Translations under genes and position numbers: made by a program | Origin: Mesorhizobium sp. SARCC-RB16n | GTDB lineage: Bacteria; Pseudomonadota; Alphaproteobacteria; Rhizobiales; Rhizobiaceae | NCBI RefSeq assembly: GCF_008520305.1 | Contig: NZ_ML703270.1 | Location: forward strand, 228,895 to 292,894 | DNA length: 64,000 nt | Direction: 5' to 3' | The notes under the pieces: generated by a model | Seen by the model: the letters and a program-made list of their open reading frames with translations, nothing else | Told to the model about the DNA's origin: nothing | Databases searched by the model: none | Shown: positions 1-64,000 of the stretch, piece by piece | How positions within the stretch are numbered: the first letter of the stretch is position 1 | How the letters are laid out: every line of letters starts with the position of its first letter

Positions 1-800
1 GGCGGCGCGGTCTGCGCCGTGCCGGATGTGAGCAGCGAGGCGAACGCGTATTCGTTCCAGGCAAAGATCAGGCAGAAGATAGCGGTCGCGGCAATACCGG
101 TCGTGGCTTGCGGCAGAACCGTGCGCCAGAAGGCCTGCAGCCGCGTGTAACCGTCGATCATGGCGGCTTCCTCATATTCGCGCGGAATCTCGTCGATGAA
201 GCCTTTGAGCAGCCACACCGCCAGCGAGACGTTGACCGCCGTGTAGAGCAGGATCATGCCGAGCGCGGTGTCGGAAAGTCCGAGTTCGCGGTACATCAGG
301 TAGATGGGAATGGCGACCGCGATCGGGGGCATGAAGCGTGTCGACAGGATGAAGAACAGAAGATCATCCGCTAGCGGTACCTTGAAGCGCGAGAACCCAT
401 ATGCCGACAGTGTGCCGAGAAAGACGGCGCAGAAGGTCGAGCCGAAGGCGATGATCAGCGAATTGACGAAGCGCGGCAGGAAGTTGGACGGACCGGCGAT
501 CACCATGTTGCGCTCGCGCGCGGTCTCGTCGCAGATGCCTGTCGCTGGCCCCAATGAATTGATGTATTCCGGCGCCTGCCGCGTCCGCGTCGTGAACAGG
601 TTGCAATAGCCTTCGATGCTCGGCTGGAACACGATCTTGGGGGGGTAGGCGATCGAATCCGGTGGCGTCTTGAAGCTGGTGGCGAAGATCCACAAGAGCG
701 GCACGATCGAGATCAGCGCATAGGCGACGATGATGGTGCCGGCGATGCGCTTCGAGTTTGCCGAAGGTGCGACGACAGAATGGGCTGTGGTCAGGCTCAT
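1..800 (-). CDS. carbohydrate ABC transporter permease (MalG-like), 3' end cut by window edge
   Basis: This is the second inner-membrane permease subunit of a sugar importer. About 266 residues of the N-terminal part are present; the C-terminus lies outside the window. The first transmembrane segment is near residues 20-42 and further segments follow. The cytoplasmic EAA loop that contacts the ATPase is clear (EEAAMIDGYTRLQAFWRTVLP starts near residue 210). The ATG overlaps the TGA of the upstream permease gene by 4 bp (ATGA), which fixes the start and implies translational coupling. Sugar specificity cannot be read from the sequence. The periplasmic loop at about residues 45-110 is long, as in the MalG-type half of CUT1 transporters. 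Confidence 0.9.
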   Translation of the reverse strand, partial: MSLTTAHSVVAPSANSKRIAGTIIVAYALISIVPLLWIFATSFKTPPDSIAYPPKIVFQPSIEGYCNLFTTRTRQAPEYINSLGPATGICDETARERNMVIAGPSNFLPRFVNSLIIAFGSTFCAVFLGTLSAYGFSRFKVPLADDLLFFILSTRFMPPIAVAIPIYLMYRELGLSDTALGMILLYTAVNVSLAVWLLKGFIDEIPREYEEAAMIDGYTRLQAFWRTVLPQATTGIAATAIFCLIFAWNEYAFASLLTSGTAQTAP

Positions 801-1744
801 CTCTGCTTCACCTTGTTGAGCGCCTTTACGTAGATGTTGGCGAGACCGAACACCGCGACGAAGAGGATGATGGCGAATGCCGAGGAATAGCCGGTGCGCC
901 AGCTCTCGAAAGCTTGCCGTTTCAGCGTGATCGAGGCAACCTCGGTCGTCGAGCCAGGTCCGCCACCGGTCAACAGGTTTACCATGTCGAACATCTTGAA
1001 GTTCTCGATGCCGCGAAACAGCACCGCCAGCATGATGAACGGCAGCGCCATCGGCAGCGTGATCGACCAGAACTGCCGCCAGTTGGAGGCGCGGTCGACC
1101 TCGGCCGCCTCATAGATGTATTCGGGGATCGAGCGCAGGCCGGCGAGGCAGATCAGCATCACGTAAGGCGTCCACATCCAGGTGTCGACGATGACGATCG
1201 CCCACGGCGCGAGCTGCACGCTGCCCAGCATCTCGAAGGAGGAAGGCGGCACGCCTGTGAAAAAGGCGACGATGTAATTGAAGAGGCCGGTCTGGGGTTG
1301 GTACAGGAAACGCCAGAAATTGCCGACCACGGCGGGCGACAGCATCATCGGCACCAGGATGATGGTCGTCCAGAAGGCGTGGCCGCGGAACTTGCGGTCG
1401 ATCAGCCAGGCCAGCGTGAAGCCGATCACCGTCTGCAGCAGGATGGTCCAGAACACGAAATGCGCCGTCGTCTGCATGGCGATCCAGACATCCTGGTCGC
1501 CAAGGATGCGCTGGTAGTTGGCAAAGCCGAGGTTCTTTACAACCTCATTGGACCGGTTGGCGCGGTAGTTGGTGAACGACAGATAGATCGCCCAAAACAG
1601 TGGGAAGATGTTGATGGCGAGCAACAGAAGGATCGTCGGCGAGATGAACAGCCACGCCAGGCCCTTGTCGCTGATGCCGCGGACCTTGCGCGCCAACGGT
1701 TCCGGGGTCGCCCGGGCAGCGTTCTCCGCGGTCCGATTGAGCAT
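797..1744 (-). CDS. carbohydrate ABC transporter permease (MalF/UgpA-like)
   Basis: This is the first inner-membrane permease subunit of the sugar importer, with about six transmembrane helices and an EAA loop near EAAEVDRASNWRQFWSITLP. I chose the ATG at 1744 (MLNRTAENAARATPEPLARK). A longer reading from a GTG at 1822 would run through the strong hairpin at 1800-1829. The chosen start gives about 315 residues, normal for the family, with a purine-rich AGGAC upstream. It is the middle gene of the operon: binding protein, this permease, then the permease at 1-800 overlapping by ATGA. No ATP-binding subunit lies in the window; it may lie beyond position 1. Confidence 0.88.
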   Translation of the reverse strand: MLNRTAENAARATPEPLARKVRGISDKGLAWLFISPTILLLLAINIFPLFWAIYLSFTNYRANRSNEVVKNLGFANYQRILGDQDVWIAMQTTAHFVFWTILLQTVIGFTLAWLIDRKFRGHAFWTTIILVPMMLSPAVVGNFWRFLYQPQTGLFNYIVAFFTGVPPSSFEMLGSVQLAPWAIVIVDTWMWTPYVMLICLAGLRSIPEYIYEAAEVDRASNWRQFWSITLPMALPFIMLAVLFRGIENFKMFDMVNLLTGGGPGSTTEVASITLKRQAFESWRTGYSSAFAIILFVAVFGLANIYVKALNKVKQR

Positions 1745-1799
1745 GGTTAGTCCTGCTTCGGTCACTTGGGTCGTCTCTGTGATGGAATTTATCTGAACT

Positions 1800-1829
1800 G
1801 TGTCCCGTGCCAAGGGCGGCACGGGACAC
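1800..1829. promoter_or_regulatory. intercistronic hairpin after the binding-protein gene
   Basis: A perfect 12-bp inverted repeat (GTGTCCCGTGCC / GGCACGGGACAC) with a 6-nt loop lies between the stop of the solute-binding gene and the first permease start. Such stem-loops in binding-protein operons commonly stabilise the upstream mRNA or attenuate read-through, giving more binding protein than permease. There is no U-run, so it is probably not a complete terminator. The role is inferred from its position. Confidence 0.7.
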
Positions 1830-1852
1830 TCGGTCGTGGCTCGGGAGGAACC

Positions 1853-3181
1853 TTAAATCTTGCCGTCGTCCTGGAAGGTCGCTGTCCAGTCCTTCACCAG
1901 GCTGTCGAGCGCTTCCTGGGCGGTGCCCTGGTCGGCCACCACAAAGTCATGGACGCGCTTCTGCATCGCCTGCAGCAGAGTAGCGTAGCTCGGCTCCGCC
2001 CAGAAGTCCTTCACCATCTGCATCGATGCGAGGAAGTCAGGGGCGAAGGGCGCGCTTTTCGGGAAGGACGGGGCTTCCACCACTGCCTTCAGCGCCGAGT
2101 AGCCACCGATCTCCCACCACTTCTGCTGAACAGCCGGCTGGGCAAACCACTTGATGTATTTCAGTGCGGCGTCCTTGTGGTCCGAGTATGAGACCACCGA
2201 GATGCCCTGGCCGCCGAGCTGGGTGAAGTGCGCGTCCGGGCCGGCGGGGTTGGGGAAGAACCCGATCTTGTCGCCGCCGACATTCGGGTCCTTGTACAAG
2301 CCGGGGAAGAACGCGAACCAGTTCATCTGCATGGCCACCTGGCCTGACTTGAAGGCGTCAAGCCCTTCCGACATGTAGGCGTCGGTCATGCCCGGCGCGG
2401 TGCAGCACTTGTAGAGATCCTTGTAGAACTCCAGGCCCTTCACCGCGTCCGCCGAATTGACGAACCCCTTCATGTCGTATGGCTTCTTCGGATTCTCGTA
2501 TTGGAAGCCATAGTCATAGAGGACGTTTGTCACGCCCATGGTGATGCCTTCAGAGCCCCGTTCGGTGAAGATATAGGCGCCGTAGACCTTCTTGCCGTCG
2601 ATGTCGCGGCCCTGGAAAAACTTGGCGATGTCCTTGAGCTCGTCATAGGTCTTGGGCGGCGCCAGATCGCGCCCGTATTTCGCCTTGAACTCGGTCTGCA
2701 ATTCGGGCTTCGAGAACCAGTCCTTGCGATAGGTCCAACCGACCGCGTCGGCCATCGCCGGCAATGCCCAGTAGTTCGGTGTGTTCTTTGGCCACTCCGA
2801 ATAGCCCAGGACCGTCGCTGGCACGAAGTCGTCCATGCTGATCTTCTCCTTGTCAAAGAAGTCGTTCAGCTTGACGTAGTGGCCGTTCTCGGCGGCGCCG
2901 CCGATCCACTGGCTGTCGCCGATGATCAGGTCGCACAACTTGCCGTGTGAATTCAGCTCGTTGAGGAAGCGGTCGGCATAGTTGGTCCACGGCACGAACT
3001 CGAATTTCATGCCGATGTTGGTCTGCTTGGTGAAATCCTTGGAAAGTTCGACAAGCGCATTGGCCGGGTCCCAGGCGGCCCAGCACAGCGTCAGGTCTTC
3101 AGCGTGCGCGACACTCGAGGCGGCAGTCGACGCAGTAATCGCCGAGGCCAGTCCCAACGTCAGTTTCAAGCTCGATTTCAT
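1853..3181 (-). CDS. extracellular solute-binding protein of sugar ABC transporter
   Basis: This is a family-1 (CUT1-type) periplasmic binding protein of about 442 residues that delivers a carbohydrate to the two downstream permeases. The start at 3181 (MKSSLKLTLGLASAITASTA) is preceded by a strong GGGAGGAAGG ribosome site; a start eight codons upstream would put that site inside the gene. Residues 1-28 form a Sec signal peptide ending near AHA-E. The mature part has the aromatic-rich ligand-pocket character of the family (ALPAMADAVGWTYRKDWF; QMNWFAFFPGLY). Two cysteines are adjacent (YKCCTAPG). It is the first gene of the operon, behind the operator-like region at 3283-3320. The substrate is unknown; sugars or polyols are the usual ligands. 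Confidence 0.9.
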   Translation of the reverse strand: MKSSLKLTLGLASAITASTAASSVAHAEDLTLCWAAWDPANALVELSKDFTKQTNIGMKFEFVPWTNYADRFLNELNSHGKLCDLIIGDSQWIGGAAENGHYVKLNDFFDKEKISMDDFVPATVLGYSEWPKNTPNYWALPAMADAVGWTYRKDWFSKPELQTEFKAKYGRDLAPPKTYDELKDIAKFFQGRDIDGKKVYGAYIFTERGSEGITMGVTNVLYDYGFQYENPKKPYDMKGFVNSADAVKGLEFYKDLYKCCTAPGMTDAYMSEGLDAFKSGQVAMQMNWFAFFPGLYKDPNVGGDKIGFFPNPAGPDAHFTQLGGQGISVVSYSDHKDAALKYIKWFAQPAVQQKWWEIGGYSALKAVVEAPSFPKSAPFAPDFLASMQMVKDFWAEPSYATLLQAMQKRVHDFVVADQGTAQEALDSLVKDWTATFQDDGKI

Positions 3182-3282
3182 GCCTTCCTCCCATTTGTGA
3201 AACACGTCTGGATGACGGTCTCAAGAGCCCTCAAACCTCTCTCCTCAGAGGCCCAAACATGGCGGCGTCGTCCACCGCGGAT

Positions 3283-3320
3283 GTTTAGTAATTTGTTTAG
3301 TGATGCAATTTTTACTAAAC
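3283..3320. promoter_or_regulatory. operator-like inverted repeat upstream of the sugar ABC operon
   Basis: GTTTAGTAA (3283-3291) is repeated inverted as TTACTAAAC (3312-3320). A further direct copy, GTTTAGTGA, lies at 3295-3303, 12 bp (about one helical turn) from the first. TTTAGTAA-type half-sites resemble operators of ROK (NagC/XylR) repressors, which often control sugar ABC operons in rhizobia. It lies about 100 bp upstream of the binding-protein start, in a short AT-rich patch. No regulator gene is adjacent in the window. Confidence 0.6.
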
Positions 3321-3469
3321 AAGGCAAGCGAATTCGTTGCTGCGCCGCAACATGTTTGCGCCGGTGTCTGAAAACGTTGGGAAAAGCGCCGCGCGCCGGT
3401 CGGATGAACGCGGAGTGTGAAAACCCTGTTGGGCTGATTCGGATGCCGCCTCGGAGCGGCGTCCCGGGT

Positions 3470-4155
3470 TCAGTCGACCCGCTTGGTGCTCACCATCACC
3501 GTCCGGATCGGCGGCGCCGGCGGCAGCAGCGCGCGGATGTCGGCGAAGGGAAACATCGGCTCGAAGCGGAAGGCTTCGGCCCGCGAACCTTGCGCGCCGT
3601 TGCATTGGCCCGAGCGAAAAAGGTTCTGCGTCCGGGCGATATCGACGAAGCGATCCGGGTCCTGCGACTGGTGCATGCGGATCGCTTTGGCCTTGATGTC
3701 GGCATGGGCGGAAATATCGACATAGTGCGTCGGCGAGAAGCCGGTGCCACCCCATCGTGTCGGAGCACCGGAACCCCGAACGAAGCGGCGATGCGCACGC
3801 CGTCCGACAGCGCGCGGTGGTCGGCGTGATAGTCGTTGAGCGCGTGCGTGATCGCGAGATCCGGGCCGATCTCGCTTATCAGCGTTTTCAGCGCATCGAT
3901 CAGCGCGGCATCCGCCACCAGCCCGCCATCGGGAAAGTCGAGGAAGCGCAGCGTCGCCCCGAGCAATGCGGCCGCCGCCGTCGCTTCTTCACGGCGGACA
4001 CGAGCCAGAACGGCGGGATCGCTCTTGCCGCCCCTGGCACCATCGGTGGTCACGGCAAAAGTGAGTTCTGCGCCTTGCGCGGCATAGGCGGCCATCGTAC
4101 CGAACATGAAGATCTCGATGTCGTCGGGATGCGCACCGAGCGCCAGTATCTTCAA
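3470..4155 (-). pseudogene. PIG-L family deacetylase, disrupted by frameshift
   Basis: PIG-L/LmbE proteins are zinc-dependent N-acetyl-sugar deacetylases. The N-terminal part, from a TTG start at 4155 (LKILALGAHPDDIEI), has the metal-binding AHPDD motif and an ITHALNDYHADHRA segment. The reading frame then changes near 3745-3768, after GVPVL. In another frame the family-typical sequence resumes (TGFSPTHYVDISAHADIKAK, then MHQSQDPDRFVDIARTQ) and runs to the stop at 3470. A run of four G on the coding strand lies at the break. Either the gene is a recent pseudogene or the assembly has an error there. The start is preceded by GGGGAGAGAG. It is divergent from the EamA transporter, whose start is only 25 bp away. 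Confidence 0.75.
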
Positions 4156-4179
4156 CTCTCTCTCCCCGGAAATGAAAAC

Positions 4180-5070
4180 GTGACGAACGGAATCCTGCTC
4201 GCCCTGATCGCCTATGCAAGCTATTCGGGCAGCGATGCCGTTATCAAGAGCCTGGGCGGACAGTTCACGGTGTTCGAGATAGGCTTCTTCGCGACCTTGT
4301 TTGCCGGCTGTTTTCTGTTCTTCGCCCGGCCGGCGGGCGAACGCTGGCGCGATTTCTGGCGCATGAAGCGGCCTTGGGCCGTGCAGGCGCGGGCCTGGGC
4401 CGGCATCGCCTCGGGCGTGCTCAGCGTCTATTCCTTCACGCACATTCCGCTGGCTGAAGTCTACGCACTGATCTTCCTGGCGCCCTTGCTGGTCACCATC
4501 CTGTCGACCATCATCCTGAAGGAAAAAGTTGGTCCCTGGCGGTGGCTGGCCGTGGTCGCCGGCTTTGCCGGGGTGATGCTGGTGGTGCGGCCGGGTTTTC
4601 GTGAATTGAACCTCGGCCACCTCGCCGCCTTCGTGAATGCCTTCCTCGCCGCGACCAGCGTCATCCTGCTGCGGTCGTTAGCCCAGCAGGAAAAGCGCAC
4701 GTCGATGCTCGGCGTGCTTGTGGGCTATGGCCTGCTGTTCAACGGGGTCGCCGCCGCCGCTACCTCTTTCACCTTGCCGAACGCCATGCAGCTTGTCTGG
4801 CTTGCGATGGTGGGCGCCTTCACCGCAGGCGGACAATTGCTGCAGCTGCTCGCCGCCAAATATGCCCCCGCCAACCGGATCGCGCCGACGCATTATTCGC
4901 AGATCGTCTGGGCGGTGATCCTCGGCGCGTTGTTCTTCCAGGAATATCCGGATTGGCTGTCGCTGGTCGGCCTCGCGGTCGTCGGCGGATCCGGCCTGTT
5001 GACCATGGTGCGCGAGGAAGCGCGGCTGGGCACGGTGCGCTGGAATCCGTTCTCTCGCACCCGGCTTTGA
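4180..5070 (+). CDS. EamA/DMT-superfamily transporter
   Basis: This is an inner-membrane drug/metabolite-type exporter of about 296 residues with ten predicted helices in two EamA repeats (about residues 5-135 and 145-280). I chose the GTG at 4180 (VTNGILLALIAYASYSGSDA); the ATG 8 bp upstream opens a three-codon frame. A GGAAA lies about 10 nt before it. The second repeat contains the usual P-rich helix and an AAKYAPANRIAPTHYSQIVW segment. The substrate is unknown. It is divergent from the broken PIG-L gene and followed by hrpB on the same strand after 55 bp. Confidence 0.85.
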   Translation: MTNGILLALIAYASYSGSDAVIKSLGGQFTVFEIGFFATLFAGCFLFFARPAGERWRDFWRMKRPWAVQARAWAGIASGVLSVYSFTHIPLAEVYALIFLAPLLVTILSTIILKEKVGPWRWLAVVAGFAGVMLVVRPGFRELNLGHLAAFVNAFLAATSVILLRSLAQQEKRTSMLGVLVGYGLLFNGVAAAATSFTLPNAMQLVWLAMVGAFTAGGQLLQLLAAKYAPANRIAPTHYSQIVWAVILGALFFQEYPDWLSLVGLAVVGGSGLLTMVREEARLGTVRWNPFSRTRL

Positions 5071-5125
5071 GTCGCCGCAGTCGGATAAGTTGCACGGCCC
5101 CCGTGACGCCTGATATGCGGGCGCA

Positions 5126-7585
5126 ATGACGACCAAACCCTTGCCGGAGCTTCCGGTATCCGCCGTGCTGCCGGCGCTCAACGAAGCGCTCGGCTCCGGC
5201 AACAGCGCAGTGCTGGTGGCGCCACCCGGCGCCGGCAAGACGACGCTGGTGCCCTTGGCGCTGCTCGATGCGCCCTGGCTGGGCAAGGGCAAGATCGTGT
5301 TGCTCGAACCGCGCCGGCTCGCCGCCCGCGCCGCCGCCCGCCGCATGGCCGAACTGCTTGATGAGGAACCGGGCGCCACCGTCGGCTATGCGATGCGCAT
5401 GGAAAACCGGACCTCGGCGCGGACAAAAATCCTGGTCGTCACCGAGGGCGTGTTGGCACGCATGATCCTCGACGACCCCGAACTGCCCGGTGTTTCGGCG
5501 GTCATTTTCGACGAATTCCACGAGCGCTCGCTCGACGGCGATTTCGGTCTTGCGCTGGCGCTCGACGTGCAAGGCGCGCTGCGGCCGGATCTGCGTCTGC
5601 TGGTGATGTCGGCAACGCTCGACGGCGCACGGGTCGCGAAACTCCTGTCGGGCGCGCCGGTGATCGAGAGCGAGGGCCGCGCCTTCCCGGTCGATGTCCG
5701 TTACGACGAGCGGCCGGCCGGAGTGCCGATCGAGGACGCCATGGCCAAGGCGATCCGCTCGGCCCTTGCCGACGAGAGCGGCAGCGTGCTTGCCTTCCTG
5801 CCCGGCCAGCGCGAGATCGAGCGCACCGCCGAGCGGCTGGGCGGCAAGGTCGGCGCCGACACCGATATCGTCCCGCTCTATGGGCAGCTCGACGGCAAGG
5901 CGCAGGACGCTGCGATCAAGCCGGCGCCGCCGGGCCGCCGCAAGGTGGTGCTGGCGACCTCGATCGCCGAGACCTCCATCACCATCGACGGCGTGCCCGT
6001 CGTCATCGATTCCGGTCTGTCGCGGCTGCCGCGCTATGAGCCGGCCAGCGGACTGACCAGGTTGGAAACCGTGCGCGTCAGCAAGGCCTCCGCCGACCAG
6101 CGCGCCGGCCGCGCCGGGCGCACGCAGCCTGGCGCCGCCATCCGGCTGTGGCGCGCCGAGCAGACGGCGGCACTTCCTGCCTTCACGCCGCCGGAAATCC
6201 TCGAGGCAGACTTGTCCGGCCTACTGCTCGACTGCGCCGCCTTCGGCGTCGCCGATCCAACCAGACTTGCCTTCCTCGATCCGCCGCCGGCGCCGGCGCT
6301 TAATGAAGCAAAGGTGCTGCTGCGCGCGCTCCATGCCATCGACGAGGCGGGACGCTTGACCGAAGCTGGCGCGGCGATGCGCAAGCTCGCTTTGCCGGTG
6401 CGGCTGGCGCATATGGTCGCCGAGGCGGCCAGCAGCGGTCACGGCGGTGAGGCGGCCATGCTTGCCGTGCTGCTCACCGAGCGTGGCCTTGGCGGCGACG
6501 GTGCCGATGTCGAACGGCGGCTGATGCGCTTTCGCGGCGAGAAATCGCCGCGTGCCACATCGGCGCGCCAGCTGGCCGAGCGCCTCGCCAGGCAGGTGGA
6601 CGGCGCGAAGACCGGCGGAGCTGTTCCAGCCGGAACCCTGCTCATCCATGCCTGGCCGGATCGCGTAGCCAAGGCGCGCGGCGAGCGCGGCCGTTTCGTG
6701 CTGGCCAATGGCTCCGGCGCCATGCTCGACGCCGCCGATCCGCTGGCGGGCGAACCCTTTCTGGTCGTCGCCGACTTGCAGGGCAAGGCGCAGAATGCAC
6801 GCATCACGGCGGCCGCGGCGATCGGCGAGGACGATATCCGCTCAGCGCTGGCTGACCGGATCGAAACGCGCCGGCAGACGAGTTTCGACCGCGAGCGGCG
6901 CGCCGTGCGGGTGCGCGAAACCGTGCGGCTCGGCGCCATCACGCTCGCCGAACGCATGCTGCCGGCGCCGGCCGGCGCCGATGCCGACCGCGCCATCATC
7001 GAGGCCCTGCGCGAGCATGGGCTCTCCCTTTTGACTTGGAGCAAGGAAGCCCAGACGCTGCGCCAGCGGCTGTCCTGGCTGCACAAAGGCCTGGGCGCGC
7101 CCTGGCCCGACATATCGGATGGAGCGCTCATCGAACGCCTCGACGACTGGCTGCTGCCGTTTCTGTCCGGTGCGGCATCCGTGGCCGCCATCGATCCCGG
7201 TGTCGTTTCGGCCGGACTGGCGTCTCTCGTGCCGCATGACCTCCAGCGCAAGATCGACGCGCTGGCGCCGACCCATTTCGACGCGCCGTCGGGCAGCCAC
7301 GTGCCGATCCGCTATGACGGCGAATGGCCGGTTCTGGCGGTCCGCGTACAGGAACTGTTCGGCCTCGACCGCCATCCTTCGATCGCCAACGGTACGGTGC
7401 CCCTGACGCTTGAACTGTTGTCGCCGGCGCACCGGCCGATCCAGACGACGCGCGACCTGCCCGGCTTCTGGCGCGGCTCCTGGGCCGACGTGCGCGCCGA
7501 CATGCGCGGCCGCTATCCCAAGCATGTCTGGCCGGAAAACCCGCTGCTCGCCACCGCCACCGCCCGCGCCAAGCCCAGGGCATGA
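5126..7585 (+). CDS. hrpB: ATP-dependent helicase HrpB
   Basis: This is a DEAH-family RNA helicase of 819 residues, the usual HrpB length. The Walker A motif is APPGAGKTT (about residues 32-40). The Walker B/DEAH box appears as DEFHERS, and the SAT motif as MSATLDGARV. Motif V/VI residues are ATSIAETSITIDGV and QRAGRAGRTQPG. Behind the helicase core come the HA2 region and the HrpB-specific C-terminal domain ending in HVWPENP. Its physiological role is poorly defined; it is probably involved in RNA metabolism and is non-essential in Escherichia coli. The stop codon lies inside the palindromic repeat at 7578-7626. Confidence 0.95.
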   Translation: MTTKPLPELPVSAVLPALNEALGSGNSAVLVAPPGAGKTTLVPLALLDAPWLGKGKIVLLEPRRLAARAAARRMAELLDEEPGATVGYAMRMENRTSARTKILVVTEGVLARMILDDPELPGVSAVIFDEFHERSLDGDFGLALALDVQGALRPDLRLLVMSATLDGARVAKLLSGAPVIESEGRAFPVDVRYDERPAGVPIEDAMAKAIRSALADESGSVLAFLPGQREIERTAERLGGKVGADTDIVPLYGQLDGKAQDAAIKPAPPGRRKVVLATSIAETSITIDGVPVVIDSGLSRLPRYEPASGLTRLETVRVSKASADQRAGRAGRTQPGAAIRLWRAEQTAALPAFTPPEILEADLSGLLLDCAAFGVADPTRLAFLDPPPAPALNEAKVLLRALHAIDEAGRLTEAGAAMRKLALPVRLAHMVAEAASSGHGGEAAMLAVLLTERGLGGDGADVERRLMRFRGEKSPRATSARQLAERLARQVDGAKTGGAVPAGTLLIHAWPDRVAKARGERGRFVLANGSGAMLDAADPLAGEPFLVVADLQGKAQNARITAAAAIGEDDIRSALADRIETRRQTSFDRERRAVRVRETVRLGAITLAERMLPAPAGADADRAIIEALREHGLSLLTWSKEAQTLRQRLSWLHKGLGAPWPDISDGALIERLDDWLLPFLSGAASVAAIDPGVVSAGLASLVPHDLQRKIDALAPTHFDAPSGSHVPIRYDGEWPVLAVRVQELFGLDRHPSIANGTVPLTLELLSPAHRPIQTTRDLPGFWRGSWADVRADMRGRYPKHVWPENPLLATATARAKPRA

Positions 7586-7626
7586 TCCCAAAAAGTGGGA
7601 ACCGGTTTTTGGAACAGGTCATGCCC
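7578..7626. repeat. short palindromic intergenic repeat
   Basis: GGGCATGATCCCAAAAAGTG pairs with a complementary arm ending in GGTCATGCCC. It overlaps the hrpB stop codon. Related short palindromes with AAA/TTT-rich inner arms occur at 20514-20556, 25661-25703 and 48894-48927. It is a dispersed rhizobial palindromic repeat and may also serve as the transcript end of hrpB. Confidence 0.75.
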
Positions 7627-7704
7627 AAACAAGAAGTAGAGCTCCAATCCGACCTCGTCGGACTGGGGCGGGACCTAGCCTTGGGCGCTTTGCGGCTGTA
7701 ATCC

Positions 7705-9036
7705 ATGGCCATGATCAACATCCTGAACACGCCCGATTTCCAGCAGAGCCAGCGACTGCGCCTCAACACGCTGATCCGGCTGCGCTGGCTGGCCATCGTC
7801 GGTCAGAGCGTGGCGGTGCTCGTCGTCGCCTACGGCCTGAAATTCCCGCTGCCGGTCAGCCTGTGTTTCGCGTTGATCGCCTGTTCGGCCTGGATGAACC
7901 TGTTTCTGGCCTTCCGGTTTCCGGCTGCGCACCGGCTCACCCCGTTCGCCGCCTTCGGCATTCTGATCTTCGACAGCCTGCAGCTTGCCGGCCTGCTCTA
8001 CATGACCGGCGGCCTGACCAACCCGTTCTCGCTGCTGATGACCGTGCCCGTCGTCATTTCGGCGACGTCGCTGCCCTTGCGCCTGACCGCGCTGCTTGGC
8101 GGGCTGGTGATGATAGCGGCGACCTTGCTGGTCTTCCGCCATCTGCCATTGCCCTGGTACGAGGGCGCGCCGCTGGTGATGCCCTTCATTTATGTCGCCG
8201 GCATGTGGATGGCGGTGCTGTCCTCCATCGCCTTTACCGCCATGTATGCCTTCCGGGTGGCCGCCGAAGCCCGGCTTCTGGCCAACGCGCTGGCCGCCAC
8301 CGAACTGGTGCTGCAGCGCGAGCAGCACCTTTCCGCGCTCGATGGCCTGGCCGCCGCCGCCGCGCACGAGCTCGGCACGCCGCTCGCCACTATCACGCTG
8401 GTCGCCAAGGAAATGGAGAAGGCGCTCGGCGCCGATCCGAAATACGGCGAGGACGTGAAGCTGCTGCGCTCGCAGAGCGAACGCTGCCGCGAAATCCTCA
8501 AGCGCCTGACCAGCCTTTCGTCGGAGGGCGAGGCACATCTCTCTCGTCTGCCGCTGACCTCGCTGGTCGAGGAGGTCACCGCGCCGCATCGCGACTTCGG
8601 CATCTCGATCAAGCTTCGTCCCGGTGAGCGGACTGGACCCGAGCCGGTCGGGCGGCGCAATCCGGGTGTCATCTATGGCCTTGGCAACCTGGTCGAGAAT
8701 GCCGTCGATTTCGCCCGCAAGAGCGTCACCGTGCGCTGGAGCTGGGACGAAGCGACGGTTTCCTTCTCGATCACCGATGACGGCCCAGGTTTTCCGCCCG
8801 AGATCATCGACCGCATTGGCGAGCCCTATATGTCGACACGCCAGGGTACGGAAGCTGGCGGCGGGCTGGGGCTCGGCCTGTTCATCGCCAAGACATTGCT
8901 CGAACGTTCCGGTGCCACGCTCGACTTTCGCAATTCGAGCGGGCTTGGCGAAGGGGCCGTGGTGCGGATTTCGTGGCCGAGAACCGTCTTCCTGAACCCG
9001 CAATCGGGCCCGGCGACCATGTTTGACACTGCGTAA
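7705..9036 (+). CDS. actS: redox-sensing histidine kinase ActS/RegB
   Basis: This is the membrane sensor kinase of the global redox two-component system RegB/RegA (ActS/ActR in rhizobia). It has 443 residues, with six membrane segments over about residues 25-185. GGLTNPF at 102-108 is the conserved quinone-sensing loop of RegB. The phosphorylated histidine is H221 in AAAAHELGTPLATI. C261 in SERCREIL lies exactly 40 residues later, matching the RegB H225/C265 redox-cysteine arrangement. The ATP-binding domain has NLVENAVDFA, DDGPGF and GLGLGLFIAKTLLERSG. The partner regulator follows directly on the same strand. The expected role is control of respiration, carbon and nitrogen genes at low oxygen or acid pH. 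Confidence 0.93.
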   Translation: MAMINILNTPDFQQSQRLRLNTLIRLRWLAIVGQSVAVLVVAYGLKFPLPVSLCFALIACSAWMNLFLAFRFPAAHRLTPFAAFGILIFDSLQLAGLLYMTGGLTNPFSLLMTVPVVISATSLPLRLTALLGGLVMIAATLLVFRHLPLPWYEGAPLVMPFIYVAGMWMAVLSSIAFTAMYAFRVAAEARLLANALAATELVLQREQHLSALDGLAAAAAHELGTPLATITLVAKEMEKALGADPKYGEDVKLLRSQSERCREILKRLTSLSSEGEAHLSRLPLTSLVEEVTAPHRDFGISIKLRPGERTGPEPVGRRNPGVIYGLGNLVENAVDFARKSVTVRWSWDEATVSFSITDDGPGFPPEIIDRIGEPYMSTRQGTEAGGGLGLGLFIAKTLLERSGATLDFRNSSGLGEGAVVRISWPRTVFLNPQSGPATMFDTA

Positions 9037-9100
9037 ATTGGACAATAGCCCCGCAAAACGATATCTGCGTAAAATTAAGGCAGCAGGAATTTTCGAGACG

Positions 9101-9664
9101 ATGACAGGCGATGAAAATAGTGGGCCTATGGTTGAAGGCGAGGATACCTCGCTTCTGATCGTCGATGACGACAAGCCGTTCCTGACCCGTCTGGCCCGTG
9201 CCATGGAAACCAGGGGTTTTGTGGTCGAGACGGCGGAGAGCGTCGAGGAGGCCGTGGGCAAGGCGCGCGCCAATCCGCCCGCCTATGCCGTGGTCGACAT
9301 GCGGCTCGGCGATGGCAACGGCCTCGACGTCGTCGCCGCTATCCGCGAGAAGCGCGAGGATTCCCGCACCATCATCCTGACCGGTTATGGCAACATTGCC
9401 ACCGCTGTGACCGCGGTGAAACTCGGCGCCGTCGACTATCTGTCGAAGCCCGCCGACGCCGACGATGTCTTTGCGGCACTGACCCGTACCACCGGCGAGC
9501 GCGCCGCCCCGCCGGAAAACCCGATGTCGGCCGACCGCGTGCGCTGGGAGCACATCCAGCGCGTCTATGAAATGTGCGAGCGCAACGTCTCCGAGACCGC
9601 GCGCCGGCTTAACATGCATCGCCGTACCCTGCAGCGGATCCTGGCCAAGCGCGCGCCGCGTTAG
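9101..9664 (+). CDS. actR: response regulator ActR/RegA
   Basis: This is the DNA-binding partner of ActS, about 187 residues. The receiver domain (residues 17-130) has the acidic pocket VDDD and phosphoacceptor D66 in VVDMRLGDGNG, then ILTGYGNIATAV and K in YLSKPAD. The C-terminal Fis-type helix-turn-helix (NVSETARRLNMHRRTLQRIL) is almost invariant in RegA orthologues. The ATG at 9101 gives the normal family length; an in-frame start further upstream would overlap actS. A TTGACA at about 9024 could be part of an internal promoter, but no convincing -10 box follows. Confidence 0.93.
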   Translation: MTGDENSGPMVEGEDTSLLIVDDDKPFLTRLARAMETRGFVVETAESVEEAVGKARANPPAYAVVDMRLGDGNGLDVVAAIREKREDSRTIILTGYGNIATAVTAVKLGAVDYLSKPADADDVFAALTRTTGERAAPPENPMSADRVRWEHIQRVYEMCERNVSETARRLNMHRRTLQRILAKRAPR

Positions 9665-9741
9665 GATCGCTGGTCGCCGCCTGCGATCGATGAAAGTTTA
9701 CAGCCTGCGGCGGAGACGACCCAATCGCCGAAGTCAGCGCT

Positions 9742-9913
9742 GCCCCTCATCGCCCTGCTGGGCACTTCTCTGCGTATAGTGACGGTGAGAAGGGGCTGCG
9801 GCAACGCGACGCTCTTCTTGCGACGTCGACGATTGGCGAAACCGGTTGCGGGAGCGTCCCTCTCCCCGTCACTATACGGGGAGAGGATGCCGGCAGGCAG
9901 GTGAGGGGCGGCG
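9742..9913. repeat. RIME-like intergenic mosaic element
   Basis: Long imperfect inverted arms begin with GCCCCTCATCGCCCTGCTGG and end with GGCAGGCAGGTGAGGGGCGG, with internal CTCCCCGTCACTATACGGGGAG hairpins. It fills most of the 300-bp space between actR and nhaA. A near relative is at 11217-11390. It matches the general description of rhizobial RIME elements: two outer palindromes enclosing variable sequence and no coding capacity. The rest of this 300-bp space shows nothing further except the nhaA ribosome site. Confidence 0.8.
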
Positions 9914-9964
9914 CCGGCGCTTGGATAATGAGGCGCGCCGAGCAGGCTAGTTAACGGAGGCAAG

Positions 9965-11155
9965 ATGCAGGATCAGAAGCAACGGCCGGTTTCCGTCTTC
10001 CGCGAATTCCTCGACAGCGAGGCGGCTGGCGGCATCATCCTGATGGCGGCGGCGGCCCTTGCCCTGATCGTCGCCAATTCGCCGCTTGCCGGGACCTACT
10101 TCGCCGTTCTCCATGCCTATCTAGGTCCGCTCAGCGTCTCGCACTGGGTCAATGACGGGCTGATGGCGGTGTTCTTCCTGCTCGTTGGGCTGGAGATCAA
10201 ACGCGAGATGCTGGATGGTCAGCTTTCAACTTGGCCACGCCGGGTGCTGCCCGGCATCGCCGCCGCGGGCGGCATGGTGGTGCCGGCGCTGGTTTATGTC
10301 GCCGTCAACAGCAACAATCCGGCCGCACTGTCCGGCTGGGCGATCCCGACTGCCACCGACATTGCCTTCGCGCTCGGCGTGCTGTCGCTGCTCGGCAGCC
10401 GCGTGCCGGCCTCGCTGAAGGTCTTCCTGACCGCGCTTGCCATCATCGACGACCTCGGCGCCGTCATCATCATCGCCATATTCTACACCAGCGGCCTGTC
10501 GCTGGCCTATCTCGGCGCAGCCCTTGCCGTCATCGCCGTGCTCGTCGTGCTCAACCGCATGCGGGTGATGATGCTGGTGCCCTATCTCGTGCTTGGCGCC
10601 ATCCTGTGGGTGCTGGTGCTGAAGTCCGGCGTCCATGCCACGCTCGCCGGCGTAGCACTTGCGCTCACCATTCCGCTCGAACGCTCGGCCGGCCTCGGCC
10701 ACGACCATTCGCCGCTGCACCGGCTCGAGCACGGCCTGCACAAGCTGGTGGCGTTCATCGTCATCCCGATCTTCGGCTTTGCCAATGCCGGCGTTTCGCT
10801 CGCCGGCCTGAGCGTCAGTGCCCTGATCGAGCCGTTGACGCTGGGCGTCGCGGCCGGTCTCGTCGTCGGCAAGCTGGTCGGGGTGTTCGGTTCTTCCGCG
10901 CTCGCCATCCGCTTCGGCCTCGCCGACCTGCCGGCTCATGCCGGCTGGCTGCACATGATAGGCATCTCACTGCTGTGCGGCATCGGCTTCACCATGAGCC
11001 TGTTCATAGGCCTGCTCGCCTTTGCCAGCGACGTGGCGCTGCAGGACGCCGTCAAGGTCGGCATTCTCGCGGGTTCCTTCATCGCCGCGCTGCTCGGTGC
11101 CGCGGTGCTGCTGATGGCGCCGGCTGCGAGTGGGGTGGAAGAAGCGGAAGAGTAG
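9965..11155 (+). CDS. nhaA: Na+/H+ antiporter NhaA
   Basis: This inner-membrane antiporter expels Na+ (or Li+) in exchange for protons and helps with alkaline pH and salt stress. It has 396 residues, the usual length, with about twelve helices. The ion-binding aspartate pair is D162/D163 in [11 protein letters not shown]132 in [12 protein letters not shown] corresponds to E. coli D133, in the extended chain of helix IV. The pH-sensor region [13 protein letters not shown] is present. A good ribosome site, ACGGAGG, lies just before the ATG. It stands alone between two RIME-like repeats. Confidence 0.96.
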
Positions 11156-11216
11156 GATGGCCTGCCCTAAAACGTGACCGCTGTTTCGACGCGAATGCAC
11201 TTTTCGGCGAATGTCG

Positions 11217-11390
11217 CGCCGCCCCTCATCTGCCTGCCGGCATCTTCTCCCCGTAAACGGGGCGAAGGGGCTGGCCGCAACCCCGCCACCTTTTCCGCAA
11301 TGTCGGCGATTGGCGAAATCCGCGACGAGAGCGTCCTTCTCCCCGTCGCTATACGGGGAGAAGATGCCGGCAGGCAGATGAGGGGCGGCG
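11217..11390. repeat. RIME-like element with perfect 37-bp inverted arms
   Basis: Positions 11217-11253 are the exact reverse complement of 11354-11390. The arms start with CGCCGCCCCTCATCTGCCTG. The interior carries further CTCCCCG/CGGGGAG palindromes. It lies between the convergent genes nhaA and mmcB and shows no open frame of its own. It is the best preserved of the four large repeats in the window and may fold as a terminator in both directions. Confidence 0.85.
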
Positions 11391-11431
11391 CCAGCATCTG
11401 ACAGTTGCGGGCGTCAATTTCAGGGCCGCGA

Positions 11432-11944
11432 CTACTCGCTCTCCCCCTCCAGCGCCGGCACCGCCACGCCCGCCAGCTCCGCCGCGAGCAGCCGCGCCGC
11501 GCCCGCACGCGCGATGCGCAACATCAGCGCCTTGCGCGTCGCCGCCGCCATGCGGTGCTCCGGCGCGTCGCGCAGGATTTCGGCGCCATAGCCGTCGGAA
11601 AGGATGAAGCCGCACTCGTCCGGAAAAATCTCCGCCGGCACACCGGGATGGGTGGCAAAGAAAAAACGGTCGGAATGCAGCCGATAATCCGGCCATTTGC
11701 GGTCGACGCGAAAATCCTCGATCGACGATTTGATCTCGATGATCCAGATATCGCCCTGCCGCGTCAGCGCCACGAGATCGGCGCGCCGGCCGGTGGCCAG
11801 CGACAGTTCAGGCAGCACATGCGCGCCCATCTGCATCAACAGCCGTTGCACGCCACGCCGCACCAGCATGGCACGCTCGGACTGGCGGCCGTCGATCAGA
11901 GGGTTCAGGGGAATCGGGGAGATGATTGGCATGGCAGGCATCAT
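11432..11944 (-). CDS. mmcB: MmcB family DNA repair protein
   Basis: MmcB is a predicted PD-(D/E)XK nuclease of the alphaproteobacterial DNA-damage response, tied in Caulobacter to translesion or mutagenic repair. The protein has 170 residues, the normal size. Likely catalytic residues are D56 (GRRADLVAL), E70 and K72 (IWIIEIKSS). Further family features are YRLHSDRFFFATHPGVP and ADGYGAEIL-like FILSDGYGAEIL. The IS1595 transposon inserted only 36 bp upstream of its start, so its native promoter has probably been displaced. A TATAAT box in the transposon end points toward this gene. Confidence 0.9.
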   Translation of the reverse strand: MMPAMPIISPIPLNPLIDGRQSERAMLVRRGVQRLLMQMGAHVLPELSLATGRRADLVALTRQGDIWIIEIKSSIEDFRVDRKWPDYRLHSDRFFFATHPGVPAEIFPDECGFILSDGYGAEILRDAPEHRMAAATRKALMLRIARAGAARLLAAELAGVAVPALEGESE

Positions 11945-11972
11945 GCCAGGTTTTGTTCACGGTTTGAACCTG

Positions 11973-11980
11973 CTTTTAGG
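11973..11980. repeat. left 8-bp target-site duplication (TTTTAGGC)
   Basis: TTTTAGGC directly abuts the left inverted repeat and is repeated directly after the right inverted repeat at 15428-15435. Eight base pairs is the duplication length known for IS1595-family elements. Confidence 0.9.
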
Positions 11981-12003
11981 CGGCGATTATATCGTTGACA
12001 AAC
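11981..12003. repeat. left terminal inverted repeat of the IS1595 transposon
   Basis: The repeat begins GGCGATTATATCGTTGACAA and is the exact reverse complement of 15405-15427. On the minus strand it contains TATAAT (11985-11990) pointing out of the element toward mmcB, with a TTTCCA 17 bp upstream (12008-12013). This is a possible weak outward promoter. Confidence 0.92.
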
Positions 12004-12098
12004 CTAGATGGAAAATAGGAATATGATCCTCGACAGGCCGGCCACTCCAATTCACGTCTGTGAGTCAATCCGTCGCACCATCTTAACCATTCCTTAAC

Positions 12099-12147
12099 CA
12101 TATGATTCTGTTATTGTTTTCCTCTGTACCGGAGGACGAATCATATG
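12099..12147. promoter_or_regulatory. inverted repeat spanning the 5' leader and start codon of the methyltransferase gene
   Basis: CATATGATTC (12099-12108) is repeated inverted as GAATCATATG (12138-12147). The second arm includes the ATG start codon (12145-12147), and the loop holds the ribosome site GGAGG (12131-12135). Each arm contains a GANTC site, the CcrM methylation target in alphaproteobacteria. The repeat could be an operator or an RNA hairpin that hides the start codon. Just upstream is a direct repeat, CTTAACCAT / CCTTAACCAT. Confidence 0.65.
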
Positions 12148-12738
12148 GACGCAACCTACAATCTTAACGGCGGTTTCAAGCCGACGATGAAAAGGTTCGC
12201 TGATCTCGCGGGGCCTGACTATTTCCCGACGCCAGCCTGGGCCACCCACGCCCTCATGGAAAACGAGACGTTCACCGGAGAAATCTGGGAGTGCGCGTGC
12301 GGGGATGGCGCTATGTCACGGGTGCTGGAGACGAGGGGCAATCCGGTACGCAGTTCGGATTTATTTGATCGCGGGTTCGGACAGTCCGGCATTGACTTCA
12401 ACACCGCCAAGACGCCTGCGGATAACATTGTCACTAACCCGCCCTACAACAGCGCGGAAAGCTTTGTGCGTTCTGGCGTGAAACTAGCCCGCAACAAGTT
12501 CGCGTTGCTTCTCAGGCTGGCCTTTTTGGAAGGGGCAAATCGAGCCAATACCATTTTCTCCGAATGCCCGCCGGCCCGCGTGTGGGTTTTCAGTGAACGG
12601 ATCACATTCTACCCAGCCGGAGCGGTGCAAGCCGGTAGCGGAACCACTGCCTACGCGTGGTTTGTCTGGGACAAAACCACCCCATCCAAGACAGAGTTGA
12701 AGTGGTTCCAACCCGGCTACAAGGGGAAGTATCGCTAG
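12145..12738 (+). CDS. SAM-dependent DNA adenine-type methyltransferase (passenger gene)
   Basis: This protein of 197 residues has class I methyltransferase signatures. Motif I is at about residues 50-58 (CACGDGAMS). The acidic residue after strand 2 is SSDLFDRG. The catalytic motif IV is NPPY at 98-101, typical of N6-adenine methyltransferases. It is short, with no separate target-recognition domain, like phage or mobile-element orphan enzymes. The ATG follows GGAGG by 9 bases. It converges with the gene at 12740-13045, the stop codons being a base apart. The target sequence is unknown. It could protect the element, modify host regulation, or be the modification half of a minimal restriction system. 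Confidence 0.8.
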   Translation: MDATYNLNGGFKPTMKRFADLAGPDYFPTPAWATHALMENETFTGEIWECACGDGAMSRVLETRGNPVRSSDLFDRGFGQSGIDFNTAKTPADNIVTNPPYNSAESFVRSGVKLARNKFALLLRLAFLEGANRANTIFSECPPARVWVFSERITFYPAGAVQAGSGTTAYAWFVWDKTTPSKTELKWFQPGYKGKYR

Positions 12739-12739
12739 T

Positions 12740-13045
12740 TTATATGGCGTTGCGAGCCTGTTGGTGAACCCTGCCGGCGGCAGTTATCCGAAGGCCACCG
12801 TCTATTTGCTCTAAAAAGCCGCGATAGATAAAGTTTCTGCTGGAGCCCTTATGGGACGTAATGTTGCGCACACGCTGCTCCCAAATAGCTTCATTAGGTC
12901 TCGACACTGAACCCTGATAATCACCTGCCGTGAGAGCAATCCGGTTTGGTATCTCATGAATGAGCGTACCTATGGGCGCTTCACCGTTTGGGCGTCCAAC
13001 CAAAATATCTTCCACAATCTCTGAAAGCCGCCGTTCTGTTGTCAT
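12740..13045 (-). CDS. small protein with winged-helix-like pattern, function unknown
   Basis: The protein has 101 residues. I do not recognise a named family with certainty. The C-terminal half (WEQRVRNITSHKGSSRNFIY, then GFLEQIDGGLRITAAGR) resembles the N-terminal winged-helix domain of Mrr-like restriction proteins, in which a W-E-x-R-V-R helix is followed by L-x-x-x-x-x-G-x-x-x-I-T-x-A-G-R. No nuclease residues are present. It converges end to end with the methyltransferase gene, suggesting a functional or regulatory link. A run of AACCCTCCC on the plus strand just before its ATG gives a GGGAGG ribosome site. Confidence 0.6.
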   Translation of the reverse strand: MTTERRLSEIVEDILVGRPNGEAPIGTLIHEIPNRIALTAGDYQGSVSRPNEAIWEQRVRNITSHKGSSRNFIYRGFLEQIDGGLRITAAGRVHQQARNAI

Positions 13046-13123
13046 GCTCTAACCCTCCCAAAGTAATGGAAGGGGACAATACGGCGCACCGATAAAGAGT
13101 CAACAGACGCAGCGCTTGACTGA

Positions 13124-13342
13124 TCAGCGTTTTTCTTGCTCGCGCTTACGTCGAACCAGTTCCTTTATCTGCTCGTCGGTGAGCTTCGGCGCGTGGGCGA
13201 TCTTGTTGACCACGGCATCGAATGCCGCGTCGGATTCGTCCGTTTCCAGTTCGCGCGCCTTCTCGACAAACTTCTGGTACTGCCGGTCTTTCGCTGACTG
13301 GGTTTCCAGTTCGCGGGCGGCTTTGCGGGACTTGTCAGGCAT
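13124..13342 (-). CDS. small charged protein, third gene of the toxin-antitoxin-like operon
   Basis: The protein has 72 residues, mostly charged and helical (MPDKSRKAARELETQSAKDR at the start). No known domain is recognised. Its C-terminus (VVNKIAHAPKLTDEQIKELV then RRKREQEKR) is clearly related to the short peptide at 17478-17612 in the neighbouring segment. Its ATG overlaps the 3' end of the putative toxin gene by 8 bp, so the two are translationally coupled. An in-frame start further upstream would lie deeper inside the toxin gene and is less likely. Confidence 0.6.
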   Translation of the reverse strand: MPDKSRKAARELETQSAKDRQYQKFVEKARELETDESDAAFDAVVNKIAHAPKLTDEQIKELVRRKREQEKR

Positions 13343-13643
13343 TGGCCTCTGGTGCCTCTGGCGCAAAGGCAACGGCGTGAACAGTGACGTCGTTGTCATC
13401 GTAGGAATATAGAACCCACACCTCTTTCGTCTCAGCTAGATCATTGCCGGCTACGACGAAAAGCAGAAACTTTGTCGGTTCATGCGCGTGACGAGGTAGG
13501 CCTTTCTCTGGCATTCGGCAAATAAGCCACTCAATGCCTTGCCATTGTTCGTCGAAGCGACCGTTAGCAACAGCGTGCGCGTCAACGAAGACCTGCGCAC
13601 GCTGATCGAGTACGACAGTACGGTAGGTCGGCCAAGAAGCCAT
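13335..13643 (-). CDS. putative RelE/ParE-like toxin
   Basis: The protein has 102 residues, with a pattern like small RelE-fold ribonuclease or gyrase toxins: W-x-x-L near GIEWLICRMPEKGLPR, then a C-terminal beta-hairpin EVWVLYSYDDNDVTVHAVAF. It starts 4 bp after the stop of the DUF4065/Panacea-type gene, the order found in PanAT toxin-antitoxin pairs. Toxin activity is inferred from context and from this weak pattern; catalytic residues cannot be assigned. It may instead be an uncharacterised protein of the same operon. Confidence 0.5.
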   Translation of the reverse strand: MASWPTYRTVVLDQRAQVFVDAHAVANGRFDEQWQGIEWLICRMPEKGLPRHAHEPTKFLLFVVAGNDLAETKEVWVLYSYDDNDVTVHAVAFAPEAPEANA

Positions 13644-13647
13644 GTTG

Positions 13648-14181
13648 TTATGCCGCCACTGCTTCCACTTCGGCAGCCATCGAAGCGGCCCAAGTCTTAA
13701 CGTCTTCCGTCACCTCTCCTAGTTCGGAAGCAAGGGTGGCGTAAAGGGGAATTTCTTCACCTTCGGCGGCTGCGTCCCAAATAACGTCGTGCGTCATCTC
13801 GCTTACAGCATTCGCCGTATAGCCACACACGGCATCCAAAATTGACCGCGCCAGAGCCCGGTCGTCCTCCGAAAGTGTTTCGACGTTCGGATTTGCCAGC
13901 GAAATGTACTTGCGAACATCGTATTGGAATTCGGGTTCCTGGATAAGGATTTTGCCATCATCCTTTAGTTCCCGAAGGGTCGCCAAGATTTGAGCTGGCA
14001 CTGGTCCTTTCTTGCGCTTTACGTAAGACTCCCCCGTCACAGACAAACCGTGCATTTTGTATGACAGGACATCTGTGTACCAAAGCGTCTTATTGAGTCG
14101 TATCGCCCCCAGCCTATGGGGGTGATCTCGGCACTCGTGCACAATGAAGTGTACCAGCGCCTTAAATTTTGCGGTCGCCAT
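13648..14181 (-). CDS. DUF4065/Panacea-domain protein, probable antitoxin
   Basis: The protein has 177 residues. The N-terminal half matches the Panacea (SocA-like, DUF4065) fold: IRLNKTLWYTDVLSYKMHGL (about 28-47), then YVKRKKGPVPAQIL (53-66). Panacea domains neutralise many unrelated toxins, and proteolytic-adaptor roles are also known. The C-terminal half (about 90-177) is acidic and helical and could be the partner-binding part. The gene leads a three-gene operon with a RelE-like gene and a small charged protein. Its start is preceded by AGGAGG, with a promoter and palindrome at 14200-14263, fitting autoregulation. Confidence 0.75.
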   Translation of the reverse strand: MATAKFKALVHFIVHECRDHPHRLGAIRLNKTLWYTDVLSYKMHGLSVTGESYVKRKKGPVPAQILATLRELKDDGKILIQEPEFQYDVRKYISLANPNVETLSEDDRALARSILDAVCGYTANAVSEMTHDVIWDAAAEGEEIPLYATLASELGEVTEDVKTWAASMAAEVEAVAA

Positions 14182-14199
14182 GACAACCTCCTGTGATTC

Positions 14200-14222
14200 T
14201 TCGCCCTCATTTTGAGGGCGAA
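14200..14222. promoter_or_regulatory. palindromic operator-like site of the Panacea operon
   Basis: TTCGCCCTCA (14200-14209) pairs with TGAGGGCGAA (14213-14222) around a 3-nt spacer. It lies between the predicted promoter and the start of the DUF4065 gene. Its position suits an autoregulatory operator, or an RNA hairpin in the leader just before the AGGAGG ribosome site. Confidence 0.65.
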
Positions 14223-14234
14223 TCCGTTAACGCA

Positions 14235-14263
14235 TATATAGTGGGTGCTTGACAATGGGGCAA
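14235..14263 (-). promoter_or_regulatory. predicted promoter of the Panacea operon
   Basis: On the minus strand, TTGCCC (14258-14263) is followed after 17 bp by TATATA (14235-14240). It reads toward the DUF4065 gene, whose ATG is at 14181. Match to the sigma-70 consensus is moderate. Confidence 0.5.
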
Positions 14264-14410
14264 GTTTGCACTATGGGCGCCCCCGAGTCTGTAAAGTAGG
14301 CGTTTACGCAATAAATTCAGCTACTTGCGTTTTCTTCGCCTTTTTTTGTTCTCGACAAGTTCCAGATCCAGTTGCACAGGTTTCCTGCGAAATGAGCGCT
14401 TCGCGTCAAC

Positions 14411-15358
14411 TCACGCCCTATACGTGAGGCGCTTGCCAGCGGCACCCTTCAAAGCAATGAGCGAACGAACGTTATCTTCAACGCCCAAGGCCGAACGGTT
14501 CGAATAGCGGAAGTCGAACTCTGCCAGATAGCGGTGCAGATGGTGTTCAGCGCAATGCTGGTAGACGCCCTTCATGCCGCGCTTGAAGATCGAATAGTAG
14601 CCTTCCACGGTGTTCGTGTGGATGGTCTTTGCGCCTTCGTAACGGACATACTCATCCTTGGAATGCACTACGGTATCGTGCGAGGCGAACTCGCCGCTTA
14701 GATAGCGATAGCCGCCCCACTCGTCAGTCATCATGGCGGTTTCCTTGGCGATGTTGGCGCGAACGATCGGCATGACGGTCTTCACCTTGGCGCTGTCGAT
14801 ATGGAAGGAACGGGCAATGCCGCCGCGCTCTACCAAGGTCAAGACAGTGTTCTTGTGAGCGCCACCGCCGCGACGGACTTCGGTGCCGGCAAGGCGACCG
14901 ATATACGTCTCGTCAATTTCAACGGTCTTGCCATTGCCGCCCATAGGCGAAAGCGAGCCAGACGCCATTGCAAGGCGAATGCGGTGAGCCAGAAACCAAG
15001 CCGCCTTGTAGGTGATCTCCAAGGTGCGGTGCAACTGATGGGCGCTGATACCTTTCTTGGACGAACACATGAGGTGAATAGCCTGTAGCCAGGTGGTGAG
15101 CGGCAAATGGCTTTCTTCCAAGACCGTGCCCATACGAACCGTGAACTGGCCCTTGCAGTCACGACACTTGTAGAGGCCGTGGCGCTCGACGCCGTGCGGG
15201 TTTTTCTTCGAAGGCTTGGTGCGGACGCCTACCAGCTTGTACGGCTTTTCCATCGAACCGCAGTGATGGCAGACCGGACCATACGGCCAAAGCATACCCT
15301 CGACATGTTCGAAAGCAGCGGCTTCGTCGCGAAAGTGAGGGCGGGAGAGGACGGACAT
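14411..15358 (-). CDS. IS1595 family (ISXO2-like) transposase
   Basis: The transposase has 315 residues. An N-terminal zinc ribbon has C30/C33 and C65/C68 (PVCHHCG; LYKCRDCKG). The catalytic domain has D149 (VEIDETYIGR), D212 (MMTDEWGGYRYL) and the family's third position around N249/E252 (HTNTVEGYYSIFKRG). The frame is intact with no internal stop. It reads inward from the right end, its start being 46 bp from the inverted repeat. It should act on the 23-bp ends at 11981 and 15405, and possibly in trans on the related end at 15436. Confidence 0.95.
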   Translation of the reverse strand: MSVLSRPHFRDEAAAFEHVEGMLWPYGPVCHHCGSMEKPYKLVGVRTKPSKKNPHGVERHGLYKCRDCKGQFTVRMGTVLEESHLPLTTWLQAIHLMCSSKKGISAHQLHRTLEITYKAAWFLAHRIRLAMASGSLSPMGGNGKTVEIDETYIGRLAGTEVRRGGGAHKNTVLTLVERGGIARSFHIDSAKVKTVMPIVRANIAKETAMMTDEWGGYRYLSGEFASHDTVVHSKDEYVRYEGAKTIHTNTVEGYYSIFKRGMKGVYQHCAEHHLHRYLAEFDFRYSNRSALGVEDNVRSLIALKGAAGKRLTYRA

Positions 15359-15404
15359 GGCGAAGGTTCCTAAGTTATTGGAATCTTTCTACCTCTCTCG
15401 GTTT

Positions 15405-15427
15405 GGTTTGTCAACGATATAATCGCC
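15405..15427. repeat. right terminal inverted repeat of the IS1595 transposon
   Basis: The repeat begins GGTTTGTCAACGATATAATC and is the exact reverse complement of 11981-12003. It is followed immediately by the second copy of the target duplication. Confidence 0.92.
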
Positions 15428-15435
15428 TTTTAGGC
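15428..15435. repeat. right 8-bp target-site duplication (TTTTAGGC)
   Basis: This is the direct copy of 11973-11980. It separates the right end of the first transposon from the left-end-like sequence of the second segment at 15436, so the insertion landed exactly 8 bp from that older end. Confidence 0.88.
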
Positions 15436-15458
15436 GGCGATTATATGGTTGACAAACC
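15436..15458. repeat. left-end-like terminal repeat of the second segment
   Basis: It begins GGCGATTATATGGTTGACAA and differs from 11981-12003 at one position (G for C at the 12th base). It is in the same orientation as the left end of the first element. Confidence 0.85.
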
Positions 15459-15545
15459 CAAAGTGGGGATATGGTTCTCGACAGGCCGGCGCTCACGAAC
15501 GATTAAGACCTTCCACGTATCTCAAGGCGCCTACAGGGGGCGAGC

Positions 15546-15797
15546 GTGGCCGAAAAGAGTAAAATTGCGGAAGCGGTCATAAAGTATCTTTTGATCGCAC
15601 AGATGCTTGGTGCGGGCGCTTTCATTGCCTTTTGGCTAAGGAACGGGAAGGCCACCATCCCAAAGCACGGCGGCGGCTGGCATGTCCTTGATCGGATTCA
15701 AGACCCGTACCTCTATTGGTTTCTACTGATCGCAATTTCATGGGCCGGCGTTGTGCTCCCGCTCTGGTATATCTACCAGGCCCCGCCGAAGCGCTAG
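15546..15797 (+). CDS. small two-helix membrane protein
   Basis: The protein has 83 residues and starts at a GTG preceded by AGGGGG. Two hydrophobic segments are visible: about residues 12-31 (AVIKYLLIAQMLGAGAFIAF) and about 54-76 (YLYWFLLIAISWAGVVLPLWY). They are separated by a polar loop with GGGWHVLDRIQDP. No family is recognised. It is the first gene of the second segment and points toward the Beta-family gene 105 bp downstream. Small membrane proteins beside nuclease-like defence genes can act as effectors, but nothing here shows that directly. Confidence 0.6.
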   Translation: MAEKSKIAEAVIKYLLIAQMLGAGAFIAFWLRNGKATIPKHGGGWHVLDRIQDPYLYWFLLIAISWAGVVLPLWYIYQAPPKR

Positions 15798-15902
15798 GCG
15801 CTACCCAGCCGTGGGGGGATGGCACTATTTTCGACAGATGATCCGCTATCCTAGATCAATTTCAAATGTTACGTTCCCCAAAATAAATACTTGGGGGATC
15901 AA

Positions 15903-16907
15903 ATGCCATATCGTTATATGCCCGTAGTGCGCACTAAAGCTGGTGAGGCGGATGCGCTTGGGAACTTGTCGCCGCCAGCAAGAGCGCGAGTGTTCCCCAT
16001 CATAAGACTGGGCGGGACAGTTCCGGCTACTTTTTTGCCAAAGATGATTGCCAACGCTGCTGGTTTTCCAATCGCTCTCGACGGTATCCACAACTTTACG
16101 GTGACAGGCAGCGCTGCTGTGTACAACGCCCTGTTCAATGGCCTTGGTGCGGGTGGAGTTCCTGTCATACCAACTTTGTCAGTTCGGGCTCAACCGGCTT
16201 ACAATACAGCAGCGGCAGCATTGGTGGGCACGTATGCTCCAGGTTTCGTTTTGCATGTGCCTTTGGCTGACTTACCGTTCCTCGCAGGATGGGTGGCCGC
16301 TGTTCCCGCATGGAATCCAAACCAAATTGACATTCTTATCGATGTTGCAGGAGTGGCCGAACAAGCGCCAATTCCGTATGCAAACTATGTTGCCCATACC
16401 ATAAATGCATCTTTGGCCGCTGGTCATCCTTGGCGGTCGGTAACCCTTCATTCTTGGAGCGCGCCAAAGGATCACGGTCCTTTGAATCCAGGCCGAAATG
16501 ATGTCCCCCGCTTAGACTGGCAGATTTGGCAACTTGTTAGAGCGCTTGTCCCGTTCCAACTCGACTATTCAGATTCGGGACACGTCCATCCCTCGCTTGA
16601 CGAAGTGCCCGGATACGCAATGGCCAATGCTACGGTAAGCGTTCGATATACCATCGATGACCAATGGATTATCCACAAAGGCGTCAAGACGAGCGGTGCA
16701 AACGGTATCGACATGGGGACGCAATATAGAGGCCACGCACAAACCTTGCTGGCAGACCCCGCGTTTGGCGGCCTAGCGATACCTAGTTGGGGTGACGGGC
16801 GTATCCAGCATTACGCTATCACAGCCGGTGGCGCCGGGGGGCGGGGGCAGTGGGCCGCTTTGCTGCTTAACCGCCATATCGCGCACGTCGCCGACAGACT
16901 GCCTTAA
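15903..16907 (+). CDS. Beta-family protein (PF14350-like)
   Basis: The protein has 334 residues. Its N-terminus, PYRYMPVVRTKAGEADALGN then PPARARVFPIIRLGG, has the layout of Beta-protein family members (Y-x-P-V-x-x-x-K-x-x-E-x-x-A-L, then a P-I/L-I/L strand). Repeated strand-helix units follow (VPVIPTLSVRA; IDILIDVAGVA; FQLDYSDSGH). The family has no established activity that I know of; members occur in phages and accessory islands and are linked to sce7725/sce7726 proteins. I chose the ATG at 15903, preceded by GGGGGATCAA, over a TTG at 15891. A 6-bp stem, CCCCAA/TTGGGG (15876-15896), overlaps this ribosome site. The 3' end overlaps the opposite-strand sce7726 gene by 135 bp. Confidence 0.72.
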   Translation: MPYRYMPVVRTKAGEADALGNLSPPARARVFPIIRLGGTVPATFLPKMIANAAGFPIALDGIHNFTVTGSAAVYNALFNGLGAGGVPVIPTLSVRAQPAYNTAAAALVGTYAPGFVLHVPLADLPFLAGWVAAVPAWNPNQIDILIDVAGVAEQAPIPYANYVAHTINASLAAGHPWRSVTLHSWSAPKDHGPLNPGRNDVPRLDWQIWQLVRALVPFQLDYSDSGHVHPSLDEVPGYAMANATVSVRYTIDDQWIIHKGVKTSGANGIDMGTQYRGHAQTLLADPAFGGLAIPSWGDGRIQHYAITAGGAGGRGQWAALLLNRHIAHVADRLP

Positions 16908-17462
16908 CCACGCGGTTCTCGACTTCAGGGCGCGCCGGACCTCGTCACTCAGGTCCGAAAATGATAGCTCCCCGGCGAGCCTCTGATGGATAGCTTTTGC
17001 AGGCTTACTTCGCCAGCCATCAGCGAGCCCATGTTCCTCCAGCACAATCAGGGCTTCCTCTTTCCAGAGGAGGCCCGCTATCAGGTCGGGATCTGGCGAG
17101 GGATTTCTGGACCCGCATTTGTCGCACTGTAGAACAACCCCATCGTTGGTTTGTTCTGCGACCATAACGCCCCACCAGCTTGGAATAATGTCGGTTGCCT
17201 TGGCTGCGTGCCGCTGCCCAACGACAAGCGTCACCTGATCGAATACGCGACTATAGATATCCGCCTGTACCCGTAGCCGTTGGAGCGTATCGCTGTCGCT
17301 CTTAAGTTCGAACCCCGATAGCTCGCCATTGATTACGGCAAGGTCGACGCGAACGGAGCCCGACCACACGCCCATCTCTTCAACGATGCGAGTATCTATA
17401 TCGTCTCTGTGTAAGGCCTCTAGATGATTTCTCACCGCCAGCCTGACATCCTTATCACGCAT
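16773..17462 (-). CDS. sce7726-family protein, PD-(D/E)XK nuclease-like
   Basis: The protein has 229 residues. The core VRVDLAVINGELSGFELKSD (38-57) carries D40, E52 and K54, the pattern of PD-(D/E)XK nucleases. Then come SDTLQRLRVQADIYSRVFDQ and VTLVVGQRH, and a WWG motif (95-98) diagnostic of the sce7726 family. A CDKC pair (about 113-116) may bind metal. The last 45 codons lie antisense to the end of the Beta-family gene. sce7726 proteins are usually found next to sce7725/Beta proteins, so the pair is the expected partnership in an unusual convergent layout. The function is uncharacterised; a nuclease-based defence role is inferred. Confidence 0.8.
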   Translation of the reverse strand: MRDKDVRLAVRNHLEALHRDDIDTRIVEEMGVWSGSVRVDLAVINGELSGFELKSDSDTLQRLRVQADIYSRVFDQVTLVVGQRHAAKATDIIPSWWGVMVAEQTNDGVVLQCDKCGSRNPSPDPDLIAGLLWKEEALIVLEEHGLADGWRSKPAKAIHQRLAGELSFSDLSDEVRRALKSRTAWLRQSVGDVRDMAVKQQSGPLPPPPGATGCDSVMLDTPVTPTRYR

Positions 17463-17477
17463 TTCTTTGATACTCGG

Positions 17478-17612
17478 TCAGGGCTTGGTCTGTTCGCGCT
17501 TCTGGTGCTGCACCAGCTTCTTTATCTGTTCGCTAGTAAGCTTCGGTGCCTTTGCGATTTTCTGCACGACGGCCTCCTCAATCTGCGGCTTCGGCTGCTT
17601 GGGTTCAATCAC
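17478..17612 (-). CDS. short peptide sharing a motif with the first transposon
   Basis: I propose a 44-residue peptide from a GTG at 17612 preceded by AGGAC. Its sequence from AVVQKIAKAPKLTSEQIKKL to KREQTKP aligns with the C-terminus of the 72-residue protein at 13124-13342. A longer frame to 17774 is open but would translate through the perfect hairpin at 17693-17729, so the shorter form is preferred. It ends 15 bp before the sce7726 start on the same strand, so it is probably the first gene of that transcript. Function unknown. Confidence 0.5.
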   Translation of the reverse strand: MIEPKQPKPQIEEAVVQKIAKAPKLTSEQIKKLVQHQKREQTKP

Positions 17613-17692
17613 AGCATGTCCTGCTTGAGTTTTGAGTGGGTTTCGTAGCGGCCAACCCTTGCGCTGCTTGTTCGTTCCAGCGACTCGTGTAT

Positions 17693-17729
17693 AAGGGCTG
17701 TGTGGGGTTCGTGGCCCCACACAGCCCTT
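17693..17729. other. perfect 15-bp hairpin
   Basis: AAGGGCTGTGTGGGG (17693-17707) and CCCCACACAGCCCTT (17715-17729) are exact reverse complements around a 7-nt loop. It lies between the minus-strand peptide/sce7726 genes and the plus-strand HARE-HTH gene, in about 294 bp without another gene. The downstream T-run is short, so a terminator, an operator or a structured RNA are all possible. The rest of this stretch shows no other clear signal. Confidence 0.75.
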
Positions 17730-17906
17730 TAACCTCAACCCAGCCCGGTAGGCCAAGAGACGAGGAGGTTGCAAAGAAGATGACGGTCAGAATAGCAGGA
17801 GGGGGTCCACGACCCCTGATGTCCTACTGAAAGCCGCCAGTCGGCTGCTTCGCAGTCAGTATCGACGGCTTCCGTATAGCACCACTAAGCTCTGGGAGCA
17901 ACAAAA

Positions 17907-18524
17907 ATGTCTGTGGAATCAATGGCCACTGACCCGTACGAGGTTGTGCTTAACGATCTGCGGGCCAAGAAGGCTCAAATAGAACAAGCCATTAGCGCCA
18001 TCGAAGCGATCCGGGGCGGAATGCCATCCGGCTCTTATTCGATGGCGGCTTCGGTCGCGCCAACCGGGCAAAATTCGGACATTGATTCGCCCGGAGCCTT
18101 CTTGGGAATGTCTATTGTAGACGCTGCTAAAAAGTTGCTGGCGGCCAAGCGTCAACCGTTGCGGAATCCCGACATTGCAGCCGCGTTCAAGCGTGGCGGC
18201 CTTGCAATGAACTCAAAGGATGCCGTTAACACGATTGGGTCTGTCCTTACGCGTCGCGCCAATGATGTTGGCGATCTCGTGAAGGTTGATCGCGGCACTT
18301 GGGGTCTAAAAGAATGGTATCCGAACAGGAGTTTCAAGAAGGGCGTTCCGGTCGAGAAGCTAGAGGCGGCTTCCGCAGCCGCATCAGGTGAGGAACCGCT
18401 TGGCGATACGCGCATGCTTTCCTTGGTTCAGATTGCCAAGATTCAGGCCGCAGGCGTGACTGAGGATGAGCTTAGGGCAATGCCGAAGGCTGATGCTGAT
18501 GCGTTTTTGGATTTGCTCGGATGA
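17907..18524 (+). CDS. HARE-HTH-like winged-helix protein with coiled-coil N-terminus
   Basis: The protein has 205 residues. Residues 10-36 look like a coiled coil (NDLRAKKAQIEQAISAIEAI). After a linker, residues about 65-140 resemble the HARE-HTH domain (HB1/ASXL/restriction endonuclease): AFLGMSIVDAAKKLLAAKRQ, then LRNPDIAAAFKRGGL, VNTIGSVLTRR and VKVDRGTWGLKEWY. Such domains occur in chromatin proteins and bacterial restriction systems and are proposed to read DNA modification. The C-terminal tail (IAKIQAAGVTEDELRAMPKA) looks like a small helical module. It lies in the second segment beside the sce7726/Beta pair and could be its regulator or DNA-targeting subunit; that is inference. Confidence 0.65.
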   Translation: MSVESMATDPYEVVLNDLRAKKAQIEQAISAIEAIRGGMPSGSYSMAASVAPTGQNSDIDSPGAFLGMSIVDAAKKLLAAKRQPLRNPDIAAAFKRGGLAMNSKDAVNTIGSVLTRRANDVGDLVKVDRGTWGLKEWYPNRSFKKGVPVEKLEAASAAASGEEPLGDTRMLSLVQIAKIQAAGVTEDELRAMPKADADAFLDLLG

Positions 18525-18556
18525 AGACGTCGGGATCATCGACCCGGCTTCTTTTG

Positions 18557-18579
18557 GGCGATTGTATATTTGACAACCC
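18557..18579. repeat. diverged third copy of the IS1595-type left end
   Basis: It begins GGCGATTGTATATTTGACAA and matches 15436-15458 at 19 of 23 positions, in the same orientation. It sits 23 bp before the stop of the deaminase gene and marks the right border of the island. Confidence 0.65.
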
Positions 18580-18602
18580 CAACGTTCGGTGGCGAAGAAC
18601 CA

Positions 18603-19073
18603 CTACCGCTGCCAGAAGCCACGGTGCACCGAGACCAGTTCGTCCTCAATTTCGGGGAAGGGGCCGTGAACCTCGATCTTCTTCTGTCCAGAACCGAGCA
18701 CAACGCGCGAGGACAAGCTCATCGTCGGGTTTTCGGGATGGTCGGCAGTTAGCGCGAGAAGCTCGGTCTCCTCGAAGCCATAGACCAGCCGGCCGATATT
18801 CGCCCAGTAGAGCGTTCCGCTGCACATCGCACAGGGCTCGCCGGTTGAGACCAGCGTGCATGTCCAGAGAAACTCCGGCGAATAGGCTGCCGCCGCGCGC
18901 CGGGCAAGTTCGGTCTCGGCGTGATGAACAGTGTCGATATTGCCTTGGCGCATGAGGATCGCGTCGTTGGGGCCGACCAGCACCGCGCCGAACGGATGAT
19001 GGCCGTGCGCGGCAGCCTCGCGAGCGATCGCATCGGCGGCGCGAAGGTGGGCCAGCATCTGGTCGCGGGTCAT
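18603..19073 (-). CDS. nucleoside/guanine deaminase family protein
   Basis: This zinc-dependent cytidine/deoxycytidylate-type deaminase has 156 residues. Zinc and catalytic residues are clear: H51-A52-E53 (HHAETELARR) and P80-C81-A-M-C84 (STGEPCAMCSG). The length and the ending (DELVSVHRGFWQR) fit the guanine deaminase/nucleoside deaminase branch rather than the tRNA deaminase TadA. The precise substrate is not certain. The 3' end abuts the right border of the mobile island but is intact. Confidence 0.85.
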   Translation of the reverse strand: MTRDQMLAHLRAADAIAREAAAHGHHPFGAVLVGPNDAILMRQGNIDTVHHAETELARRAAAAYSPEFLWTCTLVSTGEPCAMCSGTLYWANIGRLVYGFEETELLALTADHPENPTMSLSSRVVLGSGQKKIEVHGPFPEIEDELVSVHRGFWQR

Positions 19074-19187
19074 GCGCTCTCTCCGGTCATTGGGGTCACC
19101 GGGCAGCGGGACCAGCGGCAGTGCTTATACCCTACGCTCATATTAGAGCGTGCAATATACTACACGGACCAGTGCTGGCGGCTTTCA

Positions 19188-19670
19188 CTAGCGCGTAGCA
19201 AGGCGGCTGGCGCCGCCTTCGCCAAGGCCACCTTCCTCAACACCCTGTCTATCGCTCCTGCGGTGGGGTTTATCGTTGGCTAACGCCGCCCCCGCCATAT
19301 CATCCAAAATCGGGCACTCCGGCCGCTCGTCGCCGTGGCAGGCGTGAACGAGCTTCTGCAGCGTCGAGCGCATCGATTGCAGTTCGCGCACTTTCTCCTC
19401 GATGGCGGTGACATGGGCGGCGGCGATCGCGCGCACGTCGTGGCTGGCGCGGCCGCGATCCCTGTAGAGCGCCATCAGCTGGCGGCAGTCGTCGATGGAA
19501 AAGCCGAGGTTGCGCGCGCGGCGCAGGAAGGCCAGCCGGTGGATGTCGTCGCCCGAATAATCGCGGTAGCCGTTAGCGGCGCGCGCGGGCGCGATCAGCC
19601 CGATTTCTTCGTAGTAGCGGATGGTCTTGGCCGGCAGGCCTGAGCGGCGGGCGGCGTCGCCGACATTCAT
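19188..19670 (-). CDS. CueR/HmrR-type Cu(I)-responsive MerR regulator
   Basis: The regulator has 160 residues. The MerR helix-turn-helix (MNVGDAARRSGLPAKTIRYY) is followed by the dimerisation helix (about 78-108). The metal loop CHGDERPEC has C111 and C119, the C-x7-C spacing of Cu(I)/Ag(I) sensors, matching C112/C120 of E. coli CueR. The protein extends about 25 residues beyond the usual end with a charged tail. It probably activates copA at 33088, whose promoter has a MerR-type dyad, even though the two genes are about 14 kb apart. Confidence 0.87.
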   Translation of the reverse strand: MNVGDAARRSGLPAKTIRYYEEIGLIAPARAANGYRDYSGDDIHRLAFLRRARNLGFSIDDCRQLMALYRDRGRASHDVRAIAAAHVTAIEEKVRELQSMRSTLQKLVHACHGDERPECPILDDMAGAALANDKPHRRSDRQGVEEGGLGEGGASRLATR

Positions 19671-19895
19671 GGCGGGTCCTCGATTTTGCGGGGCCTGCGA
19701 TTCAGCCCCATTGAATTTACTTCACAATCCGGTGAAGGCTGTTGCCGAAATGCCATAGTGATACGCATACCAGCAGGTAAGTCCCCGCATATAGGCATCG
19801 TGTGCTTGGCAAGCAAAGCAAATGCCAGCATGAATGATGGTGAGAAAGCGGCCGACTCGTGCCGCTCTGGTTTAGGCGGGGCACCGGATCACCAC

Positions 19896-20513
19896 ATGCG
19901 CATGAAGTCGCTCGCAATAGTCGCCGCACTGGCGCTGTCCACCGCTATTGCCGGCTGCAGCACCATCGGCGGGCAGATATTCTCCAACGACTATGGCGCG
20001 GTGACCGATGCCGGTTACCAACTGCCGCGTATCCCGATCGAGAAAGTGCCTTCGAAGTACCATCGCCAGGAAGTCAATTACGACACCAAGGAAAAGCCGG
20101 GCACCATTATCGTCGATACGCAGAACAAGTTCCTCTACTTCGTCGAGGGCGGCGGCCGGGCCATCCGCTACGGTATCGGTGTCGGCCGCGAGGGCTTCGA
20201 ATGGCACGGCACCGCCCATATCGCCATCAAGCGCGAATGGCCGACCTGGACGCCGCCGTCGCAGATGATCAAGCGCCAGCCCGAACTCGCCAAGTTCGCT
20301 GGCGGCATGGATCCGGGCCTGAAGAACCCGCTCGGCGCGCGCGCCATGTACCTGTTCAACAAGGGCGGTGACATGGGCTACCGCCTGCATGGCAGCCCGG
20401 AATGGAACTCGATCGGCAAGGCGATGTCGTCGGGCTGCATCCGGCTGATGAACCAGGATGTCATCGACCTCTACGATCGTGCCGAGGTCGGCGCCAAGGT
20501 CATCGTTCTTTAG
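19896..20513 (+). CDS. L,D-transpeptidase (YkuD domain) lipoprotein
   Basis: This periplasmic enzyme makes 3-3 peptidoglycan cross-links or attaches proteins to peptidoglycan. It is about 205 residues from the ATG at 19896 (a second ATG follows two codons later). The signal peptide has a lipobox, TAIAGC, with C21 as the likely lipidated residue. The YkuD domain covers about residues 68-204, with catalytic H165 (YRLHGSPEW) and C181-R183 (MSSGCIRLMN). The frame is open further upstream but without a signal peptide at its start. It stands alone; a terminator-like hairpin lies at 20617-20647. Confidence 0.9.
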   Translation: MRMKSLAIVAALALSTAIAGCSTIGGQIFSNDYGAVTDAGYQLPRIPIEKVPSKYHRQEVNYDTKEKPGTIIVDTQNKFLYFVEGGGRAIRYGIGVGREGFEWHGTAHIAIKREWPTWTPPSQMIKRQPELAKFAGGMDPGLKNPLGARAMYLFNKGGDMGYRLHGSPEWNSIGKAMSSGCIRLMNQDVIDLYDRAEVGAKVIVL

Positions 20514-20556
20514 GCCATGATGCCGAAAGCCAGTCCGCTTTTTCGGCAGATCGTGG
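20514..20556. repeat. short palindromic intergenic repeat
   Basis: CCATGATGCCGAAA pairs imperfectly with TTTCGGCAGATCGTGG directly after the L,D-transpeptidase stop. It is the same type as 7578-7626 and 48894-48927. Confidence 0.55.
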
Positions 20557-20616
20557 TTAAATTGGAAGTCGCCTTTCATACGCGGACCGTCTAGGCAACA
20601 ACGGACGTCCCAAACA

Positions 20617-20647
20617 GAAAACCGGGCAATTCGGCCCGGTTTTTTGT
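20617..20647 (+). terminator. rho-independent terminator
   Basis: AAACCGGGC and GCCCGGTTTTTTG form a GC-rich stem followed by a run of six T. It is downstream of the L,D-transpeptidase gene and on its strand. Confidence 0.85.
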
Positions 20648-20672
20648 TGTCTGTCGGTAGGGAACTGCCGGC

Positions 20673-20775
20673 TAGAGCAATTCCAGGAAAAGTGCGTAGC
20701 GGTTTTCCGTCCGGAATTGCGTGAAAGCAAAGAGTTAGAGCGGCTCAGCGATTCATCAAATACTGAACCGCTCTA
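20673..20775. repeat. compound palindromic repeat
   Basis: Two palindromes follow each other: AGAGCAATTCC...GGAATTGC, and AGAGCGG...CCGCTCT. They fill the space up to the nfuA stop codon and touch it. It resembles dispersed rhizobial repeats and may act as a bidirectional transcript end. Confidence 0.65.
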
Positions 20776-21342
20776 GGAAACCTGCTCGACCTGCTGCACT
20801 TCCGGCACGAAATGGCGAAGCAGGTTCTGGATGCCGTGCTTCAGCGTCGCCGTCGATGACGGGCAACCGGCGCAGGCACCTTTCATGTGCAGGAACACGG
20901 TGCCGTTCTCGAAGCCGCGGAAGGTGATGTCGCCGCCGTCCTGGGCAACCGCCGGGCGCACGCGCGTGTCGAGCAGCTCCTTGATGGTGATGACGAGCTC
21001 CTCGTCGGCCTTGTCGTAGAATTCGCCGGTCTGGCTGGTCTCGGCAGCGGGGCCGGCCTTGGCCATGACGGGTGCGCCGGACATGAAATGCTCCATGATG
21101 GCGCCGAGGATCGCCGGCTTCAGGTGCTGCCAGTCCGGGCCGTCCTTGGACACGGTGATGAAATCGTAGCCGAAGAACACGCCGGTGACGCCAGGGATTT
21201 CGAACAGCCGCCCAGCCAGCGGCGAGGCCGTCGCCGCACTGTCGGCATCGCGGAAATCGGCGGTGCCTTCTACCAGCACTTCCTTGCCGGGCAGGAATTT
21301 CAGCGTCGCCGGGTTGGGCGTCGACTCGGTCTGGATGAACAT
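20773..21342 (-). CDS. nfuA: NfuA/NifU-like iron-sulfur scaffold protein
   Basis: This protein carries and delivers [4Fe-4S] clusters to target enzymes. It has 189 residues from the conserved start MFIQTESTPNPATLKFLPGK. The N-terminal Nfu_N domain covers 1-90. The C-terminal NifU domain has the cluster-binding C157-x-x-C160 (GACAGCPSS). The start at 21342 is set by the family N-terminus and by GGAG upstream; an in-frame ATG nine codons earlier is less likely. It stands alone. Confidence 0.94.
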   Translation of the reverse strand: MFIQTESTPNPATLKFLPGKEVLVEGTADFRDADSAATASPLAGRLFEIPGVTGVFFGYDFITVSKDGPDWQHLKPAILGAIMEHFMSGAPVMAKAGPAAETSQTGEFYDKADEELVITIKELLDTRVRPAVAQDGGDITFRGFENGTVFLHMKGACAGCPSSTATLKHGIQNLLRHFVPEVQQVEQVS

Positions 21343-21484
21343 GGCCGTCTCCATGCCCGTTTTGGGCAACTAGTTTGGAATAATTCTAAATAGGCTTTGT
21401 CGGCTGGACATTCAAGCGAAACGCATCGCCGGAACGGCTGGCTGGCGGAATGTTTTTGCCGCGCCCTTCGAAACCCGACAAGCA

Positions 21485-23809
21485 CTATCCTTCAACCTCG
21501 ACGCTCAGTTGTCCACTTGTCCGCAGGATGGTTACCTCGGCCCGGTCGGCGGTCCGCCTGAATTCGAGGTCGGCGCTGCCGTCACCGATGCGCAACCCGT
21601 GAAGCGCTATGTGCTTTGCAAAGTCGGGCAGGCGAGGCCGCACGATCCGCAGTTTCCCGGCGAAGGCGTCGGGTTCCAGCCCGAGGCACGTGGTCACCAG
21701 GAACGGTATCGCTCCGGCTGCCCAGGCCTGCGGGTGGCAAGCCACGGGATAATGTACCGGCGCCTGGAAATCCTCGCGTCGAAAGCCCGCCATCGCCTCG
21801 GGCAGCCTTTGGTGGCGAAAGTGCGCGGCAGCCTCGGCAATCGCGGTAAAGATCCGCAGCGCCGCTTCATCTTCGCCATGGTTTCGACAGCCGGCCGCCA
21901 GCAGCGCATTGTCATGCGGCCAAACGGTTCCGAGATGATATCCGACCGGATTGTAGCCCCGTTCCGCCGTCGACAGGGTGCGCACGCCCCAGCCGCTGAA
22001 CATGTCGTCCTGCATCAGGCGCGCCACGGACCGGTGACCCTTGTCCTCGTCCGCGATACCGGTCCACAGCGCGTGCCCGGGATTTGAGGAGACGACTTCG
22101 GCCCGGCGGCCTCCGGCCTCCAAGGCGAGAACGAAGATGCCTTGCTCCTCGCACCAGAAGTCACGGTTGAATCGTTTCCGAAGCGTCTCGGCTTCATGGC
22201 GAAGCTGGCTTGCCCGATCGGGCTCTCCGGCGCGCTCGTAGAGATCGGCGATCGCTCGCTTCGCGGCAAAGACGTAGCCCTGCACCTCGACCAGCGCTAT
22301 CGGCGGCTTCGCAAGGCTGCCGTCGGCCCTGACGATGGCGTCGCCTGAATCCTTCCATCCCTGGTTGACCAGGCCTTTCTCGGACCGGCTGCGATATTTG
22401 AGGTAACCGTCGCCATGGTTGTCCCCGGCCTTCGCGATCCAGCCCAGCGCGCGTTCCACCGGCTCCCGCAATTGGCGGAACAGACCGAGGTCGCCGGTCC
22501 ACGCCGCATGGCGGCCCAGAAGCAGCAGGAAGAGCGGGGTTGCGTCCACCGTGCCGTAGAAGCGGGCGTGCGGAACGTCGCCGGCCCGGGCAAGCTCGCC
22601 GACCCTGAGTTCATGGAGGATCTTGCCGGGCTGCTCCTCGCGCCACGGATCGTCCCGCCGCCCCTGATAGCTGGCCAGCAGCCGAAGTGTCTGGGCGGCG
22701 AACTCCGGCTGGAAAGCCAGCATCTCCAGGGCCACGATCAGGCTGTCGCGGCCGAACAGGGCGACGAACCACGGCACGCCGGCGGCAAAATACTCCTTGT
22801 CGCCCAGGCGCGACCTCAGCACCGCGAGATCGCGCAGCGAGCGGTCCATGATGTCGTTGAGCAGCACACTGTCGCTGGTGAGCTTCGTATGCTGCTCCAG
22901 CCATTGTTGTGAACTGTTCTGGAGGTTTCTTGCGAGGCTGTGGAGCGTAACCGCCGGCTGCTGGTCCAAGTGCCCGGCCTCGGCCTCCTCGGCGTTTTCG
23001 GTGAGCTCGATGGTAACCGCGATGGTCCGCGTGTCGCCTGCGGGGACACGGATGCGGAACTCCGCGGCGGTTTTGTGCCTGGTGTCGGGCGCGGGCGAGA
23101 AGGTGACCGTCACTGTCCTGCGCAGCCGGTCGGCGCCGTGGTACACGAACTGCAGCTTGCCGCCGCGCCAGGCGGGTTGCTCGGATCTGCCGAGGTTGTC
23201 CTGCACCAACCCCCGCACGCTGAAGACGTCCTCGAAGCCCGCCCGGAAGTGCAAGGTCAACGGAAAGCTGCATGCCTGGTGCCCGAAGTTCTGAATGGTC
23301 ATGACCTCCCGCACGCAGGTCTGCCCCGCATCGAGAATACGCTCCCAGCGGATGCCGAGTTCGTCCTTGGGGATCGATTGCCCCTGCTCGAGCTGCAGCT
23401 CGGGATTGGTCAATTCAAAAAGCGCCTGATAGCCCTTTTGTGCGGTCGAGGCCAACACGACGGGAGCCAGACCGGCAAGCGCCATCTCATAGCCGCCGAG
23501 GAAGCGGCAGTCATGAAAATACAGCCCGAACCCGTGCTCGCCTTTCACAGGCATCTGCGCGTCCGAACCGACGACGTAGTAAAGATCGAGGTTCTTAATC
23601 GTAACCGCACCGGCGATGCTGTCCACCATGGCCGGAGGCCCCTTGGTCAGCACGCGAAGCTTGCGCTCCTGCTGCGCCTGCGGAGTCTGCCGCAGCTTAT
23701 CCTGGGCTCGTGCCGACTGCTCGCGGTGTCGTGGAACAGGCCGGGCCTTCCCGCTGCTTTGCGGGTTGGGCTGCCCGCTCTTGCCTGGTTCCCGGTTCAA
23801 TCTGGCCAT
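21485..23809 (-). CDS. glycogen-debranching-type amylo-alpha-1,6-glucosidase
   Basis: This protein of about 774 residues has two parts. Residues about 60-330 form an N-terminal beta domain of the GDE_N type (IKNLDLYYVVGSD; GLYFHDCRFLGGYEM). Residues about 370-720 form an alpha/alpha-barrel catalytic domain (FVALFGRDSLIVALE; FYGTVDATPLFLLLLGRHA; WKDSGDAI; SSNPGHALWTG; GWGVRTLS). It probably hydrolyses alpha-1,6 branch points or related glucans. The first 50 residues are basic, Q/P-rich and probably disordered. The start at 23809 is preceded by AAAGGAA. No other glycogen gene is nearby. Confidence 0.85.
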   Translation of the reverse strand: MARLNREPGKSGQPNPQSSGKARPVPRHREQSARAQDKLRQTPQAQQERKLRVLTKGPPAMVDSIAGAVTIKNLDLYYVVGSDAQMPVKGEHGFGLYFHDCRFLGGYEMALAGLAPVVLASTAQKGYQALFELTNPELQLEQGQSIPKDELGIRWERILDAGQTCVREVMTIQNFGHQACSFPLTLHFRAGFEDVFSVRGLVQDNLGRSEQPAWRGGKLQFVYHGADRLRRTVTVTFSPAPDTRHKTAAEFRIRVPAGDTRTIAVTIELTENAEEAEAGHLDQQPAVTLHSLARNLQNSSQQWLEQHTKLTSDSVLLNDIMDRSLRDLAVLRSRLGDKEYFAAGVPWFVALFGRDSLIVALEMLAFQPEFAAQTLRLLASYQGRRDDPWREEQPGKILHELRVGELARAGDVPHARFYGTVDATPLFLLLLGRHAAWTGDLGLFRQLREPVERALGWIAKAGDNHGDGYLKYRSRSEKGLVNQGWKDSGDAIVRADGSLAKPPIALVEVQGYVFAAKRAIADLYERAGEPDRASQLRHEAETLRKRFNRDFWCEEQGIFVLALEAGGRRAEVVSSNPGHALWTGIADEDKGHRSVARLMQDDMFSGWGVRTLSTAERGYNPVGYHLGTVWPHDNALLAAGCRNHGEDEAALRIFTAIAEAAAHFRHQRLPEAMAGFRREDFQAPVHYPVACHPQAWAAGAIPFLVTTCLGLEPDAFAGKLRIVRPRLPDFAKHIALHGLRIGDGSADLEFRRTADRAEVTILRTSGQLSVEVEG

Positions 23810-23980
23810 CGGCTTTCCTTTGGAATCATGGCTTCCATGCCGATTCCAAATGGCGCAACGGAATAACACGCCAAGGGCGCGCTTTGTCGCGCACCGATTG
23901 ACTGATGACGCCGATAGGGTCGGATCCATCCACCCCGATTGCAGGGGAGGGGTCCTTCGCGGAACCCGAAAGTTCACACC

Positions 23981-24472
23981 CTAGGCCAGGCTGTCGATTT
24001 CCTCGTCGGAGAGGTTCTGCGGCACCACGGTAACCGGAATGGGGAAGGCCGCACCCTTGCCGGCCACGGCGCCGACCAGCGGGCCGGGACCTTCCTTGCC
24101 GGCGCCGGCCGCCAGCACCAGGATGGCGATGTCCTGGTCTTCCTCGATCAGCTTGTGGATCTCTTCGGTCGGCTTGCCTTCGCGCACCACCATCTCCGGT
24201 TCGATGCCGAGCTTCTGGCGGACCTTGTTGGCGTAGCCGTCGAGCGCCGCTCGCGCCGTAGCGTTCGCCTCCTCGCGCATGATCTTCTCGACGCCCAGCC
24301 AGTGCTGGAAATCGTCCGGTACGATGACATAGAGCAGCACCAGCGTGCCGCTGGTGCTCTGCGCCCGCTTCGAGGCGTAGGCGACGGCGCGTTCGCATTC
24401 CGGCGTGTCATCGATGATCGTCAGGAGTTTCCTGCGATGACCGGCTTCGCGGCTGAGACGTTTGGAGACCAT
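23981..24472 (-). CDS. universal stress protein (UspA family)
   Basis: This is a single-domain Usp of 163 residues. It has the strand KLLTIIDDTPECERAVAYAS, the strand LVLLYVIVP, the helix LEGYANKVRQKLGIEPEMVV-like region and the nucleotide-loop strand AILVLAAGAGKEGPGPLVG. The loop lacks the strict G-x2-G-x9-G-(S/T) pattern, so ATP binding is uncertain. The final strand IPVTVVPQNLSDEEID fits the family. It lies downstream of trpS on the same strand, 88 bp away. Confidence 0.85.
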   Translation of the reverse strand: MVSKRLSREAGHRRKLLTIIDDTPECERAVAYASKRAQSTSGTLVLLYVIVPDDFQHWLGVEKIMREEANATARAALDGYANKVRQKLGIEPEMVVREGKPTEEIHKLIEEDQDIAILVLAAGAGKEGPGPLVGAVAGKGAAFPIPVTVVPQNLSDEEIDSLA

Positions 24473-24559
24473 GTCTATCTACTCGGTATCTTTCGGCGGC
24501 AATCTGCCACCGCGGCAGGCCGGCGGCAAGCCGCCGGCCTCAGGCATTCACGATCAGGC

Positions 24560-25627
24560 TCAGCCCTGCAGCAGCCCGATAATATCGCGCACCGTCTTCA
24601 TTGTCGTCTCGGCGAGCACGCCGGCGCGTTCGCCGCCATCTCGCAGCACGGCGTCGACATAGGCGCGGTCGCCCTGGATGCGGCGCATCTCGCTGGCGAT
24701 CGGCGCCAACCTCTCCACCGCGAGGTCGGCCAGCGCCGGCTTGAACACCGAAAACTGCTGGCCGCCGAATTCCTTCAGCACGTCGGCCTTCGACATCTCG
24801 GCGAGCCCTGCATAGATGCCGACCAGATTTTCCGCCTCGGGCCGGCTCTCCAGCCCGTCGACTTCGCTCGGCAAGGCCTCGGGGTCTGTCTTGGCCTTGC
24901 GGATCTTCTTCGAGATGGTGTCCGCATCGTCGGTCAGGTTGATGCGTGACAGGTCCGACGGGTCCGACTTCGACATTTTCTTCGATCCGTCGCGCAGGCT
25001 CATGATGCGCGCCGCCGGCCCGCCGATGACCGGTTCGGTGATCGGGAAGAAGCCGTTCACCGTCTCCTCACCGACCTGCATCTCGACGCCGACGCCAAGA
25101 CCGGCGATGCGGTCCGAAAAGTCGTTGTTGAATTTCTGGGCGATGTCGCGTGTCAGTTCCAGGTGCTGCTTCTGGTCCTCCCCCACCGGCACATGGGTGG
25201 CGCGATAAAGCAGGATGTCGGCGGCCATCAGTGACGGATAGGCGAGCAGGCCCAGCGAGGCATTCTCGCGGTCCTTGCCGGCCTTGTCCTTGAACTGCGT
25301 CATCTTGTTCATCCAGCCGATGCGCGCGACGCAGTTGAAGATCCAGGCAAGCTCGGCATGCTGCATCACGCGCGACTGGTTGAAGACGATGTGCTTCTTC
25401 GGGTCGATGCCGGATGCCAGGAACGCCGCGGTGATCGACCGCGTCTGGTCGGCAAGGTCGTCATGGACAAGCTGGGCGGTCAGCGAATGCAGGTCGACGA
25501 CGCAGTAGATGCAATCGGACGTCTCCTGCAGGGCGACGAATTTCTTGATGGCACCGAGATAGTTGCCGAGATGCAGATTGCCGGTCGGCTGGACGCCGGA
25601 GAAGACGAGTGGCTTAAAGGCGGACAT
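24560..25627 (-). CDS. trpS: tryptophanyl-tRNA synthetase
   Basis: This class Ic aminoacyl-tRNA synthetase charges tRNA-Trp. It has 355 residues. The HIGH-type motif is [12 protein letters not shown] (14-25) and the KMSKS loop is at 217-221 ([12 protein letters not shown]). DLHSLT and [15 protein letters not shown] are typical of the family. The ATG at 25627 ([20 protein letters not shown]) has GAGGAA upstream; an ATG four codons earlier would overlap that site. Confidence 0.96.
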
Positions 25628-25660
25628 GGGTTTCCTCATGGCTTGTGGAGGGCCGTATAA

Positions 25661-25703
25661 GCGTGATTCCGAAAAGTTGCAGACTTTTCGGAGCCAATCA
25701 CGC
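25661..25703. repeat. short palindromic intergenic repeat
   Basis: GCGTGATT...CCGAAAAG and CTTTTCGG...AATCACGC pair across a short loop. It is in the 5' region of trpS and resembles the other dispersed palindromes. Confidence 0.7.
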
Positions 25704-25810
25704 GGCTGGGAGCCGCGCGCGGCGAAAGTCTTGCGACGGCGCGCTTATGGACGAGAGTAGGGAGGGGATCAAGAGGCGCGGGATCGCCCAAAGCCGAGTT
25801 GATTTATCTC

Positions 25811-25851
25811 TGTAGTTTGCTACATACTATTAACTACACGAATGAATGTAG
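25811..25851. promoter_or_regulatory. operator repeats of the vapBC operon
   Basis: TGTAGTTTGCTACA (25811-25824) is a perfect inverted repeat. A second pair of the same half-sites, CTACA (25834-25838) and TGTAG (25847-25851), follows. The region is AT-rich and lies directly upstream of the antitoxin start, as expected for VapB/VapBC autoregulation. Confidence 0.65.
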
Positions 25852-25859
25852 GTGCTGCG

Positions 25860-26105
25860 ATGACCATCAACATCAACAACAAGGAGGCGGACAGCTTGAC
25901 GCGCGCCTTCGCCAAGGTCGAGGGAGTCGGCATCACCGAGGCGATTGTCATCGCCATGCGCGAAGCCCTGGAGCGTCGGCGCAACCGAGAGACACCGCTT
26001 GAGACTGCTGCACGACTCCGTGCCGAATTCGGGATCGAGCTGAGCGAGCAGGCACGCAATCCGCTGCCGCGCTCGGTCTACGACGAATTGTCCGGCGAAG
26101 ACTGA
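25860..26105 (+). CDS. vapB: VapB-family antitoxin (PSK/Rv0623 type)
   Basis: The antitoxin has 81 residues from the ATG at 25860 (MTININNKEADSLTRAFAKV). The N-terminal part is a DNA-binding antitoxin domain; the segment LERRRNRETPLETAARLRAE is the usual hinge. The C-terminus (LPRSVYDELSGED) should wrap around the toxin. An ATG six codons upstream lies in the operator region. The stop overlaps the vapC start by one base (TGATG), so the two are co-translated. Confidence 0.85.
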   Translation: MTININNKEADSLTRAFAKVEGVGITEAIVIAMREALERRRNRETPLETAARLRAEFGIELSEQARNPLPRSVYDELSGED

Positions 26106-26509
26106 TGTTCGTCGACGCAGCCGCTATCGTCGCGATACTGAGCAATGAAGCAGAAGCCGAGCGTTGTGCGCGGGCGGTAATGCATGCCTCTTCTCCGTTC
26201 ACCTCGGCGATCGCCGTGTGGGAGGCCGGGATGGCGCTATCCCGGTTAGAAAAGCTCGCAGTTCCGGTTGACGTAAGCCTGGAGATCGTCACCCGCTTTC
26301 TCGACGAGCGGGCAATAGCCGTGCGGGAGCTTCCACCCGCCTCAGACGCAACATCCCTCTCCGTGGAGGCCGCGTCGCGGTTTCGCAACCACGCTATCCG
26401 CTTGAATATGGCCGACTGTTTCCACTACGCTTGCGCGCGTTACTATGCCGTTCCGATACTGTCCACGGCAGACGAATTCCGCCTTACGGATCTGGAGACT
26501 GTTCCCTAG
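26105..26509 (+). CDS. vapC: VapC-type PIN-domain ribonuclease toxin
   Basis: The toxin has 134 residues. PIN-domain acidic residues are visible: D4 (MFVDAAAIVAIL), E40 (SAIAVWEAGMAL), D103 (LNMADCFHYACA) and D122 (ILSTADEFRLTDL). It is probably a site-specific tRNA or rRNA endonuclease held by VapB. The last 26 bp overlap the 3' end of murJ on the opposite strand, so the pair was inserted very tightly against an essential gene. Confidence 0.87.
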   Translation: MFVDAAAIVAILSNEAEAERCARAVMHASSPFTSAIAVWEAGMALSRLEKLAVPVDVSLEIVTRFLDERAIAVRELPPASDATSLSVEAASRFRNHAIRLNMADCFHYACARYYAVPILSTADEFRLTDLETVP

Positions 26510-28082
26510 TAGCTGGCGATCCCCTGCGCCCGACATTGCGCCGGATCATGCCGAAATCGGCGCCGCCGGTGGCGAACGCGGTGATGAAATAGAGCGTCGC
26601 CCCGCCAGCCACCAGCGCCAGCACAGTCGTTGCCTTGATCACCAGCGGCGAGCCCGGCCCAATCCTGGCGGCGAAGTAGTGCTCGGCGAAATAGAGTGCC
26701 GCGCCCATCACGGCCGCCGACAGCACCAGCCGCGGAATGCGCTTCAAGAGCGGCACGTCGCGGCCCCAATGGCCGCGCCGGATCAGCACGGCAAGCAGCA
26801 TCAGCGCGTTGGCCCAGCCGGCGACAGCCGAAGCCACGGCGATGCCGGGCGCGCCCATCCTCGGGAACAGGGTCAGCGCGGTGGCGACATTCACCGCCAC
26901 CGAGATTGCGGCGAAGATCATCGGCGTGCGTGTGTCCTCGCGGGCGAAATAGCCTGGGGTGAAGGCCTTGATCAGCACGAAGGCCGGCAGGCCGAGACCG
27001 AAGATCGCCAGGATTGCCGCCACCGTCGGGGTCGAATGATTGGCAGCGAACGCGCCGCGCTCGTAGACCAGCCGTACGATCGGTTCCGCCATCACCCACA
27101 GTGCCGCCGCCGCCGGCAAGGTCATGAACAGGGTGAATTCGACGGAGCGGTTCTGCAGATTGGCCGCCTCGATCAGATTGCCTGACTTCAGCGCCCGTGA
27201 CAGTTCTGGCAACAGCACGATCGCCACCGCGACGCCGACGACACCGAGCGGCAACTGGTAGACGCGGTCGGCATAGGCCAGAGACGACACGGCACTATCC
27301 TGCGCCGAGGCGATGGCCGTTCCGATCAGCTGGTTGATCTGGGTGATGCCGCCGGTGATCGCCGCCGGCAGCGCCAGGATCAGCAGCCGCTTCACGTTCG
27401 GCGTCATCCTCGGCCGGCGGAAGCCGATCGAGATGCCGGCATTGCGCACCGCCACCCAGACGATGGCGAGCTGTACGATGCCGGCTGCCAGCACGCCCCA
27501 CGACAGGGCGAAGCCGACAGCATGTGCATCCAGTCCATGGTACCAGGCGTAGCCGAGCACGCTGATCAGGATGATGTTGAGGAAAGCCGGCGCGATTGCG
27601 GCGGCGAAATAGCGCCGCAGCGAATTCAGCATGCCCGCCATCATGGCGGCGAGCGACATGCAGATCAGATAGGGGAACATGATCGTCGCAAGCGTGACGG
27701 TCGTCTCGAACTTGCCCGGCGTGTCGGCAAAGCCCGGTGCCACCAGATAGCGCACGATGAGCGGCATCGCCAGTTCCATGGCGATGGTCAGCGCCAGCAG
27801 CGCGGTGAACAGGACCCCGAACACTTCTTCCGAGAAGCGCTTGGCGCCGTCGGTGCCATGCGTCTCGATCTCCTTGGCGAACAGTGGCACGAAGGCGGCA
27901 TTGAAAGCGCCCTCGGCGAACAGCCGGCGAAACGTGTTGGGAAACTGGAAGGCGGCGTTGAAGGCATCCGCGACCGGTCCGGTGCCGAGTGCGGCCGCCA
28001 TCAGCATCTCGCGGCCGAAACCGAGCGCACGGCTCATCAGCGTGCCGGAAGCGACGGTAGCGAATTTCTTGACGAGACTCAT
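26484..28082 (-). CDS. murJ: lipid II flippase MurJ
   Basis: This inner-membrane flippase moves lipid II to the periplasm for peptidoglycan synthesis. It has 532 residues with about fourteen helices. The start MSLVKKFATVASGTLMSRAL and the region FGREMLMAAALGTGPVADAF are diagnostic, as are RRLFAEGAFNAAFVPLF and the helix with YADRVYQLPLGVVGVAVA. It lies downstream of glnD (46 bp) on the same strand, a pairing common in alphaproteobacteria. Its 3' end overlaps vapC. Confidence 0.95.
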   Translation of the reverse strand: MSLVKKFATVASGTLMSRALGFGREMLMAAALGTGPVADAFNAAFQFPNTFRRLFAEGAFNAAFVPLFAKEIETHGTDGAKRFSEEVFGVLFTALLALTIAMELAMPLIVRYLVAPGFADTPGKFETTVTLATIMFPYLICMSLAAMMAGMLNSLRRYFAAAIAPAFLNIILISVLGYAWYHGLDAHAVGFALSWGVLAAGIVQLAIVWVAVRNAGISIGFRRPRMTPNVKRLLILALPAAITGGITQINQLIGTAIASAQDSAVSSLAYADRVYQLPLGVVGVAVAIVLLPELSRALKSGNLIEAANLQNRSVEFTLFMTLPAAAALWVMAEPIVRLVYERGAFAANHSTPTVAAILAIFGLGLPAFVLIKAFTPGYFAREDTRTPMIFAAISVAVNVATALTLFPRMGAPGIAVASAVAGWANALMLLAVLIRRGHWGRDVPLLKRIPRLVLSAAVMGAALYFAEHYFAARIGPGSPLVIKATTVLALVAGGATLYFITAFATGGADFGMIRRNVGRRGSPATREQSPDP

Positions 28083-28128
28083 GCGTTCGCAGACTGCCTG
28101 TGGGATTGGGAGAAGGGGATGATGGCCG

Positions 28129-30930
28129 TCACTCGGCGGCTGCCTTGGCCCTGCCGCCGCGTTCGGGCACGATGCCTTCGAGCGTCGCGATCAGCCGGTT
28201 GCGGATGGTGGCGATGCGGGCCGGGCTGTCGATCTTCTGGCCGGTGAGGTCGGTGACATAGAAGGTGTCGATGACCTTCTCGCCGAAGGTGGTGATGTGC
28301 GCCGAAGCAATGTCGAGCGACAGGTCGGACAGCGTCCCGGTGATTTCCGACAGCAGGCCCGGGCGGTCCAGCCCCTCGACCTCGATCACCGAAAACCGGT
28401 TCGACAGCGCGTTGCGGATTTCGGCGCGCGGCGGGATCTTGAACACCTTGGATCCGCGCCTTGGCTTGGTCCGCTTCTCGATCATCTCCGGCAGCCAGCT
28501 CTTGCCTGACAGCACGTCCTCGATCAGCCTGCCGACACGCTCGGCGCGCCGGCGCTCGTCCTCGTCGCGGTCGAACTCCCGAGAGATCAGGATCGTGTCC
28601 AGCGCGCGGCCGTCCGACGTGGTGAAGATCTGTGCGTCGACAATGTTGCCGCCGGCGCCGGCGCATGCCCCGGCAATGACCGAGAGAAGACGGGGATGGT
28701 CCTGCGCCAGCACGGTGATTTCGGTCACCGCCTCGAACTGGTGGGTCTTGACCATGGTGGCGAGCTTGTTGCCCGCCGCGTCCGCCTCGCGGATGAATTC
28801 GGCGTGGCGAAGCTGGTCCGGCAGGTCAACGGTCAGCAGGTAGTTTTCATAATGCAGCCCGACATAGCGCTTGCGCGTCTTGTCGGGCCAATCGGCGAGC
28901 GCCTCCGTCAGACGTTCGCGCGCCGCCGCCGTGCGTTGGGCGCGCGAGACTTCCGAAAAGCCGCCGGTCAGCAGCAGTTCGGTCTCGTAGTAAAGCGTAC
29001 GCAGCAACTGGCCCTTCCAGCCATTCCAGACGCCCGGTCCGACGCCCCTGATGTCGCAGACGGTCAGGATCAACAGCATCTTCAGCCGCTCGACCGACTG
29101 CACGATCGAGGCGAAGTCCTCGATCGTCTTGCGATCGTTGAGGTCGCGGGTCTGCGCCGTCATCGACATGACGAGGTGGTTCTCGACCAGCCAGGCGACC
29201 GTTTCCGTATCGGCCGGCGAAAGCCCCATATGCGGGCAGATACGCCTTGCGATCCTGGCGCCGGCCTCGGAATGGTCTTCAGGCCTGCCTTTGGCGATGT
29301 CGTGCAGCAGCACGGCGACATAGAGCGCCTCGCGGCTCTTTTTCAGCCCGGGCATCAGCGAATGCGACAACGGATGGATCTTCTCGCCGTCGCCGCGCTC
29401 GATCTCGGCCAGCACGCCGATGCAGCGGATCAGATGCTCGTCGATCGTGTAGTGGTGGTACATCGAGAACTGCATCATGGCGACGATCTTGCCGAAATCC
29501 GGGATCAGCCGGCCCAGCAGTCCCGCCTCGTTCATGCGCCGCAGGTTGAGTTCGGCGTTGCGGTCCGAGGTCAATATGTCGAGGAACAGCCGATTGGCTT
29601 CCTGGTCGCGCCTGAGCGATTTGTTGACCAGGCCGAGCGAACGGGTGAGCAGTTTCAGCGCATCGGGATGGAATTCCAGCCCGTGCTTGTCGGCGAACCA
29701 GAACAGCCTGAGAAGATTGACCGGGTCGCGCTCGAAGACGCCGTCGTCGGCGATGTTGATGCGATGGTTGTCGACGATGAAGTCGGACGTGCCGGCAAGC
29801 TTGCGCTTGCGGCGCTGGAAGGTGAGGAAGATGCGGTTGAAGCCGGGAACGTGCTTGGCCTGCTCCTCCTCCAGCGCGGCGCAGAAGATGCGGGTCAGAT
29901 CGCCGACATCCTTGGCGACGAGGAAATAATGCTTCATGAAGCGCTCGACCGCCGACAGGCCGGGGTGCGTCGTATAGCCGAGCCGTTCGGCGATCTCGCG
30001 CTGGATGTCGAAATGCAGCCGCTCCTCGGCCTTGCCGGTGAGGAAATGCATATGGCAGCGCACCGCCCACAGGAAATCCTCGGCCTTCTGGAACTCACGA
30101 TACTCGGCCTCGGTGAAGACACCTTTTTCGACCAGTTCCTCGCCGGTGCGCACGCGGTAAAAATACTTGCCGATCCAGAACAGCGTCTGCAGGTCGCGCA
30201 AGCCGCCCTTGCCGTCCTTGACGTTGGGCTCGACCAGATAGCGGCTTTCACCGGCCTTGGCATGGCGTTCGTCGCGTTCGGCAAGCTTGGCCTGCACATA
30301 TTCCGGTCCGGTCGTGCGCACCACCTCATGGTCGAAGCGCAGCATCAGCTCGTCATAGAGTTTGTGTTCGCCCCACAGGAAACGGGCTTCCAGGATCGAG
30401 GTGCGGATGGTGATGTCGGTGCGCGACAGCCTGAGGCACTCATCGATGTTGCGGGTGGCGTGGCCGACCTTCAGCCCCATGTCCCACAGCATGTAGAGCA
30501 TATACTCGACGATTTGTTCGCCCCACGGCGTCTGCTTGTAGGGCAGCAGGAACAGCAGGTCGATGTCGGATCCCGGCGCCAGCGTGCCGCGGCCATAGCC
30601 GCCGACGGCAACGACCGCCATGCGTTCGGCCGAGGACCGGTTCTTCACCCGGTAGACATGCGTCGCGGCAAAATCGTAGAGGGCGCGGATCAGCTCGTCC
30701 ATCAGGTGCGACAGCCGTTCGGCGCAGGCGTTGCCGCCGCCATCCTCTTTCAGCATGGCCTCGGCTGTCTTGCGGCCCTCGGCGAGGCGCCCCTTGAGAA
30801 GCTGAAGAACGGCCGCGCGGATGGCCTGGCTGGAACCGTCGCCGGCGCTGGCCGCGGTCAGCGCCGTCATCTCGCGACGCAAAGCGTCGCCGTCGATCAG
30901 TTCATCGAGCTTCAGGGAGATTTTCGCCAT
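28129..30930 (-). CDS. glnD: [protein-PII] uridylyltransferase / uridylyl-removing enzyme
   Basis: GlnD senses glutamine and adds or removes UMP on PII proteins, setting nitrogen control. It has 933 residues, the normal length. The nucleotidyltransferase motif is [20 protein letters not shown] (about 109-128). The HD phosphohydrolase domain has [16 protein letters not shown] (about residue 510). Two C-terminal ACT domains (about 730-800 and 845-920) bind glutamine ([40 protein letters not shown]). It is upstream of murJ. A few bases of the leader reach the convergent-side region at 30931-31019. Confidence 0.96.
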
Positions 30931-31019
30931 AGATGCGGGTTGGCCTTGCCTTTTGGGCGGCGTCTATAGCGTGTTTTCGCGGCGCTGGGTATGGGCCTGC
31001 TGTCGATCCGGCAAACGCT

Positions 31020-31823
31020 CTAGTCGTTTGCCTCGACTGGAGCGAGCGGGACGACAATCTGTCGCCGCAGCCTGCAGAGATCGGTGATCTGCCGCGCTGC
31101 CCGCCTGGCCTCCCTGCGGAGACGCGCGAGAGCCGGTATCCTGTGTGGGTCGGCGAGCCCGCTTGCGGCCAACTCGGCCTGCCGTCCCTGCTCGAGCAGG
31201 CTCGGCAACCTGTTGCCCACGAACTGTTCCTGCGCACAGAGCGCCGGAACAAGCTGGTAGATCGTCCTGCCGGTCGACATCCCGAATGCAGGGTCGAAGA
31301 TGAGATTGTCCACCGCCACATTGACGTCCGCGGTTGCCTCGAGAAGGGTGCGTGCCGTTTGCCGGGACACCAGGTAACCGCCAGTTCCTATGTGATTCTT
31401 GCGCAGCCTGAACAGCGAAAACCCGCCGCCGACGGTAACCCTCTCCCTCTGGATTACGGTCGTGTGGAAGAATGTCTCGAGCTTGACGACATCGGCATTG
31501 GCCGGAATCCAGTTTGTATCCGCAAGCAGCGCACCGGCCTTCGCGGAAAACACCATGTCGTCCTCGAAGACGGCGCCATAGGGCGCGTCGTCTTGCGCGA
31601 TGATGGCCCAGCAGGCGCGATGGCTGTGCAAGCACGCGATCTCGCAGCCGGACAGGCGCCGCACCGCATACAGTGCATGCTGGCGCTGCAGCACGAGGTC
31701 TGGACGGTCCCTTGCATCGATTGCGGCAACCCGCTCGAATCCGAGGCCGATGCGCGCAAATTCCGCCGTCGTATGGGCAAGTCGGTCGGGAGATCGATCG
31801 AGGTTGATGACCAGGCGTTTCAT
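31020..31823 (-). CDS. glycosyltransferase family 25 (LPS-type), copy 1
   Basis: The protein has 267 residues. GT25 signatures are the N-terminal VINLDRSPDRL (5-15), the helix RLSGCEIACLHSHRACWAII, and the DDAPYGAVFEDDMVFS motif with the E-D-D metal/nucleotide-binding signature. It probably adds a sugar to lipopolysaccharide. It is clearly paralogous to the next upstream gene and of exactly the same length. Neither neighbour is another LPS gene, so the acceptor is unknown. Confidence 0.85.
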   Translation of the reverse strand: MKRLVINLDRSPDRLAHTTAEFARIGLGFERVAAIDARDRPDLVLQRQHALYAVRRLSGCEIACLHSHRACWAIIAQDDAPYGAVFEDDMVFSAKAGALLADTNWIPANADVVKLETFFHTTVIQRERVTVGGGFSLFRLRKNHIGTGGYLVSRQTARTLLEATADVNVAVDNLIFDPAFGMSTGRTIYQLVPALCAQEQFVGNRLPSLLEQGRQAELAASGLADPHRIPALARLRREARRAARQITDLCRLRRQIVVPLAPVEAND

Positions 31824-32084
31824 TTTTCAACGAACTTGTTTTTCTTGTGGTGGCGGCGCTCTATAGCACATGTGGAGCTGGCGTCTTCTGTTTTTTTGGG
31901 AAGGACTTTGCTTTGTAGCCAAATGAAAGGGATAATACGACTGTTTAGCTCATCAACTAGCCGGAATCACTGTCGATGTTTGAGGCAGGGTGGTTTTCAA
32001 TTTCTGCCCCCGCTCGTCGCAAGGGAAGGTCGAAACAACACTGAGGTCTATACTTATCTTGGCGAACCGGCCTGCCAGGCAAGC

Positions 32085-32888
32085 CTAGTCGGTTGCCCCG
32101 GTCGAATCGAAGGGGACGACGATGTGTCGCCGATATCTGCAGAAATCGACGATCCACCGCGCGGTTCGTCCGCTTTCTTTCATGATTCTTTCGGCGACCG
32201 GCTTTCTGCGTTTTGCGACAAGACCATTCGCGGTTCCCTCGGCGTCCCGCTCTTGGCCGAGCAGGCTTGGCAATCGGTCGCCGACGAACTGATCCTGCAC
32301 GCACAGCGCAGGGACGAGCTGGTAGATCGTCTTGCTGGACGAGGTCGCAAACGCCGGGGTGAAAATTAGATCGTCGGCGGTAATATTGATCTTTTCAGTC
32401 GCCTCGAGGAGATCGCGCGCGGCCTGTCTGGAGATGATGTAGCCTCCGGTCCCCGGATGGTTCTTGTAGAGCCTGAACGCGGAAAAACCATGACCAGCGG
32501 CGGTCCTTCGCCGATGGATGAGGGTCCTCTTGAAGTACGTCTCCAACTTGACAATGTCGGCATCGGTCGGAATCCAGCTGTCGTCGGCAAGCAACGGAGC
32601 GGCATTCGCGGAAAAAATCACGTCGTCCTCGAAGATGGCGCCGTAGCGGGCATCGTCCTGCGCCAGGATCGCCCAGCAGAGGCGGTGGCTGTGCAGGCAG
32701 GCGATCTCGCTGCCCAGCAAACGCCGGGGGGCATACATCGGATGTTGCGGTTGCTGCCCGAGTTCGGGGTGGCTGCGCGCATCGACCGCAGCAACCCGTT
32801 GGAACGCGGCGCCGATACGGGCGAACTCTGCACTTATGTGTGCAAGTCGGTCCGGGGACCGATCGAGATTTATGACTAGGCACTTCAT
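32085..32888 (-). CDS. glycosyltransferase family 25 (LPS-type), copy 2
   Basis: This has 267 residues from the ATG at 32888 (MKCLVINLDRSPDRLAHISA). It shares the VINLDRSPDRL start, EIACLHSHRLCWAILAQDDA and GAIFEDDVIFSANAAPLLAD with copy 1. It differs most in the middle (FKRTLIHRRRTAAGHGF) and at the C-terminus. It is the upstream member of a tandem duplication, 261 bp from copy 1. That spacer is AT-rich and shows no clear signal. A longer upstream frame lacks the family start. Confidence 0.85.
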   Translation of the reverse strand: MKCLVINLDRSPDRLAHISAEFARIGAAFQRVAAVDARSHPELGQQPQHPMYAPRRLLGSEIACLHSHRLCWAILAQDDARYGAIFEDDVIFSANAAPLLADDSWIPTDADIVKLETYFKRTLIHRRRTAAGHGFSAFRLYKNHPGTGGYIISRQAARDLLEATEKINITADDLIFTPAFATSSSKTIYQLVPALCVQDQFVGDRLPSLLGQERDAEGTANGLVAKRRKPVAERIMKESGRTARWIVDFCRYRRHIVVPFDSTGATD

Positions 32889-33022
32889 TGTCGACCGGGA
32901 TCTAGTGAGATGAACGTGACGAGATGATAATATAAGCAAGAAAAGCTTTAGCACGAGCTCGGCCTTTGTGCAGGGGGTTCGATCGATTTCACGGCACAGA
33001 AATCGGAAAATCAAAACGGGCC

Positions 33023-33053
33023 TTGACCTTCCAGTTACTGGAAGCACTACCTC
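33023..33053 (+). promoter_or_regulatory. CueR/MerR-type copA promoter
   Basis: TTGACC (33023-33028) and TACCTC (33048-33053) are separated by 19 bp, the over-long spacer of MerR-regulated promoters. The spacer holds the dyad CTTCCAGTTACTGGAAG, which resembles CueR/HmrR operators. It lies 35 bp upstream of copA. Confidence 0.82.
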
Positions 33054-33087
33054 GGGTTCGAAGCAGTGACATCAAGGCATTTTCGGA

Positions 33088-35595
33088 ATGACGCATTCAG
33101 ATCACGATCATCACACGCATGGCCCGCATGGCGGCTGTTGCGCGCCGAAGGGTGCTGCCGCGAATGCGGTTCTGCGCGACCCGGTCTGCGGCATGACCGT
33201 GGACCCGGCCGCCAGCAAGCCGACATCCGAGCATGGCGGCCGCCTCTATCATTTCTGCAGCGAGCGTTGCCGTTCGAAGTTCCAGGCCGAGCCTGAGAAC
33301 TACCTCACGGCCACCGACCCTGTGTGCGGCATGAGCGTCGACCGCGCCGACGCCAGGCATTTTGTCCGCCATGAAGGCCAAGGCTTCTATTTCTGCTCCG
33401 CCGGCTGCAAGGCGAAATTCGAGGCGGCGCCGCAAACCTATCTCGGCGACAGGCCGGCGCCGGCGCCGATGCCCAAGGGCACGCAATACACCTGCCCGAT
33501 GCATCCCGAGATCATCCGCGACAAGCCCGGCTCCTGCCCGATCTGCGGCATGGCGCTCGAGCCTATGGGCGTACCATCAGGCGATGAAGGCCCAAATCCC
33601 GAACTGGTCGATTTCACCAGGCGGCTCTGGGTGAGCGCGGTGCTGTCGGTCCCGCTGCTGATCGTCGCCATGGCGCCGATGGTTGGCCTGTCGCTGGAGG
33701 GCCTGGTCGAGGATCGCGCAAAAATCTGGATCGAACTGGTCCTGGCAAGCCCCGTGGTGCTCTGGGCCGCCTTCCCGTTTTTCCATCGCGGCTGGGACTC
33801 GATCCTCAACCGCAGCCCCAACATGTGGACGCTGATCTCGCTCGGCGTCGGCGCCGCCTATCTCTACAGCGTCGTCGCCACGCTCTTCCCCGACATCTTT
33901 CCGCATCAGTTTCGCGGCCATGGCGGTGCGGTGCCGGTCTATTTCGAGGCCGCCGCCGTCGTCGTCGCGCTGGTCTTCCTCGGCCAGGTGTTGGAACTGC
34001 GCGCCCGCGAAAAGACCGGATCGGCGATCCGCGCTTTGCTTGATCTCGCGCCGAAGACCGCGCGGCGGATCGCCGAGGACGGCTCCGAGACCGATGTAGC
34101 GCTGGACGGGGTCAAGGCCGGCGATCGCCTGCGCATCCGTCCTGGCGATGCCGTCCCGGTCGACGGCACGGTGTTGGAAGGCCGCTCCTCCATCGACGAA
34201 TCGATGATCACTGGCGAACCCTTGCCGGTCGAGAAGGCCGAAGGCGATGCCTTGACCGGCGGCACGCTCAACAAGAACGGCTCGCTGATCATGCGCGCCG
34301 AGCGGATCGGCGCCGAGACCACGCTGTCGCGCATCGTCGAACTCGTCGCCAAGGCACAACGCTCGCGCGCCCCGATTCAGGGCTTGGCCGACCGTGTTTC
34401 CTTCTACTTTGTCCCGGCCGTCGTCCTGGTCGCCATCGCCGCGTTCACCGCCTGGGCGATCTTCGGCCCCGAGCCCAGCCTGATCTTCGCCATCGTCTCG
34501 GCGGTTTCGGTGCTGATCATCGCCTGTCCCTGTGCGCTGGGTCTCGCCACGCCGATGTCGATCATGACCGCCACCGGGCGCGGCGCGCATGCCGGCGTGC
34601 TGATCAAGGAAGCCGCCGCGCTCGAACGCTTCGCCTCCGTCGACACCTTGATCGTCGACAAGACCGGCACGCTAACCGAGGGCCGGCCGAAACTGACAGA
34701 TGTCGTCGCGGCAACGGGCTTTTCCGAGAACGAATTGCTGGGCTACGCCGCGACCCTGGAAAAAGGGTCGGAGCACCCGCTGGCCGAGGCCATCGTCGAC
34801 GGAGCGGGCCAGCGCGGCGTGAAGATCGCCGAGGCCAGCGGTTTCGAGGCGGTTACCGGCAAGGGCGTTTCCGGCACGGTATCGGGCAAGAAGGTCGCGC
34901 TCGGCAATGCCGCGATGATGGCCGATCTCGCCATCGACGTTTCCGCGGTCCTGGCCAGCGTGGAAGCCTTGCAGGGCGATGGCAAGACGGCGATGTTCGT
35001 CGCCGTCGACGGCAGGCTGGCCGGCATCGTCGCCGTCGCCGATCCGGTCAAGGCGACCACGGCCGAGGCGATCAAGGCGCTGCATGACAGCGGGCTGAGG
35101 ATCATCATGGCGACAGGCGACAATGAGCGCACCGCCAGGGCGATTGCTGGAAGTCTCGGCATCGACGAGGTTCGGGCAGGTCTATTGCCGGAACAGAAGG
35201 CCTCGCTCGTCGACGAACTGCGCGGCAAGGGTGCCGGCGTCGCCATGGCCGGCGACGGCGTCAACGATGCGCCGGCGCTGGCTGCGGCCGATGTCGGCAT
35301 CGCCATGGGAACGGGCGCGGATGTCGCGGTCGAAAGCGCCGGCATCACCTTGGTCAAGGGCGACCTCAACGGCATCGTCCGCGCCCGCACCTTGGCCCAG
35401 GCGACCATCGGCAACATCCGGCAGAACCTGTTCTTCGCCTTTCTTTACAATGTGCTTGGCGTGCCAGTCGCGGCCGGCGTGCTCTATCCGCTCACCGGCA
35501 CGCTTCTGTCGCCGATGCTGGCGGCGGCGGCGATGAGCCTGTCCTCGGTCTCGGTGATCGCAAACGCATTGCGGCTCAGAACGTTGAAACTCTGA
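33088..35595 (+). CDS. copA: copper-exporting P1B-type ATPase with YHS domains
   Basis: The ATPase has 835 residues. The N-terminus is His-rich (HSDHDHHTHGPHGG). Two YHS metal-binding domains follow (DPVCGMTVDPAAS about 31-43; DPVCGMSVDRADA about 78-90), then a heavy-metal-binding segment YTCPMHPEIIRDKPGSCPIC. This replaces the usual CxxC HMA domain. The ATPase core has ACPCALGLATP near residue 480, phosphorylated D in DKTGTLTEGRP near 523, and GDGVNDAPALAAADVG. It exports Cu(I) (possibly Ag(I)). The promoter at 33023-33053 fits CueR control. A DUF305 protein follows after 43 bp. Confidence 0.93.
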   Translation: MTHSDHDHHTHGPHGGCCAPKGAAANAVLRDPVCGMTVDPAASKPTSEHGGRLYHFCSERCRSKFQAEPENYLTATDPVCGMSVDRADARHFVRHEGQGFYFCSAGCKAKFEAAPQTYLGDRPAPAPMPKGTQYTCPMHPEIIRDKPGSCPICGMALEPMGVPSGDEGPNPELVDFTRRLWVSAVLSVPLLIVAMAPMVGLSLEGLVEDRAKIWIELVLASPVVLWAAFPFFHRGWDSILNRSPNMWTLISLGVGAAYLYSVVATLFPDIFPHQFRGHGGAVPVYFEAAAVVVALVFLGQVLELRAREKTGSAIRALLDLAPKTARRIAEDGSETDVALDGVKAGDRLRIRPGDAVPVDGTVLEGRSSIDESMITGEPLPVEKAEGDALTGGTLNKNGSLIMRAERIGAETTLSRIVELVAKAQRSRAPIQGLADRVSFYFVPAVVLVAIAAFTAWAIFGPEPSLIFAIVSAVSVLIIACPCALGLATPMSIMTATGRGAHAGVLIKEAAALERFASVDTLIVDKTGTLTEGRPKLTDVVAATGFSENELLGYAATLEKGSEHPLAEAIVDGAGQRGVKIAEASGFEAVTGKGVSGTVSGKKVALGNAAMMADLAIDVSAVLASVEALQGDGKTAMFVAVDGRLAGIVAVADPVKATTAEAIKALHDSGLRIIMATGDNERTARAIAGSLGIDEVRAGLLPEQKASLVDELRGKGAGVAMAGDGVNDAPALAAADVGIAMGTGADVAVESAGITLVKGDLNGIVRARTLAQATIGNIRQNLFFAFLYNVLGVPVAAGVLYPLTGTLLSPMLAAAAMSLSSVSVIANALRLRTLKL

Positions 35596-35638
35596 GATTA
35601 ACCCCCAGATACGAAACCCAACCAACAGGAGACCATGA

Positions 35639-36031
35639 ATGACCTTGGCTAAAAAACTCGTGCTGCTGCTGATGGCGGCCGGAATGCTGCTCGCAGTCTT
35701 CCTCGAAAGCGTGCCGGCGCGGAGCGAGGAGATGAAGCACGACATGGGTGCCATGGCCATGGGGGCGGAAAGCCCTTCGACGGCGGGCTACGAGGCGGCG
35801 ATGGACAAGATGCATACCGACATGATGGCCTCGCAATATACCGGCAACGCCGATGTCGATTTTGTCCGCGGCATGATTCCGCATCATCAGGGCGCGATCG
35901 ACATGGCCAAGGTCGAGCTTGCCAACGGCAAGGATCCGGAAATCCGCAAACTCGCCGAAGGCGTCATCGCCGCGCAGGAAGCCGAAATCAAGCAGATGCA
36001 GGACTGGCTCGTCGCCCATCCGGTGAAATAG
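35639..36031 (+). CDS. DUF305 (CopM-type) periplasmic copper-associated protein
   Basis: The protein has 130 residues. A signal peptide or anchor covers about 1-28 (KKLVLLLMAAGMLLAVFLES). The mature part is Met/His-rich (EEMKHDMGAMAMG; MDKMHTDMMASQY) and has the DUF305 motif MIPHHQGAIDMAKVEL. DUF305 proteins such as CopM bind copper in the periplasm. Its position after copA supports a copper-handling job. AACAGGAGACC upstream marks the start; an ATG 4 bp earlier is out of frame. Confidence 0.85.
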   Translation: MTLAKKLVLLLMAAGMLLAVFLESVPARSEEMKHDMGAMAMGAESPSTAGYEAAMDKMHTDMMASQYTGNADVDFVRGMIPHHQGAIDMAKVELANGKDPEIRKLAEGVIAAQEAEIKQMQDWLVAHPVK

Positions 36032-36124
36032 GCCTTCCGGGCATAGCAAGGCGGGCTGCGGCGAGAACGCCCTGGATTTCTCGCCCCGCCTGTGATGCGA
36101 TCCGGCCTGAACTGGAGCCATGCC

Positions 36125-36970
36125 ATGCCATCGAGCGTCAAAACCACCACGCTGCCCTCTGGCGAAGCCATCCCCACTCTCGGCCAGGGCACGTGGAAGA
36201 TGGGCGAGGATTCGCGCCGTCGCTCCGAGGAGGTGAATGCCCTCAAGCTCGGTCTCGATCTCGGCATCAGGCTGATCGATACCGCCGAAATGTATGCCGG
36301 CGGAGGCGCCGAGGAGGTTGTGGCGCAGGCCATTGCCGGGCGCCGCGACGGTGTCTTCCTGGTCTCCAAGGTCCTGCCTTCCAACGCTTCACGCGCCGGC
36401 GTGCAGCGCGCCTGCGAGAACAGCCTGAAGCGCCTCGCCACCGACCGCATCGACCTCTATCTTCTGCATTGGCCGGGCAGCGTGCCCCTGTCGGAAACGG
36501 TCGAAGCCTTCGAGGCGCTGAAAAAAGCCGGCAAGATCCGGCATTGGGGCGTCAGCAATTTCGACACCGACGAGATGCAGGAATTGGCGCACCTGCGCGA
36601 CGGCGGCAATGTCCAGACCAACCAGGTGCTCTACAATCTGGTTCGCCGCGGCCTGGAATTCGATCTCACGCCCTGGATGAGGAAACGCGGCATCCCACTG
36701 ATGGCCTATTCGCCGGTGGAGCAAGGCTCGCTGGCGCGCAATGCCAGGCTTGACGCCGTCGCCGCCCGCCACGGTGCGACACCGGCGCAAATCGCCTTGG
36801 CCTGGGTGATGCGACAGGATGGCGTCATCGCCATTCCCAAGGCCAGCAGCCAGGAGCACGTCCGCCAGAATGTCGCCGCGTTGGACATAGAGCTTACCCC
36901 GCAGGACATCGCCGATCTCGACCATGCGTTCCCGCCACCGACACGCAAGCGCGGACTGGAGATGATCTAG
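36125..36970 (+). CDS. aldo/keto reductase
   Basis: This is an NADPH-dependent oxidoreductase of 281 residues. The catalytic tetrad is visible: D and Y in DTAEMYAGGG, K in VSKVLPSNAS, and H in LLHWPGSVPL. The cofactor region includes WGVSNFDTDE, NQVLYNLVRRGLE and AIPKASSQEHV. I chose the ATG at 36125 (MPSSVKTTTLPSGEAIPTLG), which gives the standard AKR start; an ATG 11 codons earlier lacks support. The substrate is unknown. It converges with mutS. Confidence 0.9.
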   Translation: MPSSVKTTTLPSGEAIPTLGQGTWKMGEDSRRRSEEVNALKLGLDLGIRLIDTAEMYAGGGAEEVVAQAIAGRRDGVFLVSKVLPSNASRAGVQRACENSLKRLATDRIDLYLLHWPGSVPLSETVEAFEALKKAGKIRHWGVSNFDTDEMQELAHLRDGGNVQTNQVLYNLVRRGLEFDLTPWMRKRGIPLMAYSPVEQGSLARNARLDAVAARHGATPAQIALAWVMRQDGVIAIPKASSQEHVRQNVAALDIELTPQDIADLDHAFPPPTRKRGLEMI

Positions 36971-36991
36971 AACGGTGGGTGACACCGCCCG

Positions 36992-39763
36992 CTACTTCCC
37001 CGCCAGCTCCTTAAGCCGATAAAGCGCCTCCAGCGCTTCCTTCGGCGTCATCTCGTCGGGGTTGATGTCACAGAGCGCGGCGCCCAGCGCGTCGCTCTTC
37101 ACCGGCTTTGGTGCTTCCCGCTTCAGCGCCACCGAAAACAGCGGCAGGTCGTCGACGAGCCGGTTGGTCTTGCCGGAGACCTCGCCTTCCTCCAACTGAT
37201 GCAACACCGCCTTGGCCCGGTCGACCACCGCTTCCGGCAGACCGGCGAGCCGCGCCACCTGCACGCCGTAGGACCGGTCGGCCGCACCCTTGCCGACCTC
37301 GTGCAGGAAAACGACGTCGCCTTCCCATTCCTTGACCCGCATGGTGACGTTGGAAAGCCGCGCCAGCTTGCCGGCGAGCGAGGTCATTTCGTGGAAATGG
37401 GTGGCGAAGATTGCCCGGCAGCGGTTCTTCTCATGCAGATATTCCACCGCCGCCCAGGCGATCGACAGCCCGTCGAACGTTGCGGTGCCGCGGCCGATCT
37501 CGTCGAGGATCACCAGCGCGCGTTCGCCGGCCTGGTTGAGGATTGCCGCCGTCTCGACCATCTCGACCATGAAGGTCGAACGACCGCGCGCCAGGTCGTC
37601 CGAAGCGCCGACACGCGAGAACAGGCGATCGACGACGCCGATATGGGCGCTCTGCGCCGGCACGAAGGAGCCGGTCTGGGCCAGGATCGCGATCAGCGCG
37701 TTCTGCCGCAGAAACGTCGACTTGCCACCCATGTTGGGGCCGGTCAGCAGCCAGATCGCGCCGTTCTTGGCACTGCCTTCCGGCGAGAGGTCGCAATCAT
37801 TGGCGACGAACGGGCCTTCGCCCGAACGGCGCAGGGCCTGTTCGACCACTGGATGCCGGCCACCGGAAATCTCGAAGGCAAGGCTGGAATCCACCACCGG
37901 CCGGCACCAGGCCTCGCTTTCCGACAGAAGCGCGAGTGCCGCCGACACGTCGAGCACGGCAAGCGCATCGGCGCCGGCACGGATCGCCTCGGCCTCGCCG
38001 ACCGCTTCCGCCGTCAGCGCATCGAAGGCGGCCAGTTCGATGCTCAGTGCCCGGTCGGCGGCATTGGCGATCTTGGTCTCGAGTTCGGCGAGTTCCGTCG
38101 TGGTGAAGCGCATGGCATTGGCCATGGTCTGGCGGTGGATGAAGCGTGCCTTGGCGCCATCACTGCCGGTCATGACGGCGTGATGGTTGGCCGTCACCTC
38201 GATGTAATAGCCGAGCACATTGTTGTGCCGGATCTTCAGCGAACGAATGCCGGTCTCCTCGATCAGCGAGCGCTCCAGCCCGGCGATCACTTTTCGCGAC
38301 TCGTCGCGCAGCGCCCGCATCTCGTCGAGTTCGGCATGGTAGCCGCCGCGAACGAAACCGCCGTCGCGTTTGAGCAGCGGCAGTTCCTCGCCGAGCGCCT
38401 GGGTGAGATGCTGTGCAAGTGCCTTGGGCAGCGCCTGAATTGCGGCCATTGCGCCGGCCAATTCCTGGGGCAGGGCGGTCGCGGCAAAGGTTTCGGCGAT
38501 CGCACCTGCCGCTTCGAAGCCGGCGCGCAGCGCGCCGAGATCGCGTGGGCCGCCGCGGTTGAGCGCTAGCCGGGATAGGGCGCGGGGCATGTCGGCGACG
38601 CTCTTCAGGCTCGCCCGCACCGCCTGGCAGAGCCGCACCTCGGAACGGAAGAACGACACCGAGTCCAGGCGTGCGCCAATTGCCGCCGGATCGGTCAGCG
38701 GCGCCATCAGCCGGTCGGCGAGCAGCCTCGCGCCGCCGCCGGTCACGGTGCGATCGATCGCCTTGAACAGCGAACCCTCGCGGTTGCCGGACAGCGTGCG
38801 CAACAGTTCGAGATTGCCGCGCGTCGCCGGATCGATGAACAGGGTCGAGCCCTGCTCCTCGCGCTCGGGCCGCGACAATGGCGGCCGCTCGGCCTTCTGC
38901 GTCTTCTCGACATAGGCGATGGCGCCCGAGATCGCCGACAGTTCGGCGCGCGAGAACGTACCGAAACTGTCCGGCGTCGCCACCTCGAAAAAGCGCGCGA
39001 TCCGTCCCGTGGCCGAGGCCGAATCGAACAGGCTCGGCGGCTGTGGGCTGGCTACGCGTCCGAGCACGTCGAAAACCGGCTTCAGCTCGGGATCGTGGAA
39101 CACCGGCTCGGCGACGATCAGCTCACGTGGATCGACACGGAAGATGTCGGCGAGCAGCCGGTCGGCGGTGGTTTCCGCGACGCGGAAGGCGCCGGTCGAG
39201 ATGTCGATCCAGGCAATTGCAAAGGCTCCTTGGTTCCCTGTCGCGCTGCCGCGCTCCCCGCCTCTTGGATCGCTACCGCCCTTCACCCTGCCCAGCGCCA
39301 TCAGGAAACTCGATTCCGACGGCGCCAGCAATTTGTCCTCGGTGATGGTGCCGGGCGTCACCAGCCGCACCACGTCGCGGCGCACCACCGATTTGGAGCC
39401 GCGCTTCTTGGCTTCGGCCGGGTCCTCGATCTGCTCGCAGACGGCGACGCGGAATCCCTGGCCGATCAGCTTCTGCAGATAGTCGTCGGCCGCATGCACC
39501 GGCACGCCGCACATCGGGATGTCGTGGCCTTGGTGCTTGCCGCGTTTGGTGAGCACGATGCCGAGCGCCCGGCTCGCCTTCTCGGCATCGTCGAAGAACA
39601 GCTCGTAGAAATCGCCCATGCGGTAGAACAGCAGCGAATCCGGGTTCGCCGCCTTGATCTCGATGAATTGCTCCATCATCGGCGTCACGGCGGCAGCGCC
39701 GGGCTGTGGCGGCGTCGTCACCTCGGGAGCGGCGTCGGGCTCGTTCGGGCTGTGCATGTTCAT
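36992..39763 (-). CDS. mutS: DNA mismatch repair protein MutS
   Basis: MutS recognises mismatches and starts repair with MutL. It has 923 residues. The N-terminal mismatch-reading domain has [17 protein letters not shown] (the F-x-E motif). The connector, lever and clamp domains follow. The ATPase has Walker [14 protein letters not shown], and [20 protein letters not shown] as Walker B and signature. The C-terminal [14 protein letters not shown] and the helical dimer region are present. It has an extra segment ([18 protein letters not shown]) in domain I/II relative to E. coli. It converges with the aldo/keto reductase gene. Confidence 0.97.
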
Positions 39764-39876
39764 GGCGCGGCACGCTAGCAGATGTGATGGCGGGGTTTAA
39801 TGCCGGGGGCTTAGAAAGCAGGGGAAGACTGCGCTGCAGTCATCGTTGCTGACGGCTCCGCAGGCATTGCAACGCG

Positions 39877-41112
39877 ATGACAGCAGACCTAATCATCCCT
39901 GAGCACGAGGCGAGATCGATGGACAGGTTTGGCCGGGAAACGTTCGAGGAGATGATCGGTCCGGTCCGTTCGCCCTTCGAGCGGCTGCGACTGGACATCG
40001 CGCTGCGCGCGGGCCGCCTTCTTGGCAAGGCCCGGCTTTCGGCCGCCAAGCGGATACCCTTCCTTCTTCCGGTTCATGGCCCTTTGCGCGGTCTCGACGG
40101 TGGCATGGTCGTTTCGGTCTACGCGATCAGTCACGATCCGCTGATACTCTACACGCCTGTCGGTGGCGCCCGCCCGCTCTCCACCGTTGCCGCCATCGGC
40201 AGGCGGCTGGCAAAACGGCGTGCGACCTTGCTGTTGTCGCCGAACTGGACATTGGAGCGGCCGGCCGTCGTCGCCAGGATGGGCGGGGACCTAGCTTGGT
40301 ACCGCGAGCGATTTCCGCTTCACGAGCTGATTTTCCTCTGCAACACCGAGGAGGAGCGCCGCCTCGTCGTCGCGGCCGGCGGCAGCGCGATCGTCTCCAA
40401 TCATAATCTCATGGTCTCGGAAGAGATGTTCCGTCCGCTCCCGGACGTGCCGGTCATATTCGATGCCGTCTACAATGGCCGCATCTCGCCCACCAAGCGC
40501 CATTATCTCGCGTTGGACATTGAAAGGCTGGTCCATATCACATTCTCGATCGGCGAGATGCCACCGGCCGGCGCCCGCGCCTTTGTCCGCCGCCTGCGGG
40601 CGCGGTCAGCGCTGCACCACATCGCCAACCCGATCATCGGCGGCATGACCGCCAAGCTGACCGCGCCTGAAGTCAATCGTGTCTACAACCAGGCCGCCGT
40701 CGGACTTTGCCTGTCGGCCGAGGAGGGGGCGATGTATTCCTCCATGGAGTACCTGCTCGCCGGCCTGCCGATCGTCAGCACGCCAAGCCTTGGCGGCCGG
40801 GACGTCTTTTTCGACCCGGATTATTGCATGGTCGTCGAGCCGGAGCCGCCCGCCATCAGGCGCGCAGTCGAGCGGTTGCGCGACCGCGCCATCCCGCGTG
40901 ACGAAATACGTGGCCGAACGCTGGAAAAAGTGCGGGCCGGGCGACTGGAACTGGCGGCGTATCTATCGGCATTGAAGCGGCGTCTGGGCAGCAGCGACCC
41001 GCCATTCTCCCAATGGCCATTTCAGGGTGCAGGGACCCTGATGCGCTGGGCAACGGTGCGCCAGCACGCGCGCGAGATCGCGGCATCCAGGACGCCACAA
41101 GAACGGCCCTGA
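39877..41112 (+). CDS. glycosyltransferase GT4-like
   Basis: The protein has 411 residues. The C-terminal half looks like a GT-B fold nucleotide-sugar domain: LCLSAEEGAMYSSMEYLLAG (with an E-x7-E-like pattern), then PIVSTPSLGGRDVFFDPDYC and VEPEPPAIRRAVERL. The N-terminal half is less typical (ISHDPLILYTPVGGARPLST; LLLSPNWTLERPAVVARMGG; IVSNHNLMVSEEMFRP). Acceptor and donor are unknown. It is a single gene between mutS (divergent) and the malic enzyme gene. Confidence 0.7.
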   Translation: MTADLIIPEHEARSMDRFGRETFEEMIGPVRSPFERLRLDIALRAGRLLGKARLSAAKRIPFLLPVHGPLRGLDGGMVVSVYAISHDPLILYTPVGGARPLSTVAAIGRRLAKRRATLLLSPNWTLERPAVVARMGGDLAWYRERFPLHELIFLCNTEEERRLVVAAGGSAIVSNHNLMVSEEMFRPLPDVPVIFDAVYNGRISPTKRHYLALDIERLVHITFSIGEMPPAGARAFVRRLRARSALHHIANPIIGGMTAKLTAPEVNRVYNQAAVGLCLSAEEGAMYSSMEYLLAGLPIVSTPSLGGRDVFFDPDYCMVVEPEPPAIRRAVERLRDRAIPRDEIRGRTLEKVRAGRLELAAYLSALKRRLGSSDPPFSQWPFQGAGTLMRWATVRQHAREIAASRTPQERP

Positions 41113-41244
41113 CCGGCCGTGTCCGCTTTGAAGCAGCTTTGCAGAGCTTCGTGGTTTACACGCGGCGGCCCGTGGTCTTAATTCGCAGACACAGAGGCGC
41201 CCGCTTCAAGGAGGTGCCGCACCGGCGAGGAAATCAAAAGCATC

Positions 41245-43524
41245 ATGGCCAGGAAAACCGAGAACAACGGTCCGTCCGTCAGCGCGCAGGAAGCGCTCGA
41301 ATTCCATGCCATGGGCCGGCCCGGCAAGCTGGAGATCGTCGCCACCAAGCCGATGACGACGCAGCGCGATCTGAGCCTCGCTTATTCGCCGGGTGTCGCC
41401 GTGCCGGTGCGCGCCATCGCCGAGGACCCATCCAGAGCCTTCGACTACACGACGCGCGGCAACATGGTCGCCGTCATCTCCAACGGCACCGCCATCCTTG
41501 GCCTCGGCAACCTCGGCGCGCTGGCCTCCAAACCGGTGATGGAAGGCAAGGCGGTGCTGTTCAAGCGCTTCGCCGATGTCGATTCCATCGACCTTGAGGT
41601 CGATACCGAGGATGCCGACGAGTTCATCAACTGCGTGCGCTTCCTCGGTCCCTCCTTCGGCGGCATCAACCTGGAAGACATCAAGGCGCCGGAGTGCTTC
41701 ATCATCGAGCAGCGCCTGCGCGAACTGATGGACATCCCGGTCTTCCACGACGACCAGCACGGCACGGCAATCATCTCGGCCGCCGGCCTGATCAACGCGC
41801 TGGAGGTAACCGGCCGCGACATGAAGACCACGAAGCTGGTCTGCAATGGTGCGGGCGCCGCCGGCATCGCCTGCATCGAACTGATGAAGGCGATGGGTTT
41901 TTCGCCCGAAAACATTACCTTGTGCGACACCAAGGGCGTGGTCTTCCAAGGCCGCACCGAAGGTATGAACCAGTGGAAGTCGGCGCATGCGGTCAAGACC
42001 GAGGCGCGTTCTCTGGCCGAAGCGCTCGACGGCGCCGATGTCTTCCTCGGCCTTTCCGCCAAGGGGGCGCTGACCACCGCCATGGTAAAGTCGATGGCCA
42101 AGAACCCGATCATCTTCGCCATGGCCAATCCCGATCCCGAAATCACCCCGGAGGAAGTGGCCGAGATCCGCACCGACGCCATCATGGCCACCGGGCGCTC
42201 GGATTACGCCAATCAGGTCAACAACGTGCTCGGCTTCCCCTACATCTTCCGCGGCGCGCTGGACGTCCGGGCCACCACCATCAACGACGACATGAAGATC
42301 GCCGCCGCCCGCGCGCTCGCCGAACTGGCGCGCCAGGACGTGCCCGACGACGTCGCCGCCGCCTATCAGGGCAACCGGCCGAAATTCGGCCCCAACTACA
42401 TCATCCCGGTGCCGTTCGACCCGCGCCTGATCTCGGCCATCCCGATTGCCGTGGCCAAGGCGGCAATGGATTCGGGCGTCGCCCGCAAGCCTATCCTCGA
42501 TCTCGACCGTTACGCGCAGGAGCTTTCCGCGCGTCGCGATCCAATCGCCTCGACCCTGCAGCGCATCTACGACCGCGTGCGCCGCCAGCCCAAGCGGATC
42601 GTCTTCGCCGAGGGCGAGGAGGAGCAGGTGATGCGCGCCGCCGTCTCCTATGTGAACCAGCGGCTCGGCACGGCCATCCTGCTTGGCCGCGACGACGTCA
42701 TCAAGGAGAACGCCAAGCACGCCGGCATCGACTTGAACAAGCAAGGCATCGAGATCATCAATGCGCGCCTGTCGCGCCGCAATTCGATCTACACCGACTA
42801 CCTCTACGAACGCATGCAGCGCAAAGGCTTCCTGTTCCGCGACTGCCAGCGGCTGATCAACAACGACCGCAACCATTTCGCCGCCTGCATGGTGGCGCTG
42901 GGCGACGCCGACGGCATCGTCACCGGCGTCACCCGCAACTATTCCACCGCGCTCGACGACATCAGGCGCGTCATCGACGCCAAGCCCGGCCACCGCGTCA
43001 TCGGCGCCTCGATCGTGCTGGCGCGCGGCCGCACGGTCATCGTCGCCGACACCGCCGTCCACGACATGCCCAACGCCGAACAGATCGCCGACATCGCCGA
43101 GGAGGCGGCCGGCTTTGCCCGCCGCATGGGCTATGAGCCGAGGCTCGCCATGCTCGCTTATTCCACCTTCGGCCATCCGCAGGGCGAGCGTTCCGAGCGC
43201 ATCCAGGAAGCCGTGCGCATTCTCGACAAGCGCCGCGTCGATTTCGAATATGACGGCGAGATGGCCGCCGACGTCGCGCTCAACGCCCGCGCCATGGCAC
43301 AATACCCGTTCATCCGTTTGACCGGCCCGGCCAACGTGCTGATCATGCCGGCGTTCCACTCGGCCTCGATCTCGACCAAGATGCTGCAGGAACTCGGCGG
43401 CTCGACCGTCATCGGCCCGCTGCTGGTCGGCCTGAACAAGCCGGTGCAGATCGTCTCGCTGAACGCCAAGGACAGCGACATCGTGAACATGGCGGCGATC
43501 GCTGCGTATACTGCGGGGACTTGA
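41245..43524 (+). CDS. NAD(P)-dependent malic enzyme with phosphotransacetylase-like C-terminal domain
   Basis: This converts malate to pyruvate and CO2. It has 759 residues in two parts. Residues about 15-430 are the malic enzyme (LAYSPGVAVPVRAIAEDPSR; the catalytic region with FHDDQHGTAIISAAGLINAL; VCNGAGAAGIACIELMKA as cofactor site). Residues about 435-755 form a phosphotransacetylase-like domain (RQPKRIVFAEGEEEQVMRAA; FGHPQGERSERIQEA). Rhizobia have two such enzymes, Dme (NAD, needed for nitrogen fixation) and Tme (NADP). Which one this is cannot be decided by eye. Confidence 0.92.
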   Translation: MARKTENNGPSVSAQEALEFHAMGRPGKLEIVATKPMTTQRDLSLAYSPGVAVPVRAIAEDPSRAFDYTTRGNMVAVISNGTAILGLGNLGALASKPVMEGKAVLFKRFADVDSIDLEVDTEDADEFINCVRFLGPSFGGINLEDIKAPECFIIEQRLRELMDIPVFHDDQHGTAIISAAGLINALEVTGRDMKTTKLVCNGAGAAGIACIELMKAMGFSPENITLCDTKGVVFQGRTEGMNQWKSAHAVKTEARSLAEALDGADVFLGLSAKGALTTAMVKSMAKNPIIFAMANPDPEITPEEVAEIRTDAIMATGRSDYANQVNNVLGFPYIFRGALDVRATTINDDMKIAAARALAELARQDVPDDVAAAYQGNRPKFGPNYIIPVPFDPRLISAIPIAVAKAAMDSGVARKPILDLDRYAQELSARRDPIASTLQRIYDRVRRQPKRIVFAEGEEEQVMRAAVSYVNQRLGTAILLGRDDVIKENAKHAGIDLNKQGIEIINARLSRRNSIYTDYLYERMQRKGFLFRDCQRLINNDRNHFAACMVALGDADGIVTGVTRNYSTALDDIRRVIDAKPGHRVIGASIVLARGRTVIVADTAVHDMPNAEQIADIAEEAAGFARRMGYEPRLAMLAYSTFGHPQGERSERIQEAVRILDKRRVDFEYDGEMAADVALNARAMAQYPFIRLTGPANVLIMPAFHSASISTKMLQELGGSTVIGPLLVGLNKPVQIVSLNAKDSDIVNMAAIAAYTAGT

Positions 43525-43548
43525 GGAGCGTCCCGCGTAGCGGACGCC

Positions 43549-44451
43549 TCACGGCAGCCGCATCACCTGCTTGTGCTTGGCAATCTCCGACAGCAGCCAA
43601 TCTCGGAACAGCCTGACGCTGGTTGAATTGCCCGGTTTCTGCTGCAGGCAGTAGCTCTGTGGAATCGTGTGCCGGATCGTGAATGGCGCGACCAACTGGC
43701 CGCTGGCCAGCAGGTCCTCGACCATGATGTTGTCGGCCAGTGCCACGCCGCCCCCATTGACGGCCTCACGGATGGCAAGCGTCGGGTCGTGGAAGATCGG
43801 ACCGGGCTTCGCGTCCAATCCGGCGAGCCCCTCCTTCTCGAACCATTCCTCCCACCACACCGTGGTGTTTTCGTGCAGCAGCCGGCAGCTTGCGAGATCG
43901 GCCGGTTTTCTCGGCGCATTCTTTTTGTCGAGCAGGGCGGGCGAACAGACCGGAAAGATGACGAGGGAGACAAGCGGAATGACCGAGGGATCGCCGGTAT
44001 CCACGGTAAACAGCACCCGTAGGTCGGCGCTCGGGTTTCCGCCCCGGTTCTCGTCGTCATGGATCGAGATGTCGAGTTCGCAGTCGGGATGCCGGTCGCG
44101 AAAGCGCGGCAAGCGATCGGCGAGCCAGAGATTCATGAAGGTGGCGTTGATCGACAGCGAAGCCCGCTTGGCCTTGCGGCTTACCGCCTGTTCGCCGGTT
44201 TCCTCGGTCGCATTCTCGATCTCACGAAAAGCCGCCGACAGCCGACGGGCGTAGTGTGTCGCCTTCGGCGTCAGTGCCACTTGCCGGAAGCCGCGTTCGA
44301 ACAGGTCGATGCCCAGCGCCTGTTCCAGCAGCCGGATGTGGCGGCTTACCGCCGAAGGGGTGAGCCGCAGTTCGTCCGCCGCTTCCTTGAAGCTGCGCAG
44401 CCGTGCCGCCGCTTCGAAAGCCCTGATGGCATTCAGTGAGGGGAGCTTCAT
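43549..44451 (-). CDS. LysR-family regulator, GcvA-like
   Basis: This transcriptional regulator has 300 residues. The N-terminal winged helix is MKLPSLNAIRAFEAAARLRS, then FKEAADELRLTPSAVSRHIR; the effector domain covers about 90-295 (PLVSLVIFPVCSPALL; HDPTLAIREAVNGGGVALAD). The start at 44451 gives the typical GcvA N-terminus. It is divergent from the polyamine-type binding protein gene, with 119 bp between, so it probably controls that operon. No clear T-N11-A site stands out. The effector is unknown. Confidence 0.88.
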   Translation of the reverse strand: MKLPSLNAIRAFEAAARLRSFKEAADELRLTPSAVSRHIRLLEQALGIDLFERGFRQVALTPKATHYARRLSAAFREIENATEETGEQAVSRKAKRASLSINATFMNLWLADRLPRFRDRHPDCELDISIHDDENRGGNPSADLRVLFTVDTGDPSVIPLVSLVIFPVCSPALLDKKNAPRKPADLASCRLLHENTTVWWEEWFEKEGLAGLDAKPGPIFHDPTLAIREAVNGGGVALADNIMVEDLLASGQLVAPFTIRHTIPQSYCLQQKPGNSTSVRLFRDWLLSEIAKHKQVMRLP

Positions 44452-44570
44452 GGGTCGATGAGACAGCATCAGGTGAATTTTTGTCAACTGACTCGGGCCG
44501 AAAAGCCGTTTGTCTGAAGATGTCGCGTCCGTCAGTTTGTGGCCATAGCCCTCTGCTGGAAAGCCGCCCC

Positions 44571-45677
44571 ATGCGCCGCCTCGCCCTGCTTGCCGCTTCG
44601 ATGCTTTGCGTCTCCGCCTCCTCCTCGCTTTGCGGCGCAGCCGCCGCCGAGGACAAGACCGTCAACATCTTCTTCTGGTACGACTACGTTCCGGCCGACA
44701 CGATCGCGGAATTCGAAAAACAGACCGGCATCAAGGTGGTCTACGACACCTTCGATTCCGTCGACATGCTGACGACCAAGGCGCTGACCGGAGGCTCAGG
44801 CTACGACATCATCATGCCGGGCGCGGCGCTGGTCGGACAATATGCCAAGGCCGGCGCCATTCAGAAACTCGACAAGGCCAAAATTCCGAATGCAGATGGC
44901 CTGAACCCTGACATCATGGCGTTCCTCGCCCGGCAGGATCCAGGCAATGTCTACGCGATCCCCTACGCCTATGGCACCACGGGCATCATGTATAACCCGG
45001 CCAAGATCGCTGAACGGATGAAGGATGCGCCGGTTGACAGCCTCGACATGATCTTCAAGCCGGAGATCGCGGCCAAATTCCAGGATTGCGGCATCGCCAT
45101 GGTCGATTCGCCGGAAGGCGTGATGTCGGTGGCGCTGAACTATCTCGGCTTCGATCCATTCTCCACCAACGAGGCCGAACTGCGCAAAGCCGGCGCATTG
45201 CTGGCCGCTATCAAGCCTTATATCAGGCATTTCAAATCGGGTTCGATCATGAGCGAACTTGCAGCGGGCGACCTTTGCCTGGCGCTCGGCTGGAGCGGAG
45301 ATGCAATCGGCGCCAACGCCAGGGCGGCGGATTCCAAGAGCGGCGTAGAAGTGCGCTATTCCGTACCTAGGGAAGGCACCGAGATATTCTTCGACGTGAT
45401 GACCGTCCCGGTCGATGCGCCGCATCCCGAAAATGCGCATGCCCTGATGAATTTCCTGATGGCACCGCAAGTCAGCGCCCGCTTCACCAACGCGACGCTC
45501 TACCCCAATGCCGTGCAGGCAGCGACGCCTTTGGTGGATGAAACCGTGCGCGACAATCCAAACATCTATTTCTCGAAAGACATCCTGAAGCGGCTGTTCG
45601 CTGCCCAGCCGCGCGACCCGAAATCGCTGCGTGTGGTCACCCGCCTCTGGACGAGTTTCGTCACCGGCACGGACTGA
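44571..45677 (+). CDS. periplasmic polyamine-type ABC binding protein (PotF-like)
   Basis: The protein has 368 residues. The signal peptide is 1-26 (MRRLALLAASMLCVSASSSL, cleaved near AAAEDK). The mature part begins VNIFFWYDYVPADTIAEFEK with KVVYDTFDSVDMLTTKALTG, close to spermidine/putrescine binding proteins. Pocket-type residues include W and D (LGWSGDAIGANARAADSKSG). No permease or ATPase gene is adjacent. Next on the strand, 49 bp away, is an agmatinase gene, suggesting that the two serve polyamine or agmatine use. Confidence 0.85.
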   Translation: MRRLALLAASMLCVSASSSLCGAAAAEDKTVNIFFWYDYVPADTIAEFEKQTGIKVVYDTFDSVDMLTTKALTGGSGYDIIMPGAALVGQYAKAGAIQKLDKAKIPNADGLNPDIMAFLARQDPGNVYAIPYAYGTTGIMYNPAKIAERMKDAPVDSLDMIFKPEIAAKFQDCGIAMVDSPEGVMSVALNYLGFDPFSTNEAELRKAGALLAAIKPYIRHFKSGSIMSELAAGDLCLALGWSGDAIGANARAADSKSGVEVRYSVPREGTEIFFDVMTVPVDAPHPENAHALMNFLMAPQVSARFTNATLYPNAVQAATPLVDETVRDNPNIYFSKDILKRLFAAQPRDPKSLRVVTRLWTSFVTGTD

Positions 45678-45726
45678 GCTTTACCTGTCAAATCCCCTTA
45701 TCCCTCGAAATTGGACCTCGGCAAAA

Positions 45727-46686
45727 ATGCTGCAACCCCTTCATCGTGCCCGTGAAACCGACGATGCCGTCTTCGGCAAACATATCCATGGCGGTTCGCA
45801 TGAGCCGGTCTACAGCGGCGTGCTCTCTTTCATGCGCCGCCGGCTGAGCCGCGATCTCGCAGGCGTCGACGTCGCCATCTGGGGGATTCCGTTTGATGCG
45901 GCCGTCTCCAACCGCCCAGGCGCCCGTTTCGGACCGCAAGGCGTGCGGCGCGCTTCGGCGATCCTCGAGGGCGATCCGCAATATCCTTTCCGGGCCGATC
46001 CGTTCGAAAGGCTGGCGGTCGTCGACTATGGCGACTGCGGGCTCGACTTCGGCAGGCATGACGACACGCCGCAACAGATCGAGGCGCAAGCGAGCGAGGT
46101 CGTCGATGCCGGCGTGAAGCTGCTGTCCATCGGCGGCGACCATTATGTGACCTGGCCGCTGCTTCGAGCCCATGCGAAAAAATACGGCCCGATGGCGCTG
46201 GTCCAGTTCGACGCCCATCAGGACACCTGGTTCGACGAGGACAGCCGCATCGACCATGGTTCGTTTGTCGCCAGGGCCGTTCGCGAAGGCATTGTCAGGC
46301 CGGACCGGTCCATCCAGGTCGGCATCCGCACCCATGCGCCCGAAACCTGCGGTCTCGAGATACTTTACGGAGAAGATGTCGCCGAGCTTGGCGTCGCGGG
46401 CGTCGTCGAGCGGATCAAGGCTCGCGTCGGCGATGCCAGGACCTATCTGACCTTCGACATCGATTGCCTCGATCCGGCCTATGCGCCAGGTACGGGCACT
46501 CCGGTCGCGGGCGGTCTGTCCTCTCGCGAGGCGCTGATGATCCTGCGCCGGCTCGGTTCGCTCGACATTGTCGGTGCCGACGTTGTCGAGGTGGCCCCCG
46601 CCTATGACCACGCCGATGTCACGTCACTTGCCGGAGCGGCGGTGCTGCAGCACTATCTCGGCCTGCTCGCCGAACGAAAGGGCTGA
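45727..46686 (+). CDS. speB: agmatinase / ureohydrolase (arginase superfamily)
   Basis: This hydrolyses agmatine (or a related guanidino compound) to putrescine and urea. It has 319 residues from the ATG at 45727. Binuclear manganese ligands are clear: SIGGDHYVTWPLL (H), LVQFDAHQDTW (D-x-H-x-D) and YLTFDIDCLDPAYAPGTGTP (D-x-D). The ending SLAGAAVLQHYLGLLAERKG fits agmatinases. Agmatinase is the most probable but guanidino-acid hydrolases look alike. It is co-directional with the polyamine-type binding protein. Confidence 0.87.
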   Translation: MLQPLHRARETDDAVFGKHIHGGSHEPVYSGVLSFMRRRLSRDLAGVDVAIWGIPFDAAVSNRPGARFGPQGVRRASAILEGDPQYPFRADPFERLAVVDYGDCGLDFGRHDDTPQQIEAQASEVVDAGVKLLSIGGDHYVTWPLLRAHAKKYGPMALVQFDAHQDTWFDEDSRIDHGSFVARAVREGIVRPDRSIQVGIRTHAPETCGLEILYGEDVAELGVAGVVERIKARVGDARTYLTFDIDCLDPAYAPGTGTPVAGGLSSREALMILRRLGSLDIVGADVVEVAPAYDHADVTSLAGAAVLQHYLGLLAERKG

Positions 46687-46697
46687 CCGCGCCGACT

Positions 46698-47396
46698 TCA
46701 GCCTGGCGCGAACATCCGCGCCGCCTCGACCACCTCTTCCGCCTGGTCCTGCCGCAGCAGGTCGATCGGAATGCGGCCGTCGAGCTGTGCCGCCGGGCGG
46801 GTCAGCCACAGCCATGCGAGCCTCGGGTTGCCGATCAGCTCCAGCACGTCGCTGATGCCCGCCACCGGCCTGCCGTCGACGAACTGCGCCAGCGGGAAGA
46901 CGTGCTTGCGGCCGCCCTTGCGCAACGCGATGACGTCGCCGCGCCGTTGCCAGCGGTGTAGGGTCGAGCGGGCGATGCGCAGGTTCTCCTCCAGGTAGGT
47001 CGAGCCGGCGACGCGGCCGGCCCAGTCCTCGATCAGCATCGATTCGAGGTCGTCGGACTGCGAGAGCGCCGGAAGTGTCTCGGACTCTGCCGAGAGCGTC
47101 ATAGTGCCAGCGGTGCCGGCTTCGCTGCGGCGCGCGGCTTCTGCCGCCAGCGCGCGCACGAATTTCTGGGCTAGACCCGGAAGGTCGGCATGGATGGCGT
47201 CGATGGCGCGCTGGTGCTTGGGCGACAGCAAGGTGACCGCGGACGCTATGCTGCCGGCGATCTTGCCGACCGAGACCATTGTGGGGCCATTGATGGCCTC
47301 GTCATAGTGGGCAAGCGCACGCTCGACCTTTTCCGCGACCATGTCGGCGAAATCGTCCTGCGTGATGCCGGTTGTCTTAGTCTGAAATCTGGTCAT
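46698..47396 (-). CDS. MbcA/ParS/Xre antitoxin-like protein without adjacent toxin
   Basis: The protein has 232 residues from the ATG at 47396 (MTRFQTKTTGITQDDFADMV). The middle part has a helix-turn-helix (YLEENLRIARSTLHRWQRRG, then VIALRKGGRKHVFPLAQFVD) similar to excisionase-type domains. The C-terminus (GISDVLELIGNPRLAWLWLT then PAAQLDGRIPIDLL) resembles the toxin-binding domain of MbcA/ParS/Xre antitoxins, which pair with RES toxins. No RES toxin is found on either side: agmatinase converges at 46686, and 47397-47845 holds only a repeat. It may have been recruited as a regulator. Confidence 0.65.
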   Translation of the reverse strand: MTRFQTKTTGITQDDFADMVAEKVERALAHYDEAINGPTMVSVGKIAGSIASAVTLLSPKHQRAIDAIHADLPGLAQKFVRALAAEAARRSEAGTAGTMTLSAESETLPALSQSDDLESMLIEDWAGRVAGSTYLEENLRIARSTLHRWQRRGDVIALRKGGRKHVFPLAQFVDGRPVAGISDVLELIGNPRLAWLWLTRPAAQLDGRIPIDLLRQDQAEEVVEAARMFAPG

Positions 47397-47622
47397 GCAT
47401 CTGTCTTCTGGGCCGCGCGCTCTCCTCCCTCCAGCCGCGGCCGGTTGTTGAACGGTTACGGCGGAAAGCGGAAAGCGCGACAGCAACACATGCAGCGACC
47501 CGACAGGTTGCTGTCCTGCATTGCTCCACACCTCAATAAGCATGCCGAAATGTCAGTCACGGCACGCTCTCATTTTCGTGTAGGAGCGCTATGTGACAGC
47601 TGCGCGACGGTGGGCGAGACGG

Positions 47623-47842
47623 CGAAGCTGCCGATCTCCCCCTCGTGGGGAGATGCCCGGCAGGGCAGAGGGGGGCGCAAAGGATCGCTACATAGCGGTA
47701 CTTGTGTTCACACGTGCGGCCGCTTGGCATCGCCTGGGGGAATGCCGTCGGTTGGCAGGGAAAACCTCGAGATGTTGGCGGGACAACGCCCCCCTCTGGC
47801 CTGCCGGCCATCTCCCCCACGATGGGGGAGATCGGCAGCTTC
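47623..47842. repeat. large intergenic repeat, second RIME-like family
   Basis: GAAGCTGCCGATCTCCCCCT near 47624 and its near-complement ending GGAGATCGGCAGCTTC at 47842 enclose about 170 bp. Inner palindromes carry GGCAGGGCAGAGGGGGGC and GCCCCCCTCTGGCCTGCCGG. A related copy is at 55823-55982. It touches the 3' end of the sugar kinase gene. The remaining bases, 47397-47622, show only the upstream region of the Xre-like gene. Confidence 0.8.
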
Positions 47843-47845
47843 ACC

Positions 47846-48838
47846 CTACAACAATCCCGCCTGCTCGGCCTCTTTGCGCAGGTTTTGCCGTGGCCTTGGG
47901 CCGATCTGCTGGATCACCAATCCGGCCGCCAGTGAGCCAAGATCGCCGCAGGTCTGGAGGTCGCGGCCCTGTGTATAACCATGCAGGAAACCGGCGGCGT
48001 AGAGGTCGCCGGCGCCCGTCGTGTCGACAAGCTCCTTGATGGCGGTTGCCTTTATGACCACGGTCTCGTCGCCCCGCACGATGACCGAGCCCTTTTCGGA
48101 ACGGGTCACCGCCGCGATCTTGCAATCCTTGCGGATCTGCGCCACCGCCTCGTCGAATGACGAGGTCTGGTAAAGCGACTTGATCTCGTGGCTGTTGGCA
48201 AAAACGATGTCGACCGTGCCCGAACGCATCAGGTCGAGGAACTCGTCGCGGTAGCGGTCGACGCAGAACGAATCGGAGAGTGTCATGGACACTTCGCGGC
48301 CAGCCGCGTGCGCCAGCCTGGCCGTCTGCCGGATGGCTTCCTTGGCGCGCGGCGGATCCCACAGATAGCCCTCGAAATAGGTCACCTTGGCGCCCGCCGC
48401 CTTGTCGGCCTCGACATCTTCCGGCCCGAGTTCGACGCAGGCGCCGAGATAGGTGTTCATTGAGCGCTCACCGTCGGGGGTGACGAAGATCATCGAGCGC
48501 GCCGTAGGCGGCTCGCCCTCGAGCGGCTTGGTGTCGAAGGCGACGCCCTGCGCATGGATATCGTGCGCGTAGATTTCGCCCAGCGCATCGTTGGAGACCT
48601 TGCCGAAGAAGGCGGCACGTCCGCCGAAGGAGGCGACACCAGCCGCCGTGTTGCCGGCGCTGCCGCCGGAGGCCTCGATCGCCGGGCCCATGCGGCTGTA
48701 GAGCAATTCGGCGCGGTGTGTGTCTATGAGGTTCATCGCGCCCTTGATGATGCCGTTGGTCTGGAGGAAGTCCTCCTCGCACTGGGCGATGATGTCGACA
48801 ATCGCATTGCCGATGCAAAGCACGTCATAATCCGGCAT
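47846..48838 (-). CDS. PfkB-family adenosine-kinase-like sugar kinase
   Basis: This is a ribokinase-family enzyme of 330 residues. The start is MPDYDVLCIGNAIVDIIAQC. The substrate-binding GGSAGNTAAGVASFGGRAAF motif (the family's first signature) and the C-terminal VDTTGAGDLYAAGFLHGYTQ with catalytic D are clear. It fits the adenosine kinase branch common in rhizobia. The start at 48838 has GGAG upstream; an ATG 13 codons earlier is less supported. The 3' end abuts a repeat. Confidence 0.9.
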   Translation of the reverse strand: MPDYDVLCIGNAIVDIIAQCEEDFLQTNGIIKGAMNLIDTHRAELLYSRMGPAIEASGGSAGNTAAGVASFGGRAAFFGKVSNDALGEIYAHDIHAQGVAFDTKPLEGEPPTARSMIFVTPDGERSMNTYLGACVELGPEDVEADKAAGAKVTYFEGYLWDPPRAKEAIRQTARLAHAAGREVSMTLSDSFCVDRYRDEFLDLMRSGTVDIVFANSHEIKSLYQTSSFDEAVAQIRKDCKIAAVTRSEKGSVIVRGDETVVIKATAIKELVDTTGAGDLYAAGFLHGYTQGRDLQTCGDLGSLAAGLVIQQIGPRPRQNLRKEAEQAGLL

Positions 48839-48893
48839 CAATGTCTCCGCCAAAAACCCGGGCCGGCTTCTTGCCATGCCCGCGCGGGTCTAC

Positions 48894-48927
48894 AGCATGA
48901 CCCTGAAAACTGGCAACCGATTTTCTG
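48894..48927. repeat. short palindromic intergenic repeat
   Basis: GCATGACCCTGAAAACTGGC followed by AACCGATTTTC closely resembles the repeat at 7578. It lies upstream of the sugar kinase gene. Confidence 0.6.
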
Positions 48928-49114
48928 TCGTTGCCGGCGTGGCGGCGAGGCCCATCGCTTGTCGAACAAGCCCGCAACTGCGTGCCTGCAAGACAGTTTT
49001 GAACATGGTTTTCGTTGCACCCAGGCGCTACGACAATTCGACCGTGGCCGAAGCATTTCGTCGTGGGGTTGCCTAAAAGAGCTTGTTCGATCCTGATCCG
49101 AAGGCGGCAAGCCC

Positions 49115-50017
49115 ATGTCTGCAAAGAGCGATACGACCACCGACCTGGCGCTGCTCGGCGTGCTCGCGGTGCTGTGGGGCGCGTCCTACACCTTCATCAA
49201 GATCGGCGTCGAGACCATCCCGCCCATCACCTTCATCGCCGCCCGCACCTTGATCGCCGGCGGCATCCTGTTCGCCATCATCCGATGGCGCGGGCTTGCC
49301 ATGCCGGGCGATGCGGCAAGCTGGCGCCGCTTCGCCTTCCAGGCCTGCCTCAACAGCGTCGTCCCGTTCACCCTGGTTGCTGCGGCCGAGCGCTCGGTCG
49401 ACGCCGGACTTGCCACCATCCTCAACGCCACCTCGCCGATCTTCACCTTCCTGCTGACGGCGCTCATCACCCGCCATGAGCCGGTCACGGTGCGCAAACT
49501 GCTTGGCGTCGGCGCCGGCATAGCCGGCATCTGTCTGATCATCGGCACCGAGGCGCTGGGTGGTCTCGGTCACCAGTTCTGGGCGCAGTTGGCCATCGTT
49601 GCCGCAACGGTCTGCTATGCATGTGCCGCGATCTTCGGCCGCGGCTTCAAGGGCCTCGATCCCATGCTTCCCGCCGCCGGTTCGATGCTGTGCGGCGCCG
49701 TCATGCTGGTGCCGCTCAGCCTGATGGTCGACCAGCCGTGGACACTGGCGCCTTCGGCGGCTTCCATTCTCGCTTTGCTCGGCCTGTCGGTGTTTTCGAC
49801 GGCACTTGCTTTCGTCATCTATTTCCGTCTGATCCACACGCTGGGTTCGGTTGGCACCACGTCACAGGCCTATCTGCGCGTGCCCATCGGTGTCGGCATC
49901 GGCGCCGTCTTCCTCGGTGAAAGTCTGGGCCCCGCGGCTTGGCTCGGCATGGGTTTCGTCGTTGCCGGTGTGGCGGCCATGACCATACCGGTCCGCAAGC
50001 CGGCCTTCGCCCGATAG
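49115..50017 (+). CDS. EamA/DMT-superfamily transporter
   Basis: This inner-membrane transporter has 300 residues with ten predicted helices in two EamA repeats (about 10-140 and 155-290). The motif WGASYTFIKIGVETIPPITF near the start and the end region AYLRVPIGVGIGAVFLGESL are typical. It belongs to the drug/metabolite exporters; the substrate cannot be assigned. It is followed by the CysZ-like gene 119 bp downstream on the same strand. Confidence 0.88.
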   Translation: MSAKSDTTTDLALLGVLAVLWGASYTFIKIGVETIPPITFIAARTLIAGGILFAIIRWRGLAMPGDAASWRRFAFQACLNSVVPFTLVAAAERSVDAGLATILNATSPIFTFLLTALITRHEPVTVRKLLGVGAGIAGICLIIGTEALGGLGHQFWAQLAIVAATVCYACAAIFGRGFKGLDPMLPAAGSMLCGAVMLVPLSLMVDQPWTLAPSAASILALLGLSVFSTALAFVIYFRLIHTLGSVGTTSQAYLRVPIGVGIGAVFLGESLGPAAWLGMGFVVAGVAAMTIPVRKPAFAR

Positions 50018-50136
50018 ACAGATTTTCGGGTGAGTGCGGGGCTGGCAACGGCCCGCGCTTGTGCTCGCAGGCCGCACTGCCTATCTCGGGAGCGTCCTGC
50101 CTGCGGCTGAGTCCGCTGACCTGGGGTTGAAACACG

Positions 50137-50847
50137 GTGATTTTCGACGCTGCCCGCACCGCGGCCCTGGAGTTGTTGTCGCCCCCGTTTCGCGCCGTGT
50201 TCATCAAGACGCTTGGCCTGACCCTGCTGGCGCTGCTCGCTTTGTGGTTCGGCCTGACCAGCCTCGTTGAATGGCTGGCCCTGCCGTGGCTCCAGACATT
50301 GTTGCCCGGCATGCCCTCCTGGGCCGGCTGGCTGGGCGGCATCGTCGCCGCGATCGCGCTGGCCTTCGGCATGGCGCTGCTCGTCGCGCCGGTCACGGCC
50401 GTCATCGCCGGCCTGTTCCTCGACGAAGTCGCTGATGTGGTCGAGCGCACCGACTATCCCGCCGACCCGGCCGGACGCGCCATGCCGGCATTGCGCTCGC
50501 TGGTGCTGGCGATAAAATTCTTCGGCGTCGTCATCCTGGGCAACATCGTCGCCTTGCTGCTTCTGCTGGTGCCGGGCATCAACATCGCCGCCTTCTTCAT
50601 CGTCAACGGCTACCTGCTCGGACGCGAATTCTTCGAATTCGCCGCCATGCGCTTTCGCGGGGAAGAAGAGGCCAGGGCTTTGCGCCGGCGCTATGCCGGC
50701 ACGGTCTTTCTTTCCGGGCTGGTGATCGCGGCCTTCCTTGCCGTGCCGCTGCTCAACCTGCTGACGCCGCTTTTCGCCGCCGCCATGATGGTGCATCTGC
50801 ATAAGGCGATTGCGGCGCGGGAAATGGCCCGCCCCGCACGCGGTTGA
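50137..50847 (+). CDS. EI24/CysZ-like membrane protein
   Basis: The protein has 236 residues, starts at GTG (50137) and has about four to six membrane helices (TLLALLALWFGLTSLVEWLA; LGGIVAAIALAFGMALLVAP; AIKFFGVVILGNIVALLLLL). The segment VTAVIAGLFLDEVADVVERT and the later FFIVNGYLLGREFFEFAAMR are characteristic of EI24/CysZ proteins, some of which take up sulfate. Sulfate transport here is not proven. It converges with the hydroxyproline dehydratase gene, 3 bp away. Confidence 0.82.
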   Translation: MIFDAARTAALELLSPPFRAVFIKTLGLTLLALLALWFGLTSLVEWLALPWLQTLLPGMPSWAGWLGGIVAAIALAFGMALLVAPVTAVIAGLFLDEVADVVERTDYPADPAGRAMPALRSLVLAIKFFGVVILGNIVALLLLLVPGINIAAFFIVNGYLLGREFFEFAAMRFRGEEEARALRRRYAGTVFLSGLVIAAFLAVPLLNLLTPLFAAAMMVHLHKAIAAREMARPARG

Positions 50848-50850
50848 GCT

Positions 50851-51849
50851 TCAGCGCAAGAGGAAACCGCGCCCCAACTCGTCGTCCGGTTCGACAATGA
50901 ACTCGGCTCGTCCAGAATAATAGGCGCGGCCGCCGACGCGGGCGATGATCGCCTCGTGCGGGCCGGCCCGCGCCTTGCGCGCCACGGCCCCGGAAAAGCG
51001 CGAGCCGGCGATGCTCTCGAAGGTGCGCGTCTGCCCGATGGCGATCTCTCCCTTGGCATGCATGGCCGCCAGCCGGGCGGTGACGCCGGAACCGGTCGGC
51101 GAACGGTCGACCTCCGCCTCGGCGAAGACGCAGACATTCCTGGTCGCCTCACCGGAAAAGGCGTCCTTTCCGTCGGTCAGGATGGTGCCATAGAGGAAGG
51201 CGAGGTCATCATGATCGGGATGCGACAGCGCAAACTCGGCCTTGAGCCGGTTCGTCAGCGCGGTCGCCGCGTCGACGAAATCGCGCACGCGGTTGCGGCC
51301 GAATTCCAGCCCGAATTGATGGCAGTCGGCCAGCGCGTAGAAAGCTCCGCCATAGGCGATATCGAAACCGATCTTGCCATACCCTGTCAGCTCGATCTGT
51401 TGGTCGCAGGCAAACAGGAAGGCCGGCACGCTCTCGAACGAAACGGCACCAGCCTTGCCATCGCTGACCGCGACCGAGGCGACAACCAGGCCGCACGGCG
51501 CCTCGATGTTCACGGTGGTGAACGGCTCCTGCTTCACCACCAGCCCCTGATCGATAGCGTAGCGGCCGAGCGCGACGATGGCGTGGCCGCACATGGTCGA
51601 ATAACCCTCATTGTGCATGAACAGCACCGCAAGGTCGGCGCCCGGCAAATCGGGCTCGACCAGCAGGGCGCCATACATGTCGTAGTGACCGCGCGGTTCG
51701 AAGATCAGCAGCTTGCGCAAATGATCGAGATGATCGCGCACATAGGCGCGCTTCTCCAGGATGGTGCCCTTGGGAATACTGGGATAACCGCCCGTGACGA
51801 TCCGGAGCGGCTCGCCACCAGTATGCATGTCGACGACAGTAAGGTTCAT
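50851..51849 (-). CDS. trans-3-hydroxy-L-proline dehydratase (proline racemase family)
   Basis: The protein has 332 residues. It has the proline-racemase fold with the first catalytic position C87 in STMCGHAIVALG. The second position is T252 in RSPTGSGVTARLA, where true racemases and 4-hydroxyproline epimerases have cysteine. The Cys/Thr pair is the hallmark of the trans-3-hydroxy-L-proline dehydratase subgroup. The start at 51849 (MNLTVVDMHTGGEPLRIVTG) is the family N-terminus. It is in an operon with the gene upstream (14 bp gap) on the same strand. Confidence 0.85.
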   Translation of the reverse strand: MNLTVVDMHTGGEPLRIVTGGYPSIPKGTILEKRAYVRDHLDHLRKLLIFEPRGHYDMYGALLVEPDLPGADLAVLFMHNEGYSTMCGHAIVALGRYAIDQGLVVKQEPFTTVNIEAPCGLVVASVAVSDGKAGAVSFESVPAFLFACDQQIELTGYGKIGFDIAYGGAFYALADCHQFGLEFGRNRVRDFVDAATALTNRLKAEFALSHPDHDDLAFLYGTILTDGKDAFSGEATRNVCVFAEAEVDRSPTGSGVTARLAAMHAKGEIAIGQTRTFESIAGSRFSGAVARKARAGPHEAIIARVGGRAYYSGRAEFIVEPDDELGRGFLLR

Positions 51850-51863
51850 GCGGCAGGCCTGTC

Positions 51864-52667
51864 CTAACCCTGGGATTTGCCGAACAGCGCCTGCAACTTG
51901 CCGAACGGCATGGCTGCGCGGGTGAAGCCGAATGTGCCGTCCTGCTGGATCTCGCGGGCCGCCGTCTCCAGCATGCCATAGGCGAAATTGGTCAGCCACG
52001 GCCCAAGCGAAATACGCTTGACGCCGGCCATGGCAAGGTCGGCGATGGTGAAGCCGGGCCTCGCCATGACATTGACCGGCTTGCCGACCGCCGAGCAGAT
52101 CGCGCGCACCATCTCGACGTCGCCGATGCCCGGCGCATAGAGCACGTCGGCGCCGGCCTTCTCGAAGGCCTGCAGCCGCTTGATCGTGTCGTCGAGGTCG
52201 GACTTGCCCCAGAGGAAATTCTCGGCCCGCGCCGTGAAGACAAAGTCGCGCTTCAGCGCCCGCGCCGCCTCCACCGCGGCCGCGACACGCTCGACCGCGT
52301 GCGAAAACTCATAAATGGGCTTCTCCGGATCGCCTGTGTGGTCCTCGATCGAGCAACCGGCAAGCCCGGCGGCTTCCGCCGCGAAAATGGTCTCGGCGGC
52401 CTGCTCGGCGCTGTCGCCCTTGCCCTTCTCGAGATCGGCCGAAACCGGCAGGTCGGTCGCGGCCGTCACTTCGCGGCAATGATGGATCATCTGGTCGAAG
52501 CTCACGGCTCCATCCGGCAGGCCGCGCGAAAAGGCAAAGCCGGCGCTGGTCGTGGCTAGCGCCTTGAAGCCGAAGGAACCAAGTAGCTTCGTCGTGCCCG
52601 GGTCCCAGGGATTGGGCATGACGAAGGTCGAGGCATGCAGGTCGCGAAAAATCTTGCCCTTGTCCAT
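51864..52667 (-). CDS. isocitrate lyase/PEP mutase family protein
   Basis: The protein has 267 residues with a TIM barrel of the PEP-mutase/ICL superfamily: VMPNPWDPGTTKLLGSFGFK, ALATTSAGFAFSRGLPDGAV, DLPVSADLEKGKGD and GCSIEDHTGDPEKPIYEFSH. The usual catalytic K-K-C-G-H loop of isocitrate lyase is absent; LEKGKG is the superfamily's phosphonopyruvate/2-methylisocitrate-lyase-like version. The substrate is unknown. It shares an operon with the 3-hydroxyproline dehydratase. Confidence 0.8.
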   Translation of the reverse strand: MDKGKIFRDLHASTFVMPNPWDPGTTKLLGSFGFKALATTSAGFAFSRGLPDGAVSFDQMIHHCREVTAATDLPVSADLEKGKGDSAEQAAETIFAAEAAGLAGCSIEDHTGDPEKPIYEFSHAVERVAAAVEAARALKRDFVFTARAENFLWGKSDLDDTIKRLQAFEKAGADVLYAPGIGDVEMVRAICSAVGKPVNVMARPGFTIADLAMAGVKRISLGPWLTNFAYGMLETAAREIQQDGTFGFTRAAMPFGKLQALFGKSQG

Positions 52668-52839
52668 GGATGCTCCCCCATAACGAGTGTTGGGCGGATG
52701 CTACCGCGCTGTTTGTGGTCGGGCAAACGAATGCGGTTGGTTCAGACGCGTTTGTCGGTCTCTGCTGACAATTTCTCCAACGCGTCGGACGGGCGCGCGG
52801 AAGGTAGCCACAGCGCTTTGCGGCGTCCAGTCCAGCGGA

Positions 52840-53511
52840 TCAGTGGATCGGAACCAGCCCGGCGAGTTCGCGCATGTCATCGAACAGGATGCCGCCGGCC
52901 TGGATCAGGCCGTCGCGGTCGGAATAGGGATCGCCATGATAGGAAAACACCCGCATGCCGGCGGCGATGCCGGCCTGCGTGCCGGCAACACTGTCCTCAA
53001 TGACGATGCAGTCGGCGGGCTCGAAGCCCATGGCCTTTGCCGCATACAGGAACAGGTCGGGGAACGGCTTGCCGCGCGACACCATGGTGGCGCTGAACAT
53101 GGCATGCTCGAACAGCGGCAACAGCCCGGTCTGGCCAAGCGTTATATGCATCTTGGAGATCCTGGCCGAGGTGGCGACGCAATAAGCGAGGCCGGCCGCG
53201 CGGACCGCCTCGATGAACTCCCGCACATAAGGGATCGCCTCGACGCCATGGGCGAACAGATCCGGCAGGCCGGCATTCCAGCGCTCGACGAAATCGGCGC
53301 CAAGCCTGACGCTGGTCGCCTCTTCGATCTCCTTCTGCACCGACACCATGCTGCGGCCGGAGAAGTTCTTGCGGCAATATTCGAAGGTCGTGGGATAGCC
53401 GGTCGCGCTTAGCCATTCGGCCAGGCGCCGGTTGGCCAGGTTCTCGGTATCGACCAGGATCCCGTCGCAGTCGAAGATGACGAGCTTTGGCAAGGGCCGT
53501 GTTTCAGTCAT
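52840..53511 (-). CDS. HAD-superfamily hydrolase (subfamily IA)
   Basis: The protein has 223 residues. Motif I is VIFDCDGILVDTE with nucleophile D14 and D16. Motif II is YCVATSARISK (S/T), and motif IV DCIVIEDSVAGTQAG. The cap segment lies between 25 and 95. It fits beta-phosphoglucomutase/phosphoglycolate phosphatase-like enzymes acting on small phosphates. The substrate is unknown. A 172-bp space separates it from the PEP-mutase-family gene. Confidence 0.87.
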   Translation of the reverse strand: MTETRPLPKLVIFDCDGILVDTENLANRRLAEWLSATGYPTTFEYCRKNFSGRSMVSVQKEIEEATSVRLGADFVERWNAGLPDLFAHGVEAIPYVREFIEAVRAAGLAYCVATSARISKMHITLGQTGLLPLFEHAMFSATMVSRGKPFPDLFLYAAKAMGFEPADCIVIEDSVAGTQAGIAAGMRVFSYHGDPYSDRDGLIQAGGILFDDMRELAGLVPIH

Positions 53512-53565
53512 ATTGGATCAGTCTACCCGGCAAAACGGTTCACTGCGCCGAAACACAGCCATGCA

Positions 53566-54051
53566 TCAGGCGGTGCCGGTCGATCCGAATCCGCCCGAGC
53601 CGCGCGCCGTGCCGCCGGCGAGCGAACGCTCTTCCACCGCCACCTGCGTTACTGCCGCGAAAACGATCTGGGCAATGCGCATGCCGCGCGTCACGGCGAA
53701 GTCCTCGTCGCCGAGATTGACCAGCAGCACCTTCACCTCGCCGCGATAGTCGCTGTCGACCGTGCCCGGTGAGTTGAGGACGGTAAGGCCATATTTGAAG
53801 GCAAGGCCCGAGCGCGGCCGCACTTGGCCTTCCATGCCTTCGGGAATTTCCAGGATCAGCCCGGTCGGCACCAAGGCCCGTTTGCCCGGCAGGATCAGCA
53901 GCGGCCGGTCGTCGGGCACCGCCGCGCGCAAATCCATGCCGGCGGCGCCGGCGCTTTCATAGGCGGGAAGCGGAAGTCCCTCACCATGCGGCAGCCTGAC
54001 GAAGCCGACGGTCGGACCGATGACGGAGGGAGTGTGGAGGGCTGCGCGCAT
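53566..54051 (-). CDS. dut: deoxyuridine triphosphatase
   Basis: Dut hydrolyses dUTP to dUMP, keeping uracil out of DNA. It has 161 residues. Motif 1 is AGMDLRAAV, motif 2 [11 protein letters not shown], motif 3 [19 protein letters not shown] and motif 4 RIAQIVF; motif 5 is the flexible C-terminal [10 protein letters not shown]. All catalytic residues of the trimeric type are present. Confidence 0.96.
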
Positions 54052-54144
54052 AAAATCGATCCTATCGGCGCGATTGCCGATTCGGTCAACTCGACCGCCG
54101 AGCTATCAACGCCTTTCTTTCGGGCATCACTATGGCCTGAGGGC

Positions 54145-54615
54145 TCAACGCACTTCCATCGGAACCACCGTCGTCTCCTTGATCTCTTCCATGACGAACG
54201 AGGCGGAAACATCTGACAGCGCCACCTTGGCGATCAGCCGCTGGTAGAGCCGGTCATAGGCCTTCACGTCGGCGACGCGGGCGCGCAGCACATAGTCGAG
54301 ATCGCCAGACATGCGGTAGACGCCGATGATCTCGGAAAGACCGGTCACCGCCGCCCGGAACTTCTGCAGCCAGTCCGGATCGTGATTGGATGTGCGGATC
54401 AGGATGAACACCGAAAGGCCAAGCCCGAGTTTTTCGGCATCGACCAGCGCCACGCGACCGGTGATGACGCCATCTTCCTCCAGCCGCTTGACGCGACGCC
54501 AGCAGGCATTGCGCGATAAGGCCACCCGCTCCGACAGCTGGTCGACCGACAACGTGCCGTCGCGTTGCAATTCGGCAAGCAATTTTCGGTCGATTTCATC
54601 GATTTCCAGTGCCAT
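54145..54615 (-). CDS. Lrp/AsnC-family regulator
   Basis: The regulator has 156 residues. Its helix-turn-helix region is KLLAELQRDGTLSVDQLSER, then VALSRNACWRRVKRLEEDG. The RAM effector domain covers about 72-150 (LGLSVFILIRTSNHD; VYRMSGDLDYVLRARVADVK). I chose the ATG at 54615 (MALEIDEIDRKLLAELQRDG) as the family start. It is divergent from the DUF6356/amidotransferase genes, with 113 bp between, and may regulate them or a remote target. The effector is unknown. Confidence 0.88.
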   Translation of the reverse strand: MALEIDEIDRKLLAELQRDGTLSVDQLSERVALSRNACWRRVKRLEEDGVITGRVALVDAEKLGLGLSVFILIRTSNHDPDWLQKFRAAVTGLSEIIGVYRMSGDLDYVLRARVADVKAYDRLYQRLIAKVALSDVSASFVMEEIKETTVVPMEVR

Positions 54616-54728
54616 ATGGGATGCTTGTCCCATCAAATGGCAAAATACAAGGATATTTTGGGACCAATGAACCGGTGAGGCGTGTCAGGATACTCATATC
54701 GGAACTCAAGCGCTGAAGGGGAACCAGC

Positions 54729-54977
54729 ATGTCGGTCGCAAGGATTTTCACCTCTCATCCTGCCAAGGTCGGCGAAACCTATTTCGGCCATATGGCCTTC
54801 GCCGCCTGGTTCTCGTCGCGCCTGCTGATGGCGGCGGGAGCCGCATTCGTTCACGCTTTCTTGCCATTTCTCTTCGAGACTACCGCCAGCCGAATCATTC
54901 GCGAGCTCTACGAGCGGACGCACAACAGAGGCACACACGCGATCAAGGAGCCTGCGGCTCTTCCGGATCGCGCCTAG
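54729..54977 (+). CDS. DUF6356-like small membrane protein
   Basis: The protein has 82 residues with the pattern FTSHPAKVGETYFGHMAFAA and a hydrophobic helix (LLMAAGAAFVHAFLPFLFET). I believe this is the DUF6356 family, function unknown. It ends 13 bp before the glutamine amidotransferase gene on the same strand. Confidence 0.75.
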   Translation: MSVARIFTSHPAKVGETYFGHMAFAAWFSSRLLMAAGAAFVHAFLPFLFETTASRIIRELYERTHNRGTHAIKEPAALPDRA

Positions 54978-54990
54978 GGGACGACAAGCG

Positions 54991-55791
54991 ATGTGCCGGT
55001 GGGCGGCCTATCTCGGTGAAGCGGTCTTTCTCGAAGACATCCTCACGGCACCCTGTCATTCGCTGATCGCCCAAAGCCACTGCGCCCAGGAAGCGAAGTC
55101 GCCGACCAATGGCGACGGCTTCGGCCTTGCCTGGTATGGCGACCGGCCCGAACCCGGCCTTTATCGCGACATCCTGCCGGCATGGTCCGATCCCAACCTG
55201 AAGAGCCTGTGCCGGCAGATCAAGTCCGGCCTTTTCCTTGCCCATGTGCGGGCCTCGACCGGCGGCGCCACCAGCCGCATGAACTGCCATCCGTTCATTT
55301 CCGGCCGCTGGTCGTTCATGCATAACGGACAGATCGGCGGTTTCGAGAAGATCCGCCGCGCGCTAGAGAACTCGTTGTCCGACGCTGTCTTCGACCAGCG
55401 CGAAGGCACCACCGATTCCGAACTGTTTTTTCTGCTCATGATCGACGAAGGATTGGTTGCCGACCCGCAAGGCGCCGTTTCCCGTGCCGCCAGCCGCGTG
55501 CTGGAAGCCTCGCGCCGCGCCGGTCTCGAGCCGGCGCTGAAACTCACCGCCGCCTTCTCCGACGGACAGGCGCTGTATGCCGTCCGCTATGCCACCGACG
55601 CCCAGGCGCCGACGCTCTATACATCCATCTTCCGCAAGGGCGCTGGCCGCTGCATCGTCTCCGAACCCTTCGATCGCGAGGGCGGCGACTGGCAAGCAGT
55701 CCCGCCATCGAGCTTCGTCACCATGACCAGGGACGGCATCGCCATCCGTTCGTTTGCGCCGGTTACGGCGAAACTGGCTCTGGTTGGGTAG
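54991..55791 (+). CDS. class II glutamine amidotransferase (YafJ-like)
   Basis: The protein has 266 residues. The N-terminal nucleophile is C2 (MCRWAAYLGEAVFLEDILTA), exposed after Met removal. NGDGFGLAWYG, FLAHVRASTGG and RWSFMHNGQIGGF are the Ntn-hydrolase binding motifs. It contains only the glutaminase-type domain and so may act on gamma-glutamyl compounds or with an unknown synthase. The small DUF6356 gene precedes it. Confidence 0.87.
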   Translation: MCRWAAYLGEAVFLEDILTAPCHSLIAQSHCAQEAKSPTNGDGFGLAWYGDRPEPGLYRDILPAWSDPNLKSLCRQIKSGLFLAHVRASTGGATSRMNCHPFISGRWSFMHNGQIGGFEKIRRALENSLSDAVFDQREGTTDSELFFLLMIDEGLVADPQGAVSRAASRVLEASRRAGLEPALKLTAAFSDGQALYAVRYATDAQAPTLYTSIFRKGAGRCIVSEPFDREGGDWQAVPPSSFVTMTRDGIAIRSFAPVTAKLALVG

Positions 55792-55822
55792 CCTTCGCCG
55801 GATTGAGTAACGTCGCGGGACA

Positions 55823-55982
55823 GCGCCCCCCTCTGTCCTGCCGGACATCTCCCCCACGAGGGGGGAGATCGGATGCCTCAACGGCTTTCGCCAATTTTCA
55901 GCGTTGAAGAAAAGGCGCCGGTGCGGAAGCTGCCAATCTCCCCACTCGTGGGGGAGATGTCCGGCAGGACAGAGGGGGGCGC
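55823..55982. repeat. large intergenic repeat, second RIME-like family
   Basis: GCGCCCCCCTCTGTCCTGCC (from about 55823) and its near-complement GGCAGGACAGAGGGGGGCGC (to 55982) form the outer arms. Inner arms carry CATCTCCCCCACGAGGGGGG and CTCGTGGGGGAGATG. It fills most of the 320 bp between the amidotransferase and amidase genes; the rest shows no feature. It is a near relative of 47623-47842. Confidence 0.82.
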
Positions 55983-56111
55983 CGTAGAGTGCCGACCTCA
56001 GTGCAATCCCGATCAAGCGCGCACCTCCAATGAATGCTCGACTCCACTTGAAGCCGCGCCGCTGTCCGCCATCTTGATGAGGCAGCCGGCCAGCAAGCTG
56101 GAGCATTCGCC

Positions 56112-57485
56112 ATGGACCTCGTATTTCTTTCGGTTGCCGATCTCGCCGCCGGCATCGCAGCGCGCAAAATCTCCGCCGTCGAAGCGCTCGATGCCCACCT
56201 CGCGCAGATCGACAGACACAACGCTGCCGTCAATGCCGTCATCTCGCTCGACAGGGACGGGGCTCGCGAGCGCGCCAAAAAGGCCGACGCGGCACTGGCG
56301 CGTGGTGCCGAACCTGGGCCGCTGCACGGCGTTCCCTTCACGCTGAAGGACATGCACGAGACGGCATACATGAAAACCACGGTCGGCTTCCCGCCCTTCG
56401 CCGACTATGTGGCGAAAGAGGATAGCCCGGTCGTTGCCAGGCTGAAGGCAGCAGGTGGCGTGCTGATGGCCAAGACCAATGTCGCCGCCATGCTGTCCGA
56501 CTGGCAGTCAGACAATCCGTTGTTCGGCCGCACCAGCAATCCCTGGGGCCTCCAGCGCACCCCGGGCGGGTCCAGTGGTGGCGCCGCCGCCGCCGTCTGC
56601 GCAGGCATGACGCCGTTCGACGTAGGCACCGACATGCAGGACTCGATCCGCCTTCCGGCGGCTTTCTGTGGCGTCTATGGACTTAAGCCGACGGAACATC
56701 GAGTTTCGCTGGCCGGCGCCTTTCCGGATCCAGGCGGTGCTGCGCGCAGCGTGCGGCTGATGTCCTGTCTCGGCCCACTGACGCGCAGCGTCGAAGATTT
56801 GGCATTGATCTATCGGATCATTGCCGGACCGGATGGGCGCGACACCGATCTTGCGCCGGTGCCGGTCGAGGCCATGCCGAAGCTCGACCTCCAGACTTTG
56901 CGCATCGCTTTCGCGCCCTCCTTTCCCGGTTTCCCGGTGGCCGGCGACATCAGCGTCGCGCTCGAAAATCTCGCAAGGCAACTGCAAGACGCCGGTTCCA
57001 TCATCGAGGAAGCGAAGCTGCCCAAGCTCGACCTGCACGGCGATCTTGCCCAGGGCGGCACGTTGATCGGCATGATGATGGAGGCCGCGCAACCTGAGCC
57101 GCCGGAGGAACCGACATCAGTCTCGCGCTGGTTCGAGGCGCTGGCCCGCCGCGACAAATCCGTTCTCGCCTGGGACCGGTTCTTCGAGGATTGGGACGCG
57201 CTGCTTTGCCCGGTCGCCATGACCACGGCGTTCCCGCATTGTGCGCCGGGCACTGCGATCAAGGTCGACGGCAGGGACGAGAGCTACTGGATGCTGCCGG
57301 CCTACGGCGCCGTCTTCAACTACAGCGGCCACCCCGCGCTTTCGATGCCATGCGGACAGGATGGTGACGGCCTGCCGATTGGCCTGCAGCTTGTCGGCGG
57401 ACGCTGGTCGGAGGCGCGGCTGCTCGCCATCGCCAGGGCGATAGCGCCCTTGACTGGCGGCTTCAGCCGTCCGCCGGGTTATTGA
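56112..57485 (+). CDS. amidase signature family enzyme with altered nucleophile loop
   Basis: The enzyme has 457 residues. Catalytic K79 is in GVPFTLKDMH, and the cis-serine loop GGSSGGAAAAV is at 152-162. The nucleophile S178 sits in GTDMQDSIRLPAAFCG, where the family normally has GTDxGGSIRxPA. Two glycines of the oxyanion loop are replaced by Q176 and D177. The C-terminal part (WDALLCPVAMTTAFPHCAPG; FNYSGHPALSMPCGQDGDGL) is regular. The enzyme may have altered activity. It converges with the FAD oxidoreductase gene, overlapping by 7 bp. Confidence 0.82.
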   Translation: MDLVFLSVADLAAGIAARKISAVEALDAHLAQIDRHNAAVNAVISLDRDGARERAKKADAALARGAEPGPLHGVPFTLKDMHETAYMKTTVGFPPFADYVAKEDSPVVARLKAAGGVLMAKTNVAAMLSDWQSDNPLFGRTSNPWGLQRTPGGSSGGAAAAVCAGMTPFDVGTDMQDSIRLPAAFCGVYGLKPTEHRVSLAGAFPDPGGAARSVRLMSCLGPLTRSVEDLALIYRIIAGPDGRDTDLAPVPVEAMPKLDLQTLRIAFAPSFPGFPVAGDISVALENLARQLQDAGSIIEEAKLPKLDLHGDLAQGGTLIGMMMEAAQPEPPEEPTSVSRWFEALARRDKSVLAWDRFFEDWDALLCPVAMTTAFPHCAPGTAIKVDGRDESYWMLPAYGAVFNYSGHPALSMPCGQDGDGLPIGLQLVGGRWSEARLLAIARAIAPLTGGFSRPPGY

Positions 57486-58546
57486 GCGAAACGCGACAAT
57501 CCATAAGGTCCGAGCAGCGGGTCGCGCTCGCCGTCAAGAATTTCCCGCGTGGCGAACAGGCCGACCGCCGGCGCCAGCGTGATGCCGGAATGCATGACCG
57601 CGATATAGACGCCTTCCATGCCCTCGGCGCGGCCGATGATCGGAAAGCCGTCGATCGGCGTCGGCCGGTAGCCGACCGTGTGGAAATCCAGCTCAAGTCC
57701 GTCGCTGTCGCGCAACATGGCTTTCGTGGCCGCGAACAACGCGCGGGCGGTGGCTTCGGCATCCATTCCCGGATCGGCGCCGCCGAAGTCCGAGCCGGCG
57801 ATGATGCAGCCTTCCGCCGTCTGGCGCATGTGCAGCCGCTCGGCCAGCACCAGCCCGTTGAGCAGCTTCTTGTATGGCCGCGAATGGACGATCAGGCCGG
57901 GCGGCGTCTCGATCGGCAGGTTGATGCCGGCGGTCGCGGCAATGTCAGGCGAACCGGTGCCGGCCGCGATCACCACCTCGTCTGCGGCAATCAGCCCATG
58001 CGACGTGTCCACGCCGGTTATCCTGCCGTCGGTCTGGGCGAGTGCCGTCACCGTGCTGGAGGTGATGCGTGCGCCGCGCTGTTCGGCATCCGCCAGCAGG
58101 GCCTTGACGGCCGCGACCGGCTCCGCAACACCCTCTTCGGCGACATGCAGGGCGAAATCCGGAAGCTCCGAGAGATTCGGCTCTATGCGGGCCGCGCCGG
58201 CACGATCGACACGCTCGATGCCATAGCCCCAGGCTGAATGCTCCGCGGCATAGGTTTCCAGGTCCGCCGCCGGCAGATCCCAGCACAAGCCGCCGCACCA
58301 GCTGAGCGGCAGGCTGGGCAGATCCCGCGCCAGCCGAGTCCATTCAGCCATCGAGCGGGTGCGCAGCCGAAAATACGGCTCCCGATTGCCCCAGCTTGCA
58401 TTGATCCAGGCAAAGGAATTCGGCGTCGCGACACCTCCGACTTCGCTGTCGGCAATCACAGTCACCCGCGCACCGGCCCTGGCCAGATGCCAGGCGATGG
58501 AAGCACCGATGATGCCGGCGCCAATGACGATCATGTGTTTGCCCAT
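57479..58546 (-). CDS. FAD-dependent amino-acid oxidoreductase (DadA-like)
   Basis: The protein has about 355 residues. The Rossmann dinucleotide motif is VIGAGIIGASIAWHLARAGA, then VTVIADSEVGG. The DAO-family C-terminal region is VGYRPTPIDGFPIIGRAEGM and MHSGITLAPAVGLFATREIL. It probably oxidises a D-amino acid or a secondary or tertiary amine. The start near 58546 (MGKHMIVIGAG) is chosen because an earlier ATG adds a poorly conserved 12-residue extension. It lies opposite the amidase gene; a shared role is possible but unproven. Confidence 0.83.
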   Translation of the reverse strand: MGKHMIVIGAGIIGASIAWHLARAGARVTVIADSEVGGVATPNSFAWINASWGNREPYFRLRTRSMAEWTRLARDLPSLPLSWCGGLCWDLPAADLETYAAEHSAWGYGIERVDRAGAARIEPNLSELPDFALHVAEEGVAEPVAAVKALLADAEQRGARITSSTVTALAQTDGRITGVDTSHGLIAADEVVIAAGTGSPDIAATAGINLPIETPPGLIVHSRPYKKLLNGLVLAERLHMRQTAEGCIIAGSDFGGADPGMDAEATARALFAATKAMLRDSDGLELDFHTVGYRPTPIDGFPIIGRAEGMEGVYIAVMHSGITLAPAVGLFATREILDGERDPLLGPYGLSRFAQ

Positions 58547-58646
58547 GCGAGGTCTCCGTCGAACTGGCTCTTCTGATGCCATCGCGTCGTCCCTATCTCA
58601 AGGGCCAGCGGGCAAATCTGTTCGACAGGCTGGGAAAGCGCTGCTA

Positions 58647-58694
58647 ATGCATGTCGCCCAAAAGTGACCTCGGTTTTGGGAGAACGACATGCAT
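58647..58694. repeat. short palindromic intergenic repeat
   Basis: ATGCATGTCG (58647-58656) and CGACATGCAT (58685-58694) are exact inverted arms, with an inner CCCAAAA/TTTTGGG pair. It is one of two adjacent palindromes upstream of prfC. Confidence 0.75.
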
Positions 58695-58707
58695 CAAGAC
58701 AAAGACC

Positions 58708-58749
58708 TAAAGCGCGTCGCATGAATCCGTTTCGACGTGACGCGCTTTA
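58708..58749. repeat. short palindromic intergenic repeat
   Basis: TAAAGCGCGTC (58708-58718) and GACGCGCTTTA (58739-58749) are exact inverted arms around 20 bp containing GTTTCGACG. It ends 30 bp before the prfC start. Confidence 0.75.
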
Positions 58750-58779
58750 GAAGCCCGCGCCACAGACAGGATTCCAAAA

Positions 58780-60372
58780 TTGGCAGAAGACATCGAACAG
58801 GCGGTATCGCGCCGCCGCACTTTCGCGATCATCGCCCACCCCGACGCCGGCAAGACGACGCTGACCGAAAAGCTGCTGCTGTTCGGTGGCGCCATCCAGC
58901 TTGCCGGCGAGGTCAAGGCAAAGAAGGACCGCATCCAGACGCGGTCCGACTGGATGAAGATCGAGCGCGAGCGCGGCATTTCGGTCGTCACCTCGGTGAT
59001 GACCTTCGAATATGAGGACAACGTCTTCAACCTGCTCGATACGCCGGGCCACGAGGATTTCGCCGACGATACCTATCGCACACTGTCGGCGGTCGACTCG
59101 GCGGTCATGGTCATCGACGCCGCCAAGGGCATCGAGCCGCGCACGCTAAAACTGTTTGAGGTCTGCCGGCTGCGTGACATCCCGATCATCACCTTCGTCA
59201 ACAAAATGGACCGCGAAAGCCGAGATCCGTTCGAGATTTTGGATGAGATCGAGCAGAAGCTGGCGCTGGACACTGCGCCCATCACCTGGCCGATCGGCCG
59301 TGGCAGGACCTTTTCAGGCACCTATCACCTGGCGCTGAACGCGGTGCGCAAGGGCGATGATGAGAAGGAACGCACGCCGGTCAACGGTCCCGATTCCAAT
59401 CGCGTCGCCGGCCTGCTGCCGGAAAACGAGCGCGAGGCCTTCATCGAGGAACTGGAGCTCGCGCGAGAGGCGTGCAGACCCCTTGATATCGACGCCTTTC
59501 GCGAGGGCCATCTGACACCGGTCTATTTCGGCTCGGCGCTGCGCAATTACGGCGTGCGCGACCTGATCGAGGCGCTCGGCGCCTTCGGCCCGCCGCCGCG
59601 CGCGCAGGAGGCCGACACCCGCACCATCGAGGCGACCGAGGAGAAGATGACCTCCTTCGTCTTCAAGATCCAGGCCAACATGGATCCCAACCACCGCGAC
59701 CGCATCGCTTTCGTGCGCGTCTGTTCGGGCAAGCTCGAGCGCGGCATGAAGGCCAAGCTGGTGCGTACGGGAAAGCCGATGAGCCTGTCGGCGCCGCAAT
59801 TCTTCTTCGCCCGCACCCGCGTCACCGCCGACGAGGCGTTTGCCGGCGATGTCGTCGGCATCCCCAACCACGGCACGCTGCGCATTGGCGACACGCTGAC
59901 CGAGGGCGAGGAAATCCTGTTTCGCGGCGTGCCGAATTTCGCCCCGGAAATCCTGCGTCGTGTCCGCCTCGGCGACGCGATGAAAGCGAAAAAACTCAAG
60001 GAAGCGCTGCACCAGATGGCCGAGGAAGGCGTCGTGCAGCTGTTCTCGCCGGAAGATGGCTCCCCGGCCATCGTTGGTGTCGTCGGCGCTCTGCAGCTCG
60101 ACGTCTTGAAGGAGCGGCTGAACTTCGAATACACGCTGCCCGTCGAGTTCGAGATGTCGCGCTTTTCGGTCTGCCGCTGGATCTCGGCCGACGACAAGGC
60201 CGAGGTACTGCGCTTCATCGAGGCGCATCGCGGCGACATCGCCCGCGACCTCGACAACGATCCGGTGTTCTTGGCCCAGCACGCCTTCTCGCTGAACTAC
60301 GAAGCCGAGCGCTGGAAGGCGATCCGCTTCGCCACGATCAAGGATTATCAGGTCCGCGACAAGGCGGCGTGA
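58780..60372 (+). CDS. prfC: peptide chain release factor 3
   Basis: RF3 is a GTPase that recycles RF1/RF2 from the ribosome. It has 530 residues, starting at TTG (58780) with the normal N-terminus EDIEQAVSRRRTFAIIAHPD. GTPase motifs are AHPDAGKTTLTEKLL (G1), LLDTPGHEDFADDTYRTLSA (G3) and FVNKMDRES (G4). Domain 2 and the C-terminal RF3-specific region (LQLDVLKERLNFEYTLPVEF) are complete. It is a single gene behind two palindromic repeats. Confidence 0.96.
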   Translation: MAEDIEQAVSRRRTFAIIAHPDAGKTTLTEKLLLFGGAIQLAGEVKAKKDRIQTRSDWMKIERERGISVVTSVMTFEYEDNVFNLLDTPGHEDFADDTYRTLSAVDSAVMVIDAAKGIEPRTLKLFEVCRLRDIPIITFVNKMDRESRDPFEILDEIEQKLALDTAPITWPIGRGRTFSGTYHLALNAVRKGDDEKERTPVNGPDSNRVAGLLPENEREAFIEELELAREACRPLDIDAFREGHLTPVYFGSALRNYGVRDLIEALGAFGPPPRAQEADTRTIEATEEKMTSFVFKIQANMDPNHRDRIAFVRVCSGKLERGMKAKLVRTGKPMSLSAPQFFFARTRVTADEAFAGDVVGIPNHGTLRIGDTLTEGEEILFRGVPNFAPEILRRVRLGDAMKAKKLKEALHQMAEEGVVQLFSPEDGSPAIVGVVGALQLDVLKERLNFEYTLPVEFEMSRFSVCRWISADDKAEVLRFIEAHRGDIARDLDNDPVFLAQHAFSLNYEAERWKAIRFATIKDYQVRDKAA

Positions 60373-60383
60373 TTCCAGTGAGT

Positions 60384-60419
60384 AGTAAGTAGTGAGGAGC
60401 GATCTCACTACTCACTTAC
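60384..60419. terminator. bidirectional hairpin between prfC and the VOC gene
   Basis: An imperfect inverted repeat (TAAGTAGTGAG / CTCACTACTCACTTA) lies between the two convergent genes. The stem is moderate and lacks a long T-run, so efficiency is uncertain. Confidence 0.5.
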
Positions 60420-60421
60420 GA

Positions 60422-60892
60422 TCACCCTTTCGCCGCCGCCTCCAATTTGTCGATCTCGATCTTGCCCATCTGCATCATCGCCGACATCACCCGTCCGGCC
60501 TTTGCCTTGTCAGGGTCCCGAAGCAACCTGGGCAGCTGCTCCGGCACGACCTGCCAGGAAACACCGAACTTGTCCTTCAGCCAGCCGCATGGTCCCGGCT
60601 CACCGCCGCCTTCGGTGAGTTTGCTCCAGAAATGATCGACCTCGTCCTGCGTCTTGCAGTCGATCGACAGCGACATGGCCTCCGTGAACCTGTATTGCGG
60701 GCCGCCATTGAGCGCCTGGAACTGCACCCCGTCGAGCTCGAACGAGGCTACCAGCACTTTGCCTTCCGAAGCATGGCCCTGCGGCCAGCGCGTGACGCTC
60801 AGCACCTTCGAATTCCTGAAGATGGATACGTAGTGGTTCATGGCCTCTTCGGCCTGGTGGTCGAACCACAGGAAGGTGGTGATCTTTTGCAT
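60422..60892 (-). CDS. VOC-family protein (PhnB/3-demethylubiquinone methyltransferase-like)
   Basis: The protein has 156 residues with a glyoxalase/VOC fold: KITTFLWFDHQAEEAMNHYV, FELDGVQFQALNGGPQYRFT, and VDHFWSKLTEGGGEPGPCGW, then KFGVSWQVVPEQLPRLLRDP. The ribosome site GAGGAGA lies 6 nt before the ATG at 60892, which decides the start over ATGs three and five codons earlier. It is the last gene of an ArsR-SRPBCC-VOC operon. Activity unknown. Confidence 0.85.
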   Translation of the reverse strand: MQKITTFLWFDHQAEEAMNHYVSIFRNSKVLSVTRWPQGHASEGKVLVASFELDGVQFQALNGGPQYRFTEAMSLSIDCKTQDEVDHFWSKLTEGGGEPGPCGWLKDKFGVSWQVVPEQLPRLLRDPDKAKAGRVMSAMMQMGKIEIDKLEAAAKG

Positions 60893-60925
60893 TGTCATTC
60901 TCCTCATTTCTCTCTTGGGGGAAGA

Positions 60926-61453
60926 TCAGGCAGCGCCCTTGGCGGCTTCCTGCAGGGAGACAAGATAGGCATCGAGCTGGGCGTAGCTTTCTGCCATGCC
61001 GCGGGTCATGCCGGTGCCGAGTGCGCCATCGCGGGCCGCCTGCGAGGCGTAGAGCACGGTCTGCGTCAGCAGTGTTTTTCCGCTCTGCTCGGTGAAGACC
61101 ACCGTTCCGATCGTCTCGCCGCCGGTCCAGTCCTCGTCGAACAGTTCAGTGGCGACGAGCCGGCTCGGGTGCACGATCTCGCGATAGGCGCCGCTCATGC
61201 CCATGGTCTGGCCGTCCCGGTGCTGCCAGACATAGCGCGTCGCGCCGCCCACCCTGAGGTCGATTTCGCAGACCGACAGCCGCCAGCCATCGGGACCATG
61301 CAGCCAGCCCTTCAACAGTTTAGGTATGGTCCAGCAGTCGAACACCATCGGGCGGGGTGCATCGAAGATCCGGGTGATCTGGATTTCCCGGTCGCTGGGC
61401 GTTGTCACGGTCAATGTGGCGACGGTCGAGCCCGGCAATGTTGTGGTGCTCAC
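60926..61453 (-). CDS. SRPBCC/AHSA1-domain protein
   Basis: The protein has 175 residues with the START-like AHSA1 fold: REIQITRIFDAPRPMVFDCW, GWRLSVCEIDLRVGGATRYV, GMSGAYREIVHPSRLVATEL and the C-terminal helix MTRGMAESYAQLDAYLVSLQ. The start is a GTG at 61453 behind AGGAGGACCATC, a strong ribosome site. It is the middle gene of the ArsR operon. Such genes are commonly paired with ArsR regulators; the ligand is unknown. Confidence 0.86.
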   Translation of the reverse strand: MSTTTLPGSTVATLTVTTPSDREIQITRIFDAPRPMVFDCWTIPKLLKGWLHGPDGWRLSVCEIDLRVGGATRYVWQHRDGQTMGMSGAYREIVHPSRLVATELFDEDWTGGETIGTVVFTEQSGKTLLTQTVLYASQAARDGALGTGMTRGMAESYAQLDAYLVSLQEAAKGAA

Positions 61454-61548
61454 GATGGTCCTCCTGTTGTTTGTCCAAGGACGTTGCGCCAACTGGCGAT
61501 CCGACACGGCTTTTGATTTTTCCGCTAGGGCGACACGCCGGACTTCGG

Positions 61549-61893
61549 CTATTGCTCCGCGTCGCCGGCTGCTTTCGTGGCCTGCATGGCACCCAGCAAG
61601 ACGTCGAGGCGCTGGAAATTGCCTTCCCAGATCTTGCGGTAGCGCTCCAGCCAGTCATTGGCCTCGGCGAGCGGTTTTGCTTCCAGCCGGCAAGGCCGGC
61701 GCTGCGCGTCTCTGCCGCGCGAGATCAACCCGGCGTTCTCCAGCACCTTAAGGTGTTTGGAGATCGATGGCTGGCTCATGGCGAAAGGCTCGGCCAGTTC
61801 CATCACCGACGCTTCGCCTTCTATGAGCCGGGCAAGGATTGCGCGCCGCGTTGGATCGGCAAGTGCGGCAAAAGTGGCATCAAGGTGATCCAT
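61549..61893 (-). CDS. ArsR-family regulator
   Basis: The regulator has 114 residues with winged-helix DNA-binding features: FAALADPTRRAILARLIEGE, VMELAEPFAMSQPSISKHLK and VLENAGLISRGRDAQRRPCR. It lacks the metal-binding cysteines of ArsR/SmtB metal sensors, as in the subgroup associated with SRPBCC proteins. It is the first gene of the three-gene operon (ArsR, AHSA1, VOC). The start at 61893 is the family N-terminus. Confidence 0.88.
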   Translation of the reverse strand: MDHLDATFAALADPTRRAILARLIEGEASVMELAEPFAMSQPSISKHLKVLENAGLISRGRDAQRRPCRLEAKPLAEANDWLERYRKIWEGNFQRLDVLLGAMQATKAAGDAEQ

Positions 61894-61899
61894 ATGACT

Positions 61900-61941
61900 T
61901 CCATAGCTAATCAGGTATATAGCCATTAAGTTATATAGTGA
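61900..61941. promoter_or_regulatory. AT-rich putative operator/promoter of the ArsR operon
   Basis: A direct repeat TATATAG occurs at 61916-61922 and 61932-61938, in an AT-rich stretch just upstream of the ArsR start. It is the only AT-rich patch in the neighbourhood and is a likely site of promoter and autoregulation. Confidence 0.4.
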
Positions 61942-62078
61942 GACACGCAGGCCGTCAACCGCCGCCGCGGATTTCGTGGCGCATTGCAAAAATGTGGCCA
62001 GACCATACTTGCGGGGCTATAACGCCTGCGATCAAAGCGCTCCCCATCGAGCGCAGCCAGCCAGCTTAGGGAAAATTC

Positions 62079-63923
62079 ATGCCCGCCTATCGCTCCCGCA
62101 CCACCACCCATGGCCGCAACATGGCCGGCGCCCGCGGCCTGTGGCGCGCAACAGGCATGAAGGACAGCGATTTCGGCAAGCCGATCATCGCGGTGGTCAA
62201 TTCGTTCACGCAGTTCGTGCCCGGCCACGTCCATCTGAAGGACCTTGGCCAGCTGGTCGCGCGCGAGATCGAGAAGGCCGGCGGTGTTGCCAAGGAATTC
62301 AACACCATCGCCGTCGATGACGGCATCGCCATGGGCCATGACGGCATGCTCTATTCGCTGCCGTCGCGCGAGCTGATCGCCGATTCCGTCGAATACATGG
62401 TCAACGCGCATTGCGCCGACGCCATGGTCTGCATTTCCAATTGCGACAAGATCACCCCCGGCATGCTGATGGCTTCGTTGCGCCTCAACATCCCGACCGT
62501 CTTCGTCTCAGGCGGACCGATGGAAGCCGGCAAGGTGGTGCTGGCCGGCAAGACGCAGGCGCTCGACCTCGTCGACGCCATGGTGGCCGCTGCCGACGAC
62601 AAGATCTCCGACGAGGACGTCAAGGTCATCGAGCGCTCGGCCTGCCCGACCTGCGGTTCCTGCTCCGGCATGTTCACCGCCAATTCGATGAACTGCCTGA
62701 CCGAGGCGCTCGGCCTATCGCTGCCGGGCAACGGCTCGACATTGGCCACGCATGCCGACCGCAAGCGGCTGTTCGTCGAGGCCGGCCATCTCGTCGTCGA
62801 TCTCGCGCAGCGCTATTACGAACAGGATGACGAGAGCGCATTGCCGCGTAGCATCGCCTCGAAGGGCGCCTTCGAAAACGCCATGACGCTCGACATCGCC
62901 ATGGGCGGCTCAACCAATACCGTTCTGCACATCCTGGCCGCCGCGCATGAAGGTGAGGTCGATTTCACCATGGAGGACATCGACCGGCTGTCGCGGCGGG
63001 TGCCCGTCCTGTGCAAGGTGGCGCCGGCCAAATCAGACGTGCACATGGAGGACGTCCATCGCGCCGGCGGCATCATGGCCATCCTCGGTCAGCTCGACAA
63101 TGCGGGTCTGCTCAATCGCGACCTGCCGACGGTGCACACCGCCAGCCTCGGCGAAGCGCTCGACCATTGGGACATCTCGCGCACCTCGAGCCAGAATGTG
63201 CGCGACTTTTTCCTCGCCGCTCCCGGCGGCGTGCCGACGCAGGTCGCCTTCAGCCAGGACCGCCGCTGGGGCGAACTCGACACGAACCGCGAGACCGGCG
63301 TCATCCGCTCGGCGAAGACGCCTTTCTCGAAAGACGGCGGTCTCGCCGTCCTGAAAGGCAATCTGGCGCTTGACGGCTGCATCGTGAAGACGGCAGGGGT
63401 CGACGAGTCGATCCTGAAATTCACCGGTCCGGCCCGCGTCTTCGAAAGCCAGGACGCTTCGGTCAAGGCGATCCTTGCCAATGAGATCAAGGCCGGCGAC
63501 GTCGTCGTCATTCGCTATGAGGGGCCGCGCGGCGGCCCCGGCATGCAGGAGATGCTCTATCCGACCAGCTATCTGAAGTCGAAGGGCCTGGGCAAGGCCT
63601 GCGCGCTGGTCACCGACGGGCGCTTCTCCGGCGGCACGTCGGGCCTGTCCATCGGCCATGCTTCGCCGGAAGCGGCGGAAGGCGGGCTGATTGGGCTGGT
63701 GCAAGAGGGCGATACGATCGAGATCGACATCCCGAACCGCACCATTCGTCTTGCCGTGGACGACGCGGAACTCGATGCACGCCGCGCGGCAATGGTGGCG
63801 AAAGGCGCGGACGCCTGGAAGCCGCAGGAAAAGCGCAAGCGCAAAGTGACGACCGCGCTGCGCGCCTACGCCGCCTTCGCCACCAGCGCCGACAAGGGTG
63901 CGGTGAGGCACGTGCCGGAGTAA
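62079..63923 (+). CDS. ilvD: dihydroxy-acid dehydratase
   Basis: IlvD performs the fourth step of branched-chain amino acid synthesis (and also acts in pantothenate supply) using an Fe-S cluster. It has 614 residues. Cluster and substrate residues are in [19 protein letters not shown] and [20 protein letters not shown]. The later region [20 protein letters not shown] and [20 protein letters not shown] is typical of IlvD/Edd. The start [20 protein letters not shown] is the IlvD N-terminus. It is a single gene. Confidence 0.96.
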
Positions 63924-63927
63924 AGTT

Positions 63928-63965
63928 CGACTTTCCTTGTCCCACAACAAGGGGAAGGGAAGTCG
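63928..63965 (+). terminator. possible hairpin after ilvD
   Basis: Two nested inverted pairs (CGACTT/AAGTCG and CCTTGT/ACAAGG) follow the ilvD stop directly. There is no T-run, so termination is only suggested. Confidence 0.4.
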
Positions 63966-64000
63966 GCTCTAGATGTTTAATCCCGGCATTTGCTGGAGCG

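Follow-up and report, generated by a model that had tools for sequence, protein, structure and literature searches.

Tn7-type transposons use a conserved chromosomal site that adjoins a host gene. For the IS1595 family, elements that carry passenger genes have been named 'transporter IS' (PMC3129680, citing Siguier et al. 2009). Among phage defences, the available passages of two reports describe the systems closest to the genes considered here. The gop-beta-cII locus of P4 defends E. coli from lambda and P1, and its gop and beta proteins are regarded as a toxin and its antitoxin (PMC9122126). PD-lambda-2, which also protects against phages, needs a third protein related to a P4 antitoxin (PMC9519451).

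The window (the whole stretch of 64,000 nucleotides of Mesorhizobium sp. SARCC-RB16n that was analysed) holds a cassette with relatives of both kinds of system. We consider it quite probable that this cassette is the cargo of a decayed transposon, element 2, from a clade that targets operators, and that its beta and sce7726 genes form an anti-phage module. A related transposon, element 1, lies beside it, with the following features from the flanking host gene onwards:

11432..11944, minus strand: mmcB, flank gene with the landing-site box (phmmer to 3dnx, E 8.7e-27)
11955..11969: putative SOS/LexA-type box GTTCACGGTTTGAAC (GTTC-N7-GAAC)
11974..11981: target duplication TTTTAGGC, left copy (8/8 match to the right copy)
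11982..15427: element 1, a complete ISXO2/IS1595-type transposon of 3446 bp with passenger genes and the transposase inside
12145..12738, plus strand: DNA methyltransferase-like cargo of element 1 (phrog_799, E 3.5e-58)
13124..13399, minus strand: small ORF 'smC' (...KLTDEQIKELVRRKREQEKR), with relatives in many of these elements
13648..14181, minus strand: SocA/Panacea antitoxin-like cargo of element 1 (PF13274, E 2.9e-13)
14411..15358, minus strand: IS1595-type transposase of element 1 (PF12762, E 5.6e-31; PF12760, E 4.2e-10)
15428..15435: target duplication TTTTAGGC, right copy of element 1 (perfect 8 bp)

Besides its IS1595 transposase and 8-bp duplication, element 1 has inverted ends at 11982-12004 and 15405-15427 that are complementary at 23 of 23 positions, and these features place it in the IS1595 family. 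Element 2 (15436-18556) adjoins element 1 upstream of mmcB and corresponds to the left portion of a transposon of ISXO2/IS1595 type:

15436..15458, plus strand: left end of element 2
15546..15797, plus strand: 83-aa hydrophobic (membrane) ORF, separate cargo
15903..16907, plus strand: beta-family protein with a TIM-barrel-like model (PF14350, E 1.7e-34)
16773..17462, minus strand: sce7726 / P4 cII-family protein of predicted PD-(D/E)XK fold (NF033832, E 5e-45)
16773..16907: tail-to-tail overlap of beta and sce7726, 135 nt
17478..17774, minus strand: second 'smC' small ORF copy (a 65-nt stretch 74% identical to 13155-13219)
17907..18524, plus strand: HARE-HTH protein (PF05066, E 3.1e-8)
18557..18579, plus strand: third left-type end, a direct copy (72%)

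The cassette genes thus stand where the initial annotation had placed them, and they are less GC-rich than the flanks, as it had claimed: between 12 and 19 kb the GC content per 1-kb window is 0.54-0.58, and in the remaining windows it is 0.59-0.72. It had also set the cassette between two IS1595-type ends. Sequence comparison places four such end copies at the locus, and those at 15436 and 18557 do exist, but they are direct copies of each other, which rules them out as the inverted ends of one transposon; the copy at 18557 is probably the footprint of an older solo end. Between 15436 and 18602, neither a right inverted end nor a transposase match was found for element 2. The mobility that the initial annotation invoked is supported.

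Among 68 loci with both beta and sce7726, which the initial annotation had described as usual partners, the two lie tail to tail in every case and overlap in 65. Loci L001-L008 were picked by hand from search hits. Because this order is kept from E. coli P4 to phages of Gordonia and Mycolicibacterium and to Rhizobiales, the pair appears to be one functional unit, and by sequence comparison it is the only module among the cassette genes. The window beta matches PADLOC beta (E 1.4e-5) and PD-Lambda-2_C (E 2.6e-17); no relative of it was found in viral contigs. The window sce7726 matches PADLOC cll (E 5.4e-29) and, by tblastn, P4 cII (E 1e-13). Its nuclease-like residues D40, E52 and K54, which had been pointed out before, are the same in all 17 aligned sce7726 proteins. 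Its structure model (pLDDT over 90 for most of the core, but below 50 for residues 187-229, which fall within the overlap) gave best VIA matches of the PD-(D/E)XK fold, which supports a predicted restriction-endonuclease-like core with D..E-x-K. Foldseek alone gave weak matches for both models. By sequence, sce7726 matched no solved structure, and three weak matches of beta (best E 0.0058) were taken as chance.

The initial annotation knew of no characterised activity for this combination, but beta and sce7726 correspond to beta and cII of the P4 locus (PMC9122126). Since homologues of both proteins belong to that tested system, a defence role of the pair is likely by analogy. Of the 4 papers found to name sce7726, none concerns defence by its title, and literature matches for the beta protein were for the most part, or entirely, beta proteins of other kinds. 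In excerpts, a Leptospira island is listed with IS1595, sce7726 and sce7725 together (PMC12457778), and an sce7725 protein appears, unexplained there, among those correlated with aminoglycoside resistance (PMC8203672). We propose that sce7726 would be the putative nuclease effector, given its predicted fold and D/E/K residues, and that beta would be a TIM-barrel partner that senses or restrains it, P4 gop being toxic without beta.

The pair might instead be an addiction-type module that stabilises the transposon rather than acting on phages. The toxin-antitoxin-like nature of some other cargo (Panacea, PIN, PIN_10/DUF5615, DUF433) speaks for this, as do the roles suggested for P4 gop and beta (PMC9122126). 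However, upstream of beta in many pairs from viral contigs there is no third gene that convinces, and both P4 gop-beta-cII and PD-lambda-2, as far as their available descriptions go (PMC9122126, PMC9519451), protect against phages. We regard an addiction module as unlikely, if by no means far-fetched. Addiction and defence roles are compatible with each other. A two-gene anti-phage module, carried as a functional cargo unit, is the most likely description of beta and sce7726.

The site that these elements occupy came as a surprise. In Caulobacter, according to the relevant passages of PMC9578287, mmcB is an SOS-regulated DNA-repair gene of PD-(D/E)XK type, and the SOS box is the direct repeat GTTC-N7-GTTC. 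Reading the mmcB box as a LexA operator leans on that Caulobacter repeat, although the box here is GTTC-N7-GAAC and not a direct repeat, so that the assignment is putative. Of the 99 genomes of the genus, 96 have a match to mmcB, 86-99% identical; loci were fetched from 80 of these 96 (G070 was added separately, 15 were left out, and L111 is short) and make up, with the window, a set of 81. The box is strict in 79 of the 81 loci. A transposon end lies within 30 nt of it in 61 and exactly 12 nt from it in 55, compared with 3 of 4050 for random positions. These 12 nt comprise 4 nt plus the 8-bp duplication, and elements that have an 8/8 duplication and themselves start 12 nt from the box were found at 15 of the 81 loci. 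The transposase is found on either strand. As a guess, an outward TATAAT-like hexamer in the transposon end might replace the mmcB promoter; inspection by eye revealed no matching -35.

Of the 15 mmcB elements with an 8/8 duplication, 9 have a further end directly behind it, and L052 and L074 show an end-like sequence one base out of step. These observations would suit a transposon that reads copies of its own end and inserts adjacent to them, the SOS box being incidental. Yet no end follows L044, L066, L105 or L106, the relatives L081, L102 and L113 have the site without an end, and the comM-type and other non-mmcB sites inspected carry the box but no second end. Sites without ends rule out end recognition as the sole target rule, and we consider it very improbable that the box is incidental.

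Cargo varies among the related elements. BstA is present in L047 (E 1.7e-116), and HEC-09 and NYN proteins occur, one protein of L093 matching both. Two cargo proteins of L105 and L218 considered as HEC-09 had no match when checked. The initial annotation had treated membrane protein, beta, sce7726 and HARE-HTH as one four-gene defence unit, and these genes are indeed adjacent and between transposon ends; moreover, the P4 gop gene, small and with hydrophobic N-terminal stretches, likewise precedes beta in the same direction. Among the 99 genomes of the genus, however, 10 have sce7726 (E <= 1e-5), 9 the small membrane gene (E <= 1e-3) and 1 HARE-HTH (E <= 1e-5), and no genome has two of the three. 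In this sample, the refuting condition that the initial annotation had set, co-occurrence at this locus alone, applies to the four-gene set and not to the beta-sce7726 pair. At the loci with the closest pairs (L019, L020, L021), neither the membrane gene nor HARE-HTH was found to have a relative, and a HARE-HTH protein 85% identical to that of the window lies without the pair in L044 (G004), inside a complete transposon with ends at 548-4181 and a transposase. A four-gene system is therefore very improbable, and the proposed anti-phage role now falls to beta and sce7726 alone, where P4 homology makes it probable. Given their independent occurrence, HARE-HTH, smC and the small membrane gene would be transposon accessory or separate cargo genes.

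The landing rule recurs in related elements away from mmcB: at comM/yifB and other genes, these lie at a distance of exactly 12 nt from a GTTC-N7-GTTC box. Eight of them (L117, L118, L119, L213, L215, L216, L218 and L219) were fetched by transposase and not by box; a strict direct-repeat box lies exactly 12 nt outside the end in L117, L119, L213, L215, L218 and L219 and 13 nt outside it in L118, and the box of L216 has one half-site mismatch. Six non-mmcB elements sit between the box and a comM/yifB gene (Pfam Mg_chelatase/ChlI in 6 of 6), two of which (L226 and L230) were found by a box-containing pattern, and the box stands upstream of comM in 29 of 30 related regions (best 30 matches). L226, L228 and L230, all pattern-found, were left out of the spacing evidence and kept in the trees, and L214, L225, L237 and L240 have no determinable pair of ends. 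When a box was sought at every distance from 0 to 40 nt in 21 elements, it was present at 12 nt in 6, at 13 nt in 1 and at 35-39 nt in 3, and at no other distance. In 14 of the 21, neither 12 nor 13 nt gives a strict box, and 7 of these 14 are distant copies (about 52% or less). Insertion might be untargeted, intergenic positions near SOS genes being merely tolerated, as non-mmcB sites inspected lie outside long ORFs and three distant elements are also near a box, but the 12-nt spacing hardly varies and we consider this account very unlikely.

The rule clusters on the transposase tree. One clade of 27 rows has the box in 25, 3 of them pattern-found; L231, inside the clade and with clear ends, has no box, nor has L221, although neighbour to two box elements, nor L224, which falls inside the clade in a first tree and outside in a second. 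At 57% identity or less, six loci with seven transposase copies were examined. In a test fixed beforehand on 12 further copies, 10 had clear ends and 1 of these the box (L233). As 9 of these 10 copies fall elsewhere on the tree than in the clade, the box rule appears limited to it, with exceptions: L233 is itself outside, and the sole in-clade copy is without a box. No operator-targeted insertion appeared among the literature matches listed on LexA or SOS boxes and transposons, in one case the first 15 of 47.

Together, the sequences show a clade whose copies in most cases have one end 12 bp away from an SOS/LexA-type operator, which at this locus is the mmcB one, and whose elements stack. Fresh copies enter between the operator and older copies; element 1 would thus have landed next to element 2 at its left end, and element 2 may later have lost its transposase and right end, a former transposase being suggested by comparison with G004 and G106. 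Target choice would run through the operator, by a LexA-bound tether or by direct reading of operator DNA. That LexA on the operator is the clade's beacon is a tentative idea that we hold with some doubt. Elements would then seek out SOS promoters, at which the host gene could stay functional through the transposon ends and the operator, and anti-phage cargo would come under the neighbourhood of SOS control, so that DNA damage would be tied to the spread or expression of defence genes. If true, operator choice by a transposon clade would show a new way for mobile DNA to reach safe ground, with a simple landing rule (box, 4 nt, 8-bp duplication), and it would account for the build-up of defence-type genes beside a DNA-repair gene. 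Treating beta and cII as one functional unit makes their role directly testable.

Compared with P4 gop-beta-cII (NC_001609), the window has the same beta-family gene followed by a tail-to-tail sce7726-family gene (cII), and in both a small gene lies upstream of beta in the same direction; the window small gene (15546-15797) gave no PADLOC, NCBIfam or PHROG match and no significant Pfam match that would make it a gop. P4 cII and the window sce7726 are 28% identical over 182 residues, and the P4 pair is satellite-borne with a 27-nt gap, whereas the window pair is transposon-borne with a 135-nt overlap. PD-lambda-2 shares the P4-related third component, which the PD-Lambda-2_C match of the window beta recalls. 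Its available description has three components and names no sce7726 (PMC9519451). A scan of the proteins encoded from 15436 to 18602 found neither HigB-like nor HigA-peptidase genes. In L028 and L032, an HTH and IrrE-peptidase gene, beta and sce7726 stand in a row (Pfam), and L029-L031, L033 and L034 look similarly arranged. Like the 'transporter IS' elements of IS1595, those described here have a transposase with a DDE domain and zinc ribbon, inverted ends, 8-bp duplications and passengers. They differ in lying 12 nt from SOS boxes, a trait of one clade, and in defence-type cargo, neither of which was reported for IS1595 among the literature matches listed. Finally, as with Tn7-type transposons, a conserved chromosomal site by a host gene is used, but the beacon here resembles a transcription-factor operator, the element may lie in either orientation, and several target genes serve.

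Taken by itself, the beta and sce7726 pair of the window is ordinary, one more example of a defence gene pair already known. What is unexpected is its setting, which the sequence comparisons suggest is the operator-directed insertion of IS1595-type transposons bearing defence genes. The pair lies in an island (11.97-18.6 kb) that is, as the initial annotation had observed for its candidate cassette, lower in GC than its surroundings (0.54-0.58 versus 0.59-0.72 elsewhere, in 1-kb windows). The relevant features are as follows.

11432-11944, minus strand: mmcB, one flank of the island
11982-15427: element 1, a complete ISXO2/IS1595-type transposon
13124-13399 and 17478-17774: the small ORF smC, whose product has a charged C-terminus; it is found again in many elements
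15436: left end of element 2, immediately past the right duplication of element 1
18557: third end copy, in direct orientation
18603-19073, minus strand: deaminase gene (named by eye), the other flank

The ends of element 1 are inverted complements at 23 of 23 positions, with the 8-bp repeat TTTTAGGC on both sides. Its transposase carries PF12762 and PF12760 (Pfam), and its passengers are a methyltransferase-like gene (phrog_799), a SocA/Panacea gene and small ORFs. A box-like GTTC-N7-GTTC sequence that may be due to chance adjoins the end of the transposase gene (14348-14362). The nearest transposase by identity (89%) is that of locus L047, whose cargo includes a BstA-type protein (L047:1062-2039, plus strand; PADLOC E 1.7e-116). 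Past the 3' end of mmcB, the window holds a perfect 40-bp inverted repeat with a 96-nt loop (11216-11391). In many genomes (L037-L116) the deaminase gene is on the opposite strand or absent from the fetched interval, and thus the interval between mmcB and MerR is variable.

The landing site was compared among 81 mmcB loci (80 oriented loci and the window). An element with an 8/8 duplication occupies the same place in 15 of these and one with 7/8 in two more (L083, L094). Tandem ends sharing these 8 nt occur at one additional locus, L120. An element end lies within 30 nt of the GAAC of the conserved GTTCACGGTTTGAAC in 61 of the 81 loci, and exactly 12 nt from it in 55; random positions gave 3/4050. 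No transposase match was found in the fetched stretch at 40 of those 61 loci. The SOS/LexA-type box itself is strict in 79/81. According to PMC9578287, mmcB is under SOS regulation in Caulobacter, where the SOS box reads GTTC-N7-GTTC. At L042 (1-3060, oriented), the left duplication is TTTTTAAC and the 8 nt past the right end read GTTAAAAA, its exact reverse complement, as though a segment had been turned around.

Among 61 genomes searched, 13 of the 15 transposase copies with at least 74% identity are within 5 kb of mmcB; those with 57% or less are located away from it, as is a second copy in genome G106 (72%). Elements away from mmcB (L117, L118 and L119, with L118 at 13 nt) adjoin GTTC-N7-GTTC boxes, and so do L213, L215, L218 and L219 from other genera; the L216 box has one half-site altered. 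When the distance was slid along 21 elements, a strict box was found at 12 nt in six, at 13 nt in one and at 35-39 nt in three, and at no other distance up to 40 nt. The three at 35-39 nt are the distant copies L123, L125 and L126, which fall outside the 12-nt rule. L123 precedes a SRAP gene (Pfam E 9.1e-60) and L125 a look-alike, and L118, of the 12-13-nt group, seems to use that operator from its opposite side. At six loci (L117, L215, L218, L219, L226, L230) the element is placed between the box and a gene with ChlI and Mg_chelatase domains (Pfam, 6/6), which we take to be comM/yifB. The box is present in 29/30 comM upstream regions of relatives, 92-98 nt ahead of the gene in 23 of them. 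The pattern of box, 12 nt and element end matched in 7/146 genomes versus 0/146 for the reversed control.

In a first transposase tree, a clade of 31 rows was made up of 28 elements with a box, two without and one undetermined. A prediction fixed beforehand was then tested on another 12 copies, 11 of them taken from other families and the last from G106; 10 had clear ends and one (L233) had a box. In a second tree, nine of the 10 clear-end copies, including L233, fell outside a 27-row clade, and the only one inside, L231, had no box. Hence the 12-nt rule holds for most of one clade, with exceptions, and is not general to the family.

From 15436, element 2 carries an 83-aa membrane ORF, beta, sce7726, the second smC copy and HARE-HTH. 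The initial annotation had set this cassette between two IS1595-type ends: end copies do exist at 15436 and 18557, but they are direct, and neither an inverted end nor a transposase was found between them. In genome G004 (L044), HARE-HTH (85% identical) and smC are inside a complete transposase-bearing element (548-4181, 8/8 duplication), and in G106 (L080), sce7726 (88%) and beta (84%) are inside another complete element with a transposase. By comparison with these, element 2 is most likely an element of this kind from which the transposase and right end were deleted. smC may be a transposition helper. Several elements encode, beside the transposase, a protein with a coiled coil and winged helix (by eye; weak Pfam matches); these are mostly unlike one another in sequence, and HARE-HTH looks like one of them.

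Cargo was scanned as 75 proteins (68 of 93 listed ORFs and seven from the window), from elements alone. Pfam matches were DUF3800 in seven, Panacea in four, beta in three, NYN and HARE-HTH in two each, and PIN (L114), PIN_10/DUF5615 (L228), DUF433, Rap1a and another transposase type in one each. PADLOC matches were cII-type and beta-type in three each, the window included in both, HEC-09, PDC-M04A and DUF3800_VII in two each, and BstA in one (L047); the L093 HEC-09 match is the protein also read as NYN.

The window sce7726 protein matches its family (NCBIfam 5e-45) and PADLOC 'cll' (5.4e-29), a label we read as cII; beta matches PADLOC PD-Lambda-2_C (2.6e-17) and beta (1.4e-5). The closest sce7726 genes among named relatives are from Mesorhizobium and Aminobacter, which points to a Mesorhizobium-like host; the nearest of the genomes compared all fall in a single genus. 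We scanned 91 loci (eight hand-chosen phage/plasmid records, 18 genome loci and 65 viral contigs) with our own profiles. The search set no requirement for beta; in 68 loci, beta and sce7726 were no more than 2.5 kb apart, measured between their centres. The adjoining Beta-type partner proposed initially is borne out: the genes are convergent in 68/68 loci having both, with queries taken from convergent pairs, and overlap in 65 of these by 4 to 162 nt (median 44 over all 68). Among the other 23 loci, which had no beta, the sce7726 match was weaker in 19 (E above 1e-50). The groups do not share one reading phase in the overlap (46, 13 and 6 of 65); what is conserved is tail-to-tail closeness rather than phase. 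The window overlap codes for sce7726 residues ~185-229, and a structure model gives pLDDT under 50 at 187-229.

The gene upstream of beta varies. In P4 it is gop; in L028 and L032 it encodes an HTH protein that also has an IrrE-type peptidase domain (Pfam), with look-alikes of this protein in L029-L031, L033 and L034. Some loci have short hydrophobic ORFs there, with none convincing at others; single ORFs were chosen by length, an unreliable way. Given this variation, we regard the pair as the module, with a third gene that can be exchanged. PMC9122126 reports that gop-beta-cII guards E. coli from lambda and P1 and that gop is toxic without beta, and PMC9519451 that defence against lambda-vir requires PD-lambda-2C, a relative of a P4 antitoxin. 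P4 cII is annotated as sce7726 family and was also matched by tblastn; in P4, gop comes first, followed by beta and, on the opposite strand, cII. In L028-L034, the HTH-peptidase protein, beta and sce7726 are consecutive, with an extra small gene upstream in several, a layout that seems to join PD-lambda-2-like and gop-beta-cII-like arrangements.
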